Part shown: one piece after another, positions 1-64,000 of the stretch
Position numbering within the stretch: position 1 is the first letter of the stretch
Layout: each line of letters opens with the position of its first letter
DNA from: a virus
Virus record (IMG/VR): IMGVR_UViG_3300027728_000006
Coordinates: 40,352 to 104,351 of that record
Strand: one strand, 5' to 3'
Length of the DNA: 64,000 bases
The notes under the pieces: model-generated
The model's database searches: none
Told to the model about the DNA's origin: nothing
Seen by the model: only the letters and a program-made list of their open reading frames with translations
Position numbers and translations under genes: made by a program

Positions 1-81
1 ATCTTTTTTTTCGACTTCTACTTTTGGGCACCGAACACCATAAAATGGAAGGTTAAGTTTTGAAAAATTTTCTAAAAACAT
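1..81 (-). CDS. dnaE: DNA polymerase III alpha subunit, polymerase part (partial)
   Basis: Only the first 27 codons are inside the window; the gene runs off the left edge. The residues LPFYGVRCPKVEV match the stretch that follows the PHP domain in bacterial DnaE, where a 'lpfg..lPkfpvP'-like segment leads into the polymerase core. The PHP part is a separate gene upstream and a DEDDh exonuclease gene lies between the two. The ATG at 79-81 has no Shine-Dalgarno; a TTGACA-N17-TAAATA promoter lies just upstream. The start is clear, but the identity rests on a short segment and on the neighbouring PHP gene. Confidence 0.55.
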   Translation of the reverse strand, partial: MFLENFSKLNLPFYGVRCPKVEVEKKD

Positions 82-94
82 ATTCTATGTTAGA

Positions 95-123
95 TATTTA
101 AACGTTTTTGAGTTAGTTGTCAA
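95..123 (-). promoter_or_regulatory. sigma-70-like promoter for the polymerase-part gene
   Basis: A TTGACA -35 box (118-123) and a TAAATA -10 box (95-100) are separated by 17 bases on the minus strand. The -10 box is 13 bases before the ATG at 81. The promoter overlaps the stop codon of the exonuclease gene, so the polymerase part could be expressed independently. Confidence 0.5.
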
Positions 124-773
124 ATTTCAATTTGATATTTTAATTTGTTCCAGACTTGAATATTTATATTTAAATCATAAAGAGCGTCGTGCAGCTTACT
201 TTCGTCAAGTTCTATAGATAAATTTTGAGCTACCTTGCTTAATGAGTTTTTAGAACCCTTGACTATATACCTGAGCATTTTGTACTGATAAAACATAAAA
301 TTCTCAGATTTTTGATATGGAATTCCGTTATTTATACCCTTTGCTATTGATAGCGTATCAAACACTTGTTTCTTCGCAAGGATATCTGGACACTTTCTAC
401 CCATTCGCTCATAGATGGCTTTAATGAGGTAAATATCAAATCCGAGAATATTGTGACCAGCTATCGCATCACAGTCTTTCAAGTGATCGGAGAGTATATT
501 GAAAGCATCAATTGGTTTAACGCCATCCTTATTCATTCGGTCCTCAGAGTAAGAATGAGCCATTTGCCTTGCGCCTTTTGAAAATTTAAAATCATCTCCC
601 CAGTTTATTAGTATGTCTAATTCGGAATTTTTGCAAATTTCTCCCCCAACTGTTTTAATCAAAGCCATCTGCCATGGAAGATTAAATCTATAATTAAGGC
701 AAAGATTGGCGGTTTCAAAATCAATAAAAAGAATTTTAATTTTCTTATTAAATCTAACGAGGTCTTCTTGCAT
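120..773 (-). CDS. DnaQ-like DEDDh 3'-5' exonuclease
   Basis: This 217-residue protein has the full catalytic set of the DEDDh (RNase T/DnaQ) family: D18 and E20 in FIDFET, D113 in GHNILGFD, and H195 with D200 in LHDALYD. The family removes mismatched 3' ends using two metal ions. It lies between the PHP gene and the polymerase-core gene of what looks like a split DNA polymerase III alpha subunit, so it is probably the proofreading partner of the phage replicase. That order recalls PolC, where an exonuclease domain sits inside the PHP domain. The start is 1 base after the PHP stop codon, consistent with translational coupling. Confidence 0.85.
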   Translation of the reverse strand: MQEDLVRFNKKIKILFIDFETANLCLNYRFNLPWQMALIKTVGGEICKNSELDILINWGDDFKFSKGARQMAHSYSEDRMNKDGVKPIDAFNILSDHLKDCDAIAGHNILGFDIYLIKAIYERMGRKCPDILAKKQVFDTLSIAKGINNGIPYQKSENFMFYQYKMLRYIVKGSKNSLSKVAQNLSIELDESKLHDALYDLNINIQVWNKLKYQIEI

Positions 774-774
774 T

Positions 775-1536
775 TTATTTATTTTCTAGAAAGGATTCGA
801 GACAAAAAGAATCACTGCACATGTGATCAAGATTAGGTTTTTGCAACTCACTTTTCTTGCCCAAGCATCTAATCGTCAAATAAGCTAAAAAGTCTTCCCT
901 ATTTTCGTAATAGATAGATTGTATTTTTATTAACTCTGAGGCTGGAAAGTTTGATTTTACGAATGAAAAAAGTTTTTCCTTATAAATTGAATCAAACGGT
1001 AATTCATTTTCCTCCCAAAAAAATGTTGGGGTTGTCCAAAATTCAGAAGGGGCGCAAGAACTCATCCTAAAATGATTATTAAAAAGATAAGAATCGTAAA
1101 ATGGAACGCCAAGTGAAAGAGAGGGGCACCAATATTTTTTCAAATTTTCAAAATCAATTCTAGGAACGTAATAAAACCCGTCTTTGGCGGCAGTAGAAAA
1201 GATTGAACTTAAATTTTCATAGCCGTCGGCATCATTTAAAAAGATAATATATTTAGATTCAGTTTTTATTGACGCTTCATTTTTTTCAGCAATATTATTG
1301 CAAACAGTAATTCTTAATCCAAAATTTACATTTACATCGAGGTCTTTAGAATTAAAGTAAAGCTCCAATAAGCCGGACATATTATCATCAACCAAAAAAG
1401 CATTCTTGATATTATTATCTTTAACCAATTTCAAAATTGACCTTGGTCCGACTTCACCTTCATGATTTTTTTCCAGCGTTAGGATGGATCGATTCATTGA
1501 ATAATGAGACTTGAAAAATGGTATAGTGTCGTCCAT
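775..1536 (-). CDS. dnaE: DNA polymerase III alpha subunit, PHP part
   Basis: The protein resembles the N-terminal PHP region of DnaE. The best matches are the GLRITVC strand and the end segment with NLDHMCSDSF, which corresponds to the '..p.mehmcsd.f' stretch at the end of the PHP domain in DnaE-type polymerases. It stops there, so it has no polymerase core; that seems to continue two genes downstream. The usual metal-binding HxH near the N-terminus is replaced by KSHYS, so PHP catalysis is doubtful. I chose the ATG at 1536 because a TTGACA-N16-TATGAT promoter has its -10 box on the upstream ATG TAT GAT codons. A start at 1551 (five more residues) is the alternative. Confidence 0.7.
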   Translation of the reverse strand: MDDTIPFFKSHYSMNRSILTLEKNHEGEVGPRSILKLVKDNNIKNAFLVDDNMSGLLELYFNSKDLDVNVNFGLRITVCNNIAEKNEASIKTESKYIIFLNDADGYENLSSIFSTAAKDGFYYVPRIDFENLKKYWCPSLSLGVPFYDSYLFNNHFRMSSCAPSEFWTTPTFFWEENELPFDSIYKEKLFSFVKSNFPASELIKIQSIYYENREDFLAYLTIRCLGKKSELQKPNLDHMCSDSFCLESFLENK

Positions 1537-1542
1537 TTTTTG

Positions 1543-1570
1543 ATCATACATGTTCTTTAAGACATGTCAA
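1543..1570 (-). promoter_or_regulatory. sigma-70-like promoter before the PHP gene
   Basis: The minus strand reads TTGACA (1565-1570), 16 bases, then TATGAT (1543-1548), a 5 of 6 match to the -10 consensus. Only six bases separate the -10 box from the ATG at 1536, so transcription should begin at or next to that codon and give a message with no leader. This also argues against the longer start at 1551, whose ATG would lie upstream of the transcription start. Confidence 0.55.
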
Positions 1571-1573
1571 ACG

Positions 1574-2578
1574 TTATTTGAACGCTGGGCAACCAGAGTA
1601 ATCAATTACTTCGATTTCCCATTCTTGTTCTTTTTTATTTTTTTCAATTTTTTCCAATGCTTCCTGATACTCTATATGTGAAGAGACTCCTTTGGCGGTT
1701 CTTTTGGATTCATCTTTTTCAATAATTTTATAAAAAGTCATTGGATTTTTGTAGGGACATGTCCATTTTCCCATTTGGCATAGCCAACTCTTTTTTCTAT
1801 CAAAGTAAGCCATGTTGTTCGTGGCAGACTTTTCATCTATTTTTTCTATAACAGATGTTATGTATTCTAAATAATGCTCCAATCCGTCGATTTCATTCTC
1901 AGAAAAATTACTGTCCTGGTACGGGCTGTCTGGGAATCTCATAAAAAAGAAACTAGCCTTGTAGTTTTTATAATTTTTCCATATTTTTCTAGCGACGAGG
2001 GAATACATCATAGCTTGAATGTTGGCGTCCTCATCGTCTCCTTTAAATTTTTTAGAAGAACTCTTGTAGTCTAAAATCTTAATATCATCGCCATCTATCT
2101 CTACTCTATCAATAAAACCCCTAATTGCATACCTTGGTGACTCATTGACTATGTTAAACTCATATTCAGAATCTATAATTTTAGAAAAGTCCTTGTCTAT
2201 GAATTCGAATTTCATAGTTGTCATCACCATGTCGCAAACAGTTTCCCAATTATCTTTAGTTGGAAGCTTCGCTTTGATCGGTTTGACGGGCTCCTCTTTT
2301 GAGATTTTTTCTTTTAAGAATTGATTTTCTAAAAATCTTTTAATGGCGGGAATTTTTTCTGGAGATCCAGCATTCCATATTTTTTTAATATAATGTTGGT
2401 GCTTGGCTTTAGAAATCAATTCAAAAAGATTGTGAACAACCGTCCCCCTGCTGGCACCGCTATTTCCCTTTTGCGGAATGCCTAACTCATAGGAGGCATA
2501 ATATTGCCAAGAGCAAGAATCGAGGGTTTTTATTTTAGAAGCTGATAGGTATGTGGGTTTTTTTAATTGTTGTTCCAT
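1574..2578 (-). CDS. PD-(D/E)XK nuclease, RecB/Cas4-like
   Basis: This 334-residue protein carries the RecB-type nuclease signature: H49 in VVHNLFEL, D157 in GFIDRVEI, D170-Y-K172 in ILDYKSS and Q188-x3-Y192. Cysteines at 22, 267, 274 and 330 are spread as in Cas4/AddB proteins that hold a 4Fe-4S cluster (one near the N-terminus, the rest after the nuclease core), although the spacing is not the standard one. The family cuts DNA ends as an exonuclease; in phages it usually serves recombination or replication. Its start overlaps the end of the primase gene by 16 bases, so the two are coupled. There is no CRISPR array nearby and no reason to link it to adaptation. Confidence 0.8.
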   Translation of the reverse strand: MEQQLKKPTYLSASKIKTLDSCSWQYYASYELGIPQKGNSGASRGTVVHNLFELISKAKHQHYIKKIWNAGSPEKIPAIKRFLENQFLKEKISKEEPVKPIKAKLPTKDNWETVCDMVMTTMKFEFIDKDFSKIIDSEYEFNIVNESPRYAIRGFIDRVEIDGDDIKILDYKSSSKKFKGDDEDANIQAMMYSLVARKIWKNYKNYKASFFFMRFPDSPYQDSNFSENEIDGLEHYLEYITSVIEKIDEKSATNNMAYFDRKKSWLCQMGKWTCPYKNPMTFYKIIEKDESKRTAKGVSSHIEYQEALEKIEKNKKEQEWEIEVIDYSGCPAFK

Positions 2579-3510
2579 TCTTGAATTTCTTTCTCTGACA
2601 TTTCTCCAAAATCATTTTTCGGAGGTAGTTTTATTATTACTTGATTTTTATCAAAATAATCAAGGAATTTCTTTTTTGCAGTTTGTGCTGCTAGATTTCC
2701 AGCATTGCTTTTTTTATCATTAACTGAGTCATTATTGAACGATATTATAATTTTCTCAGGATCTAGTGAGACAAGCGTGTAACACAATTCGTCTAAGCCT
2801 GTTAAGCCAAATGTGATAACAAAATTTCTAATACCAGACTGCCAAAGTTTTAATCCATCGCCAATGCTTTCAATAACAATGCAGGTTCTAGAATCTAGGA
2901 TATAATCTTTAGTCAAAAATAATGGGTATCTCCATTCGTTCTTTCTTCCGATATGTTTCCATTTTGGTGGATATTTATCATTCATGCCTCTCCCAGAGAA
3001 ACCTAAAATATTCTTTTTCTCGTCATAAATTGGAAAAACATATCTCCCTAGCATTTTTCCACTGTAACAAAGTCCTCCCTCGAAAAGATCTAAAGTTTCC
3101 TTTATTATTCCCCTTCCAGACCAATAAGAGTAATCGCTTTTGAGTTTTGAAAGAAGAGATTTGTCATAAAATTTAATATAATCAAGTTCCATATTTTCAG
3201 TTTGTGAGCTTTCTTGAATGTGATTCGAGAAATTTAAATTCAATTTTTTAAGCCAACTTTTTGCATAGCCTTTTGGCTTGCTCAGGCTAAGTTCTATCAA
3301 ATCTTCAAGTGAGCCGCAGTAGTTTCGAGCAAAATCTATCCATCGTCCATCGTCTTTCCTGATACAAAGAACACTATCATTGCCAGAGTCTCTGTAAATT
3401 GGCTTGGTTCTCCAGTCTCTTCCGTTGTCAGAAAGCTTATAGCCAAGATTTTCTAAAACGTTTCTGATTGATTCTGAATTACAAGAGTTCATCTTTACTA
3501 TTGCCACCAT
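2563..3510 (-). CDS. DnaG-like DNA primase (TOPRIM)
   Basis: The middle of this 315-residue protein matches the DnaG core (YWSGRGI, then RYVFPIYDEKKNILGFSGR). A TOPRIM domain follows, with the metal-binding glutamate E214 in VIESIGDGLKLW and an acidic cluster SFNNDS at 258-262 in place of DxD. The N-terminal region looks like a zinc-binding CHC2 domain that has lost its cysteine ligands. DnaG makes RNA primers for the lagging strand. The gene overlaps the helicase gene upstream by 32 bases; an internal ATG at 3492 would cut this to 14. The C-terminal helicase-binding domain of bacterial DnaG is missing, so contact with the helicase must differ. Confidence 0.8.
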   Translation of the reverse strand: MVAIVKMNSCNSESIRNVLENLGYKLSDNGRDWRTKPIYRDSGNDSVLCIRKDDGRWIDFARNYCGSLEDLIELSLSKPKGYAKSWLKKLNLNFSNHIQESSQTENMELDYIKFYDKSLLSKLKSDYSYWSGRGIIKETLDLFEGGLCYSGKMLGRYVFPIYDEKKNILGFSGRGMNDKYPPKWKHIGRKNEWRYPLFLTKDYILDSRTCIVIESIGDGLKLWQSGIRNFVITFGLTGLDELCYTLVSLDPEKIIISFNNDSVNDKKSNAGNLAAQTAKKKFLDYFDKNQVIIKLPPKNDFGEMSEKEIQEWNNN

Positions 3511-4984
3511 CTACGGGGCGTCCCTCCTTATCGAAAATTTGAAATTGAAGACCGTTTTTCTTAACAAGTTGATCAAGGCTTCCCTTTTCCTCTACGTTGA
3601 AATTCTTAACATCGAAAGATATATAATTGCTTACATATTTTCTTTCTCCGTTGACAATTCTTTCAACCAAGTCAACGTGACCGCTGGCTTCTTTTCCTTG
3701 GAAGCGGCTGGCAGTTGTTACCAATTTATGAGAACCGCATTCTTCCCCATCTTCTTCAATTTCATCAATCGTTTTTCTTCTAAAGATGCCAACATAAGAT
3801 GCGAACCATTGGAGGCGGTCAGATAGAGCGATAGCGGAAGAGTCATCAGTGAATCCTCCTGCTTTTCTATTCTGACTTTCTCCGCTTCTATTCATTTGAG
3901 TGGAAGTCAATACTACACAATTCAATTCTTCACCAAGCTTCTTGAGTTTATCGGTCTTGTCTCCGATTACTTGATATTCCTTCCAGGATTCAGAAACTCC
4001 TTCTCCTGTCATTTTAAGATAATCATATGTGATAATAGCGTTTTCTCCGCGACCAACCTTGGAATAATACCATCTGCGAGCTATTGACATGATTTCACTC
4101 GTACTTTTATTTCCAACTTTCAAATGATGAAATTTGAAATTTTTAATTTTTGTCCAAGTGGCTCTAACTTTTTGAACCATTTCTGGATTTTTTCTCCAAT
4201 TTCCAGTATCTATGTACCAAAATGGCACGCCAGAAATTGACGCGATCAGTCTTTTTTGAACATCAAGCGTTTCCATTTCAGTATCCAGGTACAAGCACGA
4301 CACTTTGCCATTGTAAGTCTCATTGCATATCTTATAATTTAGATCGCAAAGCATCGTGGTCTTTCCAGATTTTGGACGAGCAACAAAAGCATACAAATTT
4401 TTTGGTCGAAGACCTCCATATAGGCGATTAAAATCTTTAAATGGAGTGAGAAATCCCGAATCATCAACTGGATTGTTTCCAATTTCTTCAATTTGCTCCA
4501 TAGCATCTTCGAAAATATTTACAGGCTCTTCAAATAAGTCATAAACGCTAATTTTTTCATTATAAATTGCATCTGCAGCAGCAATAATCTGATCTGCTGA
4601 CATTTCCTCTTTGGCGATCATCTTCTGCTTTAACTTCTCTGCAGTTTCATGAATTTCCCTTTTGATTGTAAGGGTTTTAAGTTTTTTAGCAGATTCAATA
4701 AACGCTTTTTCAGATAAGTTTATTAGGCTTAAGCTCTCAAGATAATCAAATATGTTTGTGGAGTTTTTAAATGTTATACCAAGATTGTTAATTTTTTGGC
4801 TAATCAGAACATTATCAACACTTTCATTCTGAGCAATTGTATTTTTAATGACGCTGAAGATTACAGAGTGGATATTATGGTAAAAATCTTTCTCATTTAC
4901 AAATGAATCAATTTCATAAAATGATTTTGGATATTTTAAGCATCCTGTGATTACGTGTTTTTCTACTGGCAGAGAATAAATCAT
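3479..4984 (-). CDS. dnaB: DnaB-like replicative DNA helicase
   Basis: The 501 residues show the two-part layout of DnaB. An N-terminal helical domain (about 1-110) begins with the usual SLPVEKHVITGCL segment. A RecA-type ATPase follows, with Walker A RPKSGKTT at 203-210, a Walker B strand ending in ITYDYLKM, the VVLTSTQMNRSGE sensor segment and the ASRFQGKEA arginine-finger region. It unwinds the fork as a hexamer. It overlaps the primase gene, the usual pairing. A TTGACT promoter lies directly upstream and there is no ribosome binding site before the ATG. Confidence 0.93.
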   Translation of the reverse strand: MIYSLPVEKHVITGCLKYPKSFYEIDSFVNEKDFYHNIHSVIFSVIKNTIAQNESVDNVLISQKINNLGITFKNSTNIFDYLESLSLINLSEKAFIESAKKLKTLTIKREIHETAEKLKQKMIAKEEMSADQIIAAADAIYNEKISVYDLFEEPVNIFEDAMEQIEEIGNNPVDDSGFLTPFKDFNRLYGGLRPKNLYAFVARPKSGKTTMLCDLNYKICNETYNGKVSCLYLDTEMETLDVQKRLIASISGVPFWYIDTGNWRKNPEMVQKVRATWTKIKNFKFHHLKVGNKSTSEIMSIARRWYYSKVGRGENAIITYDYLKMTGEGVSESWKEYQVIGDKTDKLKKLGEELNCVVLTSTQMNRSGESQNRKAGGFTDDSSAIALSDRLQWFASYVGIFRRKTIDEIEEDGEECGSHKLVTTASRFQGKEASGHVDLVERIVNGERKYVSNYISFDVKNFNVEEKGSLDQLVKKNGLQFQIFDKEGRPVDGGNSKDELL

Positions 4985-4991
4985 ACTTGTA

Positions 4992-5019
4992 TTATTAGCA
5001 TCTTTTTTAATCTAGTCAA
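4992..5019 (-). promoter_or_regulatory. sigma-70-like promoter before the helicase gene
   Basis: The minus strand has TTGACT (5014-5019), a 16-base spacer and TAATAA (4992-4997). The -10 box is seven bases from the helicase ATG (4984), so the predicted message is leaderless or nearly so. No purine-rich ribosome binding site is present. Confidence 0.55.
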
Positions 5020-5039
5020 ACTAATACGGGGCCTTGTTT

Positions 5040-5294
5040 TCAATCCCCCTCATCGTCCTCATATGAATTCATAATGTCTTTTTTCATTCTTTCAAGTCTG
5101 CACTGCTTGTCAGCTTCTAGCCACTCCATTGAAAAATTTTTAATTTGAGATTCGTGAAGCGCGCTATCATAGCTTTCGTAGATGTTTGGCAAACCGTCAG
5201 ATCCTAAAACTATCATCATATATGCTCCACCACTCATTTCTTCAAGCTGCAATAAAATTGATTCTGGCAAGAGAAAATCATTGTCGTGTTCCAT
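5040..5294 (-). CDS. small acidic hypothetical protein
   Basis: This 84-residue protein was not recognised. It is strongly acidic at its C-terminus (EDDEGD) and has the hydrophobic stretch AYMMIVLGSDGLPNIYESYD near its middle, which looks like one beta hairpin. It begins four bases after the stop codon of the endonuclease gene and lies in the recombinase-to-helicase run of replication genes, so it is probably a small replication accessory protein. That role is inferred from position only. Confidence 0.6.
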   Translation of the reverse strand: MEHDNDFLLPESILLQLEEMSGGAYMMIVLGSDGLPNIYESYDSALHESQIKNFSMEWLEADKQCRLERMKKDIMNSYEDDEGD

Positions 5295-5298
5295 TATT

Positions 5299-5712
5299 TT
5301 ATAAAATTAAATTAAATTTTTCTGCCATTAGTTCTGCTGATAAATCTTTAGTTTCAAAATCGTATATCTCTAGAAATACAAAACCATTGGATTCTATCCA
5401 ATTTATTTTTTCAAAATCTCTCTTTATGGATTTCAAGAAGCCAACTCTATTTTTATGAAAAAACTTTACAAACTTCTCATGCTGTCTTCCAGACGTCTCT
5501 ATTGCTATTTTTTTTGTAAAATTTATTAGATCTATCCTAAGCTTGCTGCCTGGAATTTTAAATTCTTCGCAGACCACGTCTGCTATCCAGTATTTTTTAA
5601 AAAATTGTTTTGTAGCAAATTGAGGCGCACTTTTAGATGGATGATCCCATTCTATTGAATATTTCGTATGGCTTACCTTGGTCGGTCTGCCTTTCATGTT
5701 GGAAATAATCAT
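5299..5712 (-). CDS. Vsr/DUF559-like endonuclease
   Basis: The 137-residue protein has a central pattern typical of the very-short-patch-repair and DUF559 nuclease group of the PD-(D/E)XK superfamily: LRIDLINFTKKIAIETSGRQH, where the aspartate of RID, the glutamate of AIET and the final QH fit the active site. A strand and helix with W and FLEIYD follow. It sits between the RecA-like gene and the helicase gene, and its start overlaps the RecA stop by a base. A role in nicking or resolving recombination intermediates fits that place but is not shown. A homing-type nuclease is less likely, as it has no intron or separate flanks. Confidence 0.6.
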   Translation of the reverse strand: MIISNMKGRPTKVSHTKYSIEWDHPSKSAPQFATKQFFKKYWIADVVCEEFKIPGSKLRIDLINFTKKIAIETSGRQHEKFVKFFHKNRVGFLKSIKRDFEKINWIESNGFVFLEIYDFETKDLSAELMAEKFNLIL

Positions 5713-6794
5713 TAATTTAAACAGATTTCTTTAAATTTATTAAAAAGATATTCGGACGCTTCTTTATTATTGGCTAAGGCTAGTCTTAAGTTTTCAATGC
5801 CTTGTATAGTTTCTGGAAAAGAGATATTTTTATTTTTTAATTCCTCTATTAGGGATGGGTCTATTTTGATCCAGGCTCCTGCTTTTTTAGCCATTTCCCA
5901 AGTCAACATGAGGTCTGCAATTTCATAATCGATCCAAACTGAATTTCCATTTACTTGATTGTGCCTTATTGGGTATTTTATTTCTTTTCCATCTTTTTCA
6001 TTTGGAGATTTTCTAAATAAAATTTTAGCCCAGTGACCAATATTTTCTTCTTTTCCATTTGTAGTAGAAGTTATGTAGTCAGCCTTGTATCTCGGAGCAA
6101 ATTCAAAAATCCAATCTGAATAGTGAAGCAGTGCGGATCCTCCAGATGCATTTGTCAACCTTGGATCCGTTTTGGCATATTGATTTATTTTTACCTCGCT
6201 TCTAACTTGGGAAATCATTGCGCAAATATGACCACCCACAGAAAAGGGTAAAGCCATCTTCCTTAAGAAGTGAGAAGAAATTACAGCTCCTCCACTAACT
6301 TTCACCGCATCTTCGAAGGATTTGTCTTTGTCACCTTTGGGTATAAGAGCGTCCATACTGTCAATAATGAAAAAGTAATTTGTACTTTCTTCGTTTGTTT
6401 GAACAAGTTGATGAATTAAATTAGCTACAGTTTCATATATATTACTTTTAAATATAAAGCAGGTTCCTTCCTTCCAGTCTTCTGCATTTTCTACAAAATT
6501 TACTCCAGATCTTTCTATCATGTTTTTGGAAAGTCTTCCTTCGGCTTTTATGTAAAGAGCTTTTCTATTTTTGGAATTAGAAAGAAAACTTTTCATTATT
6601 GAAAGAGCGCAACTGGTTTTTCCTCCTCCGGAAACGCCACAAAACCTCATAATTGAGGGATGGATTCCTCCTCCCAACTCCACGTCGAATATGAGACTTC
6701 CGGTAGAAATCGTATAATCCACATTCTCGGAAAAATTAAAGTGATCTTCTTTGTTACTTTTTAGATAGCTTGCTAATAGGTCTTGCGATTTCAT
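5712..6794 (-). CDS. RecA/UvsX-like recombinase
   Basis: The protein is 360 residues long, a normal length for RecA or UvsX. It has Walker A GVSGGGKTS (from residue 53), a Walker B strand ending in FFIIDSMDALI, the loop segment MISQVRSEVKINQYAKT and the region NASGGSALLHYSDWIFEF, which matches the 'GG.al.f.aS' stretch of RecA. It forms filaments on single-stranded DNA and drives strand exchange, which in large phages supports recombination-dependent replication. The glutamate usually found between the Walker motifs may be the one in KAEGRLS. It overlaps the upstream gene by four bases. The long C-terminal part (from about 290) is specific to this protein. Confidence 0.88.
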   Translation of the reverse strand: MKSQDLLASYLKSNKEDHFNFSENVDYTISTGSLIFDVELGGGIHPSIMRFCGVSGGGKTSCALSIMKSFLSNSKNRKALYIKAEGRLSKNMIERSGVNFVENAEDWKEGTCFIFKSNIYETVANLIHQLVQTNEESTNYFFIIDSMDALIPKGDKDKSFEDAVKVSGGAVISSHFLRKMALPFSVGGHICAMISQVRSEVKINQYAKTDPRLTNASGGSALLHYSDWIFEFAPRYKADYITSTTNGKEENIGHWAKILFRKSPNEKDGKEIKYPIRHNQVNGNSVWIDYEIADLMLTWEMAKKAGAWIKIDPSLIEELKNKNISFPETIQGIENLRLALANNKEASEYLFNKFKEICLN

Positions 6795-7180
6795 TTTTTA
6801 TTGTTTAAAAAGTCTTTTAAAGTTTTTATTTTTTTAGAGTTTTCTTTTTCTACTAAATCTTCGCCATGCTTTTCGGACGAAAGTATTTCAGTGTTGTGTT
6901 CTTTTTCTAAGGTTTTTATTTTAGAAAAAAATCTTTTGTGTTTTTCATTTAGAAACGACCTACCCTTTGGGGTGAGGAACCAAGCAAGTGATGGAATTTC
7001 AAATTCTGGTATAGCATGCCTCCAGAAGGCAGGATCGTCGCATTTTTTTACTAGATCCTGCATTAGTTTCATCTCCTTTGGCCAAGAGATGGTTTTTTCT
7101 TGGCTTTTAGGTAGTTTTAAGCAGTTTAAAATAAATTCAGTTTTAAATCTATTTAATTTGAAATCTTTTTTACTTTTCAA
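6791..7180 (-). CDS. basic hypothetical protein, possible replication accessory
   Basis: This 129-residue protein is rich in lysine at both ends. Its middle segment (EMKLMQDLVKK, then SLAWFLTPKGRSFL) recalls small phage proteins found beside DnaB-type replication genes, but I cannot name the family. No ATG is available near the front; the open frame begins with TTG at 7180, with an AAGGA sequence 15 bases before it. It is directly followed by the RecA-like gene with a four-base overlap. It might help load the helicase or recombinase, which is inference from place and charge. Confidence 0.55.
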   Translation of the reverse strand: MKSKKDFKLNRFKTEFILNCLKLPKSQEKTISWPKEMKLMQDLVKKCDDPAFWRHAIPEFEIPSLAWFLTPKGRSFLNEKHKRFFSKIKTLEKEHNTEILSSEKHGEDLVEKENSKKIKTLKDFLNNKK

Positions 7181-7215
7181 GATAAAAAGTAGTATCCTTT
7201 TTTTTTAAAGAAAGA

Positions 7216-7404
7216 TCAAGCTTTTTTTTCAAACACTGGACAAACCGCACAGAAGGCGGAGTTTATTTCTGGAATTTTTCTTAAAGTGCATTCGTAAACA
7301 GTTTTTTTCTGCTTATTACAGGGGCATCCTATAAAGACTTCTTTGGGGGCACCTCTATGAGCACATAAGTCCATTTTTTCTTGCCCATCTAAAACCGGTT
7401 TCAT
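7216..7404 (-). CDS. small cysteine-rich CxHRG protein
   Basis: The 62-residue protein has six cysteines in the pattern LCAHRG, GCPCN, YECTL, FCAVC. This suggests one or two zinc or iron-sulfur sites. Short proteins with CxHRG, CxC, VxxC and CxxC in this order are, as I recall, common beside glycosyltransferase genes in environmental bacteria, especially Planctomycetota. Its start overlaps the stop of the gmd gene in an ATGA junction, so it is translationally coupled to the sugar block. The function is unknown. Confidence 0.6.
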   Translation of the reverse strand: MKPVLDGQEKMDLCAHRGAPKEVFIGCPCNKQKKTVYECTLRKIPEINSAFCAVCPVFEKKA

Positions 7405-8534
7405 ATATTTATATTACACAATTTTAAATCATTTTCTACCATTTTTTTTACCAATTCGTCAAATGAAATTTTTGGAATCCAGTTTAGCTCTTTTCTTGCT
7501 AGAGTCGAGTCACCTAATAGAATGTCCACTTCAGCGGGTCTATAGAATTTTTTATTAATTTGCATCAAAACTATACTTGGTTTATTTTCCAATACGTATT
7601 TCTCATTAATTCCTTCTCCAACCCATAAGCCGTCAATTCCTGCGAATTTAAATGCTTTTTCAACAAATTCTCTTACAGTATGTGTTTCATTTGATGATAA
7701 TACATAATCTTTTGCATTTTCTTGGTTAAGCATAAGCCATATGCCTTTAACAAAATCTATAGCATGGCTCCAGTCTCTTTTTGCATCAATGTTTCCCAAT
7801 TCTAATGGAGAAAAATAAGATCCCGATCTCATATGACTTCTTATTCTGGCAACATTTGTTGTAATTTTTCTTGTTACAAATTCAATGCCCCTTCTTTCAG
7901 ATTCATGATTAAATAGCCACCCTTGAATAGCATATAGATCGTATGAATCTTTATATACTTTTACTAATTGTCTAGCTGCTGCCTTGCTTGCTCCATATGG
8001 GCTTCTTGGCTTCAATGGGTGTTTTTCATCCTGTGGAACGTATGAAACGTTTCCAAATTCTTCACTGGATCCAGCTTGATAGAATCTGCAGGTTGGCTTG
8101 TGCAGTCTGATAGCCTCTAATATATCCAAAACAGAAGTTGAATTAGCTTGCCATGTCTGCCTTGCGAAATCCCAACTGCTGGCTACGAAACTTTGAGCTG
8201 CTAGATTTATAAAATAATCCGGCTGAAGCTTTTCGATAATTCTTAAAATTGAATGTGAATCAGTTAAGTCAAAATTTAACAATAAAAATCTAGGGTTATT
8301 GATATGGCTGATATTGATATGATTGTAAACGCTCAATCTTCTAACTCCACCTACGATAAATAAATCAGTATTCTCAAGAAGATGTTCTACCATATAACTC
8401 CCATCTTGACCAGTAACACCAGTCACGATGCAGACCTTTTTGCCCAAAAGGATTTTGTGCGCATCATCTATATTTAGAATGTTCGCATTGTCTATTTTTT
8501 TACCGATATATGCCTCTTGTAAATTTTTATTCAT
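7401..8534 (-). CDS. gmd: GDP-mannose 4,6-dehydratase
   Basis: The 377 residues match Gmd, an extended short-chain dehydrogenase. The N-terminal Rossmann motif is VTGVTGQDGSYMVEHLL; the NLAAQSFV segment, GSSEEFGNV active-site loop and catalytic YGASKAAA (Tyr and Lys of YxxxK) follow, along with the RDW substrate motif. Gmd converts GDP-mannose to GDP-4-keto-6-deoxymannose, the entry point to fucose, rhamnose and branched deoxysugars. The N-terminus is about 30 residues longer than bacterial Gmd. It is followed by the small cysteine-rich gene and preceded by two methyltransferase genes in one tight run. Confidence 0.92.
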   Translation of the reverse strand: MNKNLQEAYIGKKIDNANILNIDDAHKILLGKKVCIVTGVTGQDGSYMVEHLLENTDLFIVGGVRRLSVYNHINISHINNPRFLLLNFDLTDSHSILRIIEKLQPDYFINLAAQSFVASSWDFARQTWQANSTSVLDILEAIRLHKPTCRFYQAGSSEEFGNVSYVPQDEKHPLKPRSPYGASKAAARQLVKVYKDSYDLYAIQGWLFNHESERRGIEFVTRKITTNVARIRSHMRSGSYFSPLELGNIDAKRDWSHAIDFVKGIWLMLNQENAKDYVLSSNETHTVREFVEKAFKFAGIDGLWVGEGINEKYVLENKPSIVLMQINKKFYRPAEVDILLGDSTLARKELNWIPKISFDELVKKMVENDLKLCNINI

Positions 8535-8543
8535 TTAAATATT

Positions 8544-9110
8544 CTATTTTCTTACAATGAACATCATATCGTCATATCTGCCAATATCAGCCCTAAGGTC
8601 TACATGTTGAATATTTTTTTTGAATTCTTCTGGAACAAACTGATCAAGTATTGAAAAATGTTCGTATCTTTGGATATCTTCTATAACTAAAACTCCGCCA
8701 TTGTTAAGTTTCGGCAAATATAATTTGATAAAATCGATTTGGCTTTCTAGCGAATGTGGCCCATCGTCTATCATGATGTCAAAATTTGGTAATTTGCTGG
8801 CTACGTCTTGACTATATGCGTTTGCAAATAGCTGATTGACATTTTCTATACTTCTATATCTGTCTAAGATCGCTTGATCTGTAATGTCAAGTCCATAAAT
8901 ATTTGCATTTTCAAAATACTTCTCCCACAAGAACAGAGAGCCACCGTGGCATATTCCTATTTCCAGAAGATTTATTTCCTTGTCTTGAAATTTTAAAAAT
9001 TCATTTTCATAAAATCCCTTAACATAGTTATGGATTGTATTTTTATCTGTCCCTGTGTCGATATTGTCAAGAACGGGATCTTCGCTTAAGATTTCTATTA
9101 ATTTTTTCAT
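8544..9110 (-). CDS. TylF/CmcI-like class I methyltransferase
   Basis: The protein (188 residues) has the class I SAM-binding fold: the glycine-rich motif LLEIGICHGGSL, the acidic end of the next strand in YGLDITD, and DIMIDDGPHSLESQ followed by GGVLVIEDIQRYEH. The D-D-G-P-H signature is typical of the macrocin O-methyltransferase (TylF) and cephalosporin hydroxylase (CmcI) group. In a sugar operon it probably O-methylates a hydroxyl on a nucleotide-linked or transferred sugar. It starts one base after the C-methyltransferase stop codon. Confidence 0.8.
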   Translation of the reverse strand: MKKLIEILSEDPVLDNIDTGTDKNTIHNYVKGFYENEFLKFQDKEINLLEIGICHGGSLFLWEKYFENANIYGLDITDQAILDRYRSIENVNQLFANAYSQDVASKLPNFDIMIDDGPHSLESQIDFIKLYLPKLNNGGVLVIEDIQRYEHFSILDQFVPEEFKKNIQHVDLRADIGRYDDMMFIVRK

Positions 9111-9111
9111 T

Positions 9112-10248
9112 TTATATTTCTTCTATTTCTGGGATCATTACAAATAACCTGCCTGTATAGCCGTAATCTCTAAGAGACTTGGCTATGTAATCTTTAAAGT
9201 TATGCGCAAGTATAATAATATTATCTGGACAATATTCGGTTTTTATAATTTCCCTTGAGCAAATTTTAATACCAGTGCCAGGACTGAATTTGTTTTGCTT
9301 TTGAATTGTGTCGTCAATTATAAAATTAATATCTTCGTCTATTAATTTAAGGGAGTTCAAATAAATGCATCCCTTTGCTGCAGCGCCAAAGCAATAAGTT
9401 TTTCCGGTTAATTTTTTAATAAAAAGCTTATCTTCAATTAGTTTGTTTTTAATTACGCCTTGCCAATTTTTAAAATCAAAATCGTTTTCCTCTTTTAGGA
9501 AGGTATTTATCAAGTTTGTATTTTCAATGTCCGATTTAACGTTAGATGAGACTATTCTTAGCGAGCCACCATGAATCTCTTGTCGAGATATGTCTATTAT
9601 TTTTAAACCATATTTTTTAAATAATGAATATAAGGGTGTCAACAACCAGTAGAATACATGCTCATGATATATTTGATCAAATTGATTTGTTTTTACTGTA
9701 TCTAGAAAATAAGGAAATTCTAGTATCCATCTGCCATTTAAATTTTTTTGAATTCCATCTAGGAATTTTTCATAAAATGGATTGTGTTGAAAAACATTTG
9801 TGGATGTGATCAGGTCAAACTTATTTTCGAAAACCACATCTCCCCAGTAATTATTATAATAATTTATTCCACTTTTTTCATTATCCTCTTTAAAAGATTT
9901 GCTTGCGTCTACGTTGTGCAGGTTTAGTTTTTTATTGCTTTTTGATTGAAAGGCTTTAAGCAATGCCCCATCATTTCCACCTATGTCTACTATATTCTGT
10001 GGATCAAATTGTTTTGCATATTCCCACATAGCTTCACAATGTTTTATATATGGAACATTTATAGATGATCTGTATAAGTATTCTTCAAACATCTCTCCAG
10101 ATGGAATTTCAACATCTAGCTTCATTAATAAATTATCTTCTTCGATAATTTTCAATCCGAACGTCTTTGTGCTCAGGCTTTCCTGTTTTGTTTTACAAAG
10201 GTTATTTACTAGCGGTAGATTTCCAAGATTTATGATTTCTTTTTCCAT
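9112..10248 (-). CDS. NDP-sugar C-methyltransferase
   Basis: The 378 residues follow the TylC3-type C-methyltransferase layout: a SAM motif VDIGGNDGALLKAF, the YHEHVFYWL segment carrying the catalytic His/Tyr region, IHGGSLRI, and a C-terminal Rossmann-like part starting YCFGAAAKG. The N-terminus begins at LGNLPLVNN; the zinc-binding cysteine module that normally precedes this is missing. Members add a methyl branch to the C-3 of 4-keto deoxysugars, which fits a product of the neighbouring Gmd. It is tightly packed between the reductase and the O-methyltransferase. Confidence 0.82.
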   Translation of the reverse strand: MEKEIINLGNLPLVNNLCKTKQESLSTKTFGLKIIEEDNLLMKLDVEIPSGEMFEEYLYRSSINVPYIKHCEAMWEYAKQFDPQNIVDIGGNDGALLKAFQSKSNKKLNLHNVDASKSFKEDNEKSGINYYNNYWGDVVFENKFDLITSTNVFQHNPFYEKFLDGIQKNLNGRWILEFPYFLDTVKTNQFDQIYHEHVFYWLLTPLYSLFKKYGLKIIDISRQEIHGGSLRIVSSNVKSDIENTNLINTFLKEENDFDFKNWQGVIKNKLIEDKLFIKKLTGKTYCFGAAAKGCIYLNSLKLIDEDINFIIDDTIQKQNKFSPGTGIKICSREIIKTEYCPDNIIILAHNFKDYIAKSLRDYGYTGRLFVMIPEIEEI

Positions 10249-10249
10249 A

Positions 10250-11104
10250 TTACCATTTCCAGTTTTTCAAACACCAATCTATTGATTCATTTACTTCAGA
10301 CATCTTTATGCCGGTCGAAAGTAATTTGCTATTATTTGTAATGCAATTCGAGCGAGGCATGGAGCTTATATGTTTATAAAAATTATCTATTGTTAGAAAA
10401 TTTGCTTTCTTGTTTGGAGTAATCGTATTTACCAACTTTTTGACTATCTCTATTGATGAAATGTGACCACTGTTAGTTATGTTATATGTGCCAAATGGTA
10501 TTTCTAATTTTATTGAATCTATGCAGGCTTTTACAAACTCAACCTTGTTTGAAAGTGAATTATTTTCTGACACAAGTGTATCGTAGTTAATTATTTTTGA
10601 AATGTAATTTCTATTATTATATTTATTTTCAAAAGGCAGTCTTATTCTCCATATGTAGCTTTTTTCATATGACGAAATATATTTTTCCGCTATGATTTTT
10701 GTGCCAGTATAGAAACTGCAATTATTAAATTTAAAGCTAAAGTTTGGCTCGTCTGCCTCTTGCCACCCATTTGCATTTGGAGCTTCTCCATTATATAAAC
10801 AACCGGTGGAAATATGGCAATATGCTATTTCAAGTTCTTGGCTTATTTCTTTTAATAAAATTGGTAAAACTACATTGCCGCTTATTGTTTCATCTTTTTG
10901 ATTTTCGCATGCTTCTATATTTGGTTTACCAACAAATGCGGCGCAATTGATTATATATTGAAAATTATGGGCTCTATGTATTTCAATTATATTTTTTTTA
11001 TTGGCTTCTTGATGCTGAAGCGTTCTATAGGGAATTGAGTTTTCTTCAAATTGTTTTTTAAATTCCGTACCTATGTACCCCGTAGAGCCTACTAGCAAAA
11101 TCAT
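10250..11104 (-). CDS. RmlD-like NDP-sugar reductase
   Basis: The 284-residue protein is an extended SDR. It starts with the Rossmann motif LLVGSTGYIG and has INCAAFVGKPNIEACE, the HISTGCLYNG strand and the catalytic YTGTKIIAE. This is the dTDP-4-dehydrorhamnose reductase (RmlD) type, which reduces the C-4 keto group of an activated deoxysugar with NAD(P)H. In this operon it probably acts after Gmd and the C-methyltransferase. It overlaps the upstream glycosyltransferase stop by four bases. Confidence 0.78.
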   Translation of the reverse strand: MILLVGSTGYIGTEFKKQFEENSIPYRTLQHQEANKKNIIEIHRAHNFQYIINCAAFVGKPNIEACENQKDETISGNVVLPILLKEISQELEIAYCHISTGCLYNGEAPNANGWQEADEPNFSFKFNNCSFYTGTKIIAEKYISSYEKSYIWRIRLPFENKYNNRNYISKIINYDTLVSENNSLSNKVEFVKACIDSIKLEIPFGTYNITNSGHISSIEIVKKLVNTITPNKKANFLTIDNFYKHISSMPRSNCITNNSKLLSTGIKMSEVNESIDWCLKNWKW

Positions 11105-11808
11105 ATCTTATATATGTGACTCCATGTATATTTATCTAAAATATTTGGTAGATCGTTAGGAAGGCAGGGTTCTATACTGTATGCGTCTGATGATTTTAAA
11201 TGCGTGGCAAGGTAACCTTCCAAACCATGCACGTCAGCATAAAATGTTTGCCAATTTTTTGAAAAAATTGATTTATTTTTAAACCAGAAAAATGCGCCGC
11301 TATAATGCCATGGAACGAACGACAACGCTGAATAGGGTCTATCTAATTTAAAAGTACCACAGCATTCATAATTTTCAAGTATATTGGAAATGTATTCGAA
11401 GTCATCCAAGTTTTTTGTATACATTGTATGAGGCCATAAGATGGATATTACTGACTCTCTTGCAGAATTATAGTGTGTGACCGATTTCGTGTGACCATAA
11501 AAGGTATACTCACTATCATCTAATGAATAAACAGATGGCATTAATTTTGTAATGAATGGATGAAGCTCATACCAGTTATTTGTTTCGGAATTTTTGGTAA
11601 AAAAGAACTTTATATCTGGAAAATCTTTGAAATATTCAGTTACAAATTTTTCTGCAAAATCCTGATCTTGATCAAAGTTTACATTTATTACCTTTTTTCC
11701 ATTAAATTTAACAAGATATTTTTTTAAATTAGATAGATTAAAGTATAGAATGGGATTTATATTCGTTAAACATAAGTGATATATCAAATTGTATTTAATA
11801 TTTTTCAT
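11101..11808 (-). CDS. glycosyltransferase-like protein (first of the block's 3' pair)
   Basis: The protein (about 235 residues) has the pattern of GT-A-type transferases seen in phage and capsule loci. SLDDSEYTFYGHTKSVTH is followed by HYSGAFFWFKN and later a DAYSIEPCLP segment, although a classic DxD is not obvious. I chose the ATG at 11808 because it follows the upstream stop TAA by two bases; the open frame extends to 11844 with further in-frame ATGs. It is likely to add sugar to the phage's own structures or to a host glycan; the acceptor is unknown. Confidence 0.6.
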   Translation of the reverse strand: MKNIKYNLIYHLCLTNINPILYFNLSNLKKYLVKFNGKKVINVNFDQDQDFAEKFVTEYFKDFPDIKFFFTKNSETNNWYELHPFITKLMPSVYSLDDSEYTFYGHTKSVTHYNSARESVISILWPHTMYTKNLDDFEYISNILENYECCGTFKLDRPYSALSFVPWHYSGAFFWFKNKSIFSKNWQTFYADVHGLEGYLATHLKSSDAYSIEPCLPNDLPNILDKYTWSHIYKI

Positions 11809-11810
11809 TT

Positions 11811-12485
11811 TTATATTTTCCATTCTGTTAAAAATTGAGAGCAATAATCTACATTTTTAGGTGGGGCGTCTAAATACTCTCCATACCTATCTCCAATAAA
11901 TTCATTCTGTACGCTGGTAAATGGTAATATTGTTTCTATTGCGAGCCCTCTGTATTCGTCATATCCTTTTTCGCAAAAATTGTAAAAATTATCTAATTGA
12001 TCTTCGCATATGATTTGTATCCCAGATTCCGGAAAGCCATGTCTTCTACATGGAAATGAAGTCCATCCGCTTGTGAGGCTGTTTATATAATTTACAATTT
12101 TATCCGACATTAAGAATATGTCGGATTCTATATGTATGATTTTTTTATAATTAAATTTTTTCGCATATTCCGCAGCAAATGAAAAGCTTCTAAACCAACC
12201 TGGATAATCTAGTATACCTTTTCTTCCAAAATTGTTCTGGAAATAAAGTATAGAATTTTTGAAATCATCTGACTCTTTATTCGTATCTTGACAGGGAATT
12301 GCTTCAACGGATTTAATATTGGGAATGATTGGGCTTCCGTCATCTATCATTAATATTTTGTCAGTGTTTAAACTTATAGAGTTGTAAAATTTTAACCATT
12401 TTATATATCTATTATCCCAAAGATATTCGCTGTCAGAAAAACTAGTGCAAAATAATAAAGTTTTTAAATTATTCATACTCCTCAA
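11811..12485 (-). CDS. GT-A-type glycosyltransferase
   Basis: The 224-residue protein has KIIHIESDIFLMS, in which ESD is likely the nucleotide-sugar DxD-type motif of a GT-A fold, preceded by an N-terminal strand LLFCTSFSDSEYLWDNRY and an early acidic LMIDDGSP. It is the first of the run of sugar genes from 12485 down to 7216. The start may be ATG 12485 or the internal ATG at 12476; both overlap the preceding small gene. The acceptor is unknown. Confidence 0.65.
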   Translation of the reverse strand: MRSMNNLKTLLFCTSFSDSEYLWDNRYIKWLKFYNSISLNTDKILMIDDGSPIIPNIKSVEAIPCQDTNKESDDFKNSILYFQNNFGRKGILDYPGWFRSFSFAAEYAKKFNYKKIIHIESDIFLMSDKIVNYINSLTSGWTSFPCRRHGFPESGIQIICEDQLDNFYNFCEKGYDEYRGLAIETILPFTSVQNEFIGDRYGEYLDAPPKNVDYCSQFLTEWKI

Positions 12486-12702
12486 AATTAAGAAGCAATG
12501 GATTTGATTTTCTTGTGCTTTTCAGCGCAATTTTATTATTTAGTTCTGCTTCTGTTAGAACTACAATTTTTTCAGAGCCTCCAAAGAGAATATTTAAATC
12601 ATCTTTGTCAAGAACTTGATCTAGCAGGATATTAAAATCTACTTCTGAATTTATCTTATTACTTAAAGAAAGTGAAAATTTTTGAACATGTCCTTTTACC
12701 AT
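12469..12702 (-). CDS. small hypothetical protein
   Basis: This 77-residue protein was not recognised. It has a mixed pattern with a possible beta strand KIVVLTEAEL in the middle and a charged, asparagine-rich C-terminus. It sits at the head of the sugar block and overlaps the first glycosyltransferase gene. A CATAAT sequence five bases before its ATG could be a weak -10 box. Confidence 0.5.
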   Translation of the reverse strand: MVKGHVQKFSLSLSNKINSEVDFNILLDQVLDKDDLNILFGGSEKIVVLTEAELNNKIALKSTRKSNPLLLNFEEYE

Positions 12703-12740
12703 TAATTATTATGGTAATGTAATGTTTTTTTTAAAATTTT

Positions 12741-13238
12741 TTAATCAATATTTTTAGTATATATATCAGAAACAAATTTAATAGCTTTATTGTAAATATC
12801 TTGATAATCTTCTGTGGATGGCATTGAGTAATTAGAGATGGCGTTCAAATAGTTCATTTTTTCATCTTTAAGTTTTTTATTTATTTCAAGCACTTCTACT
12901 TTTATTTGCTTATTGATATTTTTTTTCCAATTTTTTAAAAAAAAATCACTCATCGATTCATCTAAAGCTTCATTCCTTCGATCAGAACAAAATGCATTGA
13001 ACATAAAAAATACCATATTTGAAATAATGTCCTGAGAAAATCTTGCTTTTAATTGTTCTAAAACGGCGTTATTTGAAATTTTTATATTTTCAACAAGATT
13101 ATTAACATTAATGTCTTCTAATATCTCGCTTGGAAGGACTGATGGATCTTTTTTTTCGTTTTTATTTTTTTTCATATCTCGTTGAGTATATGACATATTA
13201 CACATTGAAATGTTGAAGTAAAGCGGATTACGCCTCAC
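12741..13238 (-). CDS. hypothetical protein downstream of nrdA
   Basis: The open frame holds 165 residues and overlaps the end of nrdA by 11 bases if read from 13238. Internal ATGs at 13196 and 13175 would remove the overlap and give the more natural basic start MKKNKNEKKD. The rest is mostly helical with many lysines, and I see no known motif. Its placement after nrdA suggests cotranscription with the reductase but says nothing about function. Confidence 0.5.
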   Translation of the reverse strand: MRRNPLYFNISMCNMSYTQRDMKKNKNEKKDPSVLPSEILEDINVNNLVENIKISNNAVLEQLKARFSQDIISNMVFFMFNAFCSDRRNEALDESMSDFFLKNWKKNINKQIKVEVLEINKKLKDEKMNYLNAISNYSMPSTEDYQDIYNKAIKFVSDIYTKNID

Positions 13239-14883
13239 AACTTTTACAAGCCAAGATATTTCTCGACAGTTCCTGACTTGGAGACGCTGATCTTTGATAA
13301 TAAAACGTTTTAATACCCATTTTCCAACCTTCTATTAGTAAGGTGCTAACATCTTTAGCTGGGGTTGATGGTGGGATCATTATATTTAATGATTGACTTT
13401 GGTCAATATATTTTTGTCTTTGAGCAGCTTGAATAACAATTTCTTTCTGCGAAATTTCACCAAAAGTTTTAAACACGTCTCTTTCTTCTTGAGAGAGAAA
13501 ATCTAAATGCTGAACACTTCCTCCTTTTACCAAAATTGACTTCCACGTTTGGCTGTCGTCTTTGCCCTTTTGTGTTAAAAGTTTTTTAAGATATGGATTT
13601 TTATATGTAAAATTTCCTTTTGCAAGTTTATTAACAAAATAATTACTATTAAGAGGCTCAATTGATGGAGAAACTTGACCTAGTATAAAACTAGAAGAAG
13701 TCGTTGGGGCGATGGCTAGGGTAGTTACATTTCTACGCCCATATCCTTTCAATAGTTCCGGCTCGCCAAATATTACGGCAAGATCCTGTGTAGCCTTATC
13801 GGATTTCTCTTTGATAGTCTTCCATATTTGATTATTTAGGATTTTAGATTCTAGTGATTCGAATGATATCATCTTATCTTGAAGTAAGGAGTGCCAACCT
13901 AATACTCCCATACCCAACGCTCTTTGGTTCTTTGCAAACAAATGTGCAGTTTCCATAAATTTTATGGATTTTGATTTATATATAAATTCTTCGTTAACTG
14001 AATCTAAAAAATAAATTAAAGTTTCAATTGCGTCAGTTTCTTTGATTTTATCCCAATGAAGTAAATTGAGCGAAGAAAGAACGCAAACAAATGACTCCTC
14101 TTCCGAATTAGAAAGTTGAATTTCAGAGCAAAGGTTGCTGTGACTTATTTTCAGTCCCTTATCCTTATAAACACTTGGAGCATTATTATTAACGGTATCA
14201 GTGAATTGAATGTACGGGTAGCCAGTTTCAAACCTTTTTTTAATAATATTTGCCCAGGTTTTTCTTTTATCTTTATCTCCATCAACCATTTCTTGCATCC
14301 ACTTGTCAGTAATAGTGATACCAATGCTCATATTTTGAATCGAATGACCAATGGATCTAATCTGCAAAAATTCTTCAATATCGGGATGTTCAACTGGAAG
14401 GTATGCGGCAAATGACCCTCTTCGAGCAGAACCTTGAGAAATTACATCTGAAATAGTGCTGAACAGCTCCATGAAATGAACTGGACCGCTTGATTCTCCA
14501 CCAACGCTTATTTTTGTACCTCTTGATCTAAGATTTCCAAAAAAACCAGAAGTACCGCCGCCTAGTTTTGACATCATTCCAACTTCAGAAACTTTTGAAA
14601 GAATCGATTCCATTTTGTCAGATAAAAAAGAACCAAAGCAACTTACCGGTAACCCTCTACTGTTTCCAAAATTAGTCCAGACCGGAGTTGCTAAAGAATA
14701 AAAACCCATAGACATGTAGTTTTTAAATTTTTCAGCAAATCCATCGATTCCTAAAATTTTTTCTGCATTATGTGCAATTTGATCTACTCTTTGCTCAGGT
14801 GTAGTTTCGCCTTCGAGATAACCGCCTTTGAGAAATTGAACTGAATCTTCATTTAGCCAGTAATATTTTTGATTTGTATCCAT
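13228..14883 (-). CDS. nrdA: ribonucleotide reductase large subunit (class I)
   Basis: This 551-residue protein makes deoxynucleotides by reducing ribonucleoside diphosphates with the NrdB subunit. Visible active-site residues are C82 (in GLPVSCFGSF), the radical-loop set N250, C252, E254 (SNLCSEIQL) and the second redox cysteine C267, with the tyrosine pair in FYYQRS near the end. The C-terminal ACKSCEA is the CxxC tail that exchanges with thioredoxin or glutaredoxin. It is shorter than the roughly 760-residue E. coli protein because it lacks the N-terminal ATP-cone, so the usual dATP shut-off is probably missing. Confidence 0.93.
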   Translation of the reverse strand: MDTNQKYYWLNEDSVQFLKGGYLEGETTPEQRVDQIAHNAEKILGIDGFAEKFKNYMSMGFYSLATPVWTNFGNSRGLPVSCFGSFLSDKMESILSKVSEVGMMSKLGGGTSGFFGNLRSRGTKISVGGESSGPVHFMELFSTISDVISQGSARRGSFAAYLPVEHPDIEEFLQIRSIGHSIQNMSIGITITDKWMQEMVDGDKDKRKTWANIIKKRFETGYPYIQFTDTVNNNAPSVYKDKGLKISHSNLCSEIQLSNSEEESFVCVLSSLNLLHWDKIKETDAIETLIYFLDSVNEEFIYKSKSIKFMETAHLFAKNQRALGMGVLGWHSLLQDKMISFESLESKILNNQIWKTIKEKSDKATQDLAVIFGEPELLKGYGRRNVTTLAIAPTTSSSFILGQVSPSIEPLNSNYFVNKLAKGNFTYKNPYLKKLLTQKGKDDSQTWKSILVKGGSVQHLDFLSQEERDVFKTFGEISQKEIVIQAAQRQKYIDQSQSLNIMIPPSTPAKDVSTLLIEGWKMGIKTFYYQRSASPSQELSRNILACKSCEA

Positions 14884-14903
14884 ATATAAAAATTTTATAC
14901 TTT

Positions 14904-14931
14904 AGAATAACAGAATTTTTACTGTTATCAA
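14904..14931 (-). promoter_or_regulatory. promoter with embedded inverted repeat before nrdA
   Basis: The minus strand has TTGATA (14926-14931), 16 bases, then TATTCT (14904-14909). Between and over these boxes lies the inverted repeat ATAACAG-N8-CTGTTAT (arms 14907-14913 and 14922-14928). A repeat overlapping both boxes could be an operator; it does not follow the known NrdR box pattern. Confidence 0.4.
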
Positions 14932-14949
14932 GCAAATAAAATTTAATTT

Positions 14950-15939
14950 TTAAAAAAGATCGTCTTCAGAAAACGACTGGGAGTTTTTTGAATATTCGGT
15001 CGGACGAGAATTGAAAAAATCAGTTTTGCCGTTGCCCAAAAGCTGCTCATCAAACCACATTGTTTTATGAATAGCATCTTTATCTACTTCAAATAATTTT
15101 GCAAATCCGATTTCAGACAATGCGTGGTTCATTCTGTTTTTAATAAACTCTTTTAAGAGGGGAGAGTTGAAAGTATCGTGATCGTATCCATTTACAATCC
15201 ATTCTATAATTTGACATTCATGCTCTATTGCTTCTTCAGCTTCTGAGCGAATTTTCTCTACAAGTTCTTCATCGAACAACTCTGGATATTCAGATCTAAT
15301 TGTATTGATGATTTTAATCCCTATTTTAGCGTGCAAATCTTCCTCTCTTGAGGTATATTCAACTTGTTTGTTTGTATCTTTTAATACGTTTTTAAATTTT
15401 CCAAACCAATTGATTGTATAAAATTGAGAAAAAAGAGCAATATTTTCTACAAACAGAGTAAAAAGAATAATGGAGTAAACGAATTGTTTTTTATTGTCTT
15501 CATGAAATCTACGAAGATACTTTTTAAGATAATTTACCCGCCCTTTGATAATCTTCTCTTTTAAGATCATGTCGAAAGAGTCTTCAATTCCAAGAACTTC
15601 AAGAAGCCTTGAATATGCATGACCGTGAATAACCTCTATATTAGCCATAACGTACCCAAGATCATTTAGGCTTGGGTGAGGCAAGTTGTCTCCAAGTTTA
15701 GCCCAAAACTTTTTAACAGAAATTTCTAATTGACCTATCGTTGACAAAGATCTGACAATAATTTCTTTCTCTCTTTCTGATAACTTGACTTTAAAATCTT
15801 GGATGTCAGACTGAAAATTGAATTCTATATCTGTCCAAAATCCATTATGCATCGCTAAAATAAAATCTTTAGACCATGGATAAAAATCTGGTTTCAAGGG
15901 GATAACTTCGTCAAATATTTTTACAGTTTTATTTTCCAT
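14950..15939 (-). CDS. nrdB: ribonucleotide reductase small subunit (class I)
   Basis: The 329-residue protein is an R2-type ferritin-like subunit that generates the radical for NrdA. The six metal ligands can be placed: E72 (IGQLEIS), E102 and H105 (IEVIHGHAY), E165 (FVENIALF) and E200, H203 (EEDLHAKIG). Tyrosine Y109 is in the radical position, so a tyrosyl-radical enzyme is likely. The first ligand is Glu rather than the Asp of E. coli R2. The C-terminus SEDDLF is the usual acidic-hydrophobic tail that docks on NrdA. A TTGACA promoter lies just upstream; nrdA follows after 66 bases. Confidence 0.93.
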   Translation of the reverse strand: MENKTVKIFDEVIPLKPDFYPWSKDFILAMHNGFWTDIEFNFQSDIQDFKVKLSEREKEIIVRSLSTIGQLEISVKKFWAKLGDNLPHPSLNDLGYVMANIEVIHGHAYSRLLEVLGIEDSFDMILKEKIIKGRVNYLKKYLRRFHEDNKKQFVYSIILFTLFVENIALFSQFYTINWFGKFKNVLKDTNKQVEYTSREEDLHAKIGIKIINTIRSEYPELFDEELVEKIRSEAEEAIEHECQIIEWIVNGYDHDTFNSPLLKEFIKNRMNHALSEIGFAKLFEVDKDAIHKTMWFDEQLLGNGKTDFFNSRPTEYSKNSQSFSEDDLF

Positions 15940-15956
15940 ATTGTTTTAGTAATGGA

Positions 15957-15985
15957 AAATTACACGTTTTTTAGAACGATGTCAA
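15957..15985 (-). promoter_or_regulatory. strong promoter before nrdB
   Basis: The minus strand shows a perfect TTGACA (15980-15985), a 17-base spacer and TAATTT (15957-15962). The -10 region reads CGTGTAATTTT, which also matches the GTGTAAT box seen before structural genes. The start codon at 15939 lies about ten bases past the expected transcription start and has no ribosome binding site. Confidence 0.6.
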
Positions 15986-16030
15986 TAAGCGAAGAGATAT
16001 TGAAATAATAAACCAAATCAAGTGTATCTT

Positions 16031-16426
16031 TTAGTTTTCTATTGAAATTCCGAATTTTTTAAGCTTTTGGTTTGCTTTTGAGGTTTTTTGGTCTGCTAAT
16101 TGAGCAGAATGCTTGACGCCATTTTCTTTTTCGTAATTTTTATAAAATTGTTTTTTAACAGGATCAGACATTTCTCCACCACGCTTTTCAGAAAGCTCTT
16201 TGCTTTCTTTTAATAAGTCTCCGATTGTTCCTTTTTTGTTCCTACTTTTTTCTACAAAGCTTTTCGAGTTGTATGGGTCAATTCTAGAATCTATAGAAAT
16301 ATTAGGAGCAGAATAAATTCTTTCAAATTGAACTCCATCTTTTGAAAATTTATGCACTTCATTTACACTTTGAAATATTTCTACTAACTCGTCAGTTTCT
16401 GGATGCTTGTATAAATAAATGGGCAT
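16031..16426 (-). CDS. FmdB-like small conserved phage protein, cysteine-less
   Basis: The 131-residue protein begins MPIYLYKHPETDELVEIFQS, like the FmdB/zinc-ribbon regulatory family and related proteins of marine phages, but it has no cysteines, so no zinc ribbon is possible. The C-terminal half is basic and low-complexity (TIGDLLKESKELSEKRGG). It sits between nrdB and a glycosyltransferase gene, whose stop is two bases from its start. The function is unknown. Confidence 0.6.
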   Translation of the reverse strand: MPIYLYKHPETDELVEIFQSVNEVHKFSKDGVQFERIYSAPNISIDSRIDPYNSKSFVEKSRNKKGTIGDLLKESKELSEKRGGEMSDPVKKQFYKNYEKENGVKHSAQLADQKTSKANQKLKKFGISIEN

Positions 16427-16427
16427 T

Positions 16428-17516
16428 TTATGACTCTACGATTTTAAGAATATGATCTAGCGAATTTGACCAAGTTAATTTCTTGGACATCTTTAATCCA
16501 TTTTCATTAACTGGATTAGACAAGAATCTTTTCTCCGCCTCTTCGCATGCTGAAATGAAATCATCTGGATTCCAATCAAAATAACTCCCTTGATTAAAGT
16601 CGAGTCCTTTTTTGAAGAAGACTCCGTCGTAGGCTTCTATTTTTCCACTTGGCTGGACCATAACTGCATTTTCATTATTAGCCCAATCTTTATAAGCATG
16701 AGCATTTAATACAACAGCATGTTTTCCAAGGCATACACTTTGGAATTCTGGAAGCCCCCACCCCTCTCCAGAGGACATTCCTATTGCAATGTCAGAATGA
16801 TTTAAAAAATCATTGTATAGAGAATTTGTAGGCATGAAACTAAGAAAATTAATATTAAAATAATTTACATTGCCTAGTATATTAGAAATAGCTTGATTCT
16901 GCTGATTTTGATCAAGAAATGGATTTTGAATGGCGCAATTTAATTCATACTTACTATTATTGCCATATTTCTTAGCCCAACTTTGTAACAGCTTGTGATG
17001 TTGCTTTCTTTTTTCCAACTTTCCGAAAAGAGCAAAACTGATCTTATCGTCTCTTGTTTTTTCACTTCTTGAAAAATGAAGGTTATCGAATCCAAGTGGT
17101 GCAAAATGAACGTTATTTAGCCCAACTGATTCAAATATGGCTTTTGTGTAATTAGAAGAAACTATTACGTTCTTTTGATTTCTTAAAATGTTTATTTCTG
17201 TTTCGGTTGGGGAATCAAGCTCATAAAATGTAAAAAGCGTTTGATTCTTTGAAACAGAAGACATTGATCCGTTTATATGCCAAAGTTTAATAGTGGAATT
17301 ATCCCTAGAGTGCCTAGCTTCGGACTTTGTTGAATTTTTTTGAAGCCAATTGAAAAATTCTGTATCTAACTTATCAAATGATGACAGGTCGGCTCGCTCT
17401 CCCATTGGGAAGAGGACGGGGTCAATGCTTCTTTGCTTTAAGGCATTAAGGATTCCGATTGCACAATTTCCAAAGGAAAGCCCGTTTATAGGAAGCTCTA
17501 AGGATAGATTCGGCAT
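16428..17516 (-). CDS. GT4-like GT-B glycosyltransferase
   Basis: The protein (about 362 residues from ATG 17516) has the C-terminal GT-B signature SSGEGWGLPEFQSV, where the glutamate of the EGWGLPxxE-type loop binds the donor sugar nucleotide. Upstream is an N-terminal acceptor domain with VIVSSNYTKAIFESVG. The family transfers a sugar from an activated donor with retention of configuration. The longer frame to 17561 overlaps the SSB-like gene; ATG 17516 follows that gene's stop TAA by one base, which is the better start. It is outside the main sugar block. Confidence 0.82.
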   Translation of the reverse strand: MPNLSLELPINGLSFGNCAIGILNALKQRSIDPVLFPMGERADLSSFDKLDTEFFNWLQKNSTKSEARHSRDNSTIKLWHINGSMSSVSKNQTLFTFYELDSPTETEINILRNQKNVIVSSNYTKAIFESVGLNNVHFAPLGFDNLHFSRSEKTRDDKISFALFGKLEKRKQHHKLLQSWAKKYGNNSKYELNCAIQNPFLDQNQQNQAISNILGNVNYFNINFLSFMPTNSLYNDFLNHSDIAIGMSSGEGWGLPEFQSVCLGKHAVVLNAHAYKDWANNENAVMVQPSGKIEAYDGVFFKKGLDFNQGSYFDWNPDDFISACEEAEKRFLSNPVNENGLKMSKKLTWSNSLDHILKIVES

Positions 17517-17517
17517 A

Positions 17518-17808
17518 TTAAAATGGAATTTCGTCGGTGTCTTCTTGAGAGGGGATCTCAAGAACCTTTGAGGTTGATTGCTGAGAAGAATTTTTCGTTT
17601 CTTGAGCAGCGGCTTTTTGTTCGGAAAGGTAAATCCTAAAATTAGGTGTGTTGTCTCCAGCCTTCTTGTATTGGTTAGAAAAAACCACGACTTCTACCCT
17701 TTCTCCGTTTTCAAGTTGGACGTAACCAGTTTTGAACTTATTGCCAGCCTTAGAGGTTTTTTCCCAAAGGGCTCCAATTTCTTTGTTTTCTTTATTTTTA
17801 TTTTCCAT
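17518..17808 (-). CDS. SSB-like / DUF736-like protein with acidic tip
   Basis: The 96-residue protein has an N-terminal part (IGALWEKTSKAGNKFKTGYV, then NFRIYLSEQ) that resembles DUF736 proteins, a small beta fold, followed by a glutamine/serine-rich linker and the C-terminus DTDEIPF. That tail closely matches the acidic tip (DDDIPF type) of bacterial single-stranded DNA binding proteins, which recruits replication partners. An SSB role is therefore plausible, and no other SSB is visible among the replication genes. It is coupled to the glycosyltransferase gene; a TTGACT box with a poor -10 box and an AGGA site precede it. Confidence 0.55.
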   Translation of the reverse strand: MENKNKENKEIGALWEKTSKAGNKFKTGYVQLENGERVEVVVFSNQYKKAGDNTPNFRIYLSEQKAAAQETKNSSQQSTSKVLEIPSQEDTDEIPF

Positions 17809-17833
17809 ATGAAATCCTATTCTGATATATTTT

Positions 17834-18433
17834 TTATTTCAAGTCAATGTATTTTATATTATTTTTTGCAAATTTTATAAATTTATTATGCCAGTTTATC
17901 ACAGTTTGTATAGTTACCCCCATATCTTTTGCAATGTCCGTATACGTTGTATTTTTATTTGATAGATATTTTTTTTCAATTACTTTTTTTATTTTTTCGT
18001 TCCCAAATGATTTTATCAGGGTTTTGATTTTATCAATGTTTTCAGCATTTAACTCTTCGGTTTGTTTATTTTCACCAGTTCCAAAAATTTCATTCTCTTC
18101 CCCAGATTTATTTTCTATGAAGAAGTCAGCTTGAGATGGTATATTTTTTTTATTTTTATTTATACAATTCAAACAATAATATCTAGCTTGATTAGCCAAC
18201 CAGGTTGAAAACTTGCTTCCGTAAGATGGATCGTATGATCTAATCGAGTTGAAGATCACAAAGTTTTTACTCGATAAAATATCGTCTTTTACAAAAGAGG
18301 GGCACGCTAAGCTGTACGTATATTTTTTAAATACATCTATGCATATGCCGCTATGCATTTCTATTAGTTTTTCTGCAGAAAAACTATCTCCGTTTTTTGC
18401 CGCCTCTATTAAATTTTGCTCTAAGGTTTTCAT
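17834..18433 (-). CDS. RNA polymerase sigma-70-family factor
   Basis: This 199-residue protein has region 2 (about 45-95: SIRSYDPSYGSKFSTWLANQ, the core-binding and -10 recognition part) and region 4 (about 155-190: TTYTDIAKDMGVTIQTVINW, a helix-turn-helix for -35 recognition). It lacks regions 1.1 and 3, like small group 4 or phage factors. It should redirect host RNA polymerase to phage promoters, possibly the GTGTA(T)AAT boxes found before structural genes. It abuts the dNMP kinase gene and is transcribed with it from the divergent region. Confidence 0.85.
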   Translation of the reverse strand: MKTLEQNLIEAAKNGDSFSAEKLIEMHSGICIDVFKKYTYSLACPSFVKDDILSSKNFVIFNSIRSYDPSYGSKFSTWLANQARYYCLNCINKNKKNIPSQADFFIENKSGEENEIFGTGENKQTEELNAENIDKIKTLIKSFGNEKIKKVIEKKYLSNKNTTYTDIAKDMGVTIQTVINWHNKFIKFAKNNIKYIDLK

Positions 18434-19102
18434 TTAAAAAATATTTTTAATTTTACTGTTTATCAGGTTTATTGCTGGAATAGACTCAAAAATTATTGAG
18501 TTCTGCTCTTTCGAGCAAGTTTTCCACGTTAGGTTTAAATCTGCAATTGAAGCAATTTGAGGGAGATTTTTACTTTCTGATTCGTGGGCTGGCGGGATGC
18601 TGCTGCCATCATCGATGGTTCTATTTAATGTTATTATAATAGAATTCATATAAGATCTGATAAAGTCAGTTTCGTCCAATTCGAATTCTTTAAATCTAAG
18701 ATCCGAAACTATTGCAATATTACCGCCAGACGTAAAAAATGAATTTATCTCTGGCATCAGTTTTTTCCACCAATATGTCCCGTCGCTTAGCGATCTTTGA
18801 GACTGACCATAAGCAATCAAAATACTTCTTATCTTATTTTTGTCTTCGGTATCCTCTGTGAAAGCTGAGATACCAAATTTTTCTTTACAAAATGAATTGA
18901 GATCTTGCCTGAGAGCATAGGCAAAAGAAAATATCTTTGAGTTTAAACCCAGATGATTGGAGTACTCTGATAATACTTCGGACAAGGTATTCTTACCGCA
19001 TCTAGCAAATCCAGAAACCCCAATTATCAGTCCTGAGTCAAAATTTCTATTTTGAATCAGAAGCTCCGATAGGAGCTTTTTTTTGCTTTCTTTATCTGGC
19101 AT
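18434..19102 (-). CDS. deoxynucleoside monophosphate kinase
   Basis: The 222-residue protein has the P-loop GVSGFARCGKNTLSEVL (from about residue 28). DLRFKEFELDE and FIRSYMNSIIITLNR follow, matching the phage dNMP kinase family (T4 gene 1 type). It phosphorylates dNMPs to dNDPs for the phage DNA supply, which fits the neighbouring reductase. It is the first gene of the leftward unit after the divergent region. The -10 box TATGGT ends six bases before its ATG and no ribosome binding site is present. Confidence 0.8.
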   Translation of the reverse strand: MPDKESKKKLLSELLIQNRNFDSGLIIGVSGFARCGKNTLSEVLSEYSNHLGLNSKIFSFAYALRQDLNSFCKEKFGISAFTEDTEDKNKIRSILIAYGQSQRSLSDGTYWWKKLMPEINSFFTSGGNIAIVSDLRFKEFELDETDFIRSYMNSIIITLNRTIDDGSSIPPAHESESKNLPQIASIADLNLTWKTCSKEQNSIIFESIPAINLINSKIKNIF

Positions 19103-19108
19103 GGTGAT

Positions 19109-19137
19109 ACCATAGTATTAATTTTAATAATAGTCAA
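19109..19137 (-). promoter_or_regulatory. divergent leftward promoter before the dNMP kinase
   Basis: The minus strand reads TTGACT (19132-19137), 17 bases, then TATGGT (19109-19114). Six bases separate the -10 box from ATG 19102, predicting a leaderless message. The unit downstream carries the kinase and sigma factor genes. Confidence 0.5.
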
Positions 19138-19304
19138 GATTTATTCTCGGCCATACTAGCGCAGGTAATCATTTTTCGTAGTTCGTATTTTGAAGGGAGC
19201 GAAACGCCAGAAACAGGCAGAACGCAAAATCCGAGACTCGCAAGCTCTTCTGTTTATTTTTTGCATTTAATATAAAACGTAACCTGTCGGAGATATTCGA
19301 CGCA

Positions 19305-19320
19305 ATAGAATTTATTCTAT
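19305..19320. repeat. inverted repeat, possible operator
   Basis: Six-base arms ATAGAA and TTCTAT flank a TTTA centre. The site is about 80 bases before the rightward membrane-protein gene in the divergent region. It is too short and AT-rich to be a clear terminator. Confidence 0.35.
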
Positions 19321-19401
19321 CATATTTTTATCTGTAATACAAGCTTTTTTTTTACAAAAAAACAAAATTTGAAAATTATAGCGGAGTCGCCATGATAAAT
19401 A

Positions 19402-19788
19402 ATGCCGGACTTTATACATTTAGGAATATCAATAGGAAGTATTGTTTTTCTCATACAGCAAACTGACTTTGTGTACGAGTATTTTAGCCTTTTCACGCGA
19501 ATCACTAAAAATAAAAAGCTTGAAGAATTTTTAAAATTCGACTATTACCAGAATTCAAATGGATATTCCAGCTATGTAGAATTTATCTGCTCAAGAGATT
19601 GGTCTGAAAACTTTATCATGTCATTTTTATCAAAATTGATATCTTGTTTTTTTTGCTTAAGTTGCTTTTTGAGTACAGCTTGCGCAATCGTGTTATGTTC
19701 AAAATTCTTATTTGGATATTTCTTGATATCCGTATTGACGTTCTATATACTTTTTAAAATAAAAAACGCCATTTTTAATAAAAAATAA
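19402..19788 (+). CDS. DUF1360-like membrane protein
   Basis: The 128-residue protein has an N-terminal hydrophobic segment (HLGISIGSIVFLIQQTDFVY) and a C-terminal hydrophobic stretch with the cysteine pair KLISCFFCLSCFLSTACAI, followed by another hydrophobic segment FLFGYFLISVLTFYILF. The C..C motif with WxE/F spacing recalls the DUF1360 family of small phage and bacterial membrane proteins. The protein probably sits in the host membrane. A holin-like role is possible, but no lysin is next to it. It is the first gene of the rightward unit. Confidence 0.6.
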   Translation: MPDFIHLGISIGSIVFLIQQTDFVYEYFSLFTRITKNKKLEEFLKFDYYQNSNGYSSYVEFICSRDWSENFIMSFLSKLISCFFCLSCFLSTACAIVLCSKFLFGYFLISVLTFYILFKIKNAIFNKK

Positions 19789-19797
19789 GTGTATAAT
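19789..19797 (+). promoter_or_regulatory. late-type GTGTATAAT promoter box
   Basis: The 9-mer GTGTATAAT, preceded by AAAAATAA, lies eight bases before the ATG at 19806. A near copy (AAAATAAGTGTATAAA) precedes the gene at 27856. No -35 box is visible. Confidence 0.5.
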
Positions 19798-19805
19798 AAA
19801 ATATT

Positions 19806-20423
19806 ATGCCCCTTCCGAAGCCAAAAAATAAAGAAAAGAAAACAGAGTTTGTATCTCGTTGCGTTGGCGACGATCAAGCTGGAAAAGATTTTCCCGATCA
19901 AAAACAAAGAATTGCAGTTTGTTATTCGCAGTGGGATAAGGCAAAAAAAGAGGCTTCAGCATCTGTTGAGCTAAACGACGATGAGTTTTTGTTTTTTGTT
20001 GAATCAGATTGTTTGGAGTGCGACGGCGCAATTTCCGCATCTGAGGAAGAACTTACGCTAGAAAATTTATATATTCCAACCGAAAAAGAATATCTTAGCT
20101 CTGAAGAAATTGATCTTGATGAAGCAGAATTTGTCGAACTCAATATGGATGAATTTTTAAAAACTAAATCTGTAAATGCTTCAGAATATCAAGGTAGAAA
20201 AGTCACACTAAATAAACCATTTAGAACTCCAGGCGGTCCTAAAAAATCTGCTGTGTATGTAAAAAATCAAAGCGGAAAAGTAGTTATCGTAAGATTTGGC
20301 GACCCGAACATGTCTATCAAGAAAAACATCCCAGCAAGAAGAAAAAGTTTTCGCGCCAGACATAAGTGCGATCAAGCAAAAGACAAAACTACACCAAGAT
20401 ACTGGGCTTGTAAAAGCTGGTAA
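19806..20423 (+). CDS. conserved phage protein with basic C-terminal domain
   Basis: The 205-residue protein has an N-terminal segment (SRCVGDD, then FPDQKQRIAVCYSQWDKAKK) widely seen at the start of phage structural-region proteins, an acidic middle rich in D and E, and a basic C-terminal domain with KPFRTPGGPKKSAVYV and RRKSFRARHKCDQAKDKT. Similar C-terminal domains occur in marine phage head proteins, but I cannot assign a role. The ATG has no ribosome binding site and lies right after the GTGTATAAT box. Confidence 0.6.
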   Translation: MPLPKPKNKEKKTEFVSRCVGDDQAGKDFPDQKQRIAVCYSQWDKAKKEASASVELNDDEFLFFVESDCLECDGAISASEEELTLENLYIPTEKEYLSSEEIDLDEAEFVELNMDEFLKTKSVNASEYQGRKVTLNKPFRTPGGPKKSAVYVKNQSGKVVIVRFGDPNMSIKKNIPARRKSFRARHKCDQAKDKTTPRYWACKSW

Positions 20424-20443
20424 AACTAAAAGATAATAAAATT

Positions 20444-20917
20444 ATGAGCAATAACTTCTCGAAAACTAAAGAAAACGGAATTGACACATTTATAGTATCT
20501 TTTAATAAAAAAGAAAATTTTGTCAAATCATCAGAATATGAATCTCCAGAACAAGAATTAATGGATCTTAAAGAAGATTTATCTGAAATGGTGATTGGAT
20601 CATTAGGAGCAGTCAAGTCACTTTCTGAAAATATATTGAACAATCTTTCAAATGAGCCTGTGATGGAAAACTTGTCAGAACCATTCCTGCAGCAAATGGC
20701 ATCTTTAGCGGAAGATTATATTACAACTATTCATAATTATTGCATGTTCAGTCAAGATCCTTCGGAGGAAATGGAAGAAGCTGAAGCGGCAAAAAGAAGA
20801 GGATTGTGGGACAATATAAGGGACAAAAAGAAAAGAATGGGTAAAAATTATAAACCCGCCAAGCCAGGTTCGCCAGACAGACCTTCTCAAAACTCTTGGA
20901 AAAAAGCTCAAAAATAA
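20444..20917 (+). CDS. conserved phage protein with GLWDNI tail motif
   Basis: The 157-residue protein is mostly helical and acidic, then ends in a basic tail GLWDNIRDKKKRMGKNYKPA followed by PGSPDRPSQNSWKKAQK. This tail is a short conserved element found at the C-terminus of several phage structural and head-associated proteins. It sits 20 bases after the previous gene and three bases before the giant repeat gene, so the three look like one operon. Its role is unknown. Confidence 0.55.
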   Translation: MSNNFSKTKENGIDTFIVSFNKKENFVKSSEYESPEQELMDLKEDLSEMVIGSLGAVKSLSENILNNLSNEPVMENLSEPFLQQMASLAEDYITTIHNYCMFSQDPSEEMEEAEAAKRRGLWDNIRDKKKRMGKNYKPAKPGSPDRPSQNSWKKAQK

Positions 20918-20920
20918 ATC

Positions 20921-23900
20921 ATGAATATCTTTAATGTTAATAATATCAAATCAATTTTACCATTTTTCTTACCTAGCTCTGGCGGAATTCTAAAAGCCAA
21001 TGTGAGTGAAGCTGATCAAATTTCTGAAATTACAATAGATGGCGAATTAATTGAATTCGAATCAACGTCCTCCTCTGAAATTTCTTTAAAAATTCCAAGT
21101 TTAACAAGCGGAATTAAAAGCATTAAATTTAAAACTCAAGGCTATACAACTGAAAAACCTAATGCTTTTACAATTATTCCTCCTGCGACAATCAATCAAG
21201 TAAAAAATAACGACTCCATAACGGAAAAAACAATCTTAAAAAGGAATGAAAAATTAAAAATTCCCAAAAGCGGAGGATCCTTTAAGATAGTAGGTTCCGG
21301 CTTTGAGTTTGTAAATTTTATAAAAATTGATAAAATAAATATAATTGATTTTAAGATATTATCTAGTTCTGAAATCGCAGTAACCATACCCCTTACACTC
21401 TCCGGCAGAAAAGAAAAAATTTATATAAAAAACCTTGCTGGAGAAGAGAGCGCATTTGTTTTAAATTTAAATATAGATAACGAATTACCAACCATCACTT
21501 CTATTTCTCCAGATTATAAAAAAATAAGTGAATTGCCTCTAGAGATAACAATCATTGGATCCAACTTTGATTCTGACTTTTTAGAGGTAAAAGTCGATGA
21601 AGAAATTCAAAATATAAAATTTTCAGATTCCTCTATTGTTAAATTTGATTATTTAAATAATTCACCTGGACTTAAAAATATTTCGATCGAAACAAGTTCT
21701 GGAAAAACAATTCGCAAAAATTCATTTTTTAACTTTGCCTCCCCAAATATCAGTAATATCTCTCCACACAGTATTTCTCAATTTGGCGGAACTTCCATAA
21801 CAATAACTGGATCGGATCTTGATATTTTTGAAAATGTTCAACTTGGTGAAACAAATTGCGCCATTCTAGAAAAAACGTACAATTCTTTAATTTTTACTTC
21901 TCCTGCTTTTGAAGATGATGGGCACAAAAATTTAACATTAAGTGGACCATTTCAAACAATAGTAGAAACAAATATTATCGAAGTAATTTCTGAACCAGAA
22001 ATCTCTTCGTTTTTCCCCAATATTTTAAATCCGACAAAAGTAGAAAGCGTAAAGGTTTTTGGAAAAAATCTTTTAAATTTAAAAAACCTGCTAAATTCTT
22101 CAGATGAATCAAACATAGAGTTCTTAGCATATAATAATTTTTCAGGAGAAGCTAATATATATCCAAATTTGTCAGGGCAAGGCAATCAGACGATCCAATC
22201 GGAATCATCAATTGGAACAGTATTAGATACTCAAAACATTTATTCATACAATACGCCAAACCCAGTAATTTTAAAAATTGAGCCCTCTGTCTTACCAAGT
22301 TACAGTTTATCTATAAATGAATCTGGACAAATTTACAAATCTGATTCTTCTGGAATAATTTATGGAAATTATTTTTTGCCACCCCTTTCCGTAAAGATAG
22401 GAGGACAAAATGTAAAAATTATCACAGGGTCAAGCTTAAATACAAATAGTTCAATACCAGTAATACTCCCCACTGGGCTAATTGGATATTCCGATATTGA
22501 AATTACAAGCAATGGAAGAACGTCTACTTTAAACAGCGGTACCAATTTTTCTAATCTTCCAATTTTTGAAAAAGTATATCCTGACTATTCGTGGTCCGGA
22601 GGCGGACAAATGATAACCATAGAGGGTCAAAACTTACTCGGAAGTGAAATCTTTATAGAACAAGGAACTAATTTAAACCCAACATTTGCTAAAATAGAAA
22701 ATACAAAAATTAATTCAGATCAAAAGCTATCATTTTTTACAATTCCTGGATCCGGAGGTTGTCGAGGTCAATATATGGGAACCTGCTTGGATCCAAAAGG
22801 ACAAGACGGACCTAGAATTATAAAAATATCAGGACGCGGCGGAGATTTTCTTTATTCTGGTTTAAATTATGTAAACGAACCAAAAATAATAAGCGCCTAT
22901 CAAACAGGATTCGACACTATCTGGGGCGCACTCCCATCTAATACAATATTTTTAAACGGAAAAATAAATGTAAATTACGACCCAAGCACATGGAATAGCT
23001 TTAACGGAAAGAGTGTTAAATTTTATCCAGGCAATTCAGGAGCTTTTTCACAATCAGTAAGCCCAAAAATAAACGGAGTAAAGTTACAAATTTTAACAGA
23101 TCAAAGCTCCGCCACTGGACTAGCTTGTAAGATTCCTTATTTAAAATATTCGCTTTCGGGCAGTAATAAGACAGTATTAGGCTTTTCTGGGAACACCCAA
23201 ATAACAGTTTCTTCCGGATTGTCTGCAGAATTACTAAATAAATCTTCTTTTATAGATTCCTTGGAAGATTTTAATTCAAGCCAAGTGTTTGTGGACAAAT
23301 ATCTTGCCTATAAAATATGGTACCATAATGGAGTTTCTGAAAAAGACCACTCGATTGACGACTGGTACGATACAAGCTACAGTTTTGACGGCTGGAATAA
23401 ATACGGACAAGGAAATCCAACACCGCAACCCGCTCAATTAAAAAAAATTAAACCATTAGAATATGTAAAAAAAGCAAAAGTTAGACTTGACAATGGAACC
23501 AATTATCAAGTAGGGCCAGGCTATTTGGCTGGAATATCAACGCCCAACGTATTATCATTCAGCTTGCCGTCAAATGCAAAAATTGGAACTCTCATACGAG
23601 TAGAAATAGGGCAGCTTGGATACAATTGCACAACTACAATTCCAGGATTTTTAGAAGTTGATTGCGACGGATGCATGTATCCCGGCAATGGACCAGCTAG
23701 ACCAAATGCAAAAGAAAAAGGTCCGTTTACATTTTTAAAAACAAAAAATGGTTGGAATATTATCCATATCGGCAATTATCAAACAATAAATTCCGCATTA
23801 AATACCGGCGTATCTCCAGGTTGGATAATTTCTCCAGAAGTTGGAGAATTAAATTTCTCTTGGGTCAAGAGAAAAGACTCTTTTGACAACGCTTATTTTG

Positions 23901-26900
23901 GAAATTACATACCCAATACAATATCTCAAAACAGCTCTGGAAATATACACATAGAAGAAAAAACAAATGAGATTGTGAATAGTGGAATTTTTGATTCTTA
24001 CAATGTGCTTCAAGTAAAATCTGACGACTATCTGCTTAATCACGAACAGTATATTTCGTTCCTTCCATTCGTTCCGCCGTATATTGGAGCGATATCAACA
24101 AGATCCACCGGATCGAGCAATGATCCATCACCAAATTACGGACCCTTAACATTGGGCAATATAGCAAGTGGCGTGAACAACGGCGGATACATAATTGATT
24201 TATCTGGGTTTTTCCAAAAAACCGCAGGTACAAGCGAAGTATTTATCGGCGAACAAAAGGTGGCACAAATCGATTCTACTTCGTTCGGTGGAACGCTACC
24301 ATCGGCATCATCAAGTCAAAACCTTATTTCAATTGGAGTAACAGGCTTTTCGCTTGAACAAGTTGGAACTTTTGATGTAACTATAAAAAACAACCTCGGT
24401 CAATCCACCCTGCCAAACGCGTTTGCAGTTTTTGAATCCCCCCAGCAGGGAAACACTAAGATTCAATCGCTATCTATTACATTATCAGCTCCAACTACTC
24501 AAAATCCAGCCATTTACCCAAAAAGCATTGATCTCAATCAAGATAATATTCCAGATAGTTGGGATAATCAATATTTCCCAAATGCTTTAAATTTTACATC
24601 ATTTACAATCACAGGTTTCTCAAATGCCCCAGGCGGAACATCAACATTGAATTCTCCAAACGCAGTATATTTAAAAACTCCAAGCAATCAATCTACCTAC
24701 CCTCAAGGTCAAGGAATTTATTATTACGAAAGCGGCAGACAAATCAATTCAAAGGGTCCAAACTTTATTTTATGCGCAGAAGGTAAATGCACGTTATTCC
24801 TTGCTCCCAAAAATGTAATACCATACACAACTTTGCCTTACGACCCCGTTTCGTCTCCACTTGGCGCTCTTTCATTCTTAAAAACTTTTGGTAAAGAGTT
24901 TGCTCCCTTGCCATGGAATAGGGAGTGGAAGTATGAGCAACCTCAGGTTGGCTATTCTTCAGGAACTGTTAGTCCAATATTTACAAGTCCAATAAATCAT
25001 TATGTTTTAGATTCAGATGCAGATGGATTAACAAATACAAAGGAATATGTGTTTGGAACAAGCCCAATATCTTCAGCATCCAAATACGCGCCATCTTACT
25101 CTATAAGTGGGGGAATGTTTCATTTCTTTGTGCCAACAATAGTAGATAGAAAATATACAATTCAAACTGGCAATCTTATAAATTGGTACAATGTTGCGAC
25201 CCTTACTGGAGATGGTTTTACTAAAAAGTTTTCTACGAATACAGTAGGTAACATTTTTTTCAGAGCGTTTGTTGAATTATTATATAAACCACCTACAGTA
25301 AACGAAATATTTCCAAATCAAGCCAAACTTAATGGAAATGAAAATTTTATTATCTCTGGTTCAAATTTCTCAACAGTTAATGCGCTAACGGTAGAGAACA
25401 CAAATGTTAGCAATTTTCAAATTGAATCAGATTCTATCATAGCATTTAACCCTCCAAACCTGTCTACTTCTGGATATAAAAAAATAACTATAACAAATAA
25501 AAGCGGAACCACTAGTGGAAATGGAAAAGGCATAACCTATTTCAATACGCCTATAGTAAATTCTATTATTCCGAATAAATTTTCTGCTGCTGGCGGTTCA
25601 GCAACGATTAGTGGGTCAGGATTTTGTAGTCCGATTTCTATAGCAATTGAAAACGAAAATAATCCAACCTTTTCTTCTATTAATTTAACTGGACTTAATA
25701 TCTCAATTCCAGCTCAAAAAACAATTGGAATTAAAAATCTTACAGTTTCAACTCCAGGCGGAAGTTCTAATTTGCCCATAGAAATATGTGGCGCTCCGAA
25801 CATTATCGATATAGATCCAAATCGAGGCTCTCCAGCTGGAGGAAATAAAATTACCATAAATGGTAATAACTTTATAAGTGGATACACTAAACTTTTTATA
25901 GAAAAAACTAATGGCGATTTTCAAGAAATCGCAATAACAGATTTTTTAGGGACCAGCTCTATTTCCGCAACAGTTCCATCCTCTGAAATTTCTGCGCCAT
26001 TCAGCGAAGGGTACAGGGATATAAAAGTCGAAACCTTTGGTGGGATTAACTCATCACTGCAAAGCAATGGATATTACTATGTTGGTAATGCATTATTGTC
26101 TTCTATAAACCCATCCACTGGAAACATTGATGGGCTTAATAATATATTAATAAGTGGATCTAATTTAAACTCAGATACTAATATATTTATTGATGGTCAA
26201 CAAATATTGAATAAAGTTTTTATTTCTTCAAGTTCTATATCCGGCAAGGCTCCTATTGGATTAACAACTGGATTTAAAACCGTAATGTCTAGCGGGCTCA
26301 ATCAAGGCAAATCATTTTTAATATCTGGATATAGATACGCAAAAAATCCAATTATAAATACAATTTCTACAAGCTGTATAAAAACAGGAACTTCTCCAAA
26401 CATAAAGATTTCTGGACAAAATTTACTATCAAGCCTAAAAACAAAACTAACAATTGGTGGACAAAATTCAAATATTTCCTCTAACATTTCGGAAACCGGA
26501 ATCGAATCATCGATTCCGATATCTAACAATCCTGGACCAGTTACTTTATTTATAGATACCGAAGCTGGAAGAAGCAATAGTTTAATAATAAACTACATAG
26601 GAACACCTTCAAGCTTATCAATAAATCCTAACTGGGCTAGCGAAACTGGAAAAAATAATATTACTATTTATGGAAATAATTTTGGAACTGGCGATTGCAA
26701 ACCTCTATTAAAAGTTGGAACGCAACAAGCTCAAGCCACATCCTATACAAACAGTGAAATAATATTCAATGCTCCAGCTTCTACATATGGTGCAAAAAAT
26801 ATCAATGTTGAAAATTTGGCGGGCACCGGAACTGTACAGTTTACATATTTAATGAAGCCAACAATTGCCAGTGTAACGCCAAGTGAAGGTGTCGCAAATG

Positions 26901-27766
26901 GAGGCAACGTGGTAATTATTTCTGGAAGTGGAATCTTAACCTCACCATTTGAAGGCACTAAAGTTTACTTCAATAACTCTGAAATTGCAACATCAAATTT
27001 AATTGGAAACGTAAACTCTTCAAGTCGCGTTCAATTTACCGTCCCAGCCAGAGTAGGCAGTGAAAATTATATAGATCTTGAAATTCGAAATGGTGGAGGT
27101 CAAACTTTGGTTAAAAGCGGATATAAATACATTGATGCGCCTATCATTGCTTCTCTGCTTCCATCAGCAGGATCAATAGCTGGTGGTAATACATTTGAAA
27201 TTTCTGGCTCGAATATAACTAATGATATCAGTGTAAAATTTGGAAATAACACAGTTGGAAATTTAACATTTATTTCAAATACAGGAATACGTGGATCAGT
27301 ACCATCTTCAACAAACGCTGCAATTTCAAACGTAACAATTAATGGATTAAATTTATCAACAGTTACAAAAAATTACGCATATCTAGACTCTCCGTCTATA
27401 GCGAGTATTACCCCATCCGTTGGACCATCTGATTACAATAGAATATCTTTTCAAATAAGCGGATCAAAATTCACACTGCCAAATTCAAATATAAATTATG
27501 GCTCTAGCTTAAAAATTGGAAGTCAAGAAATATTAATCAATTCAATTTCTGAAAACATTGTTAATGCCAGCATAACAAATTCAACAACCCCAAGCGGAGT
27601 AAAAAACGTTCAATTTTCTAATCTCGGAGGGACTGGAATATTAAATAGTGGATATACTGGAATAAATTATTTTCCAACTTATTCAACTCCATCATTAACT
27701 GAAAACTCTACTCTGCTCACTGCAAGCCCAACAGTTAACACTCTATATATAACTTATCAACCATAA
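20921..27766 (+). CDS. giant IPT/TIG-repeat adhesin or tail fibre
   Basis: The 2,281-residue protein is built mainly of IPT/TIG (immunoglobulin-like) domains, recognised by repeats of 'SISP..G...GG..ItIsGsnf' such as NISPHSISQFGGTSITITGS. It probably forms a long surface rod for host binding. Around residues 1203 and 1365 are calcium-loop segments (DLNQDNIPDSWDNQ and DSDADGLTNTKEY, the thrombospondin-type-3 look). The second is followed by a domain ending FFRAFVE, a layout frequent in extracellular proteins of Verrucomicrobiota. There is no signal peptide, as expected for a virion protein. It is unusually long for a fibre and transcribed opposite to the tail genes. Confidence 0.82.
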   Translation: MNIFNVNNIKSILPFFLPSSGGILKANVSEADQISEITIDGELIEFESTSSSEISLKIPSLTSGIKSIKFKTQGYTTEKPNAFTIIPPATINQVKNNDSITEKTILKRNEKLKIPKSGGSFKIVGSGFEFVNFIKIDKINIIDFKILSSSEIAVTIPLTLSGRKEKIYIKNLAGEESAFVLNLNIDNELPTITSISPDYKKISELPLEITIIGSNFDSDFLEVKVDEEIQNIKFSDSSIVKFDYLNNSPGLKNISIETSSGKTIRKNSFFNFASPNISNISPHSISQFGGTSITITGSDLDIFENVQLGETNCAILEKTYNSLIFTSPAFEDDGHKNLTLSGPFQTIVETNIIEVISEPEISSFFPNILNPTKVESVKVFGKNLLNLKNLLNSSDESNIEFLAYNNFSGEANIYPNLSGQGNQTIQSESSIGTVLDTQNIYSYNTPNPVILKIEPSVLPSYSLSINESGQIYKSDSSGIIYGNYFLPPLSVKIGGQNVKIITGSSLNTNSSIPVILPTGLIGYSDIEITSNGRTSTLNSGTNFSNLPIFEKVYPDYSWSGGGQMITIEGQNLLGSEIFIEQGTNLNPTFAKIENTKINSDQKLSFFTIPGSGGCRGQYMGTCLDPKGQDGPRIIKISGRGGDFLYSGLNYVNEPKIISAYQTGFDTIWGALPSNTIFLNGKINVNYDPSTWNSFNGKSVKFYPGNSGAFSQSVSPKINGVKLQILTDQSSATGLACKIPYLKYSLSGSNKTVLGFSGNTQITVSSGLSAELLNKSSFIDSLEDFNSSQVFVDKYLAYKIWYHNGVSEKDHSIDDWYDTSYSFDGWNKYGQGNPTPQPAQLKKIKPLEYVKKAKVRLDNGTNYQVGPGYLAGISTPNVLSFSLPSNAKIGTLIRVEIGQLGYNCTTTIPGFLEVDCDGCMYPGNGPARPNAKEKGPFTFLKTKNGWNIIHIGNYQTINSALNTGVSPGWIISPEVGELNFSWVKRKDSFDNAYFGNYIPNTISQNSSGNIHIEEKTNEIVNSGIFDSYNVLQVKSDDYLLNHEQYISFLPFVPPYIGAISTRSTGSSNDPSPNYGPLTLGNIASGVNNGGYIIDLSGFFQKTAGTSEVFIGEQKVAQIDSTSFGGTLPSASSSQNLISIGVTGFSLEQVGTFDVTIKNNLGQSTLPNAFAVFESPQQGNTKIQSLSITLSAPTTQNPAIYPKSIDLNQDNIPDSWDNQYFPNALNFTSFTITGFSNAPGGTSTLNSPNAVYLKTPSNQSTYPQGQGIYYYESGRQINSKGPNFILCAEGKCTLFLAPKNVIPYTTLPYDPVSSPLGALSFLKTFGKEFAPLPWNREWKYEQPQVGYSSGTVSPIFTSPINHYVLDSDADGLTNTKEYVFGTSPISSASKYAPSYSISGGMFHFFVPTIVDRKYTIQTGNLINWYNVATLTGDGFTKKFSTNTVGNIFFRAFVELLYKPPTVNEIFPNQAKLNGNENFIISGSNFSTVNALTVENTNVSNFQIESDSIIAFNPPNLSTSGYKKITITNKSGTTSGNGKGITYFNTPIVNSIIPNKFSAAGGSATISGSGFCSPISIAIENENNPTFSSINLTGLNISIPAQKTIGIKNLTVSTPGGSSNLPIEICGAPNIIDIDPNRGSPAGGNKITINGNNFISGYTKLFIEKTNGDFQEIAITDFLGTSSISATVPSSEISAPFSEGYRDIKVETFGGINSSLQSNGYYYVGNALLSSINPSTGNIDGLNNILISGSNLNSDTNIFIDGQQILNKVFISSSSISGKAPIGLTTGFKTVMSSGLNQGKSFLISGYRYAKNPIINTISTSCIKTGTSPNIKISGQNLLSSLKTKLTIGGQNSNISSNISETGIESSIPISNNPGPVTLFIDTEAGRSNSLIINYIGTPSSLSINPNWASETGKNNITIYGNNFGTGDCKPLLKVGTQQAQATSYTNSEIIFNAPASTYGAKNINVENLAGTGTVQFTYLMKPTIASVTPSEGVANGGNVVIISGSGILTSPFEGTKVYFNNSEIATSNLIGNVNSSSRVQFTVPARVGSENYIDLEIRNGGGQTLVKSGYKYIDAPIIASLLPSAGSIAGGNTFEISGSNITNDISVKFGNNTVGNLTFISNTGIRGSVPSSTNAAISNVTINGLNLSTVTKNYAYLDSPSIASITPSVGPSDYNRISFQISGSKFTLPNSNINYGSSLKIGSQEILINSISENIVNASITNSTTPSGVKNVQFSNLGGTGILNSGYTGINYFPTYSTPSLTENSTLLTASPTVNTLYITYQP

Positions 27767-27818
27767 TCGGTTATTTCTTCATTTTTTTTTTAAAAACTGT
27801 CAATCTTTTATAAAATAA

Positions 27819-27827
27819 GTGTATAAA
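27819..27827 (+). promoter_or_regulatory. late-type GTGTATAAA promoter box
   Basis: The box lies in AAAATAAGTGTATAAACTAA, nearly identical to the sequence before the gene at 19806. It is 28 bases before ATG 27856. A CTGTCA sequence 19 bases upstream is only a loose -35 match. Confidence 0.45.
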
Positions 27828-27855
27828 CTAATTAAGACACTCTAAAATTAATCAT

Positions 27856-28413
27856 ATGCCAAAACTCAAGCCTTACAGACAATATAGCGAACACGACGTA
27901 ATAAATGGATTATTTTCTTACTCTGGACCCGTTCCAGTAGAAGCAGGAACGATAGTTAAAATTGCAAGCAATTATCGTGACTCCAGTGGCAATATTTCTG
28001 AATATTTAGAACTTTCTAATGTGGAAAATACCATTTCTGCTTTATTTTCATGCGTTGGGTCTGTAGCGAAAACTGTCAATTTTGACGATACGCCAAGACC
28101 AGTGGGGATTTTACTAAAAGACGTAAAAGAATTTGACGAAAATGGCACTCCCTTGATTTTTGAACCCAGAGCTGCTGCTGAAAGAAACATAGTTCTTCCA
28201 CATCAAGCTGTTCCCATTTTAACAAGGGGAATTATTCTTATTAATGATATTGATGTATCCAATCATACTGGCGGAGGCGGCGAACCAGCGGCAGGAGATG
28301 CAGTATACATAGGCGATAATGGAGCATTTGCCACAGATGGAGTTATTGCAGTTGGACAATTCTTAAGCTCCATTGATGAGGATGGATATTGCCTTATCAG
28401 ATTTTCATTTTGA
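27856..28413 (+). CDS. putative virion decoration protein
   Basis: The 185-residue protein begins MPKLKPYRQYSEHDVINGLF. Its later part (PVGILLKDVKEFDENG, and PAAGDAVYIGDNGAFATDG, then VGQFLSSIDEDGYCLIRFSF) matches the beta-rich layout of small capsid decoration or head-fibre proteins (DUF2190-like parts). The last residues form a typical strand ending. It is a stand-alone gene behind its own promoter and before a terminator, which would suit a highly expressed virion protein. Its virion role is inference. Confidence 0.55.
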   Translation: MPKLKPYRQYSEHDVINGLFSYSGPVPVEAGTIVKIASNYRDSSGNISEYLELSNVENTISALFSCVGSVAKTVNFDDTPRPVGILLKDVKEFDENGTPLIFEPRAAAERNIVLPHQAVPILTRGIILINDIDVSNHTGGGGEPAAGDAVYIGDNGAFATDGVIAVGQFLSSIDEDGYCLIRFSF

Positions 28414-28423
28414 TTAATATTTA

Positions 28424-28457
28424 AAATACAATAAATCTTTTAAAGATTGTATTTTTT
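28424..28457. terminator. bidirectional terminator between convergent genes
   Basis: The site folds as AAATACA-ATAA-ATCTTT-T-AAAGAT-TGTATTT with a small left bulge and T/A runs on both sides. It sits between the rightward decoration-like gene and the leftward 1,599-residue gene, so it can stop both transcripts. Confidence 0.75.
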
Positions 28458-28469
28458 ATACTATCAATC

Positions 28470-31400
28470 TCAAGCATAGTATTCGTCACAGTTAGTTGTA
28501 GATCTGCGGCATAACTGGTGACAGCGTTTTCTCCGTGGGGTCTTCCCATCGGCGCATAAACTACCAGTATCAACTTCTTTAGTCCATAAATTCTGAGCGC
28601 AGCAGTCGCTACTAAATGACGTGTATGCATCCGCAGCACCGCAGCCTAAGCACGAAACTCTAATTGGAGCGCTTAGTTCACCTTCAGAACCAACCCTTCC
28701 GTTTCTGCAATCGGAATCACTTACCACGGCACTGCTATTTCTAAGTTTAAAAACATTAAAAGTTTTAGAAGCACCAGGAATCAACATAAAACTACTCCTG
28801 CCAGAATCAATATTTATAGCCTTATTCATGGACAATGCAACACATTGCACGCATGTATTACAACTATTGACATTTAACCTTTTTCCGATTGGCGCTCTAG
28901 GTATTGCCGTAACACTACAAACCCCATATATACTGAAATCCAAACAGCTAGAATTATCTGACCAACAAGAAAGATATAACTCTATATAACATCCTTGTTG
29001 CACACTTGGACCAGCCTTAGGCGCTCCTGGTGCGCCTGGTGCGCCTCCAGGTCCGCTGCCGCCGAAAGGGTTCGGAGGAAAAGAAAGGGGCGCAGCAAGT
29101 AAAACCACTGGTCCAGCAACAGCAGCGGGTCCAGCAACAGGTCCAGCAACAGGTCCAGCAACAGGTCCAGCAACAGGTCCAGCAGGAGGCGTAAATGGAA
29201 TATCGTCACATATTCCAGGATGACACCTAAGACCTCCAGTTAGAAATTTACCACCAAGACGACCACATTGCTCTTGCGTGGTTTCTACGCAAAGGGTGGG
29301 AAGACAACATGGGGCAATTGAATCTGGCGGTAATGGAGGTTCAGAAGGAATACAGTTATAAGCCTCATTTATATCGTCGTCAGTAATAATAAAATTAGCC
29401 TCATCATTGCCAATTTGAAGAAACGGATAAGACCCAATAGGGGTAATTTTTAATTTAAAACCCTCAACCCTCTCCATGTCCCCTTCGTTTTCAAGAATTT
29501 GACCAAGTTTTAATCCTGTTTCTGCATTATTAATAATAAACGGAATCTTGGTAAAATATCCACTTGGATAAATTTCACTAGATTCTAAATATTCAGCCCC
29601 AGTACCATTTATGGTCGGAGCCCATTTTTGATAAGAAATTAATCCAGAAAAATTATAATCTCTCCAACCTGTCAAATTTATAGTATAACTAACCATTTGA
29701 TCTTTTTCACATCCCGAATATGAAGTTTTACTGAATGATAAGTAAGAAGGTAACGGCTCTGAAGGAGGATTGAAGCCACCAGTAGGTTTACCATATTTTA
29801 TTTTTAATAAATAATTACCACTAGCCAAATAATCATTAAAAGAGAAAAAATTACTTTTTTCTTGAATTTGCTCATTTGAAAAGGGTTGACTTTTTAAAGT
29901 TTTTATTTTTTCATTTCTTGTGTCATAACCAGAACAATTAAAAAAAGAAATATTGCCCCTTGAGATTCCAGAAATATCACTTGCATCATAATTATAACCT
30001 TGAAAATTTGTTATAATTTCACCATAAAAATTTTCATCATCAGCTAATTGCAAACTATAGCCATAGTAATATCCATATCCCCCAGTACACCCAGCATCAA
30101 AACAATCGCCAGTTCTTAATTCGTAATTATTATTCAGCAAATATTTGCCAGAAACTCCATAAAAATTTTTATTATACTTACCAAAGTATTCGTATTCTGG
30201 ATTTTCATTAAAGTTTTTTAAAATATACCTATCCTCGTCGCAGTCGTAAACATAACCAAAATCAACCTTTTTTTTAATAGTTTCCTCTATGACTCTAGAC
30301 TCTCCAGAGTAAGAGTATAATCCTTGTTCAAGTATATATTTTTTAAAAATCCCACTAAACGAACCTCCCACCCCAGTATTTTCATTTACATCATAAGAAT
30401 ACTCTCCAGAATACATTTTTCCTGTAAAAATTCTGCACCCACTGCCATAACAATTATAAGCCACTGGCGGATAATCATAATCAATATAAGTCCCCTCAAC
30501 GCCTCTATTGTAATTTGGCGGATTGATAATCAAACCACTAACCAATTCTCCATTTTGTCCAGTGAAAGTTGTAAATCCGCCACCCAAGGGAATTTTATTA
30601 ACTCCAAAAGCTAAATCTTGATAGTAAAATTCTTCTGTATCAATCTCTGTGCCGTTAAAATATTTTTTAATATAACCAGTTGAAGCAAAAGTATATCTTT
30701 TTTGAACGACTCCAGAATAAAAACCAGTAAAGTATAATTCATTTGGCGAGCATCCACTTATCCCAGTAACGTACAAAATATAATTACCCAATCCCGTACA
30801 TCCACTTCCATCGCAATTTTTTACTAAACTTGAATTAGAAAACAATCCGCTTACTCCATTTGATAAATAAAGTTGATAATTGTCGTTTAAAAATGCACCC
30901 ACCGGCTCATTGAATGAATAATTCACAACTTGACTAGGAGTAGCGTTGTAATTTTTGCAATGTTTGCTTTCTTTAAATAAATCAAAATCTACATAACAAT
31001 TTTCTTTTTTTATTTCAAATTTAAAATCCGATTTAACTAAGTCGCAAGATTTTTCTTTTATAGAGAAATCTACCAAACTTTCGTCTGAAATATCATCAAA
31101 GAACAATTCTCCACTTACATTAAATCCAGATAAAAAATTAAAAGATTGAGTTAAAACTGGATAAGAATTCATATATTCTCTCCAGCCATCTAATGAATTC
31201 AATTTGACCTTAGAACCAGTTAATCCGCCCGTTGAAACTGGCGTAGGCGAAGATGAAAAGAAAGATTGAATTGGATTATTAAAAAAACCAGAACCGCTAA
31301 TAGATGGATACAGTCTAGATATTCTAACCCTACCGCCAGTGGGAGTTGAAGTACCAATATCTAAATCACCCACAAATAAACCAGATTCATTATAAAAATC

Positions 31401-33269
31401 TAATTTTCCATAAAAATTTCCTGATTTAGTTAAAAAATTAGAATTATTTATATAAGATTCTAAAGGATTTTCAGGAGAAATACCACTAACTAAAAACGGC
31501 TTATAAACCTCTAAATTATTATCATTAATTTTAAAATAACCAGTATTAAAGGGCAATTCGGAAATTTCCAAATCCAAAGACGGAAAGTCGCCATCGCAGG
31601 CATCAAAAAGTATTTCCACAGTTCTTTCCTTTGGGTCTATAAATCCATATAAACTTTTTTTATCTCCATCTTTAAACTCCCCCTTGATTGGATCAAATTC
31701 AGAAATATCCTGAACCTGAGCGTCCTCATTCTTTCCACTCATTAAATACCAACTAATATATTTTTTAATCCTATTAACTCCTGGTTCTAAATATGAAAAA
31801 TTTCCAAGCCAAAAACCGGTGCTAGTTTCGCCAGTAGCCAAAACAAAGCCAGGAAAATTATTAAAAGGAAATGTAAAAAAACCAGTTCCATAAGCGGTTG
31901 GAGTAGCAAATTTTATTGTTTCAAGTTCTGCGCCTGTATAATTTCCAGTAATTGTAAACTCATTATTAGCATTGTAAGAATACGTTCCACCAGATGGACT
32001 GTAAGTAAAATTGCCACTATTAAAATTGTCACCCGTAAGAATATAGCCGCTTACGTTTTCTCCAAAAACATTTCTACCAGTCAAACTTCCAGTAATACCG
32101 CCAATGTTAATAGTTTGACTAAGTCTAGAAATTGTCCCACTAACTCTGGCTGGAGCAAATCCAGACCCAAGAATTAACTGCTGGACACTTCCACTTCCAA
32201 GCACGGGTATTTCTATTTCAGTTAGTTGCTCAAAATATCCAGTTGCTTTAAAATTTTTAAAAAAAACATTCCCAGAGCCAGAGCCAAATTCATATTGATT
32301 TAAAATAGAGTTGAATCCAGAAACCAATCCAGTTTTATATGCAGATAAATCTCCAGACCCAGATACAAAGCCAGAAACCAATTGTCCCTGAATAAGCTTG
32401 CTTCTATTTATATCTAAAAAAACAGATCCAGTAAATCCACTAATATATTCTAAAGAAATTTTAAAATCTGATTTAGAACTATTTAAAAAATACGAAGAAT
32501 ATCTATTGATTTCATCATTAGAAATAGTTGTATTATTTGGAGATATTAACAAGTAAAAACCTTGTTCGGATAATGGAATTCCAGAGGCTTGGAATGTATA
32601 TGAAAAATCTCCAAAATTTGTATTAAATACTACTGGAAAAGAATAATCCCCCCTTACAAAATTCACAGGAACTATTTCAAAAATCTCCTCAGAATATGAA
32701 ATTATCTCTCTAGGGAACTGAGCTGGAGAATCCTTAAAAGAAAAATTACCGTCAATAACTTGACCAGAGTAAATGAAAATATCTAATGGATTTGGATTAT
32801 TTAACTTTAATTGAATTGGTGTCAAACCCTGTTCAAAAAAAGATCCAGAAGAACTGTAAGCTTTTTGACCATAACTAGTTGAATCATACCCAGTTGGATA
32901 ATCCCCCTCAACAAAAAAATCAACATAAGAACTAGATGCTTGGTCTGTATTAAAATAAAAGTAAGAATAATTATTAGATTGCTTTGCCTGACCAATATAC
33001 ACTGGAGCATTATTTATAAAAAAATCATTTGACGTAGGACCAACATTACCCGAAAGTTCAACAACTTGATTCGAAGCATAGGAACCAACATTATTACCTA
33101 AATTATCATATATCTTACTATTTTTAAACGACCACTCTAAAACTCCGCTCTTTCCAGAAAAACCAAAATCAAAATAAGAAGAATTTTCATTAATTGAAAT
33201 ATTTGATCTCCAGGCGAAGAACCCAGTTTGCTCATATATTTTTCTTTTTTTGAATCCAGAAATTTCCAT
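28470..33269 (-). CDS. very large tail/adhesin protein with collagen-like and cysteine-rich end
   Basis: This 1,599-residue protein is dominated by short beta repeats in the style of 'FYSGxGSGxFFN' and 'YGYYYGYSL', full of G, S, Y and F, as in tail fibre or tail tip proteins. The C-terminal part has a CCLPTLCVETTQEQCGR segment, then a repeat of AGPV and GAP triplets that looks collagen-like, and a final cysteine-rich region (about 18 cysteines). The repeats are encoded by a 12-base tandem unit. It is the last gene of the leftward tail block. The cysteines suggest disulfides formed outside the cell. The exact place in the virion is not known. Confidence 0.65.
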   Translation of the reverse strand: MEISGFKKRKIYEQTGFFAWRSNISINENSSYFDFGFSGKSGVLEWSFKNSKIYDNLGNNVGSYASNQVVELSGNVGPTSNDFFINNAPVYIGQAKQSNNYSYFYFNTDQASSSYVDFFVEGDYPTGYDSTSYGQKAYSSSGSFFEQGLTPIQLKLNNPNPLDIFIYSGQVIDGNFSFKDSPAQFPREIISYSEEIFEIVPVNFVRGDYSFPVVFNTNFGDFSYTFQASGIPLSEQGFYLLISPNNTTISNDEINRYSSYFLNSSKSDFKISLEYISGFTGSVFLDINRSKLIQGQLVSGFVSGSGDLSAYKTGLVSGFNSILNQYEFGSGSGNVFFKNFKATGYFEQLTEIEIPVLGSGSVQQLILGSGFAPARVSGTISRLSQTINIGGITGSLTGRNVFGENVSGYILTGDNFNSGNFTYSPSGGTYSYNANNEFTITGNYTGAELETIKFATPTAYGTGFFTFPFNNFPGFVLATGETSTGFWLGNFSYLEPGVNRIKKYISWYLMSGKNEDAQVQDISEFDPIKGEFKDGDKKSLYGFIDPKERTVEILFDACDGDFPSLDLEISELPFNTGYFKINDNNLEVYKPFLVSGISPENPLESYINNSNFLTKSGNFYGKLDFYNESGLFVGDLDIGTSTPTGGRVRISRLYPSISGSGFFNNPIQSFFSSSPTPVSTGGLTGSKVKLNSLDGWREYMNSYPVLTQSFNFLSGFNVSGELFFDDISDESLVDFSIKEKSCDLVKSDFKFEIKKENCYVDFDLFKESKHCKNYNATPSQVVNYSFNEPVGAFLNDNYQLYLSNGVSGLFSNSSLVKNCDGSGCTGLGNYILYVTGISGCSPNELYFTGFYSGVVQKRYTFASTGYIKKYFNGTEIDTEEFYYQDLAFGVNKIPLGGGFTTFTGQNGELVSGLIINPPNYNRGVEGTYIDYDYPPVAYNCYGSGCRIFTGKMYSGEYSYDVNENTGVGGSFSGIFKKYILEQGLYSYSGESRVIEETIKKKVDFGYVYDCDEDRYILKNFNENPEYEYFGKYNKNFYGVSGKYLLNNNYELRTGDCFDAGCTGGYGYYYGYSLQLADDENFYGEIITNFQGYNYDASDISGISRGNISFFNCSGYDTRNEKIKTLKSQPFSNEQIQEKSNFFSFNDYLASGNYLLKIKYGKPTGGFNPPSEPLPSYLSFSKTSYSGCEKDQMVSYTINLTGWRDYNFSGLISYQKWAPTINGTGAEYLESSEIYPSGYFTKIPFIINNAETGLKLGQILENEGDMERVEGFKLKITPIGSYPFLQIGNDEANFIITDDDINEAYNCIPSEPPLPPDSIAPCCLPTLCVETTQEQCGRLGGKFLTGGLRCHPGICDDIPFTPPAGPVAGPVAGPVAGPVAGPAAVAGPVVLLAAPLSFPPNPFGGSGPGGAPGAPGAPKAGPSVQQGCYIELYLSCWSDNSSCLDFSIYGVCSVTAIPRAPIGKRLNVNSCNTCVQCVALSMNKAINIDSGRSSFMLIPGASKTFNVFKLRNSSAVVSDSDCRNGRVGSEGELSAPIRVSCLGCGAADAYTSFSSDCCAQNLWTKEVDTGSLCADGKTPRRKRCHQLCRRSTTNCDEYYA
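29017..29189. repeat. 12-base tandem repeat and Gly-Ala-Pro triplet repeat
   Basis: GGTCCAGCAACA is repeated about five times at roughly 29110-29185 and encodes Ala-Gly-Pro-Val on the minus strand. At about 29017-29065 a GC-rich triplet repeat encodes GAPGAPGAP. These are much more GC-rich than the flanks. Copy number is likely to vary by slippage. Confidence 0.75.
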
Positions 33270-33270
33270 A

Positions 33271-36138
33271 CTAATTAGAAGGTAAACTTGAAGGTCTGTA
33301 ATCAGAATTTAAATTCCCACCGATAGATTTATGAGCCAGTCTGTAAGTGAGGGCTTCTATTATTTTATTTAAAAAATTAGATTCTGGAATTTGTTTGTAT
33401 TTCGAGGATAGGGTATAACTGGTTTTTGGACCATCGTCTCCAATTGTTATATTGACAGTATCAAGACCCTCTTCTATTGAGTATTTTTTTGGAAAAACTC
33501 CATATAATGTAAAGTCAACGGTTTTTTTATTTTCAGAGTTTGAGTACTTTAAATAAGAATATGCCCTATCATGAGCTTCTTGAATTTTTTTCAAATCCGC
33601 CGCGCAAGCTCCTTTCTTTAATTCTTTTTCTACTTGACTTAACTCATTAAAATAAAAATCATGTTTCATCGTTACCTCTGGAATATCGCCAACAAATGGA
33701 ACCTGATATTTTGGTATGCGAACTGAAATATTATAAGATTGCTTGATTCTCACTTTATAAAACTCTTTAGCGTCTCCATCTGGATTATCCGCAGGATTTA
33801 CATCCAATAAGTTTTTTTTCGGAGCTGCCATAAAATCTCTAAACTTTTCAGTTTCCTCCGCCATTTTGTCCTTCAAGCTCTTCTTGACCGCCTCCTTCTC
33901 CTTGAAAAAAGAACCGCCCACCGGCATCATAAAATTAAAACCGTCGAATGTTACCCATCTGCACTTATCTCCGGTTAAACCAGAAGCACCAGTTATTAAT
34001 CTTTTTTCATAAGGCTTATCGCTTTCTCTTGACTGACCCAGCAAAGTTCTTTTTATTTTTTTCATTTGCTTGGTTTCATAAAAATTAGAAATCTCTTTTT
34101 TAGTAACAGGAAACGCGGTACCATTTCTTGCCTCCCTAACGCAGTATATTCTAATATTTTTATTATTTTTAGCCACATCCTTGAATTTGCTCAACCTCAT
34201 CAAAGCGTCCGGCCTACCATCCTGACCCACTAACCACATTCCAAAGTTATTTGTCAAATAATCAACTGAATCCTGGTAATACTCTGTGTCGCCGCTATGC
34301 GGAAACCATTTAGCATCCCTTTCGGCGACTATGAGATTTTTTTTAATTTTATATTCCTTTTGAACTGTTCCAGATTCTTCCTCGACTGTAAATTTAGATG
34401 TCTCCTCACTCTCGTCATTTTTCACCTCATCCAGTAGTTTATTTATATAAGACCCTGGCTTGTGACCAAATCCAGCAAGAGGATGACCAACCACGCCAGA
34501 TCCAGCTTCTAAAAATTCAGCAGAGGCATCTGGAGCTTGAATAGAAATATCAGGAGAGTTATCATCACCGCCCGCAATTATTGGAGAATATACTCGATAC
34601 CAAAATTTTCCCATAAAGTTATTTGCAATATTTGCATCTTGATCAAACCTAGAAGACAAATCGTCTAAACTATTCTCTACTACTAAAAAATAATATTTTG
34701 AAGCTTCGCCCTGCTTCTTGCCTTCTTCTATTATAATTTTAGACCTCTCATCCCCCATTTGACTCAATATGGTATTCCAGCCATCAGTATTAACTCCATC
34801 TGGAGATCCGGTTGGTCCAATTACGTCTAAAATTTTCATATTTCCAAGCTCTTTTAAGATTTTGTCTTCTTTTTTCTTAGTAATAGTTGAATTTAATGAG
34901 CCGCCAGTCCAAATTGAATACGGCTTCTCCTCTTCTTTATCTAACGCGCCCTCCACAGGAATAGGAAGAATACTATCTACCGCAGCCTTCATATCTAATA
35001 TTTTATAATGATTATAAAACCAAAAAATCTCCCTCAACGAGCTACTATAATAACTTAAAGCCACAGACATTTCATGTGATTCTAAATACTCCTCATCAAC
35101 AATATCTTGAGCATTTTTAATCACAGCTATTAATCCAGCGCTATCTTTTGCATCCGATATTATATCGCTTGCATACAATGGATAAAGTGTTAATATTCTA
35201 TCATCTTCACAAGTATAAGATTGCTCGGAACCTTGTCTTTCATAATAAGAAATAACCCCTCTCGAACTAGTCTCTTCGCAAGACACCGTTTCAGAATAAT
35301 CACTAAGATCTTTATATTTTTCTTCTAAATTTAGATCGATGGGGGATTTTAAATCTAAAAAAATTAATTCATTTGTTTCAAAATTCCAATAAAATGTAAA
35401 ACCAAAATCAGAACACCAACTTTGAAGCACAGACCTTAATGATCCAACGTACTCTTTTGGATTTTTTTTAAAATCTTCCTCGTCAGGTCTATTTTTAATT
35501 TTTATTACTCCAGTAGTACTTATTTTATCTAATAATTCGTTGAAGGTATATTTAACCTCATATATCTGCATGTCTAAATCTGGATCTTGAACGCAAGACA
35601 AACCGTATTTATCAGGCGGAGCAAATGGACATGGATCACACCAATCTATTTTTATTTGATCTTCTTTTCCTTGAACTGTAGAGTCAAAGTCAGTATCACA
35701 AGGATGATATTCTTTTCCAACTATTATAAGATATTTAGATATTGCTCCAGCTTTTGACGGACTTCCATATGACTCATAACCTTCTCTTTTTCTATTTATA
35801 CCATGTCTATTATGCAATCCAACATACCATCTGTCCAACTCAAAGCTATTGTCAATATACTTCAATTCTAAAGTAGAAAGGTCAGGAGTTATATTTTTAG
35901 TATATGAAACTAATTTCCCCTTAAAAGTCAAATTATTAGATATTTTAATCGACTCCGATCCGCCAGAACTAGCTGAAATTTTAGGATCAGAATAATTCCC
36001 ATTTTCACTAACAATTCTTACCGTTAGAGAGCTTGGAGATTCCGGCCCGCCAACACTGCAAGAAAGATTATAAACATAACCTCCAAACATTCTTTTCCCA
36101 AGAACTGAATCTCTTTCAATTTCAATAATTTTCGACAT
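33271..36138 (-). CDS. large baseplate/tail-tip protein
   Basis: The 955-residue protein contains an N-terminal beta-rich part, a middle with the segment LRSVLQSWCSDFGFTFYWNF followed by ELIFLDLKSP, and a cysteine cluster CDPCPFAPPD. The WC..FGF.FYW...LIFLD run is what baseplate hub (gp27-like) and tail-associated proteins show when they embed one lysozyme-like or tube-like beta domain. It lies between LamG-domain and 1,599-residue genes at the distal end of the tail block. The assignment as a tail-tip protein comes from position and layout. Confidence 0.55.
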   Translation of the reverse strand: MSKIIEIERDSVLGKRMFGGYVYNLSCSVGGPESPSSLTVRIVSENGNYSDPKISASSGGSESIKISNNLTFKGKLVSYTKNITPDLSTLELKYIDNSFELDRWYVGLHNRHGINRKREGYESYGSPSKAGAISKYLIIVGKEYHPCDTDFDSTVQGKEDQIKIDWCDPCPFAPPDKYGLSCVQDPDLDMQIYEVKYTFNELLDKISTTGVIKIKNRPDEEDFKKNPKEYVGSLRSVLQSWCSDFGFTFYWNFETNELIFLDLKSPIDLNLEEKYKDLSDYSETVSCEETSSRGVISYYERQGSEQSYTCEDDRILTLYPLYASDIISDAKDSAGLIAVIKNAQDIVDEEYLESHEMSVALSYYSSSLREIFWFYNHYKILDMKAAVDSILPIPVEGALDKEEEKPYSIWTGGSLNSTITKKKEDKILKELGNMKILDVIGPTGSPDGVNTDGWNTILSQMGDERSKIIIEEGKKQGEASKYYFLVVENSLDDLSSRFDQDANIANNFMGKFWYRVYSPIIAGGDDNSPDISIQAPDASAEFLEAGSGVVGHPLAGFGHKPGSYINKLLDEVKNDESEETSKFTVEEESGTVQKEYKIKKNLIVAERDAKWFPHSGDTEYYQDSVDYLTNNFGMWLVGQDGRPDALMRLSKFKDVAKNNKNIRIYCVREARNGTAFPVTKKEISNFYETKQMKKIKRTLLGQSRESDKPYEKRLITGASGLTGDKCRWVTFDGFNFMMPVGGSFFKEKEAVKKSLKDKMAEETEKFRDFMAAPKKNLLDVNPADNPDGDAKEFYKVRIKQSYNISVRIPKYQVPFVGDIPEVTMKHDFYFNELSQVEKELKKGACAADLKKIQEAHDRAYSYLKYSNSENKKTVDFTLYGVFPKKYSIEEGLDTVNITIGDDGPKTSYTLSSKYKQIPESNFLNKIIEALTYRLAHKSIGGNLNSDYRPSSLPSN

Positions 36139-36180
36139 TTAAAAAGCCTTTTTTCCTTTATATTATATACCTACAAAAAC

Positions 36181-38025
36181 TTAATTTTCAAAAAAATTAG
36201 AATTGTTATTATATAATACACCCTTTAATTCGTTTAAATTACCAAAATTATGAAAAAGATCACTTGAAGAGCCCTCAAAAAAATCTTTATTTTTTTCTAA
36301 CTTCATTCCATTAAGATAACAATCTAAAGAATTTTGTTTAAATCTGCCTTCATTTCTTACAAAAAAGCCACTCGAAGAATTTATTTCCTGAAATCCACCA
36401 CTTATATCTTTTATGACCGTAAGAACTCCACTTTCACCATCGAAAAGATCGCAGCAATTCGAAAAGAACATTGAGTTGCCAGATACCTTTATTCGATTTT
36501 GCTCAAGCGACAAATCTGAAGAATTGCCAGTATGTAATTTTTGACCATTAAAAAAAACTACATTATTAGTACCAGTAGATATAAATCTATGCCCAGTTCC
36601 TGAAAGGTGTTTAAAATTATCAAAAATAGAAATAGATTTATAATTTAAAAAATCGACACTTATGTTATCGTTTCTATCATAACTTTCGTTAGAAAATACG
36701 AATCCTCCCGAAATATAATAATCTCTATCCTGCGTGATATATGGACTATAGAAATCTCCAGTCAAACTATAAGCTCCACTATTTTGAAACATGCCACCAA
36801 GATAAAGCAAAAAACCCTTATTTTGTCCAACAAAGAATCCCTTATTAATTCTATCATAGTTTAAAATTTTATCTTTGATAATTTGATTTTCTCGAACGTC
36901 ACTCCCAAGATTTTTCTGAAAATTCCAAGAGAAAGCGTCAACATTTTGATCTAATGGATAGGCGGAAATGCCTTTCGTCATTCCAAAAGTACCAGCGAAA
37001 CCCGTATCAAATTCAAGCTCGATCCTCTTTTCTCCAGAAAAAACCGGATATAAAACTTCGCCAGTCAGTGCAATCAAATCCAACCCAGACTCCACATAAT
37101 ACATCGGCTGTTTAGAATAACCAGTGAAAACATTTCCAAATATATCAGTAATTTCTCCAGTTACAACAACGTCGTACCCAGTAATTCCACTTGAAACCGG
37201 AACAAATCCACTTATATAACCAGTTATTTCGATGCTAGGAGCCATCCCAGAAAATTCCCCAGTTAAAAATGGCTCACAAATAAAACCACTAGAAATATAT
37301 TTAAAATTAGTTTCATCAACCGCGCGATTTAAAAATAAAAAAGATTCTATATATCCACTCTTATATGGCTTATTGTAAAATAAACCAGAAAAATTCTCGT
37401 TTATAGTTCCAATTTTCCAATTTTTTGAAGTTGGCGCAAATGGTTTATTAAAAAAATAATTTTCAACTATCGCTGAACTTGAAAAGTAATCATATTTCCC
37501 TAAAGATAGTGATCCGTTAGAATAAGATACCATCAGGCAATTATTTTCTCCCAATTGAGAATTCAAGCAATAGGAATTAACCCCACCGTCATCTCTATTT
37601 TCAAAATATAATTTATTAGCGTCATTTATTCCAAAAGAAAATCCCTTATACAAATTAGATCCGCCCAATTGTTCTACTTCTAAATTAGAAAAAATAACAC
37701 CTTTTGCGCCACTTGCAATAAACACAAATCCAAAACTTTCATTATAATCGCTAGCCGTTTTAAATCCACTAGTCCATCCATTTCCAGTATTAGTTTTAAT
37801 CCCAAGAATTCGACTAGAATTAAAGTATCCATTATGAGAAAGCAATCCAGCATTGGAAGTACTTCCAGACAAGATATCTAATGAAAAATTCTCTCCGTCT
37901 CCAGTATATCCAATACTATGGACAGGATAACTTGAATTATTTTTCAAATTAAAATACAATAAACAATTTTCAATTGGAATATATCCAAAATTTTCCAAAA
38001 AATAAAATGTACCAGTTTTAGCCAT
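36181..38025 (-). CDS. virion protein with LamG-like lectin domain
   Basis: The 614-residue protein has an N-terminal concanavalin A/LamG-like domain (about 20-250), with NCLLYFNLKNNSSYPVHSIG, SGAKGVIFSNLEV and GYIESFLFLNRAVDE. The rest is beta-rich with SG-ended repeats (SGFVPVSSGITGYDVVV) typical of tail fibre proteins. LamG domains bind sugars, so a host-glycan-binding tail tip is likely. It is followed by the 955-residue gene. A TATAAT sequence lies in the gap between the two genes (36139-36180). Confidence 0.6.
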   Translation of the reverse strand: MAKTGTFYFLENFGYIPIENCLLYFNLKNNSSYPVHSIGYTGDGENFSLDILSGSTSNAGLLSHNGYFNSSRILGIKTNTGNGWTSGFKTASDYNESFGFVFIASGAKGVIFSNLEVEQLGGSNLYKGFSFGINDANKLYFENRDDGGVNSYCLNSQLGENNCLMVSYSNGSLSLGKYDYFSSSAIVENYFFNKPFAPTSKNWKIGTINENFSGLFYNKPYKSGYIESFLFLNRAVDETNFKYISSGFICEPFLTGEFSGMAPSIEITGYISGFVPVSSGITGYDVVVTGEITDIFGNVFTGYSKQPMYYVESGLDLIALTGEVLYPVFSGEKRIELEFDTGFAGTFGMTKGISAYPLDQNVDAFSWNFQKNLGSDVRENQIIKDKILNYDRINKGFFVGQNKGFLLYLGGMFQNSGAYSLTGDFYSPYITQDRDYYISGGFVFSNESYDRNDNISVDFLNYKSISIFDNFKHLSGTGHRFISTGTNNVVFFNGQKLHTGNSSDLSLEQNRIKVSGNSMFFSNCCDLFDGESGVLTVIKDISGGFQEINSSSGFFVRNEGRFKQNSLDCYLNGMKLEKNKDFFEGSSSDLFHNFGNLNELKGVLYNNNSNFFEN

Positions 38026-38038
38026 AATAAAAAATATT

Positions 38039-39691
38039 TTAAGTTTTCAAATCGAAAAAAAGATCATCATTCTGATCAGCCTCAAATGAAATAGTTGCAT
38101 TAAAATTATAGGTTTGGCCAGACGCAAGATCCCTTGTAACCTTAACATCTTCAATAAAAATTTGTCCAGAATTTTTTATATATTTTCTTATAATCGAGAT
38201 GCTCATATTTTTTATTTCCGAATAAAGTTCAGACGCTTCGCAAACTTTATTAGTATTCAGTGATCCATTTATTGAAACCTGAGGTCTTGTTTTGCAATTT
38301 ATGCCAACCACCTTAGCTCCATCATATACAGTTTGAATCGGAAGTATAATATTTTTTGAAAAACTGGTTTGCAAATTGAAATCTAAATTTTTAAAATCCC
38401 TCCAAACACTCCTAGGATTTACCTCCATAAATGAAGCATTGATAGAAATTACACAATTTCTTTCATCAAAAGACAAGCTGTGCGATTTCGGATAATTTTC
38501 CAATGGTCCACCGCCCTCATTAGATAATTCCTTTTGACACAAACCTTTAATATTCAAAGTTTCATAAAAATCTTTTAATTCACTCCATTTATTTTTTTGA
38601 CTATTTTTCCCCTTAATTGTAATTGAAGCTGAAATTTCATGCAATTCAGAAAGATTATCATAAGATATTGAGTAGTCCGCATCCATATAAACCGATGATG
38701 CGCCCATGTCAGAATCAAAAGAGCAAGAAAAAGACAGTGAAAGCTCCACTTCTTTTTCGTCTATTTTTAAATTCAACATATTAGGGTTAAGGGACAATGA
38801 ATATTTCTTTCTAAAAAAAGAATTAGCCAAATTATAAAGATCTAATTTTGAAAAAGCCTCTCTAATTTTTTCCATATTTGAAAAATTGCCATTATCCCCA
38901 TCCAATCCACCCTGGACAGATCCATTCAAGCTGGTGCTGTAAATACCAGATTGCTCATCGTAACTTGTTTCAACAGAAAAATTCAATACACAGCCACTAT
39001 TTGGCGCTCTAGAGTCACAAATATACTTCTTAACTAAAGAGTAAGATGACTGCAATCTATCAACCTGCTCCTCCACAGAAGTCAATACCGGATTTTGAAT
39101 AATTCCATTTCTTGCTATTCTACTTGTAGCAATTCCATCCCCTAGAACACATTTATCGGCAACGTAATTTATTGCATTTTGCAATGGACTAATAGATGTC
39201 TTAAACCCAACCGCCGAAACAGAATGAGTAATGGAAATTTGACCGTCCTTACCTTCTGAATATTGGATCTCATCCGATTGATCTAAAACGCCAAAAGATT
39301 CAAAAAAATATCTTTCGTCAAAAGTCTCAAAAGTTATAGAGTATGGCTTTATAATTACAGTCTTGTCTTCCTCTAATTCAAATGCGGTTACCTTTGCAAA
39401 ATTTTTCTTAAAAAGAGTACTGCCATTTTGTTTAATTTCAAACTCTTTAAAATCTTTACTTAAGCGGCTAAATAAAGTGTTGCTTTTGTTAATTAATTGT
39501 CCATAGCTATTTTTACAAAAATCATCCAAACCCATATTCCCAGTTATAAGTCCATTTAATGTAAAAGTTTCTTTTGCTACAAAACCTGCGCCATATCTAA
39601 CTGGTTCAAAATTTCTAGAAACAAGAGGAGTTGGTCCAATTCCTGAAAACAGATCTTTTCCATCATAAAAAATTGATACTTGATCTTCCAT
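38039..39691 (-). CDS. tail protein, paralogue of the next gene upstream
   Basis: This 550-residue protein is beta-rich and starts with a strand-loop repeat (IKPYSITFETFDERYFFES) followed by 'SVSAVGFKTSISP' and a series of 'SxSFxCSFDSD' hairpins. The same order of an 'Y-S-x-x-F-x-x-Y/F-E' segment and alternating Y/S/F strands is present in the adjacent 571-residue gene, so the two are probably paralogues. By position they are distal tail or baseplate proteins. No enzymatic motif was found. Confidence 0.5.
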   Translation of the reverse strand: MEDQVSIFYDGKDLFSGIGPTPLVSRNFEPVRYGAGFVAKETFTLNGLITGNMGLDDFCKNSYGQLINKSNTLFSRLSKDFKEFEIKQNGSTLFKKNFAKVTAFELEEDKTVIIKPYSITFETFDERYFFESFGVLDQSDEIQYSEGKDGQISITHSVSAVGFKTSISPLQNAINYVADKCVLGDGIATSRIARNGIIQNPVLTSVEEQVDRLQSSYSLVKKYICDSRAPNSGCVLNFSVETSYDEQSGIYSTSLNGSVQGGLDGDNGNFSNMEKIREAFSKLDLYNLANSFFRKKYSLSLNPNMLNLKIDEKEVELSLSFSCSFDSDMGASSVYMDADYSISYDNLSELHEISASITIKGKNSQKNKWSELKDFYETLNIKGLCQKELSNEGGGPLENYPKSHSLSFDERNCVISINASFMEVNPRSVWRDFKNLDFNLQTSFSKNIILPIQTVYDGAKVVGINCKTRPQVSINGSLNTNKVCEASELYSEIKNMSISIIRKYIKNSGQIFIEDVKVTRDLASGQTYNFNATISFEADQNDDLFFDLKT

Positions 39692-39698
39692 TATTTAC

Positions 39699-41414
39699 TT
39701 AGCCTCCAGTTGGTTTAAAAGATTGAACGCTTAAAGAAATTGATTTACTAATTGGATTAAAAGAATATGAAGCGCTTTCAACATAAAAAGACGAATCGAT
39801 GCAAAGTTGTTTTAAAATATTTTTTAATTTATTTTTATTTTCTAAAAAATCTAAACTATTGGAACTGGCTATGGCAGAGACCGAAGAAGATTTTTTTTCA
39901 TGTATAAAATTTTGATTTTTAACTTGTTTTATTTCTCTCAAATTTGGTACAACTAGATTTGACGAAAGTTTTATTTGCTCATCAGCTTGCGTTTCAGAAC
40001 TATAATTCAAACTTTTAAAATTATAATCCTGTCCCCTTTTTCTAGAAATATCGTCAGTATAGGTAAAGGAATAATTGACAGTTCCAAGTCTATTTGATTT
40101 AGTAACAGACCAATTGTTTAAATATAAAGTATTGCTACATTGCCTATTGTGCCTTTTATTGTAAAAATTTAATATTCTCGTAGGTGTAGAATTATTAATA
40201 ATCGAGGTTTTAACACCTCCCCAAAATAAATTTGCGCTAATTTGTTTTTGCTTTGAACCCTCTAACAAATCAGATCCAATTATACTTCCAGATTCTGTAA
40301 CCGTAGTAACATCTTGATCGCTTGTTTGTAAGTCCATCTTATATTCCCAGTACGCAGTCTGATTTCCCACATATCCACTGCCATCTTGATAATCTTTAGA
40401 GAAAAATAAATCATTTGTATATGTAACAGAATAAGAAACAAAACCCGCTTTATCGGAAATGGAAAAAATTTTACTAATAGGCTTGGTAAATAAAGTTGCC
40501 GAAGTTTGTACATTTCCATGAGAATTTTTTGCATTATTGTAAATCGAATTGCACCTTGCAAAAGACGAAAGCATATCAGTCCTTGCAAAAGATATCATTT
40601 CATTCGTCTTGTTCCACTTTGCATTAAATTCAGCCGATTCAGTGATCTTTATTACCCCACCATTGTCAGACTCAAAAGAGCTGGTTCTAGATTTTAAGAA
40701 ATTATCTACGCTTCCAGACTCCAAATCATTCAATTCATAATTCTTTTCAAAAGAGCAATCTCCAGTTATTCTATTGAAATTTTCATTATAGTATGTGTTA
40801 TATGTAACTTTTTGGTTTCCCCAGTATAACGCTGCAAAATCTTCAGACTCCAGAAGGATTGCCGCAACTCCCTTTACAATATCTATATTACTTCTTGTAT
40901 CATCGCCAAATATTGCCGTCATTCCCACCCTATGAGAATAAGATTTATTTTTATAATTAGAACTGAAACTAAAAGATTCTTGAATTGAATCAGCAAAAAC
41001 CAATAGCCCCATTAAATCTTCGCTATTTTCTGGTTGATATTCACCCAACGAATCTAAAGACCCCTCTTCATATACTGTAAAAGAAGCCGAGTATTGTTTT
41101 AAACGAACGTCACTTCCCTCCGAAAAAGAAATAGAATTTACGAAACCTTTTCCAAAATTAAAATTATTTATAATTATATCATGCAGTTTAACACTCTCTT
41201 CTGGATTATCAATTAAAAAAACGCGCACTATCGCATCCTCTAATTCAGAAGTTATCCCGCTTACCCCTACTGTATTAGCCAAATTCAACAAATTTCCAGA
41301 AACCGAAATCTCCTTGGTTATTCTATAACGAAAAGATTCGCCCAAAAAGTTAAATCTTCTTGACATGCCCAGCGTGCTAGATAAACTATTTTCTGTATCA
41401 ATCCTTATTTCCAT
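39699..41414 (-). CDS. tail protein, paralogue of the next gene downstream
   Basis: The 571-residue protein begins MEIRIDTENSLSSTLGMSRR and has LKQYSASFTVYEEGSLDSLG and later hairpins KAGFVSYSVTYTNDLFFSKD and GTVNYSFTYTDDISRKRGQD. These match the layout of the following gene and of tail proteins made of repeated beta barrels. It sits between the tape measure and that gene, a common place for distal tail proteins. The gene follows the tape measure stop codon by eight bases. No catalytic motif was seen. Confidence 0.5.
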   Translation of the reverse strand: MEIRIDTENSLSSTLGMSRRFNFLGESFRYRITKEISVSGNLLNLANTVGVSGITSELEDAIVRVFLIDNPEESVKLHDIIINNFNFGKGFVNSISFSEGSDVRLKQYSASFTVYEEGSLDSLGEYQPENSEDLMGLLVFADSIQESFSFSSNYKNKSYSHRVGMTAIFGDDTRSNIDIVKGVAAILLESEDFAALYWGNQKVTYNTYYNENFNRITGDCSFEKNYELNDLESGSVDNFLKSRTSSFESDNGGVIKITESAEFNAKWNKTNEMISFARTDMLSSFARCNSIYNNAKNSHGNVQTSATLFTKPISKIFSISDKAGFVSYSVTYTNDLFFSKDYQDGSGYVGNQTAYWEYKMDLQTSDQDVTTVTESGSIIGSDLLEGSKQKQISANLFWGGVKTSIINNSTPTRILNFYNKRHNRQCSNTLYLNNWSVTKSNRLGTVNYSFTYTDDISRKRGQDYNFKSLNYSSETQADEQIKLSSNLVVPNLREIKQVKNQNFIHEKKSSSVSAIASSNSLDFLENKNKLKNILKQLCIDSSFYVESASYSFNPISKSISLSVQSFKPTGG

Positions 41415-41422
41415 AATAAATA

Positions 41423-44400
41423 TTAAACTACGTTAGTTGGAGGAGGAGGTTTTATGAAGCCTCCTTTTTGAAGTTCAGCTTGCATTGCGACAACCCTTTG
41501 AACCACCTCTTGAACTTGATTTTTTATACTCTCCGCCAATTGACTAACTTGTGTTTCTGAATTTTCTACGCTTGCAACCCTTCCCTGCTCTATATTTATA
41601 TTAATAGGCAAATTTATCGAATCTACATTTGTAGTATTACTAGCCTGATCTCTTGATGAGTTGCCCGCAGCCCCCCCAGAGGTTCCTCGATCTGGAACCT
41701 GCTGACCAGGTGGAACCACACCATTTGACGCACCCGAGCCACCATTTGGAGGGGCTGGTTTGGGCGGCATGAAATTCTCAATAGGCTTCATTGCCGACGG
41801 TGAGTAATAGTTTTCCGAACCTGACATGTAATATCCATTTTTTTCTGCATCTTTAATCTGAGCCGATTCAGCCTGCATTCTACTTAATTTCTTTTCGCCG
41901 CTTTCTGGAAATGGAAGCTCATCCCCCACAACAAAACTACTATTATAACCACTAACTAAAGAACTCGCTGCACCCACTCTACTTTCACTTTTAATTACCT
42001 CTGCTGATGCAGCAGCCTGCTGACTTCTCGCCTGCTGAAGTGAAACAGCAGCACTTTTTACCAATTCATAAGCATCTGATTTTTTTAAAAAATCTTCGCT
42101 TGTTATATCCATTCCCTCTGGATCCGTACCAAATTCCTTTTGAACAATATTGCCACGACCCAGCGCCACTTGAGCTCTAGCAAGACCGATATTTTTTTCA
42201 GAATAAATTTTGTCAGATTTAGCTATATAATCGGGATTTGTAGCTTCACTTTCTGTAGCTATACTCATCCTGCCCACTTTTGTTTCTAAAGCAAACTTTT
42301 GCCTATCGTTAAATAACTGCTCTGCCTCCTCTACTTTCGCTTTCGCTTTTTGTTCTTCCCCTTGCGAATCTTTAAGACCACTCTCGGCATCTTTCTTTGC
42401 ATTTTCAGCTGTGATTTTTCTTTCTGATATTTGACTGGCAATCAATCCGTCTTTTATGCCAGCAGCCATCTTAGAAACATCAAAAGATCCTTCTATAGCT
42501 TCCACCACGCTACTAAATCCATTACTACTAACTTTTGTTAATTCATTTATACCTAAAAATTGAAGCTTACTATCTCCGCTAACGCCCTTGTAAGCGTCTT
42601 GCAATTCTTTTGGTAAATTTTCAAATTCTTTTTTAGTATAGTCCTCAGTTACCCCATCAACATATTGAGAACTGTCAATCACTCCCAACTTCTGCATTAA
42701 TTGAAGATTTGAAGAAACGCTAGCCCCACCCTCCTTGTCTGTTCCAAGAGAAGACACCTGATCTCTCATACGCTTGAAAACATCTGAACCCAATGCTCCG
42801 CCAGACTGCTTTTCAAGATCGTCTATTGATTGAGCAAGCATCTGACTATAACCTTGAGAAATTGCTTGGAAATTCATATCGCCCATACTCGTAATCGGGG
42901 CTCCAGTAAATTTTGTTAATGTAGACAACGTATCTGTCAACGCTCCTAAAGAATCAAGAGCTGGCGTTTTTCCAGTATTTTTATCTATAATTTTCCCATC
43001 CTCACCTTTTACTAAATTATTTACATTGTAGCCACCGCTAACGGTTTTTGATAAAGAATCTTTAGCTTGATTAATAAGCGAGTCCTCAGCTCCAAGTAAA
43101 TTTGGAATTATCTGCTCTGCACCGCCCCCAAGATTTTGAGCCTGTGTTATTTTTTCCTTAGCTCTGTCAAATGCAAGCTGCTGAGCAAGCAAAGCCTTTT
43201 GTTGTAATTCATTTCTATTCGAAATTTTAATACCATTATTTACTGAACCCAACTCCTGAATTGTTTTATTTTTAAGCTCCTGAATTTGAGTAGCTGTAAA
43301 ACTGCCAGATGCGATCAATTTTTCTATCAGAGCATCCAATGTGCCCTTTGCTCCAGCGGTATCCCCCTGTAGGATTTGATTCATAGCTCCGCTTCCTATT
43401 AATTCATTTTTAAATTCCGTTTTTTTCAACTCGAATTCCGAAGTTGCTGATTTTATTTCTGAATCGCTCATTCCAGAAGTGGCTTTTTCATCAAGAGAAG
43501 CAGAATTAATAAGATTTCCGATAGATTCAAAAATGCTAGTAGCGCCGGTTGTCTTTGCTTGCTCTTTTTCCTGTCTTGTCGTCTGCTCTATAGAGAAAAT
43601 TCTATTATTTTCATCTCTCTTTTTGGAGACATTTGGCATATTAATCAAATCGTAAATTTCTTTACCAAAATTTCCCCTATTACTTTCTAAATCTCCAGCG
43701 AACTTAACTTTACTTAAACCTTCTTCCATTGCATATTTAAAATCTGAAAAAAGTTGGTCTACTTCTGACTTTGCAGAGGAAACTCTAGCGCCGGCTTGAT
43801 CGGCTCTCTGTCTATCCTGAGCTTTCTTTTCCGCCTCTTTCTTTTGCCTTTCTGCAATATTTTTTCTAACTTCTTCAATTTTTTCTTGTCCAGATATAAA
43901 TTTATTATTTATCGTCTGATACTCTTGGAGCCATTGTTGCAATTGATCAGGTCTATTCATAGTATCTCTAAGACTAGATAGGATTTGAAGTTCCTCCGAC
44001 GTCACTTCTCCACCACTTTTCGCATAAGATGCTTGCAAAGCATTTAAAAGTTGCCCCTTTAAATCTTGAAAGTTGTTCATATTTACCCCGCCGTCATTCT
44101 CTATCCCTAGGACTTGAATATCATTCAATTTTTTTGCAAAATCCCGAGAGCTTTCCAAAGCCTCATTCATTACGGTCGAAGGATCGTCAGTCGTTTTGGT
44201 ATAATTATATGTTTGAGCAGTTACGCTTTGAACATCTTCACTAGAAAGTTTTCTACCATACATCAGATCAAGCATTTCAGAAAGACTCTTCCCAACATAG
44301 TCAGTCTTATCGTTTTCCGTCTGTATCCCAACCATTCTATCAAAAGCTGCTGATACATTATATAATTGTTTCCCAAGATTATTTATTGTAATATCAGAAA

Positions 44401-47400
44401 AAGCTTGAGTAAAGCTTCCCATTCTCTCAAAAACGCCTTCTTGCGCATTTTCATACGTCCCACGATTACTTGCAACTACTTCTTTAGATATTTTTTGTAA
44501 AGATAAACGCTCCAATATTTCAGAATAAACCACTTGCGCATTTCCTAATCTTTCCGCTGCTACTAATTGCTCCTGATACTTAATAGGCATTGCTGTCAAT
44601 GAGTCGATATACTGCTTTTCCGCCGTGATAATATCACCCTCGGAAGAATTTGGATTAACTCTAATTTCAGCTAGTTTTTGAGAACTGTTTAAAAATTGCT
44701 GTGCCGAATCACTAAATTTTGTAAAATTTTCTGTCGCTGCTGTTACCGCTTTTTCTAATTCTGGCATTTTAGATGTAAATGCTTTTTCAATTTTTGGAAT
44801 TTCCATTAACGCAGCTATTGCTGCGCCCGCAGCTGCTCCCCAAGGTCCAGCTATCAATGCTCCAGTTCCAGCCATTCCAGCTATATTGCCCAAGCCCTCG
44901 ACGGTTGCAGCAGCCTCCCTACCGCCCTGCGTATTTTGCGGAATAAACGAAGCAATCTGTGGCGCGATGATCTGTGCAGCCATTCCAGCTTGCGAAGCTA
45001 TTGATGCTAATCTTTGTTTTTTTTCTTGGGCTATTGATTTTCTTTGCTCCGCCACCGCTTCTTTATTTGAACTTATTAAATCTTTTCTACTTCGAAGCTC
45101 TTGCTCAGCCGCGTTCTTTTTTTCACTAGCGTCCTGATCAATTCTTTTTACCTCTTTATCATAAGCATCGCTCAAAGCTGTTTTCGCGGCTTTAAGCCTT
45201 TCGTCTGCTTCCTGAATCCTTGGATCACCAATGGTAATTTGACCAGATGCCTGTTGAGCCATTAAGTCTTTATATATTTTGTCTTGGGCTTGCTTGTTTG
45301 CCGCCGCAGCCTTGAACTCAGGCGCGGATATCGCTTCTTTCAATGTATTCCTCTTATCCAATCTGTCGGTTTGCGCCTGAATCTCTTTTTCAAATGATGG
45401 AATTTCCGCAGAAGCCTTATCATTAGCCTCCGACATGTTCTTTATGGATTTTTCACCCTCTTTAATACTTTCTCCAAATTGCCTCATTTCGCCTCTTAAA
45501 AATATGGCAGAAAAAGCCACGCCTTGAAGACCAGCAATTAAAGCGGCAATTGTATTTTCATTACCATCTCCAGACGCATCAGCTGCAAAATTAGGAATGA
45601 ACCCACTCGCCGCCCCATAAGTTTTCGGATTACGCCCCTCTTTTTTAGCTCTTTTAATCCCCTGAATTCCACCGCCTGGCTCATCTCGCCTATTTGCCAC
45701 CATTAACCCCATTGGGTTATTTTTATTCTTTAAAGAACTATGCTTGTCAACATATATTTGACTCTTAGACAAGCCAGAAGATTGCTCTCTTGCTATTGCA
45801 TCATTTAAAGCATTTGAGAAATTAGGAATGAAACCAGAACTCAACCTCTTATTGAGAACTCTTGCGTTTAAAAAACCAGGCTTTCCCATTAAATCAAGGT
45901 TATCGTCAACTATTTTAGATCCTCGTTTTTGGGCTTCTACCAATTTGTCTTTTGGCTTGACGCCAAAACTAATTTTATTTACAGGAAGACCAAGTCTTGA
46001 AGAAGTTTCCCTTATTGCTTTTTCAAAAAGCGGCGGACGACTAGTCAACACATCAAACTTTTTCTTTCCAGCCTTTAACTTTTTACCTATAGGGAGAAGA
46101 TCCCTTTCTTTCAAGGATCCTAATTGCCTTATATATTCATCTTCGCCGCCTCGAATTTTTGGAATAATTGTACCATCCCAATCATACATATTTTTTCTAA
46201 CTTGATCTGCAAAATTTGGAATAAAACCACTAGCCGAGACGCCAGCCGAGCCGCCCATTGCAGAGGAAAAACGACCCTCAATTAAAGATCTGAATTTTGA
46301 ACCTTCGGCAGATCTCCTAGACACATTAGACATGCGCTTATTACTTATAATATCAAGACCTTCAAGATTTTTTACAAAAGTATTTTCATTCGCCGAAAGC
46401 GAAGCCAAATTACCCTTATTTTTAAATATTTTTTCCTGTATTCTTGTGGTAATTTCATCAACCGCCTTAGCACCAGAATATGTAGCTCCTGGGTTTTTAC
46501 CATCAAAATCCAACTGAACAGGATTAAAACCCAATGATTTAAACAACTCATTTTGATTTACATTCTTAAATATAGAAGAAGCCATTATGGATGAAACTCC
46601 AGCATATTTTCTAGGATCTGAAATGAGCCTACCAACACCCTCATTAGAATTAGCTTTTGACATTGTAGCTTTTGAATAAGCCAAATGAGAAGCCTCATGG
46701 AATAATGTATCTGGTGTTGCTCCAACTCCCAACTGTATATTTGGCTTCAAACCAGGTTTTGAAAAATTAGCCCTTCCTCTGACCCCGAATGGCAAACTGC
46801 CATCCTTTTTTATATCTAAGAAATTTGGCACAAAGCCAGAAGCGTGTTGAGTTTGAAGATCGACTCCAAGACCCCCATATTCGTCAGCCTCCACATTCCC
46901 GAAATAACTTTGTAATTTTTTTGGATCTTTTTTTAATTCATTTATTTTAGCATTAACAAAGGATGCAAATTGATCGCGGGTCATCTTTTCTATTTCCATG
47001 CCCTTGTGACCATACACTTCAAACATGGAACTCTTAGCAAGATCTGCTCTTTTAATTTGCGGGTATAAAGTTTCGGCGGAAACAGGCTCTCCATTTTTTA
47101 TTTTTTGAAGCAATCTATTCATCTGAGGCAACAATTGCCCCTTCATTTTTTTACCTTTATTTCTTTTTATTGCTTCTTCGTACAGGGCGCTACCGTACCC
47201 CTTACCCCTATATGCTTTTTCAACAGTAAGATCGCCAACATCCACATTGCCAGGCTTGTCTTCAGAGTAAGAAAATCCGCCCACTTTTTTACCGCCGAGA
47301 ATAGCATTTATACTCGAAAAGCCAAACTCGTCTTTTTTGCTTTGAGAAAATGAAAGACCAGAAGTTTTTGCAAAATTAGGAACAAAGCCGGAACTCGATA

Positions 47401-50400
47401 GCGGCACGCCATACTTATCAGCAAACATACCGCTTAAGCGTTTTAAAATCTTAGGAGGCAATGTTTGCTTTTTCTTCTTTAAATCGTCACGAGCTTCCCT
47501 AAGAGTGATAATTTTTTGCTGTATGTCTTGTGGCGTATTTTTCGTTATTCTAGATGGCAATTCAGCAAGCTGATTTTCAATTGGGGTAAGATCCTTGTCA
47601 ATCTCAGAACTGACCCTCCTCATTATCTCTTGAGCAGCCTCAGTTCTCCTCTTCATAGCTGGAGTTATTTGATTAATTGCTGGCAAGACGTGCTCCGGAA
47701 AAATTCTAGACATCGCCTCAGAATCACCAGACAACATAGCCTCCCTGGCTTTGGTTCCACTAATTCCTTCAGTTCTACTGCCAACTGAAACATCATAACC
47801 AGCCTGTTTATATTTTGTAAGATCTTTCTCTGTCTTATCAGAGCCAACAAAGGCTGTACTTCCAGGTTGTGCAGATAAGAATCTTCTCCTGCCCTCAACC
47901 GGATCAACTTCTAAATGGCGACGAATTCCCCCAGTAAAATCAGACCCAGCCTTAACTACATTAGCCCCCTCAAAAGTTTTCTGAGCCAAATATTTTCTAA
48001 CGTTTTGGTCGAAGACCAAAGTCCTCAAGGAATGCGGATCATTTTGATCTAATTTTCCACCTTCTCTTGAAATAGCAACAACAAAATCCTCAGGAGGTAT
48101 ACCCTTACCCCTTGCCATATCCATCATCTCAAGATGACCCTTAGTAGAAGGAGAAAAAGCGCCATAAGCTAATCCCAAGCGTTTTTTTTCTACAATTGGC
48201 AGATCTTTTTCCTTTTTTCTTTTAAGTCCAAAATTGGGATTAATTCCCATAATTCTTGTTTTTTCTGAACCCAAAGTGTCAAGAGCAACAGCCTCTATAT
48301 AGGCGCTGTCTAGTCCAGCAGATGTCGAAGTTCCAGCCTCTCTTCCAAAATTAGTTTTAGATGTCCCCTCCGAGATTTGAGAATCTCTTAAACTTCTTCT
48401 GCGCTTTATTTCTTCTTGCTCCGCTGGAGTAGAGGATGAGAGTATCATCAATCTATCTAATTCTGACCAATATCCTTTATCAATTGCAGCAGCGGTGCCA
48501 ACCAGCGAAGCCCTAGTATCCACAATCTCGTCAACCTTGTCAATATCAGATGGAATAATTATCGGAATTCTTTGCGTTTTCCTAAATTTTGAGTTATCAG
48601 CTCTTTCAGAATTTTTTCCACCAAGCATCATTGAACTTTTTCCAGCTCCAGGAACGCCAAAAACGCCTGTAAATTTCTTAAGAGATCCAGCCTTCCTGGA
48701 CTTTTTAGCTAATTCTCCTAGGTATTTGTGATAACCAGCAACGCCGCCGCTTATACCTAAACTGGCTATTTGCTCTTCAACTATCGCGGTATATTTTGGA
48801 TCGCTCAATACATCCCCGTCAAGATATCCTACCCTACGATCAGCAAAATTAGGAATATAGCCAGAAGCTGAAGACGCAAGACCATGAACATCTACCCACT
48901 TCTTTAATGTACTTTTTAAATTATCTGGAGTTCTTGATATTTTTGCTTCATACTGACCTGGAGCATTATGGAAAAACTTTTTAAGTTCAGGTGTTGGAGC
49001 TGGAAAATCTATTCTTTGAGTTTGACTTACAGCTGGAGCATTAAACGATTTTCTTAAAGCAGTTTCGAAAACCGTTCCGGCAGCAGAACCAACAGAGCCA
49101 GCGTTGTCCAATGAAGAAGCGTCAGTTATCTGCTCTTTTCCTCCAAAAGTTTTAATTATGTTATTAGTAGCGCCAACTAAAGCATCCCCCACTACTCCCT
49201 TAATTCCATATCTTTGCAAATTAGTTCCAGAAGTATCCAGTCCAGCCGTTGCTATTTTAGCATCAAACAAATTATTACCAGCCTCTAATGAAACATTAGC
49301 CGAATCAAGACCCTGATTGCCGCCATGGACCATTGTATATCTATCTGACAAATCGAGCTTTTTAACATCAAGGTTTTTCTTCTTTGCAGTTTTTTCTTTA
49401 TCAACGGCGCGCATTGTTGTACCGCCGCCATACATCGCCTTAAATTTGCTACCCATCGACGCAAAATTAGGAACAAAGCCAGAAGCTTTACTTTCAAATA
49501 AATTTAATCCAACCCCTAACGCGGATAGATCTACCGTATCAGAATTGCTGTTTCCCTTATATGAAGGATTAGCTTTTCTTCCAAGATATGTAAGAGCCTT
49601 AGCATAAATAACATCGTCTTTTACTGGTTTTTTAGTAACTTTAGATTCTACAAGTTGCTGCTTCGATAATTTATCTTTATATGAAAAATCTACCCCAAAC
49701 TTATTTTTCAATTTAACAGGAGTAATGCCCATGTTTTTTAACATTATTTCTGTATCTATCTCTCCCAAAGCCCCCTTAACGTTACTTACATTGCCAATTT
49801 TGTTACCTGTAGCCAGCTTAGACTGATCGAAACTACCAGGTAAATAATTACCAATAGGCACACCTTTATATTTTAAGGATGAGAGATCTTTTTTTTGCTC
49901 TAAAGAGCTATTTATTTTTATTTCTGCTATCTTATCATATGTTGAAGTATTATAAGGTAATTTAATTCTATCAACTGATACATTTTCCGAATAATAATCA
50001 GTCTTGCTATTCTTTTTTCCACGAATTCCAAAATCATAAAGTTTTTTCAAATCGCCGCCACTCTTAACGCTGGACAAGCTCTCTACTTTGTTTTTAGCAA
50101 AATTAGGAATATACCCACCAGCAGCATATTGAGTATTTTCACCAAAACCATTTGGAGGACGAACTACGGTAGCCTTTTTACCAGCAGCATTAGTAAATGT
50201 CTTTACATCTTCTTTATTATTAACAAAAGATTTAAACGACTTTCCATTGCCGTCATGTATGGTTGTTTTTTTAGCCTTGCCAGCCCTGTAGCCATGCTCT
50301 CTAGCGCCAGCATTTTCCATCGCTTGACCAACATTTCTATCGGACGCAAAATTTGGAACAAATCCAGATGAAAAAGTTTTTTTTCCAGTAGCGCTTGTTA

Positions 50401-51997
50401 AAGGTACGCCGCTAGCTCCAATACTTACTCCAGCTCTACCTAAATTGGCGGCTATTGTTTTGCTAATTCTCTCCTGCTCTCTCATCACATTCGATTGAGC
50501 GGTCAAATAATCAAGAAGTTGTTTTTCAGCTTGAACGGTCGTCATTTTGCCGCTCAGTATTTTTTCTGTAAATACGCTATTCTTTTGAAGAATTGAAAGA
50601 ACACCTTGCTCTAATGCAGCTTGCTGCTTGGTAGCCTCATTTCTTCCAAGCAACTCTTTAGCAGATCCAGCGGCAAATTTTGCTAAATTTACAAATAATT
50701 TAGTTAAAACTGCAACAGCTAAAACAGTGCCAGGACCGCCAATAAAATTCGAAATGCCCTTAAAAAATCCCTCTATAAATTTACCACCTTGAGTTTCAGT
50801 ATCTATTTTATTAAAAGATTCAATTATACCGTTGAAACTTGAAAGAAAACCCTTAGCATTTGGTTCAAAAACCAATGATCCAATTTTACTAGCAGCCTCC
50901 TCCAAATTTGAAACCGCCTGAGAAGACAAAGCCGACAAAGTTTTATTCAACTCTTGGTTTCTTTTTATAGCTTGATCAGTAGAGCTCAAAGAGGTTTCTA
51001 GCGCTCTATCATATATGCTATACTCTTTGCCCAAATCAGAAAGAGCTGCCTTCAAGATGTTAATTTGAAAAACCCCACCTACCTGCTCTGCAACATAAGA
51101 TTTTTGTTTAGCTCCAAGAGTATCATAAGTTGAGGCTAATTGTTTTAGAAGATCTATTGCGCTTTGTCCCTCTGACGTATCAACCCCTAATGATCCTAAA
51201 AGGTCTTGAACCTTACCTCTTTGCAGTCTTGTAAAAATAGTTTTAAGTGAGTTACCAATTACGGCACCGCCTCTAGCAGTAGTTTGCTGAGCTGCCGTGA
51301 CTATAGAAATGAGTTCATCCAATGAAACTCCAGCATCTTGAGCCGTAGAACCAACTCTGCTAATAGCGTTAGCCAGGTCTGCTGAACTAACGGCAAACGC
51401 GGCATCGACATTGGCTAATTTATTCACAACTTGTACCGCGTCTAAAGCTGAACCAGAGAAAGAGTTGAGAGTAGCCGTCAAAGCTTCAACACTCCTCACC
51501 GTATCAAGTCCACTTAATCTGGCTAAAATTAAAGCGGCATTAGTTCTCTTAAGAGTTTCTTCAACTCCCAAGCCCTGCCTAGCCAGTTCGGTTGCCGCCT
51601 CAGCAACAGAAGAAAAACTTTGAGCTGTATTTTTAGCTATATCAAATAATGATCCGCCAAATTTTTGCAAACTTGAAGAAGACAAATTAAGTAATACGTT
51701 GATATCTTGAAGCTTTTTTTCAACTTCTATAGTAGAAGTAATCAGCGAAGACAACGCCTTCTCAACGGCAAATATAGCTCCAGCTGATGCTCCGAAGGCT
51801 ATAACGCGAGCATTTGAAGCTTCTAAACTCTTATTAAACTCACTTACTTGAGCAGTTATTCTTCCAAGCGCCTGAGAGCTTTTTTTCGTATTAATCTGAG
51901 AAAGCTCTATTGTTTTTAGAGCTTTCGCTATATCTTTTTCCATTTGGCGCGTATTTGCGCTAACGGAAATTGTTGCACTTGTTAAACCTGTAGCCAT
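41423..51997 (-). CDS. tape measure protein carrying an array of enzyme-like modules
   Basis: The 3,524-residue protein starts with a coiled helical N-terminus and a TP901-type tape measure core (about 85-420, e.g. FGASAGAIFAVEKALSS and GNSLKTIFTRLQRG). It has a hydrophobic Gly/Ala stretch at about 2335-2400 (GMAGTGALIAGPWGAAAGAA) and long coiled coils towards the C-terminus. Tape measures set tail length and are ejected with the genome. Residues 544-2138 differ sharply: nine SGF[V/I]PNFA-type motifs bracket compact modules that look like nucleases, a kinase, a nucleotidyltransferase, an acetyltransferase, a protease and a phosphatase. Without this part the protein has about 1,930 residues. 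The ATG has a good AGGA ribosome binding site. Confidence 0.9.
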   Translation of the reverse strand: MATGLTSATISVSANTRQMEKDIAKALKTIELSQINTKKSSQALGRITAQVSEFNKSLEASNARVIAFGASAGAIFAVEKALSSLITSTIEVEKKLQDINVLLNLSSSSLQKFGGSLFDIAKNTAQSFSSVAEAATELARQGLGVEETLKRTNAALILARLSGLDTVRSVEALTATLNSFSGSALDAVQVVNKLANVDAAFAVSSADLANAISRVGSTAQDAGVSLDELISIVTAAQQTTARGGAVIGNSLKTIFTRLQRGKVQDLLGSLGVDTSEGQSAIDLLKQLASTYDTLGAKQKSYVAEQVGGVFQINILKAALSDLGKEYSIYDRALETSLSSTDQAIKRNQELNKTLSALSSQAVSNLEEAASKIGSLVFEPNAKGFLSSFNGIIESFNKIDTETQGGKFIEGFFKGISNFIGGPGTVLAVAVLTKLFVNLAKFAAGSAKELLGRNEATKQQAALEQGVLSILQKNSVFTEKILSGKMTTVQAEKQLLDYLTAQSNVMREQERISKTIAANLGRAGVSIGASGVPLTSATGKKTFSSGFVPNFASDRNVGQAMENAGAREHGYRAGKAKKTTIHDGNGKSFKSFVNNKEDVKTFTNAAGKKATVVRPPNGFGENTQYAAGGYIPNFAKNKVESLSSVKSGGDLKKLYDFGIRGKKNSKTDYYSENVSVDRIKLPYNTSTYDKIAEIKINSSLEQKKDLSSLKYKGVPIGNYLPGSFDQSKLATGNKIGNVSNVKGALGEIDTEIMLKNMGITPVKLKNKFGVDFSYKDKLSKQQLVESKVTKKPVKDDVIYAKALTYLGRKANPSYKGNSNSDTVDLSALGVGLNLFESKASGFVPNFASMGSKFKAMYGGGTTMRAVDKEKTAKKKNLDVKKLDLSDRYTMVHGGNQGLDSANVSLEAGNNLFDAKIATAGLDTSGTNLQRYGIKGVVGDALVGATNNIIKTFGGKEQITDASSLDNAGSVGSAAGTVFETALRKSFNAPAVSQTQRIDFPAPTPELKKFFHNAPGQYEAKISRTPDNLKSTLKKWVDVHGLASSASGYIPNFADRRVGYLDGDVLSDPKYTAIVEEQIASLGISGGVAGYHKYLGELAKKSRKAGSLKKFTGVFGVPGAGKSSMMLGGKNSERADNSKFRKTQRIPIIIPSDIDKVDEIVDTRASLVGTAAAIDKGYWSELDRLMILSSSTPAEQEEIKRRRSLRDSQISEGTSKTNFGREAGTSTSAGLDSAYIEAVALDTLGSEKTRIMGINPNFGLKRKKEKDLPIVEKKRLGLAYGAFSPSTKGHLEMMDMARGKGIPPEDFVVAISREGGKLDQNDPHSLRTLVFDQNVRKYLAQKTFEGANVVKAGSDFTGGIRRHLEVDPVEGRRRFLSAQPGSTAFVGSDKTEKDLTKYKQAGYDVSVGSRTEGISGTKAREAMLSGDSEAMSRIFPEHVLPAINQITPAMKRRTEAAQEIMRRVSSEIDKDLTPIENQLAELPSRITKNTPQDIQQKIITLREARDDLKKKKQTLPPKILKRLSGMFADKYGVPLSSSGFVPNFAKTSGLSFSQSKKDEFGFSSINAILGGKKVGGFSYSEDKPGNVDVGDLTVEKAYRGKGYGSALYEEAIKRNKGKKMKGQLLPQMNRLLQKIKNGEPVSAETLYPQIKRADLAKSSMFEVYGHKGMEIEKMTRDQFASFVNAKINELKKDPKKLQSYFGNVEADEYGGLGVDLQTQHASGFVPNFLDIKKDGSLPFGVRGRANFSKPGLKPNIQLGVGATPDTLFHEASHLAYSKATMSKANSNEGVGRLISDPRKYAGVSSIMASSIFKNVNQNELFKSLGFNPVQLDFDGKNPGATYSGAKAVDEITTRIQEKIFKNKGNLASLSANENTFVKNLEGLDIISNKRMSNVSRRSAEGSKFRSLIEGRFSSAMGGSAGVSASGFIPNFADQVRKNMYDWDGTIIPKIRGGEDEYIRQLGSLKERDLLPIGKKLKAGKKKFDVLTSRPPLFEKAIRETSSRLGLPVNKISFGVKPKDKLVEAQKRGSKIVDDNLDLMGKPGFLNARVLNKRLSSGFIPNFSNALNDAIAREQSSGLSKSQIYVDKHSSLKNKNNPMGLMVANRRDEPGGGIQGIKRAKKEGRNPKTYGAASGFIPNFAADASGDGNENTIAALIAGLQGVAFSAIFLRGEMRQFGESIKEGEKSIKNMSEANDKASAEIPSFEKEIQAQTDRLDKRNTLKEAISAPEFKAAAANKQAQDKIYKDLMAQQASGQITIGDPRIQEADERLKAAKTALSDAYDKEVKRIDQDASEKKNAAEQELRSRKDLISSNKEAVAEQRKSIAQEKKQRLASIASQAGMAAQIIAPQIASFIPQNTQGGREAAATVEGLGNIAGMAGTGALIAGPWGAAAGAAIAALMEIPKIEKAFTSKMPELEKAVTAATENFTKFSDSAQQFLNSSQKLAEIRVNPNSSEGDIITAEKQYIDSLTAMPIKYQEQLVAAERLGNAQVVYSEILERLSLQKISKEVVASNRGTYENAQEGVFERMGSFTQAFSDITINNLGKQLYNVSAAFDRMVGIQTENDKTDYVGKSLSEMLDLMYGRKLSSEDVQSVTAQTYNYTKTTDDPSTVMNEALESSRDFAKKLNDIQVLGIENDGGVNMNNFQDLKGQLLNALQASYAKSGGEVTSEELQILSSLRDTMNRPDQLQQWLQEYQTINNKFISGQEKIEEVRKNIAERQKKEAEKKAQDRQRADQAGARVSSAKSEVDQLFSDFKYAMEEGLSKVKFAGDLESNRGNFGKEIYDLINMPNVSKKRDENNRIFSIEQTTRQEKEQAKTTGATSIFESIGNLINSASLDEKATSGMSDSEIKSATSEFELKKTEFKNELIGSGAMNQILQGDTAGAKGTLDALIEKLIASGSFTATQIQELKNKTIQELGSVNNGIKISNRNELQQKALLAQQLAFDRAKEKITQAQNLGGGAEQIIPNLLGAEDSLINQAKDSLSKTVSGGYNVNNLVKGEDGKIIDKNTGKTPALDSLGALTDTLSTLTKFTGAPITSMGDMNFQAISQGYSQMLAQSIDDLEKQSGGALGSDVFKRMRDQVSSLGTDKEGGASVSSNLQLMQKLGVIDSSQYVDGVTEDYTKKEFENLPKELQDAYKGVSGDSKLQFLGINELTKVSSNGFSSVVEAIEGSFDVSKMAAGIKDGLIASQISERKITAENAKKDAESGLKDSQGEEQKAKAKVEEAEQLFNDRQKFALETKVGRMSIATESEATNPDYIAKSDKIYSEKNIGLARAQVALGRGNIVQKEFGTDPEGMDITSEDFLKKSDAYELVKSAAVSLQQARSQQAAASAEVIKSESRVGAASSLVSGYNSSFVVGDELPFPESGEKKLSRMQAESAQIKDAEKNGYYMSGSENYYSPSAMKPIENFMPPKPAPPNGGSGASNGVVPPGQQVPDRGTSGGAAGNSSRDQASNTTNVDSINLPININIEQGRVASVENSETQVSQLAESIKNQVQEVVQRVVAMQAELQKGGFIKPPPPTNVV
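45842..46207 (-). other. tape measure module: HAD-like phosphatase
   Basis: Residues 1931-2052 have MYDWDGTIIP (D1939 and D1941, the DxDGT motif I), FDVLTSRPP (motif II) and KIVDDNLDLM (D2031/D2032, motif IV). This is a short HAD fold of the 5'(3')-nucleotidase or polynucleotide-3'-phosphatase kind. Confidence 0.6.
46232..46816 (-). other. tape measure module: zincin metallopeptidase-like
   Basis: Residues 1728-1922 include TLFHEASHLAYSKAT, an HExxH zinc site (H1767, E1768, H1771) preceded by a hydrophobic helix. A third ligand cannot be named from sequence alone. It might mature the protein or cut a host barrier. Confidence 0.5.
47003..47365 (-). other. tape measure module: GNAT acetyltransferase-like
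   Basis: Residues about 1545-1665 hold VGDLTVEKAYRGKGYGSALY, the acetyl-CoA binding R/Q-x-x-G-x-G/A loop (RGKGYG) after a beta strand. The strand order before it fits GNAT. The target is unknown. Confidence 0.6.
47663..48190 (-). other. tape measure module: HxGH-type nucleotidyltransferase-like
   Basis: Residues about 1270-1445 contain AYGAFSPSTKGHLEMMD, the (H/T)xGH nucleotide-binding signature (T1285, H1288). FVGSDKTEKDLTKY and ISGTKAREAML (the ISxTxxR motif) come later. This order is typical of NMN, pantetheine-phosphate and cytidylyl transferases. The substrate is unknown. Confidence 0.65.
48248..48745 (-). other. tape measure module: P-loop kinase-like
   Basis: Residues about 1085-1250 contain the Walker A motif GVPGAGKSSMM (K1120, S1121). 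The strand RIPIIIPSDIDKVDEIVDTR follows, as in zeta-toxin or polynucleotide-kinase-like P-loop proteins. The substrate cannot be told. Confidence 0.55.
48878..49105 (-). other. tape measure module: PD-(D/E)XK nuclease-like 2
   Basis: Residues about 965-1040 have SAAGTVFETALRKSFN (E978), QRIDFPAP (D997) and GQYEAKIS (E1017-x-K1019), again the E, D, ExK order. The region before (847-964) is unassigned. It is a different sequence from the first module. Confidence 0.5.
49568..49795 (-). other. tape measure module: PD-(D/E)XK nuclease-like 1
   Basis: Residues about 735-810 have KGALGEIDTEIMLKNMG, GVDFSY (D770) and QLVESKV (E784-x-K786), the E, D and ExK order of the PD-(D/E)XK fold. The pattern is compact and complete, but activity cannot be judged. 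Confidence 0.55.
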
Positions 51998-52026
51998 TCT
52001 TTTTTCCTAATTAATTACTTATTAAA

Positions 52027-52035
52027 GTATTACAC
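52027..52035 (-). promoter_or_regulatory. late-type GTGTAATAC box before the tape measure
   Basis: The minus strand reads TCGTGTAATACTTT; the TAATAC is about 29 bases before the tape measure ATG and leaves room for the AGGA ribosome binding site. No -35 box is visible. Confidence 0.4.
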
Positions 52036-52058
52036 GAAAATAGAAATAATTAATAAAA

Positions 52059-53105
52059 TTATTTCTTTGAATTTTTGGTATCCGTAGCTCTTATAGCATC
52101 ATAAATATTCAATTCTCCGCCTTTATTTTGAGCAGCGTCCAGTAAGTTTGAATCATCAAGCCGAGAATTCATCCCGATCTCTTCGTAGTCAGACTTTTTT
52201 GCCCCCACTAATGAGGTTATTCTACCGCTTCTTTCACCGCGACTGTTCTTTTGGTTGGGAGACTTATCTAAAGCTTTCCTTGTTTTTGATGAAGAAGAAC
52301 CACTTTCACACCAATCTACTAATTTTGAAGGGTCACAGAGTATTTCATCTGATATCTTTTCAGTTGTGTTATTTATCATTTTTCTATACATCGAAGCGTA
52401 AGAAAAAATATCTATTTGATAAGTAGTTAGTTGAGTTATTGGTTTTCCATAAAAGTTATATATTGGGAAATCTGAGCCAGTTAATAAAATTAAATTTTGA
52501 AAAAACCCTGTAGCAGCCACATATTTCAAATTATCTATTTTTAATAAATCTAATATTTTAGATATCTGAATCCACACCTCGTCATATACCTCATCCTCTA
52601 GGCAATCAAAGTAATCATTATTGTCAGAAACTGAAATAGAAAACGAAACATCTTTAAAAAGCAAATTATTCAAATAATAACGATGATAGTATTTTTCAGC
52701 GTATTCTTCCGCAGTAGTTGGTATAATACTTTTTCTTTCAGTTAAAATCTTATTGACTTTTCTTATTTCTTCGTCTATAGTTTTTTGAACACCATCCCTT
52801 TGAGATGGTAACATTAATTTTGATTTTGTTTTTATTAAATTTTCAATAAAGACGCGAGATTGGGCAATTTGGCTCTCTCTTTCCTTAGACCACCATTTTT
52901 TTTCTATATAAAATTTTAAATATTCCTCTTCAGTTTTTACACCATTTTTCTTAGCAATATCCAAACCTTCGCTATAGCGGTTTTTTAAAACTATTTTATC
53001 AGCATAATTAACATGCTTGAAAAAACATTTTTCACTAGATAGCCTTATCTCATCATGCCCCAAACAGATGCTGTGGTAAATCTTTTGGACCTCGTCATAG
53101 TCCAT
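52059..53105 (-). CDS. putative tail assembly protein upstream of the tape measure
   Basis: The 348-residue protein is largely helical with many charged residues (EEYLKFYIEKKWWSKERESQ and EEIRKVNKILTERKSIIPTT) and a basic, disordered serine-rich tail. I recognise no enzyme motif. The position, just before the tape measure and after another helical protein, is where tail assembly chaperones occur in long-tailed phages. The pair has no programmed frameshift that I can find. The assignment is therefore only by context. Confidence 0.5.
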   Translation of the reverse strand: MDYDEVQKIYHSICLGHDEIRLSSEKCFFKHVNYADKIVLKNRYSEGLDIAKKNGVKTEEEYLKFYIEKKWWSKERESQIAQSRVFIENLIKTKSKLMLPSQRDGVQKTIDEEIRKVNKILTERKSIIPTTAEEYAEKYYHRYYLNNLLFKDVSFSISVSDNNDYFDCLEDEVYDEVWIQISKILDLLKIDNLKYVAATGFFQNLILLTGSDFPIYNFYGKPITQLTTYQIDIFSYASMYRKMINNTTEKISDEILCDPSKLVDWCESGSSSSKTRKALDKSPNQKNSRGERSGRITSLVGAKKSDYEEIGMNSRLDDSNLLDAAQNKGGELNIYDAIRATDTKNSKK

Positions 53106-53122
53106 ATTTTATATAAAGTTAC

Positions 53123-53926
53123 TTACAAGTTTTCAACTGAGACATTCGAAGAATCCTGCTTCTCCTCTACAGCGGGCTCATCAATTTCTTTTTTAGCCTC
53201 ACTTAGACTTTCTTCCTTCTCGGTCTCCCGCTGCTCTTCTTCAATTCTCTTTAAGAATTCATTGTCTAAAAGCTCAAACTCATAAAAATTATTAGCACTA
53301 CCCAAATACCAAATTGTTACAAGATAATTAATTCTAGAAAAAACTTTATTAAGAAAATCGTTAGTTTCGACTACTTCGTCATAATAATCTAACTTAGAAT
53401 CTATGTCGCCGCCATTTAATAAAGCCTTGTGATCACCAATTGAGTCCACTTCTACTCCCAAATTTGCCGCCCACCAAACTATTGACTTATTGCGAGCCTT
53501 AGCCTCCGCAGTATACTCAAAGGCATTAATTTGTGAAAGCTCTAAATCCTGCATCTGCTTTCTCAATAAAACTGTCTCCGCCTGCAATTCTAACAATTTA
53601 CTCTTCTCTTCCTCACTTCTTTCGCTTTCTTTCTTTGCAGAAAGTTTTTCAATTTTTTCACGAGTCTCTGACAATTCAACAAACACTGCAGAATATTCTT
53701 TTTTTTCAGCTTCTGAAATTGTTCCGCCTTGATCTTTAAACATTTTATCCCAAAGAATTTTTGGCAATATTCCAGATCCTATAAATTGAGATAATTTTGA
53801 GGCATAATAAAGCTCGCCCTCTTCTTTTAATTTTCTATTTGGTTTTAAAATCGCAAATTTACGACTTACTCCAGAATCATTCTTTGCTTCAAATGAATAC
53901 AGATATTTTTTATTTTTATCACTCAT
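53123..53926 (-). CDS. putative tail assembly chaperone
   Basis: This 267-residue protein is helical and highly charged, with a coiled-coil segment rich in E and K at about 80-130 (ETREKIEKLSAKKESERSEE) and an acidic C-terminus. It sits second upstream of the tape measure in the tail block, after the tail tube and small genes, the typical position of tail chaperones. There is an AAGGA ribosome binding site before the ATG and tandem AAATAAACGGT repeats just upstream. The function is inferred from position. Confidence 0.5.
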   Translation of the reverse strand: MSDKNKKYLYSFEAKNDSGVSRKFAILKPNRKLKEEGELYYASKLSQFIGSGILPKILWDKMFKDQGGTISEAEKKEYSAVFVELSETREKIEKLSAKKESERSEEEKSKLLELQAETVLLRKQMQDLELSQINAFEYTAEAKARNKSIVWWAANLGVEVDSIGDHKALLNGGDIDSKLDYYDEVVETNDFLNKVFSRINYLVTIWYLGSANNFYEFELLDNEFLKRIEEEQRETEKEESLSEAKKEIDEPAVEEKQDSSNVSVENL

Positions 53927-53943
53927 AATTTTTCCTTTTTCCT

Positions 53944-53975
53944 TTTATTTTACCGTTTATTTTACCGTTTATTTT
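53944..53975. repeat. tandem AAAATAAACGGT repeat upstream of a chaperone-like gene
   Basis: Two full copies and one partial copy of AAAATAAACGGT occur just before the ribosome binding site of the 53926 gene on the minus strand. It could be an expansion site or a protein binding site. Confidence 0.6.
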
Positions 53976-54032
53976 ATTTTTTTAAATAAATTTTATTTCA
54001 AAATTACAGATAGCGCTCAAAAGAATGTGCAT

Positions 54033-54266
54033 TTAAACTATTTCCATGCTTGAAAAAAGAGAAGAAATTTGTTCTTCAGAATTTCTAACGGCGGCATTTC
54101 CCCTATCAAGAATTTCTTTTCTTTTAAGTGAATATTCTTGTTCGTCAATTAAGCCTCTCTTTAATAATTCTTCAACGTAAACTAGGTGAGAAATGAATAA
54201 GAACTTCATTTCTTTTTCTATCTTTTGTGACAAGAACTTGTCAAAATTAAATTCAAATTTTTGCAT
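54033..54266 (-). CDS. small SHOCT-like protein
   Basis: This 77-residue protein has the helix-turn-helix-like segment VYVEELLKRGLIDEQEYSLK, which matches the SHOCT motif (L.kL.elr..GlIteeEF..kK..lL). SHOCT segments are short C-terminal oligomerisation elements, but here the motif is nearly the whole protein. It is transcribed right after the tail tube terminator and may be part of the tail chaperone unit. The role is unknown. Confidence 0.5.
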   Translation of the reverse strand: MQKFEFNFDKFLSQKIEKEMKFLFISHLVYVEELLKRGLIDEQEYSLKRKEILDRGNAAVRNSEEQISSLFSSMEIV

Positions 54267-54309
54267 AATCCTTTTAAACCTTACTTTTAATTTCCTTTTT
54301 TCCTAAATG

Positions 54310-54318
54310 CTATTACAC
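54310..54318 (-). promoter_or_regulatory. late-type GTGTAATAG box just past the tail-tube terminator
   Basis: The minus strand reads ATTGTGTAATAGC, with the box only 8 bases past the terminator and about 44 bases before the ATG at 54266. It would restart transcription for the chaperone and tape measure genes. Confidence 0.4.
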
Positions 54319-54325
54319 AATAAAT

Positions 54326-54357
54326 AAAAAAAAGAGACTCCGAAGAGTCTCTTTTTA
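54326..54357 (-). terminator. strong intrinsic terminator after the tail tube operon
   Basis: The minus strand forms an eight-base-pair stem AGAGACTC-TTCG-GAGTCTCT capped by a UUCG tetraloop closed by C-G, then a T-run. It lies after the 101-residue gene that follows the tail tube gene and separates the two units. Confidence 0.85.
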
Positions 54358-54380
54358 ATAATATATAATATTATAAGGTA

Positions 54381-54686
54381 TTAATTAAATAAGTTTTTTA
54401 CTGAATGAGTTACTTTAGATGATTGACCAGGAACAGGAATCGAAGCAGTAATTGCAGGCTCCTGCTCTAATTTAACAGGCTCAACTTTTGGCTGGACTTC
54501 AACTTTTGGCTGGACTTCAACTTTTGGTTTACCATTCAATTTAAAATTTTCAGAAATATAATCGAAGTCATGACTTGAAAGCTCCACGCTACTGCCTTGA
54601 ACTTTTCCTCTTTTTTTAACCTCTTCAACGTACCCAGCGGCTCTCTCACGAGCCGCCGAATAAATTGTTTTTAGTGGAATTTTCAT
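54381..54686 (-). CDS. small hypothetical protein with PKVEVQ repeats
   Basis: This 101-residue protein has an N-terminal helical part with KTIYSAARERAAGYVEEVKK and a proline-rich middle with two exact repeats of PKVEVQ followed by PKVEPV. It follows the tail tube gene in the same unit. The repeats look like a flexible, extended spacer. No function was recognised. Confidence 0.55.
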   Translation of the reverse strand: MKIPLKTIYSAARERAAGYVEEVKKRGKVQGSSVELSSHDFDYISENFKLNGKPKVEVQPKVEVQPKVEPVKLEQEPAITASIPVPGQSSKVTHSVKNLFN

Positions 54687-54705
54687 TTTTTAAAAATGAA
54701 TTTTA

Positions 54706-55809
54706 TTAGGGGGCTACCGGATAACTTCCAGACATGAAAACGCCCTTGGTCGAATCTTCAGGTCCGCCGATACTTACTTCATACTCAAGAGACACAGAAG
54801 CATTATCACCGATTGAAGTAGTCAAGCTTTCTGACAATAATTTTGCACCTTTCAATTGAGCAATAAGTGCCGGAGCGCCATTCCCCGAACAGTCATTCTT
54901 TTTCATTGTTATCGTGAGCGTATACACATCAGTCTCGCAAAGAAGATTAGCCAAGTTAAAGTCAGCCAATTCACCCATCTGAGCTTCAACAGAAAGTGAG
55001 GCTGTCACAGGGAAATCAATTTCACGACTAAATGGGAATCTGCTACCTAATTTCTCAATTGGAGTTCTACTCAAGTCAGTTGACAAAGTAAAACTTTGAA
55101 TTTTAATATCATTTGCCTCAAAGCCTTTGACCTGGTCATTACTTAAAGTAAAAGTAATATCTCCAGGTCTTAAAACTGTAACTTGAGTATCATTGTCATC
55201 TCCTGAAGATTGAGGTATTGTGAAAGATATTCCTGTGATCTTCGTACCAGCAGCAGGATCAATAGCTGGAATATGATTTACACCAGTGATGTCAGAGTAA
55301 ACTGCAAAATTGAGAGCCTCAAAGTCGGCACTTGCTGTTGGCACGTCTCCAACTGAAGCCTCCAATGAATAAGATGTTAAGAATGCATTTCCTAAACCGA
55401 ATACGCCAGTTTTGTCGCCGACATATCCCACATTATCGCTACCCTCCTTGGCAACAGTTAAAAAGTAATTCTTTTCATCAGTCTTTTTATTTAAGATACC
55501 CGATAAAATTGATACTGGCAGTCCACTTAATCCGCAAACACTAAGTCCAACATAGCTTTCATTACTTCCATCAGTTGGGTACCATGAAGTACTCATGTTA
55601 ACAGTTGGAGCCTCAACTTCGATACGGTCGATAGCAGCTAATTGACCATATTGGTTAATATCGGTGAAGTTTCTTGAAAAGTCTGAGTCCCAGCTTTGAA
55701 CGCGAGTTAGCTGAGCTATGTCGCCAACTCCAGTATGAGAGCCTGAGCGGGCTGAATTTTGTCCAGCATATAAAGCTAAACTTTGATAAATGATACGATT
55801 TCTTGACAT
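54706..55809 (-). CDS. major tail tube protein
   Basis: The 367-residue protein starts MSRNRIIYQSLALYAGQNS and has a beta-rich fold with 'FSREIDFPVTASLSVEAQMG', 'DVYTLTITMKKND' and 'ASVSLEYEVSIGGPED', matching major tail tube proteins. Tail tube genes normally sit between the connector genes and the tape measure, as here. No tail sheath gene is next to it, so a siphovirus-like tail is favoured over a contractile one. A strong terminator follows after one small gene, which fits high expression. Confidence 0.75.
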   Translation of the reverse strand: MSRNRIIYQSLALYAGQNSARSGSHTGVGDIAQLTRVQSWDSDFSRNFTDINQYGQLAAIDRIEVEAPTVNMSTSWYPTDGSNESYVGLSVCGLSGLPVSILSGILNKKTDEKNYFLTVAKEGSDNVGYVGDKTGVFGLGNAFLTSYSLEASVGDVPTASADFEALNFAVYSDITGVNHIPAIDPAAGTKITGISFTIPQSSGDDNDTQVTVLRPGDITFTLSNDQVKGFEANDIKIQSFTLSTDLSRTPIEKLGSRFPFSREIDFPVTASLSVEAQMGELADFNLANLLCETDVYTLTITMKKNDCSGNGAPALIAQLKGAKLLSESLTTSIGDNASVSLEYEVSIGGPEDSTKGVFMSGSYPVAP

Positions 55810-55911
55810 ATTTTTATATTATTGTTGATGTTTTTAGTTTTATTCCTATTAAAAAGAAAAAAAAATAAATTATGCAAATTATTACATTTAAAAATTATCG
55901 TTGGGAACAAT

Positions 55912-56757
55912 TTAAAATCTGGGCATTCTTATTGTTTTTAATTTAAAATCAGCAAAACCGCCCCAAACGCCTTCCTTTATTAGCTTGTTAACTCTTTCAT
56001 CAAATTTTGAAATCCTTACAGAGTCTATGTAAACTAAGTTATTCGAATACTGAATTGACAGATTTCTATAATTATATCCACTAGTTTCAGATTTAAAATC
56101 TCCAAATATATTAAATGGAATTCCAGAGGACGGAATCAAAGAAAAGCTTTTTCTTGCGGAATCTTGCAAAATGGAATTTAAAGAATCTAACTTAAAGGCT
56201 GTATCAGAAAATATTGTACATCTAAATTCATGATTAGATTCATCCAATCCACCAAAAGCAAAAGGCTCATTTTCTCCAAAAAAATTCTTAACATAAATAA
56301 GTGGATATGGCTCAAGTGAATTTGGCAGCGCTCCAGTTATAGCATTAGATAAAACTGGGTCATTTAAAAAAAGCTGGGTTTCGTCTTTAGCAGTCAAGAA
56401 AAGATTAAATTCCTTAGTGGCAAAATTTGTCTGAATATTTGAAATTGAAGCGGGCACAGTATTATCAAAAATTAATCTCCCCATCCCGTAGTCAACTTTC
56501 ATTCCAGAAGCACCTTTTGGATAAAAATTTCCACTTATATTTGCGCCGGAACATATTGCAGCATCATAAATACTAGAATCAGCAACCCATTGCCTGTATT
56601 GAGATTGATAAACGGTATAGTTATTAAAATATGGATCAGAAGAAGGATAAAGAATTCCAGACTGAATATTTATAAAAGCATCACCCCTGCTGCAGACTTC
56701 ATGATCTAAAAACAGCATAAACGAGGCGGACAATTCATTAACAAAAGAAGCTTTCAT
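55912..56757 (-). CDS. tail terminator or tail completion candidate
   Basis: This 281-residue protein has no clear motif. Its beta-rich pattern with FNLFLTAKDETQLFLND and the conserved-looking YLVYIDS-like and RISKFDERVNKLIKEG segments suggest a virion assembly protein. It lies between the neck candidate and the tail tube gene, where tail terminators usually lie. A GTGTAAA sequence precedes it in the gap after the neck gene. Position is the main support. Confidence 0.45.
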   Translation of the reverse strand: MKASFVNELSASFMLFLDHEVCSRGDAFINIQSGILYPSSDPYFNNYTVYQSQYRQWVADSSIYDAAICSGANISGNFYPKGASGMKVDYGMGRLIFDNTVPASISNIQTNFATKEFNLFLTAKDETQLFLNDPVLSNAITGALPNSLEPYPLIYVKNFFGENEPFAFGGLDESNHEFRCTIFSDTAFKLDSLNSILQDSARKSFSLIPSSGIPFNIFGDFKSETSGYNYRNLSIQYSNNLVYIDSVRISKFDERVNKLIKEGVWGGFADFKLKTIRMPRF

Positions 56758-56761
56758 ATTT

Positions 56762-57352
56762 TTAATTATTTACACTAAATAGTCTTTTTAGAAAATTATT
56801 ATACATTCTCGAAAAATAAGAAGTGTTTTTAAATACCGCAGATCTAACTTTATTATCTGACTGAACGCCGCCACCAGACCTTCCAGAATTAGATCTTGAA
56901 ATAAAATATCCCAATCCACTTATTCCTTTTTCTATTCCAGTTAGCCAACTTCTACCAGCAGCCCATGGTATTGGCGTTTTATTTTCAAATTCGTCCATTG
57001 AAGGAACGAAAACCTTAAAAACAATTTGACCATATGGCTTACCCCTTTCAGATTTTCCAGATCCAACCATTCTTATTTTATTTATTAAATTTTTAACAAT
57101 TTCAGTGGGTTTTGAGCCACCATTAAAACCTATGAAAGAAAAAATATTCCCGTAGCCCCCCAAGGTTCCGGAAGTATTTTCGCTACTTTCGCCAGCGTCC
57201 ATTTCCTCTGTGACAGAATGCGATTCAAATTCATTTAAAAATTGCTTTCTTTCATCTTCAAGTTTACTCTCAGCTATCTCCAATGCTGCACTTTTTATTT
57301 CTGACAAGTTTCCAATGTTGAGTCGCAAAGTTTTTTTATCTAACGTAGCCAT
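56762..57352 (-). CDS. putative neck/tail completion protein
   Basis: The 196-residue protein has a helical N-terminus (NIGNLSEIKSAALEIAESKL), a glycine-rich loop, then IPWAAGRSWLTGIEKGISGL and a flexible serine/glycine tail. The aromatic-glycine 'W.aGRSWL.GIE.GIsG' segment resembles HK97 gp10-like neck/tail-completion proteins. It lies five bases from the next gene in the connector group. The assignment is moderate. Confidence 0.5.
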   Translation of the reverse strand: MATLDKKTLRLNIGNLSEIKSAALEIAESKLEDERKQFLNEFESHSVTEEMDAGESSENTSGTLGGYGNIFSFIGFNGGSKPTEIVKNLINKIRMVGSGKSERGKPYGQIVFKVFVPSMDEFENKTPIPWAAGRSWLTGIEKGISGLGYFISRSNSGRSGGGVQSDNKVRSAVFKNTSYFSRMYNNFLKRLFSVNN

Positions 57353-57362
57353 GGCGCTGTTT

Positions 57363-57809
57363 TTAATTCACTTCCTTCACAAACACTGTATAAAAATCAA
57401 TCGAAATTAATCCATGAGGTTTAGAAAATCCAATCCACTCACAACTTTTGCCGTCTATCAAAAACTCCTTGTATCCATTTATGAAATCAAAAGCGTCTCT
57501 TTTCATTTTTAATCTACAATTATTATCATGAATTTTTGGTCTAACCTCATTTGTTGGTCCGCCAAAAAGCTCTTTCGATGGATCCTGCCACATAATCCTC
57601 ATTTTAAATACCCCAGAAACTGGAATTAATTGCTCGACAGTAGAAGACTGAGAAGATCTATCATAAAAATAATTATGAGATTGATCTTGAGTTTGGACTA
57701 TAACTTTCTTAGGCTCTTTTATAACGACGACGTCTCTGCCAAATGACTCATGAATGTCATTAAAGACAGATGAGTAAGAAGATTTCTGAAAATCTGAAAA
57801 AAAGTTCAT
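57363..57809 (-). CDS. putative head-tail connector protein
   Basis: This 148-residue protein has FKMRIMWQDPSKELFGG and EWIGFSKPHGLISIDFYTVF and probably folds as a small beta barrel, as in head completion or stopper proteins. No catalytic residue was seen. It stands in the connector group between the gp6-like and neck candidates. The assignment rests on position and size. Confidence 0.45.
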   Translation of the reverse strand: MNFFSDFQKSSYSSVFNDIHESFGRDVVVIKEPKKVIVQTQDQSHNYFYDRSSQSSTVEQLIPVSGVFKMRIMWQDPSKELFGGPTNEVRPKIHDNNCRLKMKRDAFDFINGYKEFLIDGKSCEWIGFSKPHGLISIDFYTVFVKEVN

Positions 57810-57817
57810 ATTTAGTA

Positions 57818-58375
57818 TTAATAAATATAGTCTCTATCTGATCTGTAATCGTTATAATCAGAAGAAACACCTCGATAGGATGTTCCAGCAACAGTATCAT
57901 CTCCAACAACTTGCTGAGGACCAGAATTATACTTAATATAATTAATAATCATCCTGTCTAACTCCTCCCTGGAATCCTTAGCCATAGACTTGAAAGTCTT
58001 AGCGACTTCATTTCTGTTCATTCTGGTTATCGAAGAGTCGCCCTCTTTTAGGGAAGTCCAATCATTCCCACCTAAAGCTCCTCCAATCCCACTTAATGAA
58101 TATCTAGCTTGTTTATTATAAAAATCAACTTCAAATATTTTTTTATAAATAGCCATCTGTTCCGAATTTAGATCAGGAACAATGTCATAACTTACTATTT
58201 CGCCGTATTGACCAGTGGCGTAACTGCCAGAAAAACAACCATCTATTAAGTTATTTAATTTTCCAACATTAGAGTTTCCAGCAAACCAATTTGCTAAAAA
58301 TTCAGTAGAGTAACCAGCAGATTCGCCGATATCTTCGTGGACAGATTGTATAAATTCATCATAATAAGTAGCCAT
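57818..58375 (-). CDS. putative head-tail adaptor protein
   Basis: The 185-residue protein starts MATYYDEFIQSVHEDIGESA and is mostly helical with LNNLIDGCF, then IYKKIFEVDFYNKQAR. This is the look of gp6-type head-tail adaptors, which form a dodecameric ring under the portal. A GTGTAAC sequence precedes the ATG. It is followed by the connector candidate nine bases on. The assignment is moderate, from size, helical make-up and place. Confidence 0.5.
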   Translation of the reverse strand: MATYYDEFIQSVHEDIGESAGYSTEFLANWFAGNSNVGKLNNLIDGCFSGSYATGQYGEIVSYDIVPDLNSEQMAIYKKIFEVDFYNKQARYSLSGIGGALGGNDWTSLKEGDSSITRMNRNEVAKTFKSMAKDSREELDRMIINYIKYNSGPQQVVGDDTVAGTSYRGVSSDYNDYRSDRDYIY

Positions 58376-58418
58376 ATTATATTGTTACACTAATAGCTAC
58401 CTCAATGTTTATTTTTTA

Positions 58419-58796
58419 TTAAGCGCCCTCTCTCAAAATTCTTCTAGCATTCGGACTCAAAGAAGAAGCGTTACAATCTTGGTAAGCATTAGCATATTGA
58501 TCAGTTCTGCTAATTAGCATTCTTGAGCCTTGAAATCTCCTAAATTCTCTAGCCAGTCTCTCTTTCAATACTCTTTTTTCAACAGAGGGAACTAGCCCAA
58601 CCTTTTCAGCGTGTCTTTGAAGATCGGTTGTATTAAGTTCATTAATATAGCTTTCATACTCTTCCATTTTTGAAGTTTTGTATGGATTACTATTATCCTG
58701 ACCCAGAAGCGCATCCAAAGTTTGAAAACATTCAGTTTCATCAATATGCTTACCGTCAACTTGATCTAATTCTTTTATTTTTTTATTTTTATTCAT
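58419..58796 (-). CDS. small SAP-like protein
   Basis: The 125-residue protein includes TDLQRHAEKVGLVPSVEKRV and LKERLAREFRRFQGSRM, which together look like a SAP-type helix-turn-helix for DNA binding. It begins with a charged leader MNKNKKIKELDQVDGK. It is transcribed before the head-tail connectors. A link to DNA packaging or the portal is possible but not shown. Confidence 0.5.
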   Translation of the reverse strand: MNKNKKIKELDQVDGKHIDETECFQTLDALLGQDNSNPYKTSKMEEYESYINELNTTDLQRHAEKVGLVPSVEKRVLKERLAREFRRFQGSRMLISRTDQYANAYQDCNASSLSPNARRILREGA

Positions 58797-58838
58797 ATTA
58801 GCTATATTACTTGAATTTATTATTAATTTATAATAAAA

Positions 58839-59240
58839 TTATCTAAGACTGTCAATTTGAGCTTGAAAATATCCACTAAGCTGCAGTAAAAAACCCAAAG
58901 TAACGGCATCCCCAGTTATAGTTGGCCATTGTAAATTAATTATTTTGGTATTCCTCATATTTATTCCAGAGCATGTTATTTGCCCAGATACATCAAGTGC
59001 AGAAACGGGACTTTCATTATTTATTCCGACCCCATCTTGATTAACAAAAAGACTACTAACACCAGAACTATCTGACCCAATCTGTATCCCGCTCCCAAAA
59101 TAACCAAAACCATTTTCAACATTTAAATTGCCACTAGAAATATGCAAAGCTTCTGACGGTTGCTTTGTACCAATGCCAATAGAATCGGAAAAATATCCCG
59201 ATTTGCTTTCAAATAATTTAGATCTAAATATAGCCGACAT
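58839..59240 (-). CDS. short fibre-like protein with GIGT repeats
   Basis: The 133-residue protein has two copies of a repeat of the type 'GIGT..PseaLhvsG': IGIGTKQPSEALHISSG and VGINNESPVSALDVSG. This is common in trimeric tail fibre shafts. The C-terminus is a helical QLSGYFQAQIDSLR tail. It has an AAAAGGA ribosome binding site and a GTGTATAAT promoter box 61 bases upstream. It is short and lacks a receptor-binding head, so it may be a shaft fragment. Confidence 0.65.
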   Translation of the reverse strand: MSAIFRSKLFESKSGYFSDSIGIGTKQPSEALHISSGNLNVENGFGYFGSGIQIGSDSSGVSSLFVNQDGVGINNESPVSALDVSGQITCSGINMRNTKIINLQWPTITGDAVTLGFLLQLSGYFQAQIDSLR

Positions 59241-59295
59241 TTGTCCTTTTAATCACCCGCTTACCAGTTTGGCACTCTAAAAAACTGCAGTTTAT

Positions 59296-59320
59296 CAATT
59301 ATTATACACGTTAATAATTG
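59296..59320. promoter_or_regulatory. inverted repeat around a GTGTATAAT box
   Basis: Perfect nine-base arms CAATTATTA (59296-59304) and TAATAATTG (59312-59320) flank a TACACGT loop. On the minus strand the GTGTATAAT box (59301-59309) lies in the repeat, before the fibre gene at 59240. It may serve as an operator or as a promoter inside a terminator-like element. No T-run follows on the minus strand. Confidence 0.5.
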
Positions 59321-59357
59321 AAATTAAAAAAAACTAATTAAATTATAATATTTAGCG

Positions 59358-59579
59358 TCAAAATTTTCTTGGAATATGTAGCAAAATAGTACCTTCTTTG
59401 AAATTTGTATCAAATTGTAAAGGATCTCCTTCTACAACATCAAATATATCATATACTTCGTTTATATAAAACCCATAGTCATGTTTTTCTACTGTCAAGA
59501 TTTTTTGATTTAATTGCTCGTCTGTGAGCTTATTCAAGTCTTCTTTTAGTTGTTTATATGTATATTCATTCATCTTCAT
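59358..59579 (-). CDS. small hypothetical protein
   Basis: This 73-residue protein, MKMNEYTYKQLKEDLNKLTD then EQLNQKILTVEKHDYGFYIN, is a helix followed by beta strands and was not recognised as an enzyme. Similar 'LtdEqLnq.ivV' proteins are frequent in marine phages. It overlaps the end of the upstream glycosyltransferase by 14 bases, so translation may be coupled. The function is unknown. Confidence 0.55.
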   Translation of the reverse strand: MKMNEYTYKQLKEDLNKLTDEQLNQKILTVEKHDYGFYINEVYDIFDVVEGDPLQFDTNFKEGTILLHIPRKF

Positions 59580-60477
59580 TTCTGGAAATAAAATAATCTC
59601 TTATTTCCTTTTCGAATTTTTTACCACTTTCTGACAAGCATAACACTCCGTTATTGCACTCTAAATCTTTTTCAATGTTAAATCCTCTTTCATTAAAAAT
59701 TCCCAGCCTAACAGTGTAGTTTCTTTCTTTTATTTGACCATGATAATTATGCATTATTAATCCATCTAAATAATCTACTTTTGCATCTTTGGATTTTTCG
59801 CAATAGTCTCTGTACACATTACCCAATAATCTATAATGGAAATGTCCAAAATTTTGTTTAATTGCCTGTGCTAAAAACCCATCACCACCTCCGACAATAC
59901 ACTTGTCGCATAACCCACCAATTTTATCATAAAAATTCTTGTTTATGCACCACACATGCCCAGAGTGACTAAGGGTATTAGGTTTTTTTTGCATTTTTGG
60001 GTCGATAAACCATTCACAAAAACTTGTAATAGTATTATAACCCTTTTCTCTAAAATATTCATTATTTTCGTGAGATATTTTAAAGTTATTGTCCAGATAG
60101 AGGCAATCAGTAAACGGTTGAATGATATCACAGTGTTTTAATTTTTCGATACTTTCTAATGCCCAATTTGGATTAGCAAACTGTATATCTCTATCTATCC
60201 AACAACCATATTGCCAATTTTCTAGACTAGAAAATCCTATGTTTATTAAATTTTCCTTAACCCATAATACATCGTGCAATTTTACTTTTATATGCTTAAA
60301 AACCTGATCTCCGAAATCATCTAACCGAGCATTTTCATCTATAAATCCTTCGACAATTATTAATTCAGCATTAGAATATGATTTAAAGTTTTTTAAAAAT
60401 ATATTTAAATTTCGTTCGTTACTTTTATAACCAACAAAATTAAAATAGGGAAGTATTACGTATAATTTATCATTCAT
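59566..60477 (-). CDS. GT-A-type glycosyltransferase
   Basis: The 303-residue protein has WIDRDIQFANPNWA, whose DRD is the donor-binding acidic motif, and further on SGHVWCINKNFYDKIGG and CIVGGGDGFLAQAI, the acceptor side of GT-A folds (GT2/GT27-like). It overlaps the following small gene by 14 bases and the preceding glycosyltransferase by four. It probably modifies a surface glycan or the virion fibres. The acceptor is unknown. Confidence 0.75.
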   Translation of the reverse strand: MNDKLYVILPYFNFVGYKSNERNLNIFLKNFKSYSNAELIIVEGFIDENARLDDFGDQVFKHIKVKLHDVLWVKENLINIGFSSLENWQYGCWIDRDIQFANPNWALESIEKLKHCDIIQPFTDCLYLDNNFKISHENNEYFREKGYNTITSFCEWFIDPKMQKKPNTLSHSGHVWCINKNFYDKIGGLCDKCIVGGGDGFLAQAIKQNFGHFHYRLLGNVYRDYCEKSKDAKVDYLDGLIMHNYHGQIKERNYTVRLGIFNERGFNIEKDLECNNGVLCLSESGKKFEKEIRDYFISRNEDE

Positions 60478-61193
60478 GGTACTCTTGGATAGAATATGAA
60501 TTTTGGTTTATTCTTTTTACCCCGTTTTGAGGGAATATTATCTATTATTTTTTTATCTAAGATATTTATAAAGTCTTTTGCCATTTGACTAGCATTTTCT
60601 CTAGAATAATTTGTATGATATGGATGATCAATAGTATATGAATAATCTCTTATAATTTTTTTTCTTTTCAATTTGCAATAAGCTCCAAATAGAGAACATA
60701 TGCCCCATCCAAATTTGGTTTTTAGATATTCTTCCCAATTTGATTGAAATTCTTTTAAAATATCTTTACCGATAAACCAAGCCGTACAATCAGTGGCTGT
60801 TACATTTTTTAAATTATAATCTTCTTCTAATCCTTCATTGTCGATATCTACAATGCTGGAATGATATTGAGTAAAATCTACGTTCGGAGCATATATGCCA
60901 TAATTGTATTTAGTATAATAATGTCGCGCAGAGTCTACAACAGGCTTCCAATCATGATAGGTTGCATCGCCTTGAACGTGCATCATTACATCACCATCAA
61001 ACATTTTACAGGCAGTAACAAATTGTTCTGCGAAATATGCGTCTTTATCTAAATTTATCCAACTATCTTTCTTATAATCTTCATAACTATTAATCACAGT
61101 AACATTATCAAAGATTTCCAAAAGCTGCGATTCAGTTCGCAAAGTCTTCTCATATTGACCTTTCCAGTTGAATATAAATGGATGAATTTTCAT
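60474..61193 (-). CDS. glycosyltransferase-like protein
   Basis: The 239-residue protein has MMHVQGDATYHDW and VTATDCTAWFIGKDI, a GT-A-like pattern, with a QGD acidic motif that could bind the donor. The N-terminus starts MKIHPFIFNWKGQYEKTLRT and the C-terminus is basic. It forms a pair with the next glycosyltransferase. The start ATG at 61193 follows a terminator-like element with an embedded promoter and has no ribosome binding site. Confidence 0.6.
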   Translation of the reverse strand: MKIHPFIFNWKGQYEKTLRTESQLLEIFDNVTVINSYEDYKKDSWINLDKDAYFAEQFVTACKMFDGDVMMHVQGDATYHDWKPVVDSARHYYTKYNYGIYAPNVDFTQYHSSIVDIDNEGLEEDYNLKNVTATDCTAWFIGKDILKEFQSNWEEYLKTKFGWGICSLFGAYCKLKRKKIIRDYSYTIDHPYHTNYSRENASQMAKDFINILDKKIIDNIPSKRGKKNKPKFIFYPRVP

Positions 61194-61195
61194 AG

Positions 61196-61241
61196 ATAAA
61201 AAAAATAGGAGCGCGTATGGCTTTATTATACACGCCCCTAT
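61196..61241 (-). terminator. terminator hairpin with an embedded GTGTATAAT promoter box
   Basis: On the minus strand a 14-base-pair stem (arms 61228-61241 and 61205-61218, two G-U pairs) is followed by seven Us, so transcripts from the right stop here. The 9-mer GTGTATAAT at 61225-61233 lies in the loop and stem, and a transcript starting there would lack the first arm. It precedes the glycosyltransferase ATG at 61193. Confidence 0.65.
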
Positions 61242-61260
61242 TTATATTTTTAAATTTTAG

Positions 61261-61359
61261 TTACTTTTTATTTTTTCCTGCACCTTTTTGAGAAGATTTA
61301 GAACCTTCTTGTTTGGGTTTCTTTTTCTCGGTTTTGTGAGCGTTATTTCCCTTGGCCAC
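61261..61359 (-). CDS. tiny basic lysine-rich protein (GTG start)
   Basis: This 32-residue frame begins with GTG at 61359 and ends with TAA at 61261. It reads MAKGNNAHKTEKKKPKQEGS and then continues with lysine-rich residues to NKK. Short proteins of the MAKG.N..KKEKKKPK type are common small basic proteins in phages and bacteria, so the frame is likely real although it has no ATG. A weak AAGAAAG precedes it. It lies between the 68-residue gene and the terminator at 61241. Confidence 0.5.
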   Translation of the reverse strand: MAKGNNAHKTEKKKPKQEGSKSSQKGAGKNKK

Positions 61360-61392
61360 TTTTTGTTTCTTTCTTATATTTTCAAGCCTTAA

Positions 61393-61599
61393 TTATGGCT
61401 TTGCAAATTCTACAACAGAATTATCTTTCCAACCAGCGGCTTTACCTTCTTTGCGGAAGGCAAGAACTTGATCGTGTTGAGCTTCTGTTAAGTGAACTTG
61501 AGTAACACCTTTTGGAACTTTATCAGCAGTTTGTTCTGTTTCGAACATTCTGTTAATTCTTCCCATTGGTCCGACGAATGCGTATTGTTTTGTTTTCAT
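61393..61599 (-). CDS. small hypothetical protein
   Basis: The 68-residue protein MKTKQYAFVGPMGRINRMFE then TEQTADKVPKGVTQVHLTEA is a mix of basic and hydrophobic residues, without a known motif. It starts after four AAAC repeats (61604-61621). It probably shares a transcript with the sulfotransferase and the tiny basic protein. Confidence 0.55.
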   Translation of the reverse strand: MKTKQYAFVGPMGRINRMFETEQTADKVPKGVTQVHLTEAQHDQVLAFRKEGKAAGWKDNSVVEFAKP

Positions 61600-61601
61600 A
61601 T

Positions 61602-61621
61602 ATTTTTTTGTTTGTTTGTTT
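61602..61621. repeat. short AAAC tetranucleotide repeat
   Basis: About four copies of AAAC (TTTG on the plus strand) lie directly before the ATG of the 68-residue gene. Slippage could change spacing, but no function is known. Confidence 0.5.
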
Positions 61622-61624
61622 ATT

Positions 61625-62425
61625 TCAGAGACTATTAATCCATTTAAAAGATTGATTAATTTGTTCTGAAAAGTCTTTCCCTAAAACCTCTTGCCAATCT
61701 TTTTTTAAGGGTTCAACTTTGTTTCTTATCTCATGATCTCCATAAGGCCAACCTAATTCATGTTCCATTGTATATTGTTCCACGTTATTGAAGTCGTGCT
61801 TGAAAGGTTTTTCTTCAAGATATTTCCAAATTTCATTCATAGTATCTCTAGGATTTTCTGTAAGATCCTCAAAGTGAACAAAGTGAAGTTTGTCTTGATA
61901 TCTTTTTACTGCATCTGAAAGTCTTTCTACAGCAATTCCAAGTGGTGGAATGTTTAGCCATCCTTGTGTTCTTTTTTCAACAGTAGTCCAATTTTGTGGG
62001 GATTGTTTTTCCACTCCAGTAAAAGGAAAAGGGTGTTGCCGCCATTTCTTTTCAAACGAAGTAAGAATTCCACGCATGTCTCTTACGGGAACTAGAACCT
62101 TAGCATTGGGCCAAATAGCAAACAACATATCTAAATGTCCTACCCATGAACGGCATTTGTCTACTACTACTGGACGATCTGTCAATCTATTAAAAGCATT
62201 TTCACATCCTCCCTTGACATAATCATAGAATAATGTTTCCCCATCTTTGGGATCGGGAATGGTTTTAAATTCTTCTGTAGCTGAAAATTGCCGAGCAATA
62301 TAACCAATTTCATGAAGACCGCTTGTGGCAGTAGAATGAACTCTAGGATTTTGAGCTAGAAGATTCATCAAGAGAGTGCTTCCTGCACGGGGCAGACCTG
62401 ATACGAAGTGAATAGTTTTTGACAT
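61625..62425 (-). CDS. sulfotransferase
   Basis: From ATG 62425 the protein is 266 residues. It has the PAPS 5'-phosphate loop SGLPRAGSTLLMNLL near the N-terminus, followed by the 3'-phosphate site VRDMRGILTSFEKKW. Both are standard for the sulfotransferase family, which moves a sulfate from PAPS to a hydroxyl group. The open frame extends nine codons further to 62452, but the TTGACT-N16-TAAAAT promoter ends seven bases before ATG 62425. It lies between the fibre-like and LamG-LRR genes, so a sugar on the virion or host surface is a likely target. Confidence 0.85.
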   Translation of the reverse strand: MSKTIHFVSGLPRAGSTLLMNLLAQNPRVHSTATSGLHEIGYIARQFSATEEFKTIPDPKDGETLFYDYVKGGCENAFNRLTDRPVVVDKCRSWVGHLDMLFAIWPNAKVLVPVRDMRGILTSFEKKWRQHPFPFTGVEKQSPQNWTTVEKRTQGWLNIPPLGIAVERLSDAVKRYQDKLHFVHFEDLTENPRDTMNEIWKYLEEKPFKHDFNNVEQYTMEHELGWPYGDHEIRNKVEPLKKDWQEVLGKDFSEQINQSFKWINSL

Positions 62426-62432
62426 GCAATAT

Positions 62433-62460
62433 ATTTTATAGTTAAGAAACAAAAAGTCAA
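62433..62460 (-). promoter_or_regulatory. sigma-70-like promoter before the sulfotransferase
   Basis: The minus strand has TTGACT (62455-62460), 16 bases, then TAAAAT (62433-62438). The -10 box lies seven bases before ATG 62425, predicting a leaderless message. Confidence 0.5.
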
Positions 62461-62474
62461 ATAATTTTTTAATT

Positions 62475-62505
62475 CTTACTCATAAGGATTGGACTTATGA
62501 GTAAG
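62475..62505. repeat. perfect 12-base inverted repeat
   Basis: Arms CTTACTCATAAG (62475-62486) and CTTATGAGTAAG (62494-62505) flank a seven-base loop just after the LamG-LRR gene's stop. On the minus strand no U-run follows, so it is not a normal terminator in that direction. It could stop plus-strand transcripts or stabilise the 3' end. Confidence 0.7.
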
Positions 62506-62515
62506 ATTGTTTTTA

Positions 62516-64000
62516 TTATAGATCTTTTATAACTGTTACGTTATTGTTTCCTTGGAATTCTAATCCAGTTCCAGTTGTCCAAGAATCATCTGAGACTCTA
62601 GCATGAATGGTAAGAGGACTTGATGTGTTTTGCAATGCATTAGATCCAATAAATGCTGCTAATGTTGTATTACAATTAACAGTAGCTAGATTTGTGTTAT
62701 TATTGAATGCATAGTTTCCAATAGTAGTCACAGAATTTGGAATAGTAACTGAAGTCAGTTGGTTAGAATGGAATGCACCGTCTCCAATACTAGTTACAGA
62801 ATCTGGAATAGTAACTGAAGTCAGTTGGTTATTATTGAATGCACTGCTTCCAATACTAGTCACAGAATTTGGAATAGTAACTGAAGTGAGTTGGTTATTA
62901 TAGAATGCACCGCTTCCAATACTAGTCACAGAATCTGGAATAGTAACTGAAGTCAGTTGGTTATAACCGAATGCATAGCTTCCAATACTTGTCACAGAAT
63001 CTGGAATAGTAACTGAAGTCAGTTGGTTATTACCGAATGCATAGTTTCCAATACTAGTCACAGAATTTGGAATAGTGACTGAAGTGAGTTGGTTATAACG
63101 GAATGCATAGCTTCCAATACTAGTCACAGAATTTGGAATAGTAACTGAAGTCAGTTGGTTACTATAGAATGCATAGCTTCCAATACTAGTCACAGAATTT
63201 GGAATAGTGACTGAAGTAAGTTGGTTAGAACGGAATGTACTGCTTCCAATACTTGTAGCAGAGGAGCCAATGTCTACATAACCTGCAATGTTTTGTTGGG
63301 ATTTCCAATCATCTGGAACATTTCCGTTTACTGTGAATAGAATGTTTCCTTCGCTGTCGTAGATTGTGGTATCTAAAGGAGAGACAAAGCCTCCCCCGCC
63401 GCCGCCATCGAGTTCTAAACCATTTCCACTGTTGTAGAGCGCAGCGACTTCTGCATCAGAGAGTGCTCTGTTCCAAATGCCAACTGCGTCCATTGAACCA
63501 GTAAACGGACCATATGTTCCATCTGCATTTTGTCCTAATGAAACTGAACTTCCGCCCGGAATAGGAGTATTATCTATAGTATCAGAAACACAGTCTACAG
63601 ACCCATTTATATAAATCTTTAATTGACCGTTATTTCTTACACCAACAAGATGATACCAAGTGTCAGTAGCTAGTTCTGTTTGGCTGGTTAAACCGTAACC
63701 CAAACTGTCTCCACCAAAATTGGCGTATGCTATTGGGAATTTATCTTGTAAATCCAATGTAATTCCGCCATTTTGCCAAGCATTACCTGTCAATCCGTTA
63801 ATTAAAGACTGAGGACCACTTGAATTAGTATCTAATTTGACCCAACATGCTAATGTATAGTTAGTAATTCCAGTTTGATCGACAGGAGAACTCATCCAAT
63901 TACTTCCATCAAACACAGCCGCATTTCCAATTTTACCAGAAGCAAAGGAGACGTTGCCGTTGTTGGTGAGTGTTCTGTTGTTTCCTGATGAGTCGGAAGT
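62516..64000 (-). CDS. LamG plus BspA-like leucine-rich repeat adhesin (partial)
   Basis: The frame stays open to the right edge, with the start beyond 64000. It has an N-terminal LamG/concanavalin-type sugar-binding domain (ending about residue 165 of the visible part), marked by [16 protein letters not shown] and [16 protein letters not shown] short linker and nine 22-residue BspA-type leucine-rich repeats ([13 protein letters not shown] type) follow. Such repeats mediate binding to host surfaces. It is next to a sulfotransferase gene and may be the receptor-binding fibre. The visible GTG at 63914-63916 is internal, not the start. Confidence 0.85.
62669..63262 (-). repeat. nine 66-base tandem repeats in the adhesin gene
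   Basis: Nine copies of a 66-base unit encode 22-residue BspA-type leucine-rich repeats. The first and last are degenerate; inner ones are nearly identical in DNA, with variation in a short 'SYAF.SNQ' part. Copy number and order can shift by recombination, which could change receptor binding. Confidence 0.9.

Follow-up and report, generated by a model that had tools for sequence, protein, structure and literature searches.

A viral tape measure protein with an array of exchangeable enzyme-like modules, probably delivered into the host at genome ejection

The tape measure protein (TMP) of an uncultured phage, encoded in a 64,000-nucleotide stretch of IMG/VR virus record IMGVR_UViG_3300027728_000006 (hereafter the window, to which all positions refer), contains an array of enzyme-type modules set apart by a short recurrent motif. 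This array is probably a set of exchangeable effectors delivered at genome ejection, the TMP acting both as ruler and as vehicle. The TMP ORF (positions 41423–51997, minus strand, like all features below) encodes 3,524 residues and is open throughout. That it encodes a tape measure protein, as a sequence-only reading had proposed, is borne out by a Pfam PhageMin_Tail match (4.5e-25; residues 121–308, positions 51074–51637) and by matches to PHROG tape measure families (best 5.5e-46); none of the ten neighbouring tail-region ORFs tested could be named from PHROGs. The conserved N-terminal part (residues 1–543) is 48–84% identical to its relatives over about 540 residues and includes a predicted membrane-type hydrophobic segment (residues 418–436, positions 50690–50746; Kyte-Doolittle scan), found at the equivalent position in 15 of 15 TMPs examined. 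The array follows this segment and, in several members, precedes a second one, which lies here just past the array (residues 2149–2167, positions 45497–45553; same scan) and recurs in the relatives L007, L014 and L016, but stays below threshold in, for example, L022 and L020. The remainder is the post-array ruler region (residues 2168–3524, positions 41426–45496), which is weakly conserved: residues 2150–3500 are only 30% identical to L022, whereas the modules are 86–96% identical.

Nine motifs punctuate residues 544–2138 (positions 45584–50368), exactly where the sequence-only reading had placed them. Its description of them as near-identical was slightly generous, since five of the nine are exact SGF[VI]PNFA and four deviate. 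The exact copies are SGFVPNFA for motifs 1 (residue 544, positions 50345–50368), 3 (residue 839, 49460–49483) and 5 (residue 1536, 47369–47392), and SGFIPNFA for motifs 7 (residue 1923, 46208–46231) and 9 (residue 2131, 45584–45607). The deviating copies are GGYIPNFA (motif 2, residue 627, 50096–50119), SGYIPNFA (motif 4, residue 1045, 48842–48865), SGFVPNFL (motif 6, residue 1720, 46817–46840) and SGFIPNFS (motif 8, residue 2054, 45815–45838). The pattern [SG]G[FY][VI]PNF, present nine times in the TMP, did not occur in any of 2,000 shuffles, and a six-frame search of the window found it nowhere outside the array. It is flanked by small residues (A or S at -2 and -1, A at +7), and AlphaFold2 (AF2) models place it in low-confidence, linker-like regions. 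Literature searches for SGFVPNFA, for 'PNFA' with tape measure and for 'TPGEFV' found no published mention.

Each enzyme signature named in the sequence-only reading (two PD-(D/E)XK, P-loop, TxGH, GNAT, HExxH and HAD) could be located between the motifs. Core module A (residues 544–626, positions 50120–50368) is a small, predicted beta-rich domain from a 70-member cluster (AF2 pLDDT about 70). It is followed by a PD-(D/E)XK-like module (residues 627–838, positions 49484–50119), in which E746, D770, E784 and K786 are invariant in 5 members and whose slot is filled by different modules in relatives. Core module B (residues 839–1044, positions 48866–49483) carries a second PD-(D/E)XK-like signature (E978/D997/[ED]1017/K1019, with E1017 in this TMP), of which the catalytic set E..D..[DE]xK is kept in 51 of 51 members; its AF2 model, with a pLDDT of about 85–93 over much of residues 863–1040, puts the E on a helix and the ExK on a strand. 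The motif sets of both PD-(D/E)XK calls are thus present, but Foldseek searches of PDB and BFVD with the model of residues 535–1540 gave no usable match, and hence no confirmation of a nuclease fold for core B, the one of the two that is modelled confidently. Next come a P-loop kinase-like part (residues 1045–1243, positions 48269–48865; GVPGAGKS at 1114), with Walker A residues conserved in 6 homologues, and a HIGH-type nucleotidyltransferase part (residues 1267–1458, positions 47624–48199), with TKGH (TxGH) at 1285–1288 and ISGTxxR at 1412. The latter identification is a good one, to judge from its PDB profile match to MJ0951 (1.7e-6), weaker ones to NMN and phosphopantetheine adenylyltransferases, and a Pfam PF16581 match that is weak here and reaches 1.4e-7 in the homologue L077.

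The module at residues 1536–1719 (positions 46841–47392) is a GNAT acetyltransferase: it has the GNAT fold and the R/QxxGxG/A motif, it matches Pfam (2.6e-5) and a PDB profile (4e-4), and nearly all of its top 50 Foldseek hits carry a GNAT or acetyltransferase annotation. A putative zinc peptidase follows (residues 1720–1922, positions 46232–46840; HEASH at 1767–1771), whose HExxH is kept in 3 of 3 members and whose fold AF2 left unresolved, and then a HAD phosphatase-like module (residues 1923–2053, positions 45839–46231) with DWDGT (DxDGT) at 1939. All of the DxDxT, S/T, K and DD motifs of the latter are present, and all four are invariant even in a homologue at 33% identity. Core module C (residues 2054–2130, positions 45608–45838; 108-member cluster) closes the array. 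Fold and profile searches of the intervals matched the GNAT and nucleotidyltransferase parts but not the HAD, peptidase and core B modules. From shallow alignments, GNAT and core B were the only modules that AF2 modelled well, HAD, peptidase and kinase being left unresolved, and PDB profiles gave no meaningful match for the HAD, peptidase, core B and, in relatives, ART-like modules. The P-loop kinase, HAD, HExxH and both PD-(D/E)XK-like identities are accordingly assigned at the level of motifs.

The array is not peculiar to this virus. Across IMG/VR, about 126 non-redundant TMPs or fragments were found, with 558 motifs and 429 inter-motif modules that fall into about 100 families, SNase and ART-like modules of relatives among them. 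The motif is confined to TMPs: a TMP N-terminal profile is carried by 141 of the 177 motif-bearing ORFs examined; other ORFs with at least two motifs are all cut at the 5' end, apart from one contig with a frameshift-split TMP (L085/L140), and those remaining are single-motif ORFs, mostly from bacterial genomes. In GTDB genomes, the pattern gave 44 single-copy matches, which is chance level, and a search of these genomes for a host found no TMP relative. Cargo homologues were recovered only inside TMPs; in tblastn searches against cultured phages, neither the array nor the cargo of the second clade described below gave a cargo match, spacer matches being the most that was seen, and no cultured relative of the cargo or published description of it was found. 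By these comparisons, a location inside the TMP is characteristic of the array throughout an entire viral clade. Since the sequences are metagenomic, and repeats can join contigs in assembly, the organization might in principle be an assembly or ORF artefact, or the scar of a mobile element. This can be given hardly any credence: equivalent organization recurs in dozens of independent contigs, the frames are open with low dN/dS, and the DNA repeats are too short and diverged for misjoining, on which grounds an assembly artefact was rejected. Module borders also lack inverted repeats, which speaks against a mobile-element scar and led to the rejection of integron-like cassettes.

The motif coincides with the places where related TMPs cease to be homologous. 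For the 45 homology breakpoints between them, the median distance to a motif is 6 residues, versus 41 at random, and 76% fall within 15 residues of one, versus 19% expected at random. Module content differs between sister TMPs, and L021 and L022 differ by a 328-residue two-module block between motifs whose flanks are 91–96% identical. Judged from these alignments, the motif is the module boundary, and modules are shown to be gained, lost and exchanged at this joint. The dN/dS of the modules versus L022 (0.04–0.10) indicates that they are kept under strong purifying selection. The intervals therefore behave as discrete, exchangeable and selectively maintained units of enzyme type, which partly supports the sequence-only interpretation. 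Between distant TMPs, divergence of the modules equals or exceeds that of the N-terminus, because of which horizontal movement of single modules and old inheritance are inseparable there. A 2023 survey detected mosaic sequence signals in TMPs and left genuine recent mosaicism unconfirmed (PMC10684548); the L021/L022 pair is, from its alignment, a clear candidate for it.

These data also bear on two readings in which the array would deliver nothing. In one, it is simply ordinary tape. TMP length generally sets tail length, and the earlier calculation of 529 nm for the full protein (3524 x 0.15 nm) is correct as computed. A plain extension of the ruler is nevertheless very improbable, and was rejected: the array has a globular composition and variable modules, the 328-residue block is present or absent between closely similar flanks, and array length shows no trade-off against post-array length among TMPs (rho +0.42). 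In the other, the modules descend from enzymes but now serve as structural parts of the tail, in the lumen or at the membrane (pore, tube contacts, chaperone docking). The space in the tail lumen limits folded enzymes, and modules A and C, nearly universal among arrays and not enzyme-like, may indeed have a structural rather than an enzymatic role. For the array as a whole this reading is unlikely, since the catalytic residues of the GNAT, HAD, nucleotidyltransferase and nuclease-like modules are conserved across 25–40% identity and sister TMPs vary in module content.

An alternative with more in its favour concerns the motif, which could be a protease site at which the TMP is cut, during maturation or entry, to free the enzymes. 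A single octapeptide recurs between every module pair, in linker-like regions and with small flanking residues, and the array itself holds a putative metallopeptidase. However, this module is missing from most arrays that have the motif, no protease was identified, and a cut TMP would break ruler continuity unless cleavage came after assembly; processing of this kind is rather doubtful. A second clade of TMPs, also with PhageMin_Tail, carries an equivalent kinase-nucleotidyltransferase together with HAD, SNase, HExxH and nuclease-like modules, but separates them by another spacer, FAxGG/TPGEFV, so that SG[FY][IV]PNF is not the sole spacer for such cargo. One might tentatively imagine that the array is a cleavable polyprotein magazine in which the motif is a processing or docking code, with which a phage could bring any enzyme into its tail by setting it between two motif copies; the beads would be freed in the host, and the two lineages would have arrived at one solution with different codes.

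Delivery of an exchangeable effector array has partial precedents. In polyvalent proteins, a single polypeptide linked to virion genes unites several enzymatic domains that are unrelated to one another, and injection together with the DNA was proposed for them (Iyer et al. 2017, PMC5512222); their reported domain types include ART and GNAT (PMC7824862). The array resembles them in that its carrier, the TMP, is itself a virion protein and holds at least two unrelated enzymatic domains (GNAT and HIGH-type nucleotidyltransferase by profile or fold, others by motif). By contrast, the polyvalent exemplars are MuF/portal, DarB and N4 vRNAP, whereas here a TMP is the vehicle, its spacer motif fixed and its core modules ordered A-B-C; the word 'tape' occurs nowhere in PMC5512222, which leaves tape measure proteins unmentioned. 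Pfam scans of the TMPs found none of the hallmark partners MuF, DarB/DdrB, N4 vRNAP and PBECR, and one PcfJ match among 93 modules. Sle1 and Tme, TMP-related effectors of bacterial contractile injection systems (PMC13277306, PMC11126660), likewise bear an exchangeable functional domain on a carrier derived from a TMP, packed in a phage-tail-like tube, but the domain is single and C-terminal, with a DUF4157 partner, while the present array is internal, multi-module and part of the phage's own TMP. The 104-kb record, which is possibly incomplete, gave no match to the sheath gene PF04984. Polymorphic toxins (PMC3482391) similarly combine a conserved carrier with effector domains that can be swapped, yet carry a single C-terminal toxin instead of an internal array of many modules. 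SPbeta YomI, annotated as a transglycosylase, is an example of a TMP with enzyme domains inside it, and has a related N-terminal domain (about 30% identity). The cargo of such TMPs with peptidoglycan hydrolases acts on the cell wall; by contrast, the nuclease-like, GNAT, kinase/nucleotidyltransferase and HAD modules described here, and likewise the SNase and ART-like modules of relatives, need cytoplasmic substrates.

The favoured scheme has an enzyme magazine inserted after the conserved N-terminal tail domain and before a coiled-coil ruler, its cargo comprising a pair of nuclease-like domains, a kinase-nucleotidyltransferase, an acetyltransferase, a putative metallopeptidase and a HAD phosphatase, which the joint [SG]G[FY][IV]PNFA would hold apart as separate beads. 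TMPs in general leave the tail before the DNA and enter the cell envelope. If this TMP does so, its modules would be presented to, or released into, the host cytoplasm, where ATP, acetyl-CoA and cofactors of that kind are available, and would act within the first minutes on host defences, on host nucleic acids or in protection of the incoming genome. Discharge of the TMP, a tail lumen of about 40 Å and a proposed pore role for the TMP have been described (PMC8718954), and during injection the lambda TMP is located at the inner membrane (PMC13190303). An objection is that a 4-nm lumen could not accommodate, at one level, several TMP copies whose 20-kDa domains are folded; the cargo must therefore be partly unfolded or staggered. 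The joint would most likely be a flexible hinge or docking point, allowing each bead to pack in the tube of about 4 nm and to refold independently.

TMPs are among the commonest virus proteins and have been treated mostly as rulers and channels. Comparison across IMG/VR showed that what had looked like an isolated peculiarity belongs to a family of TMPs with varying module sets in one slot region, in which the tail probably serves also as an enzyme magazine, emptied into the host together with the viral DNA. The array makes it testable whether enzymes can ride inside a 4-nm tail tube. If the delivery reading is true, a TMP family with about 100 exchangeable kinds of module would be a general protein-delivery platform, 'tail' genes would be hiding a large set of enzymes that act early against the host or its defences, and the motif would define a natural insertion site for studying the travel of proteins through a phage tail.

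The tape measure protein (TMP) of this phage, whose IMG/VR record comprises 104,351 bases, is a 3,524-residue ORF at 41423-51997 on the minus strand (Pfam and PHROGs). The motif [SG]G[FY][VI]PNF occurs in it nine times, at residues 544, 627, 839, 1045, 1536, 1720, 1923, 2054 and 2131; it was found neither in the shuffled TMP nor elsewhere in the window. The limits that the sequence-only reading gave to an enzyme array delimited by this motif are exact with respect to the motif positions, and the enzyme signatures that it proposed were found in the protein. Its description of the nine motifs as near-identical is a little generous: five read SGF[VI]PNFA letter for letter, while the other four deviate. 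Short direct repeats (TTTTACCGTTTA, CTTTTGGCTGGACTTCAA) lie just upstream of the TMP gene (53936-53971 and 54485-54520). A 2,281-residue protein with 11 IPT/TIG domain matches adjoins the tail genes (20921-27766, plus strand), and the region 62516-63916 (minus strand) encodes BspA-type leucine-rich repeats and a laminin-G-like domain.

The GNAT module was identified by Pfam (2.6e-5) and by PDB profile (4e-4), and almost every one of its best 50 Foldseek matches bears a GNAT or acetyltransferase annotation. The nucleotidyltransferase module carries TxGH and ISGTxxR motifs and matches the PDB profile of MJ0951 (1.7e-6), the NMN and phosphopantetheine adenylyltransferases matching less strongly. 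The kinase-like module has a Walker A as its sole signature; its homologues stand alone or are fused to a nucleotidyltransferase. Profile search gave no match for the HAD-like module, the four motifs of which are all invariant, even in one homologue of 33% identity, and the putative peptidase module retains HExxH in all three members. For core B (residues 839-1044), one of three core modules, all 51 members share E978, D997, [ED]1017 and K1019, and AlphaFold predicts a confident domain with the E in a helix and the ExK in a strand; since Foldseek found no PDB relative of this model, the label is limited to PD-(D/E)XK-like. The module at residues 627-838 bears a second such residue set, invariant in five members. 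Relatives add an SNase module (Pfam 9e-5, PDB 1.8e-7), ART-like modules assigned by motif only and further types, among them, across 93 modules searched with Pfam, one AAA_33 and one PcfJ match.

Sequence comparison indicates that the motif is a module boundary. In six TMPs of the window clade, the median distance between the end of a homologous block and a motif is 6 residues, versus 41 for random positions, and 76% of the ends versus 19% lie within 15 residues, a result slightly favoured by local alignments that may run through the shared motif. The clearest case is a pair of related loci, L021 and L022: their flanks are 91-96% identical, and L022 contains 328 extra residues between two motifs, corresponding to the HExxH and HAD modules. 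The slot between core A (residues 544-626) and core B holds quite different modules across relatives. Relative to L022, dN/dS is 0.04-0.10 for the tested modules and 0.09 for the TMP N-terminus, and identity is 86-96% for the modules and 30% for the C-terminal ruler; by these estimates the modules are maintained. dS is 0.4-0.6 for A, B, C and the peptidase, and higher, 1.8, for the N-terminus, values above 1 being unreliable. The lower module dS is compatible with, but no proof of, module exchange between phages.

Searching IMG/VR with the TMP N-terminus yielded 12, then 79 related loci, and a motif-only scan 91 stretches. With duplicates removed, these amount to ~126 TMPs or fragments; they contain 558 motifs, and the 429 modules between motifs form ~100 clusters, 63 of them singletons. 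The family consensus is A-[AS]-[SG]-G-[FY]-[IV]-P-N-F-A. Most frequently, three core modules, A (~82 residues), B (~265, ~206 in the window) and C (~75; residues 2054-2130 in the window), lie within four motifs; with additional modules inserted among them, the window phage has eight intervals and the related locus L032 has more. In the L032 TMP (residues 1668-2847), motifs and one module recur ~930 residues downstream, past a ruler-like stretch; arrays are thus not restricted to one TMP position. The TMP N-terminal profile is present in 141 of the 177 motif-bearing ORFs examined. Those lacking it that have at least two motifs are all 5'-truncated except in L085 and L140, where one TMP is divided over two overlapping frames (nt 3045-4532 and 4502 onward in L085), split just before the array by either a programmed frameshift or a sequencing error. 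The remainder have one motif each and come mostly from bacterial genomes; the 44 motif matches in GTDB genomes are all single-copy and at chance level. No match to the cargo was found among 50,697 cultured phage records.

A search with the kinase-nucleotidyltransferase revealed a second TMP lineage, L235 and L240-L246 (L235 and L241 being the same contig), on contigs of up to 238 kb; the TMP of L235 spans nt 607-7419, and the proteins scanned are PhageMin_Tail. SG[FY][IV]PNF is absent from these proteins, where (K/R)FAxGGxV and VPALLTPGEFVV sequences lie between modules. The cargo comprises the kinase-nucleotidyltransferase, in several cases HAD and SNase modules (by profile) and, by eye, HExxH, PD-(D/E)XK-like and GNAT modules. 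Of the nine IMG/VR relatives of the nucleotidyltransferase, seven occur in TMP-type ORFs that have the FAxGG spacer and two in TMP-type ORFs that have the SGFIPNFA motif; the SNase module has five relatives, each in an SGFIPNFA-motif ORF. This search reaches close relatives only, and distant free-standing homologues may exist. The presence of similar cargo in two lineages with different spacers is the best indication that the cargo is important and that the spacer belongs to the carrier. In L012, L015 and L016, core A is replaced, upstream of the first motif, by a TAHTGEWAVPNYGGGDGTAIWN segment similar to the TPGEFV spacer, a hint that the two spacers are related.

A predicted membrane-type segment (residues 418-436) precedes the array and is present in 15 of 15 TMPs examined; a second (residues 2149-2167 in the window) lies ~10-30 residues past the last motif, in several relatives too. 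Because kinases, nucleotidyltransferases and acetyltransferases depend on ATP or acetyl-CoA, the putative enzymes would probably act in the cytoplasm. TMPs occupy a ~40 Å tube, exit ahead of the DNA and, as has been proposed, contribute to a membrane channel (PMC8718954). The lambda TMP, which the defence nuclease SNIPE targets, is located at the inner membrane during injection (PMC13190303). The membrane segments, the exit before DNA, the location of the lambda TMP and the cytoplasmic cofactors together suggest that the TMP would deliver the enzymes, tethered or released, when infection starts. Owing to the lumen space, modules would travel unfolded or staggered; the motif would act as a hinge or dock, and cleavage at it, though possible, is less likely. 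Two RNA ligases are encoded in the phage genome (L239, nt 2560-3570, and L238, nt 18718-19803, both minus strand); a role in RNA repair together with the TMP kinase and HAD modules is speculative.

No description of cargo arrays in TMPs, or of either spacer, was found in the open-access papers searched. The nearest concept is that of polyvalent proteins, but tape measures are absent from the paper that defined these (PMC5512222). The TMP-like effectors of contractile injection systems (PMC13277306, PMC11126660) have a single exchangeable domain rather than a multi-module array. I file the array as a kind of injected multi-domain protein in which the TMP carrier and the module-joining rule are new.
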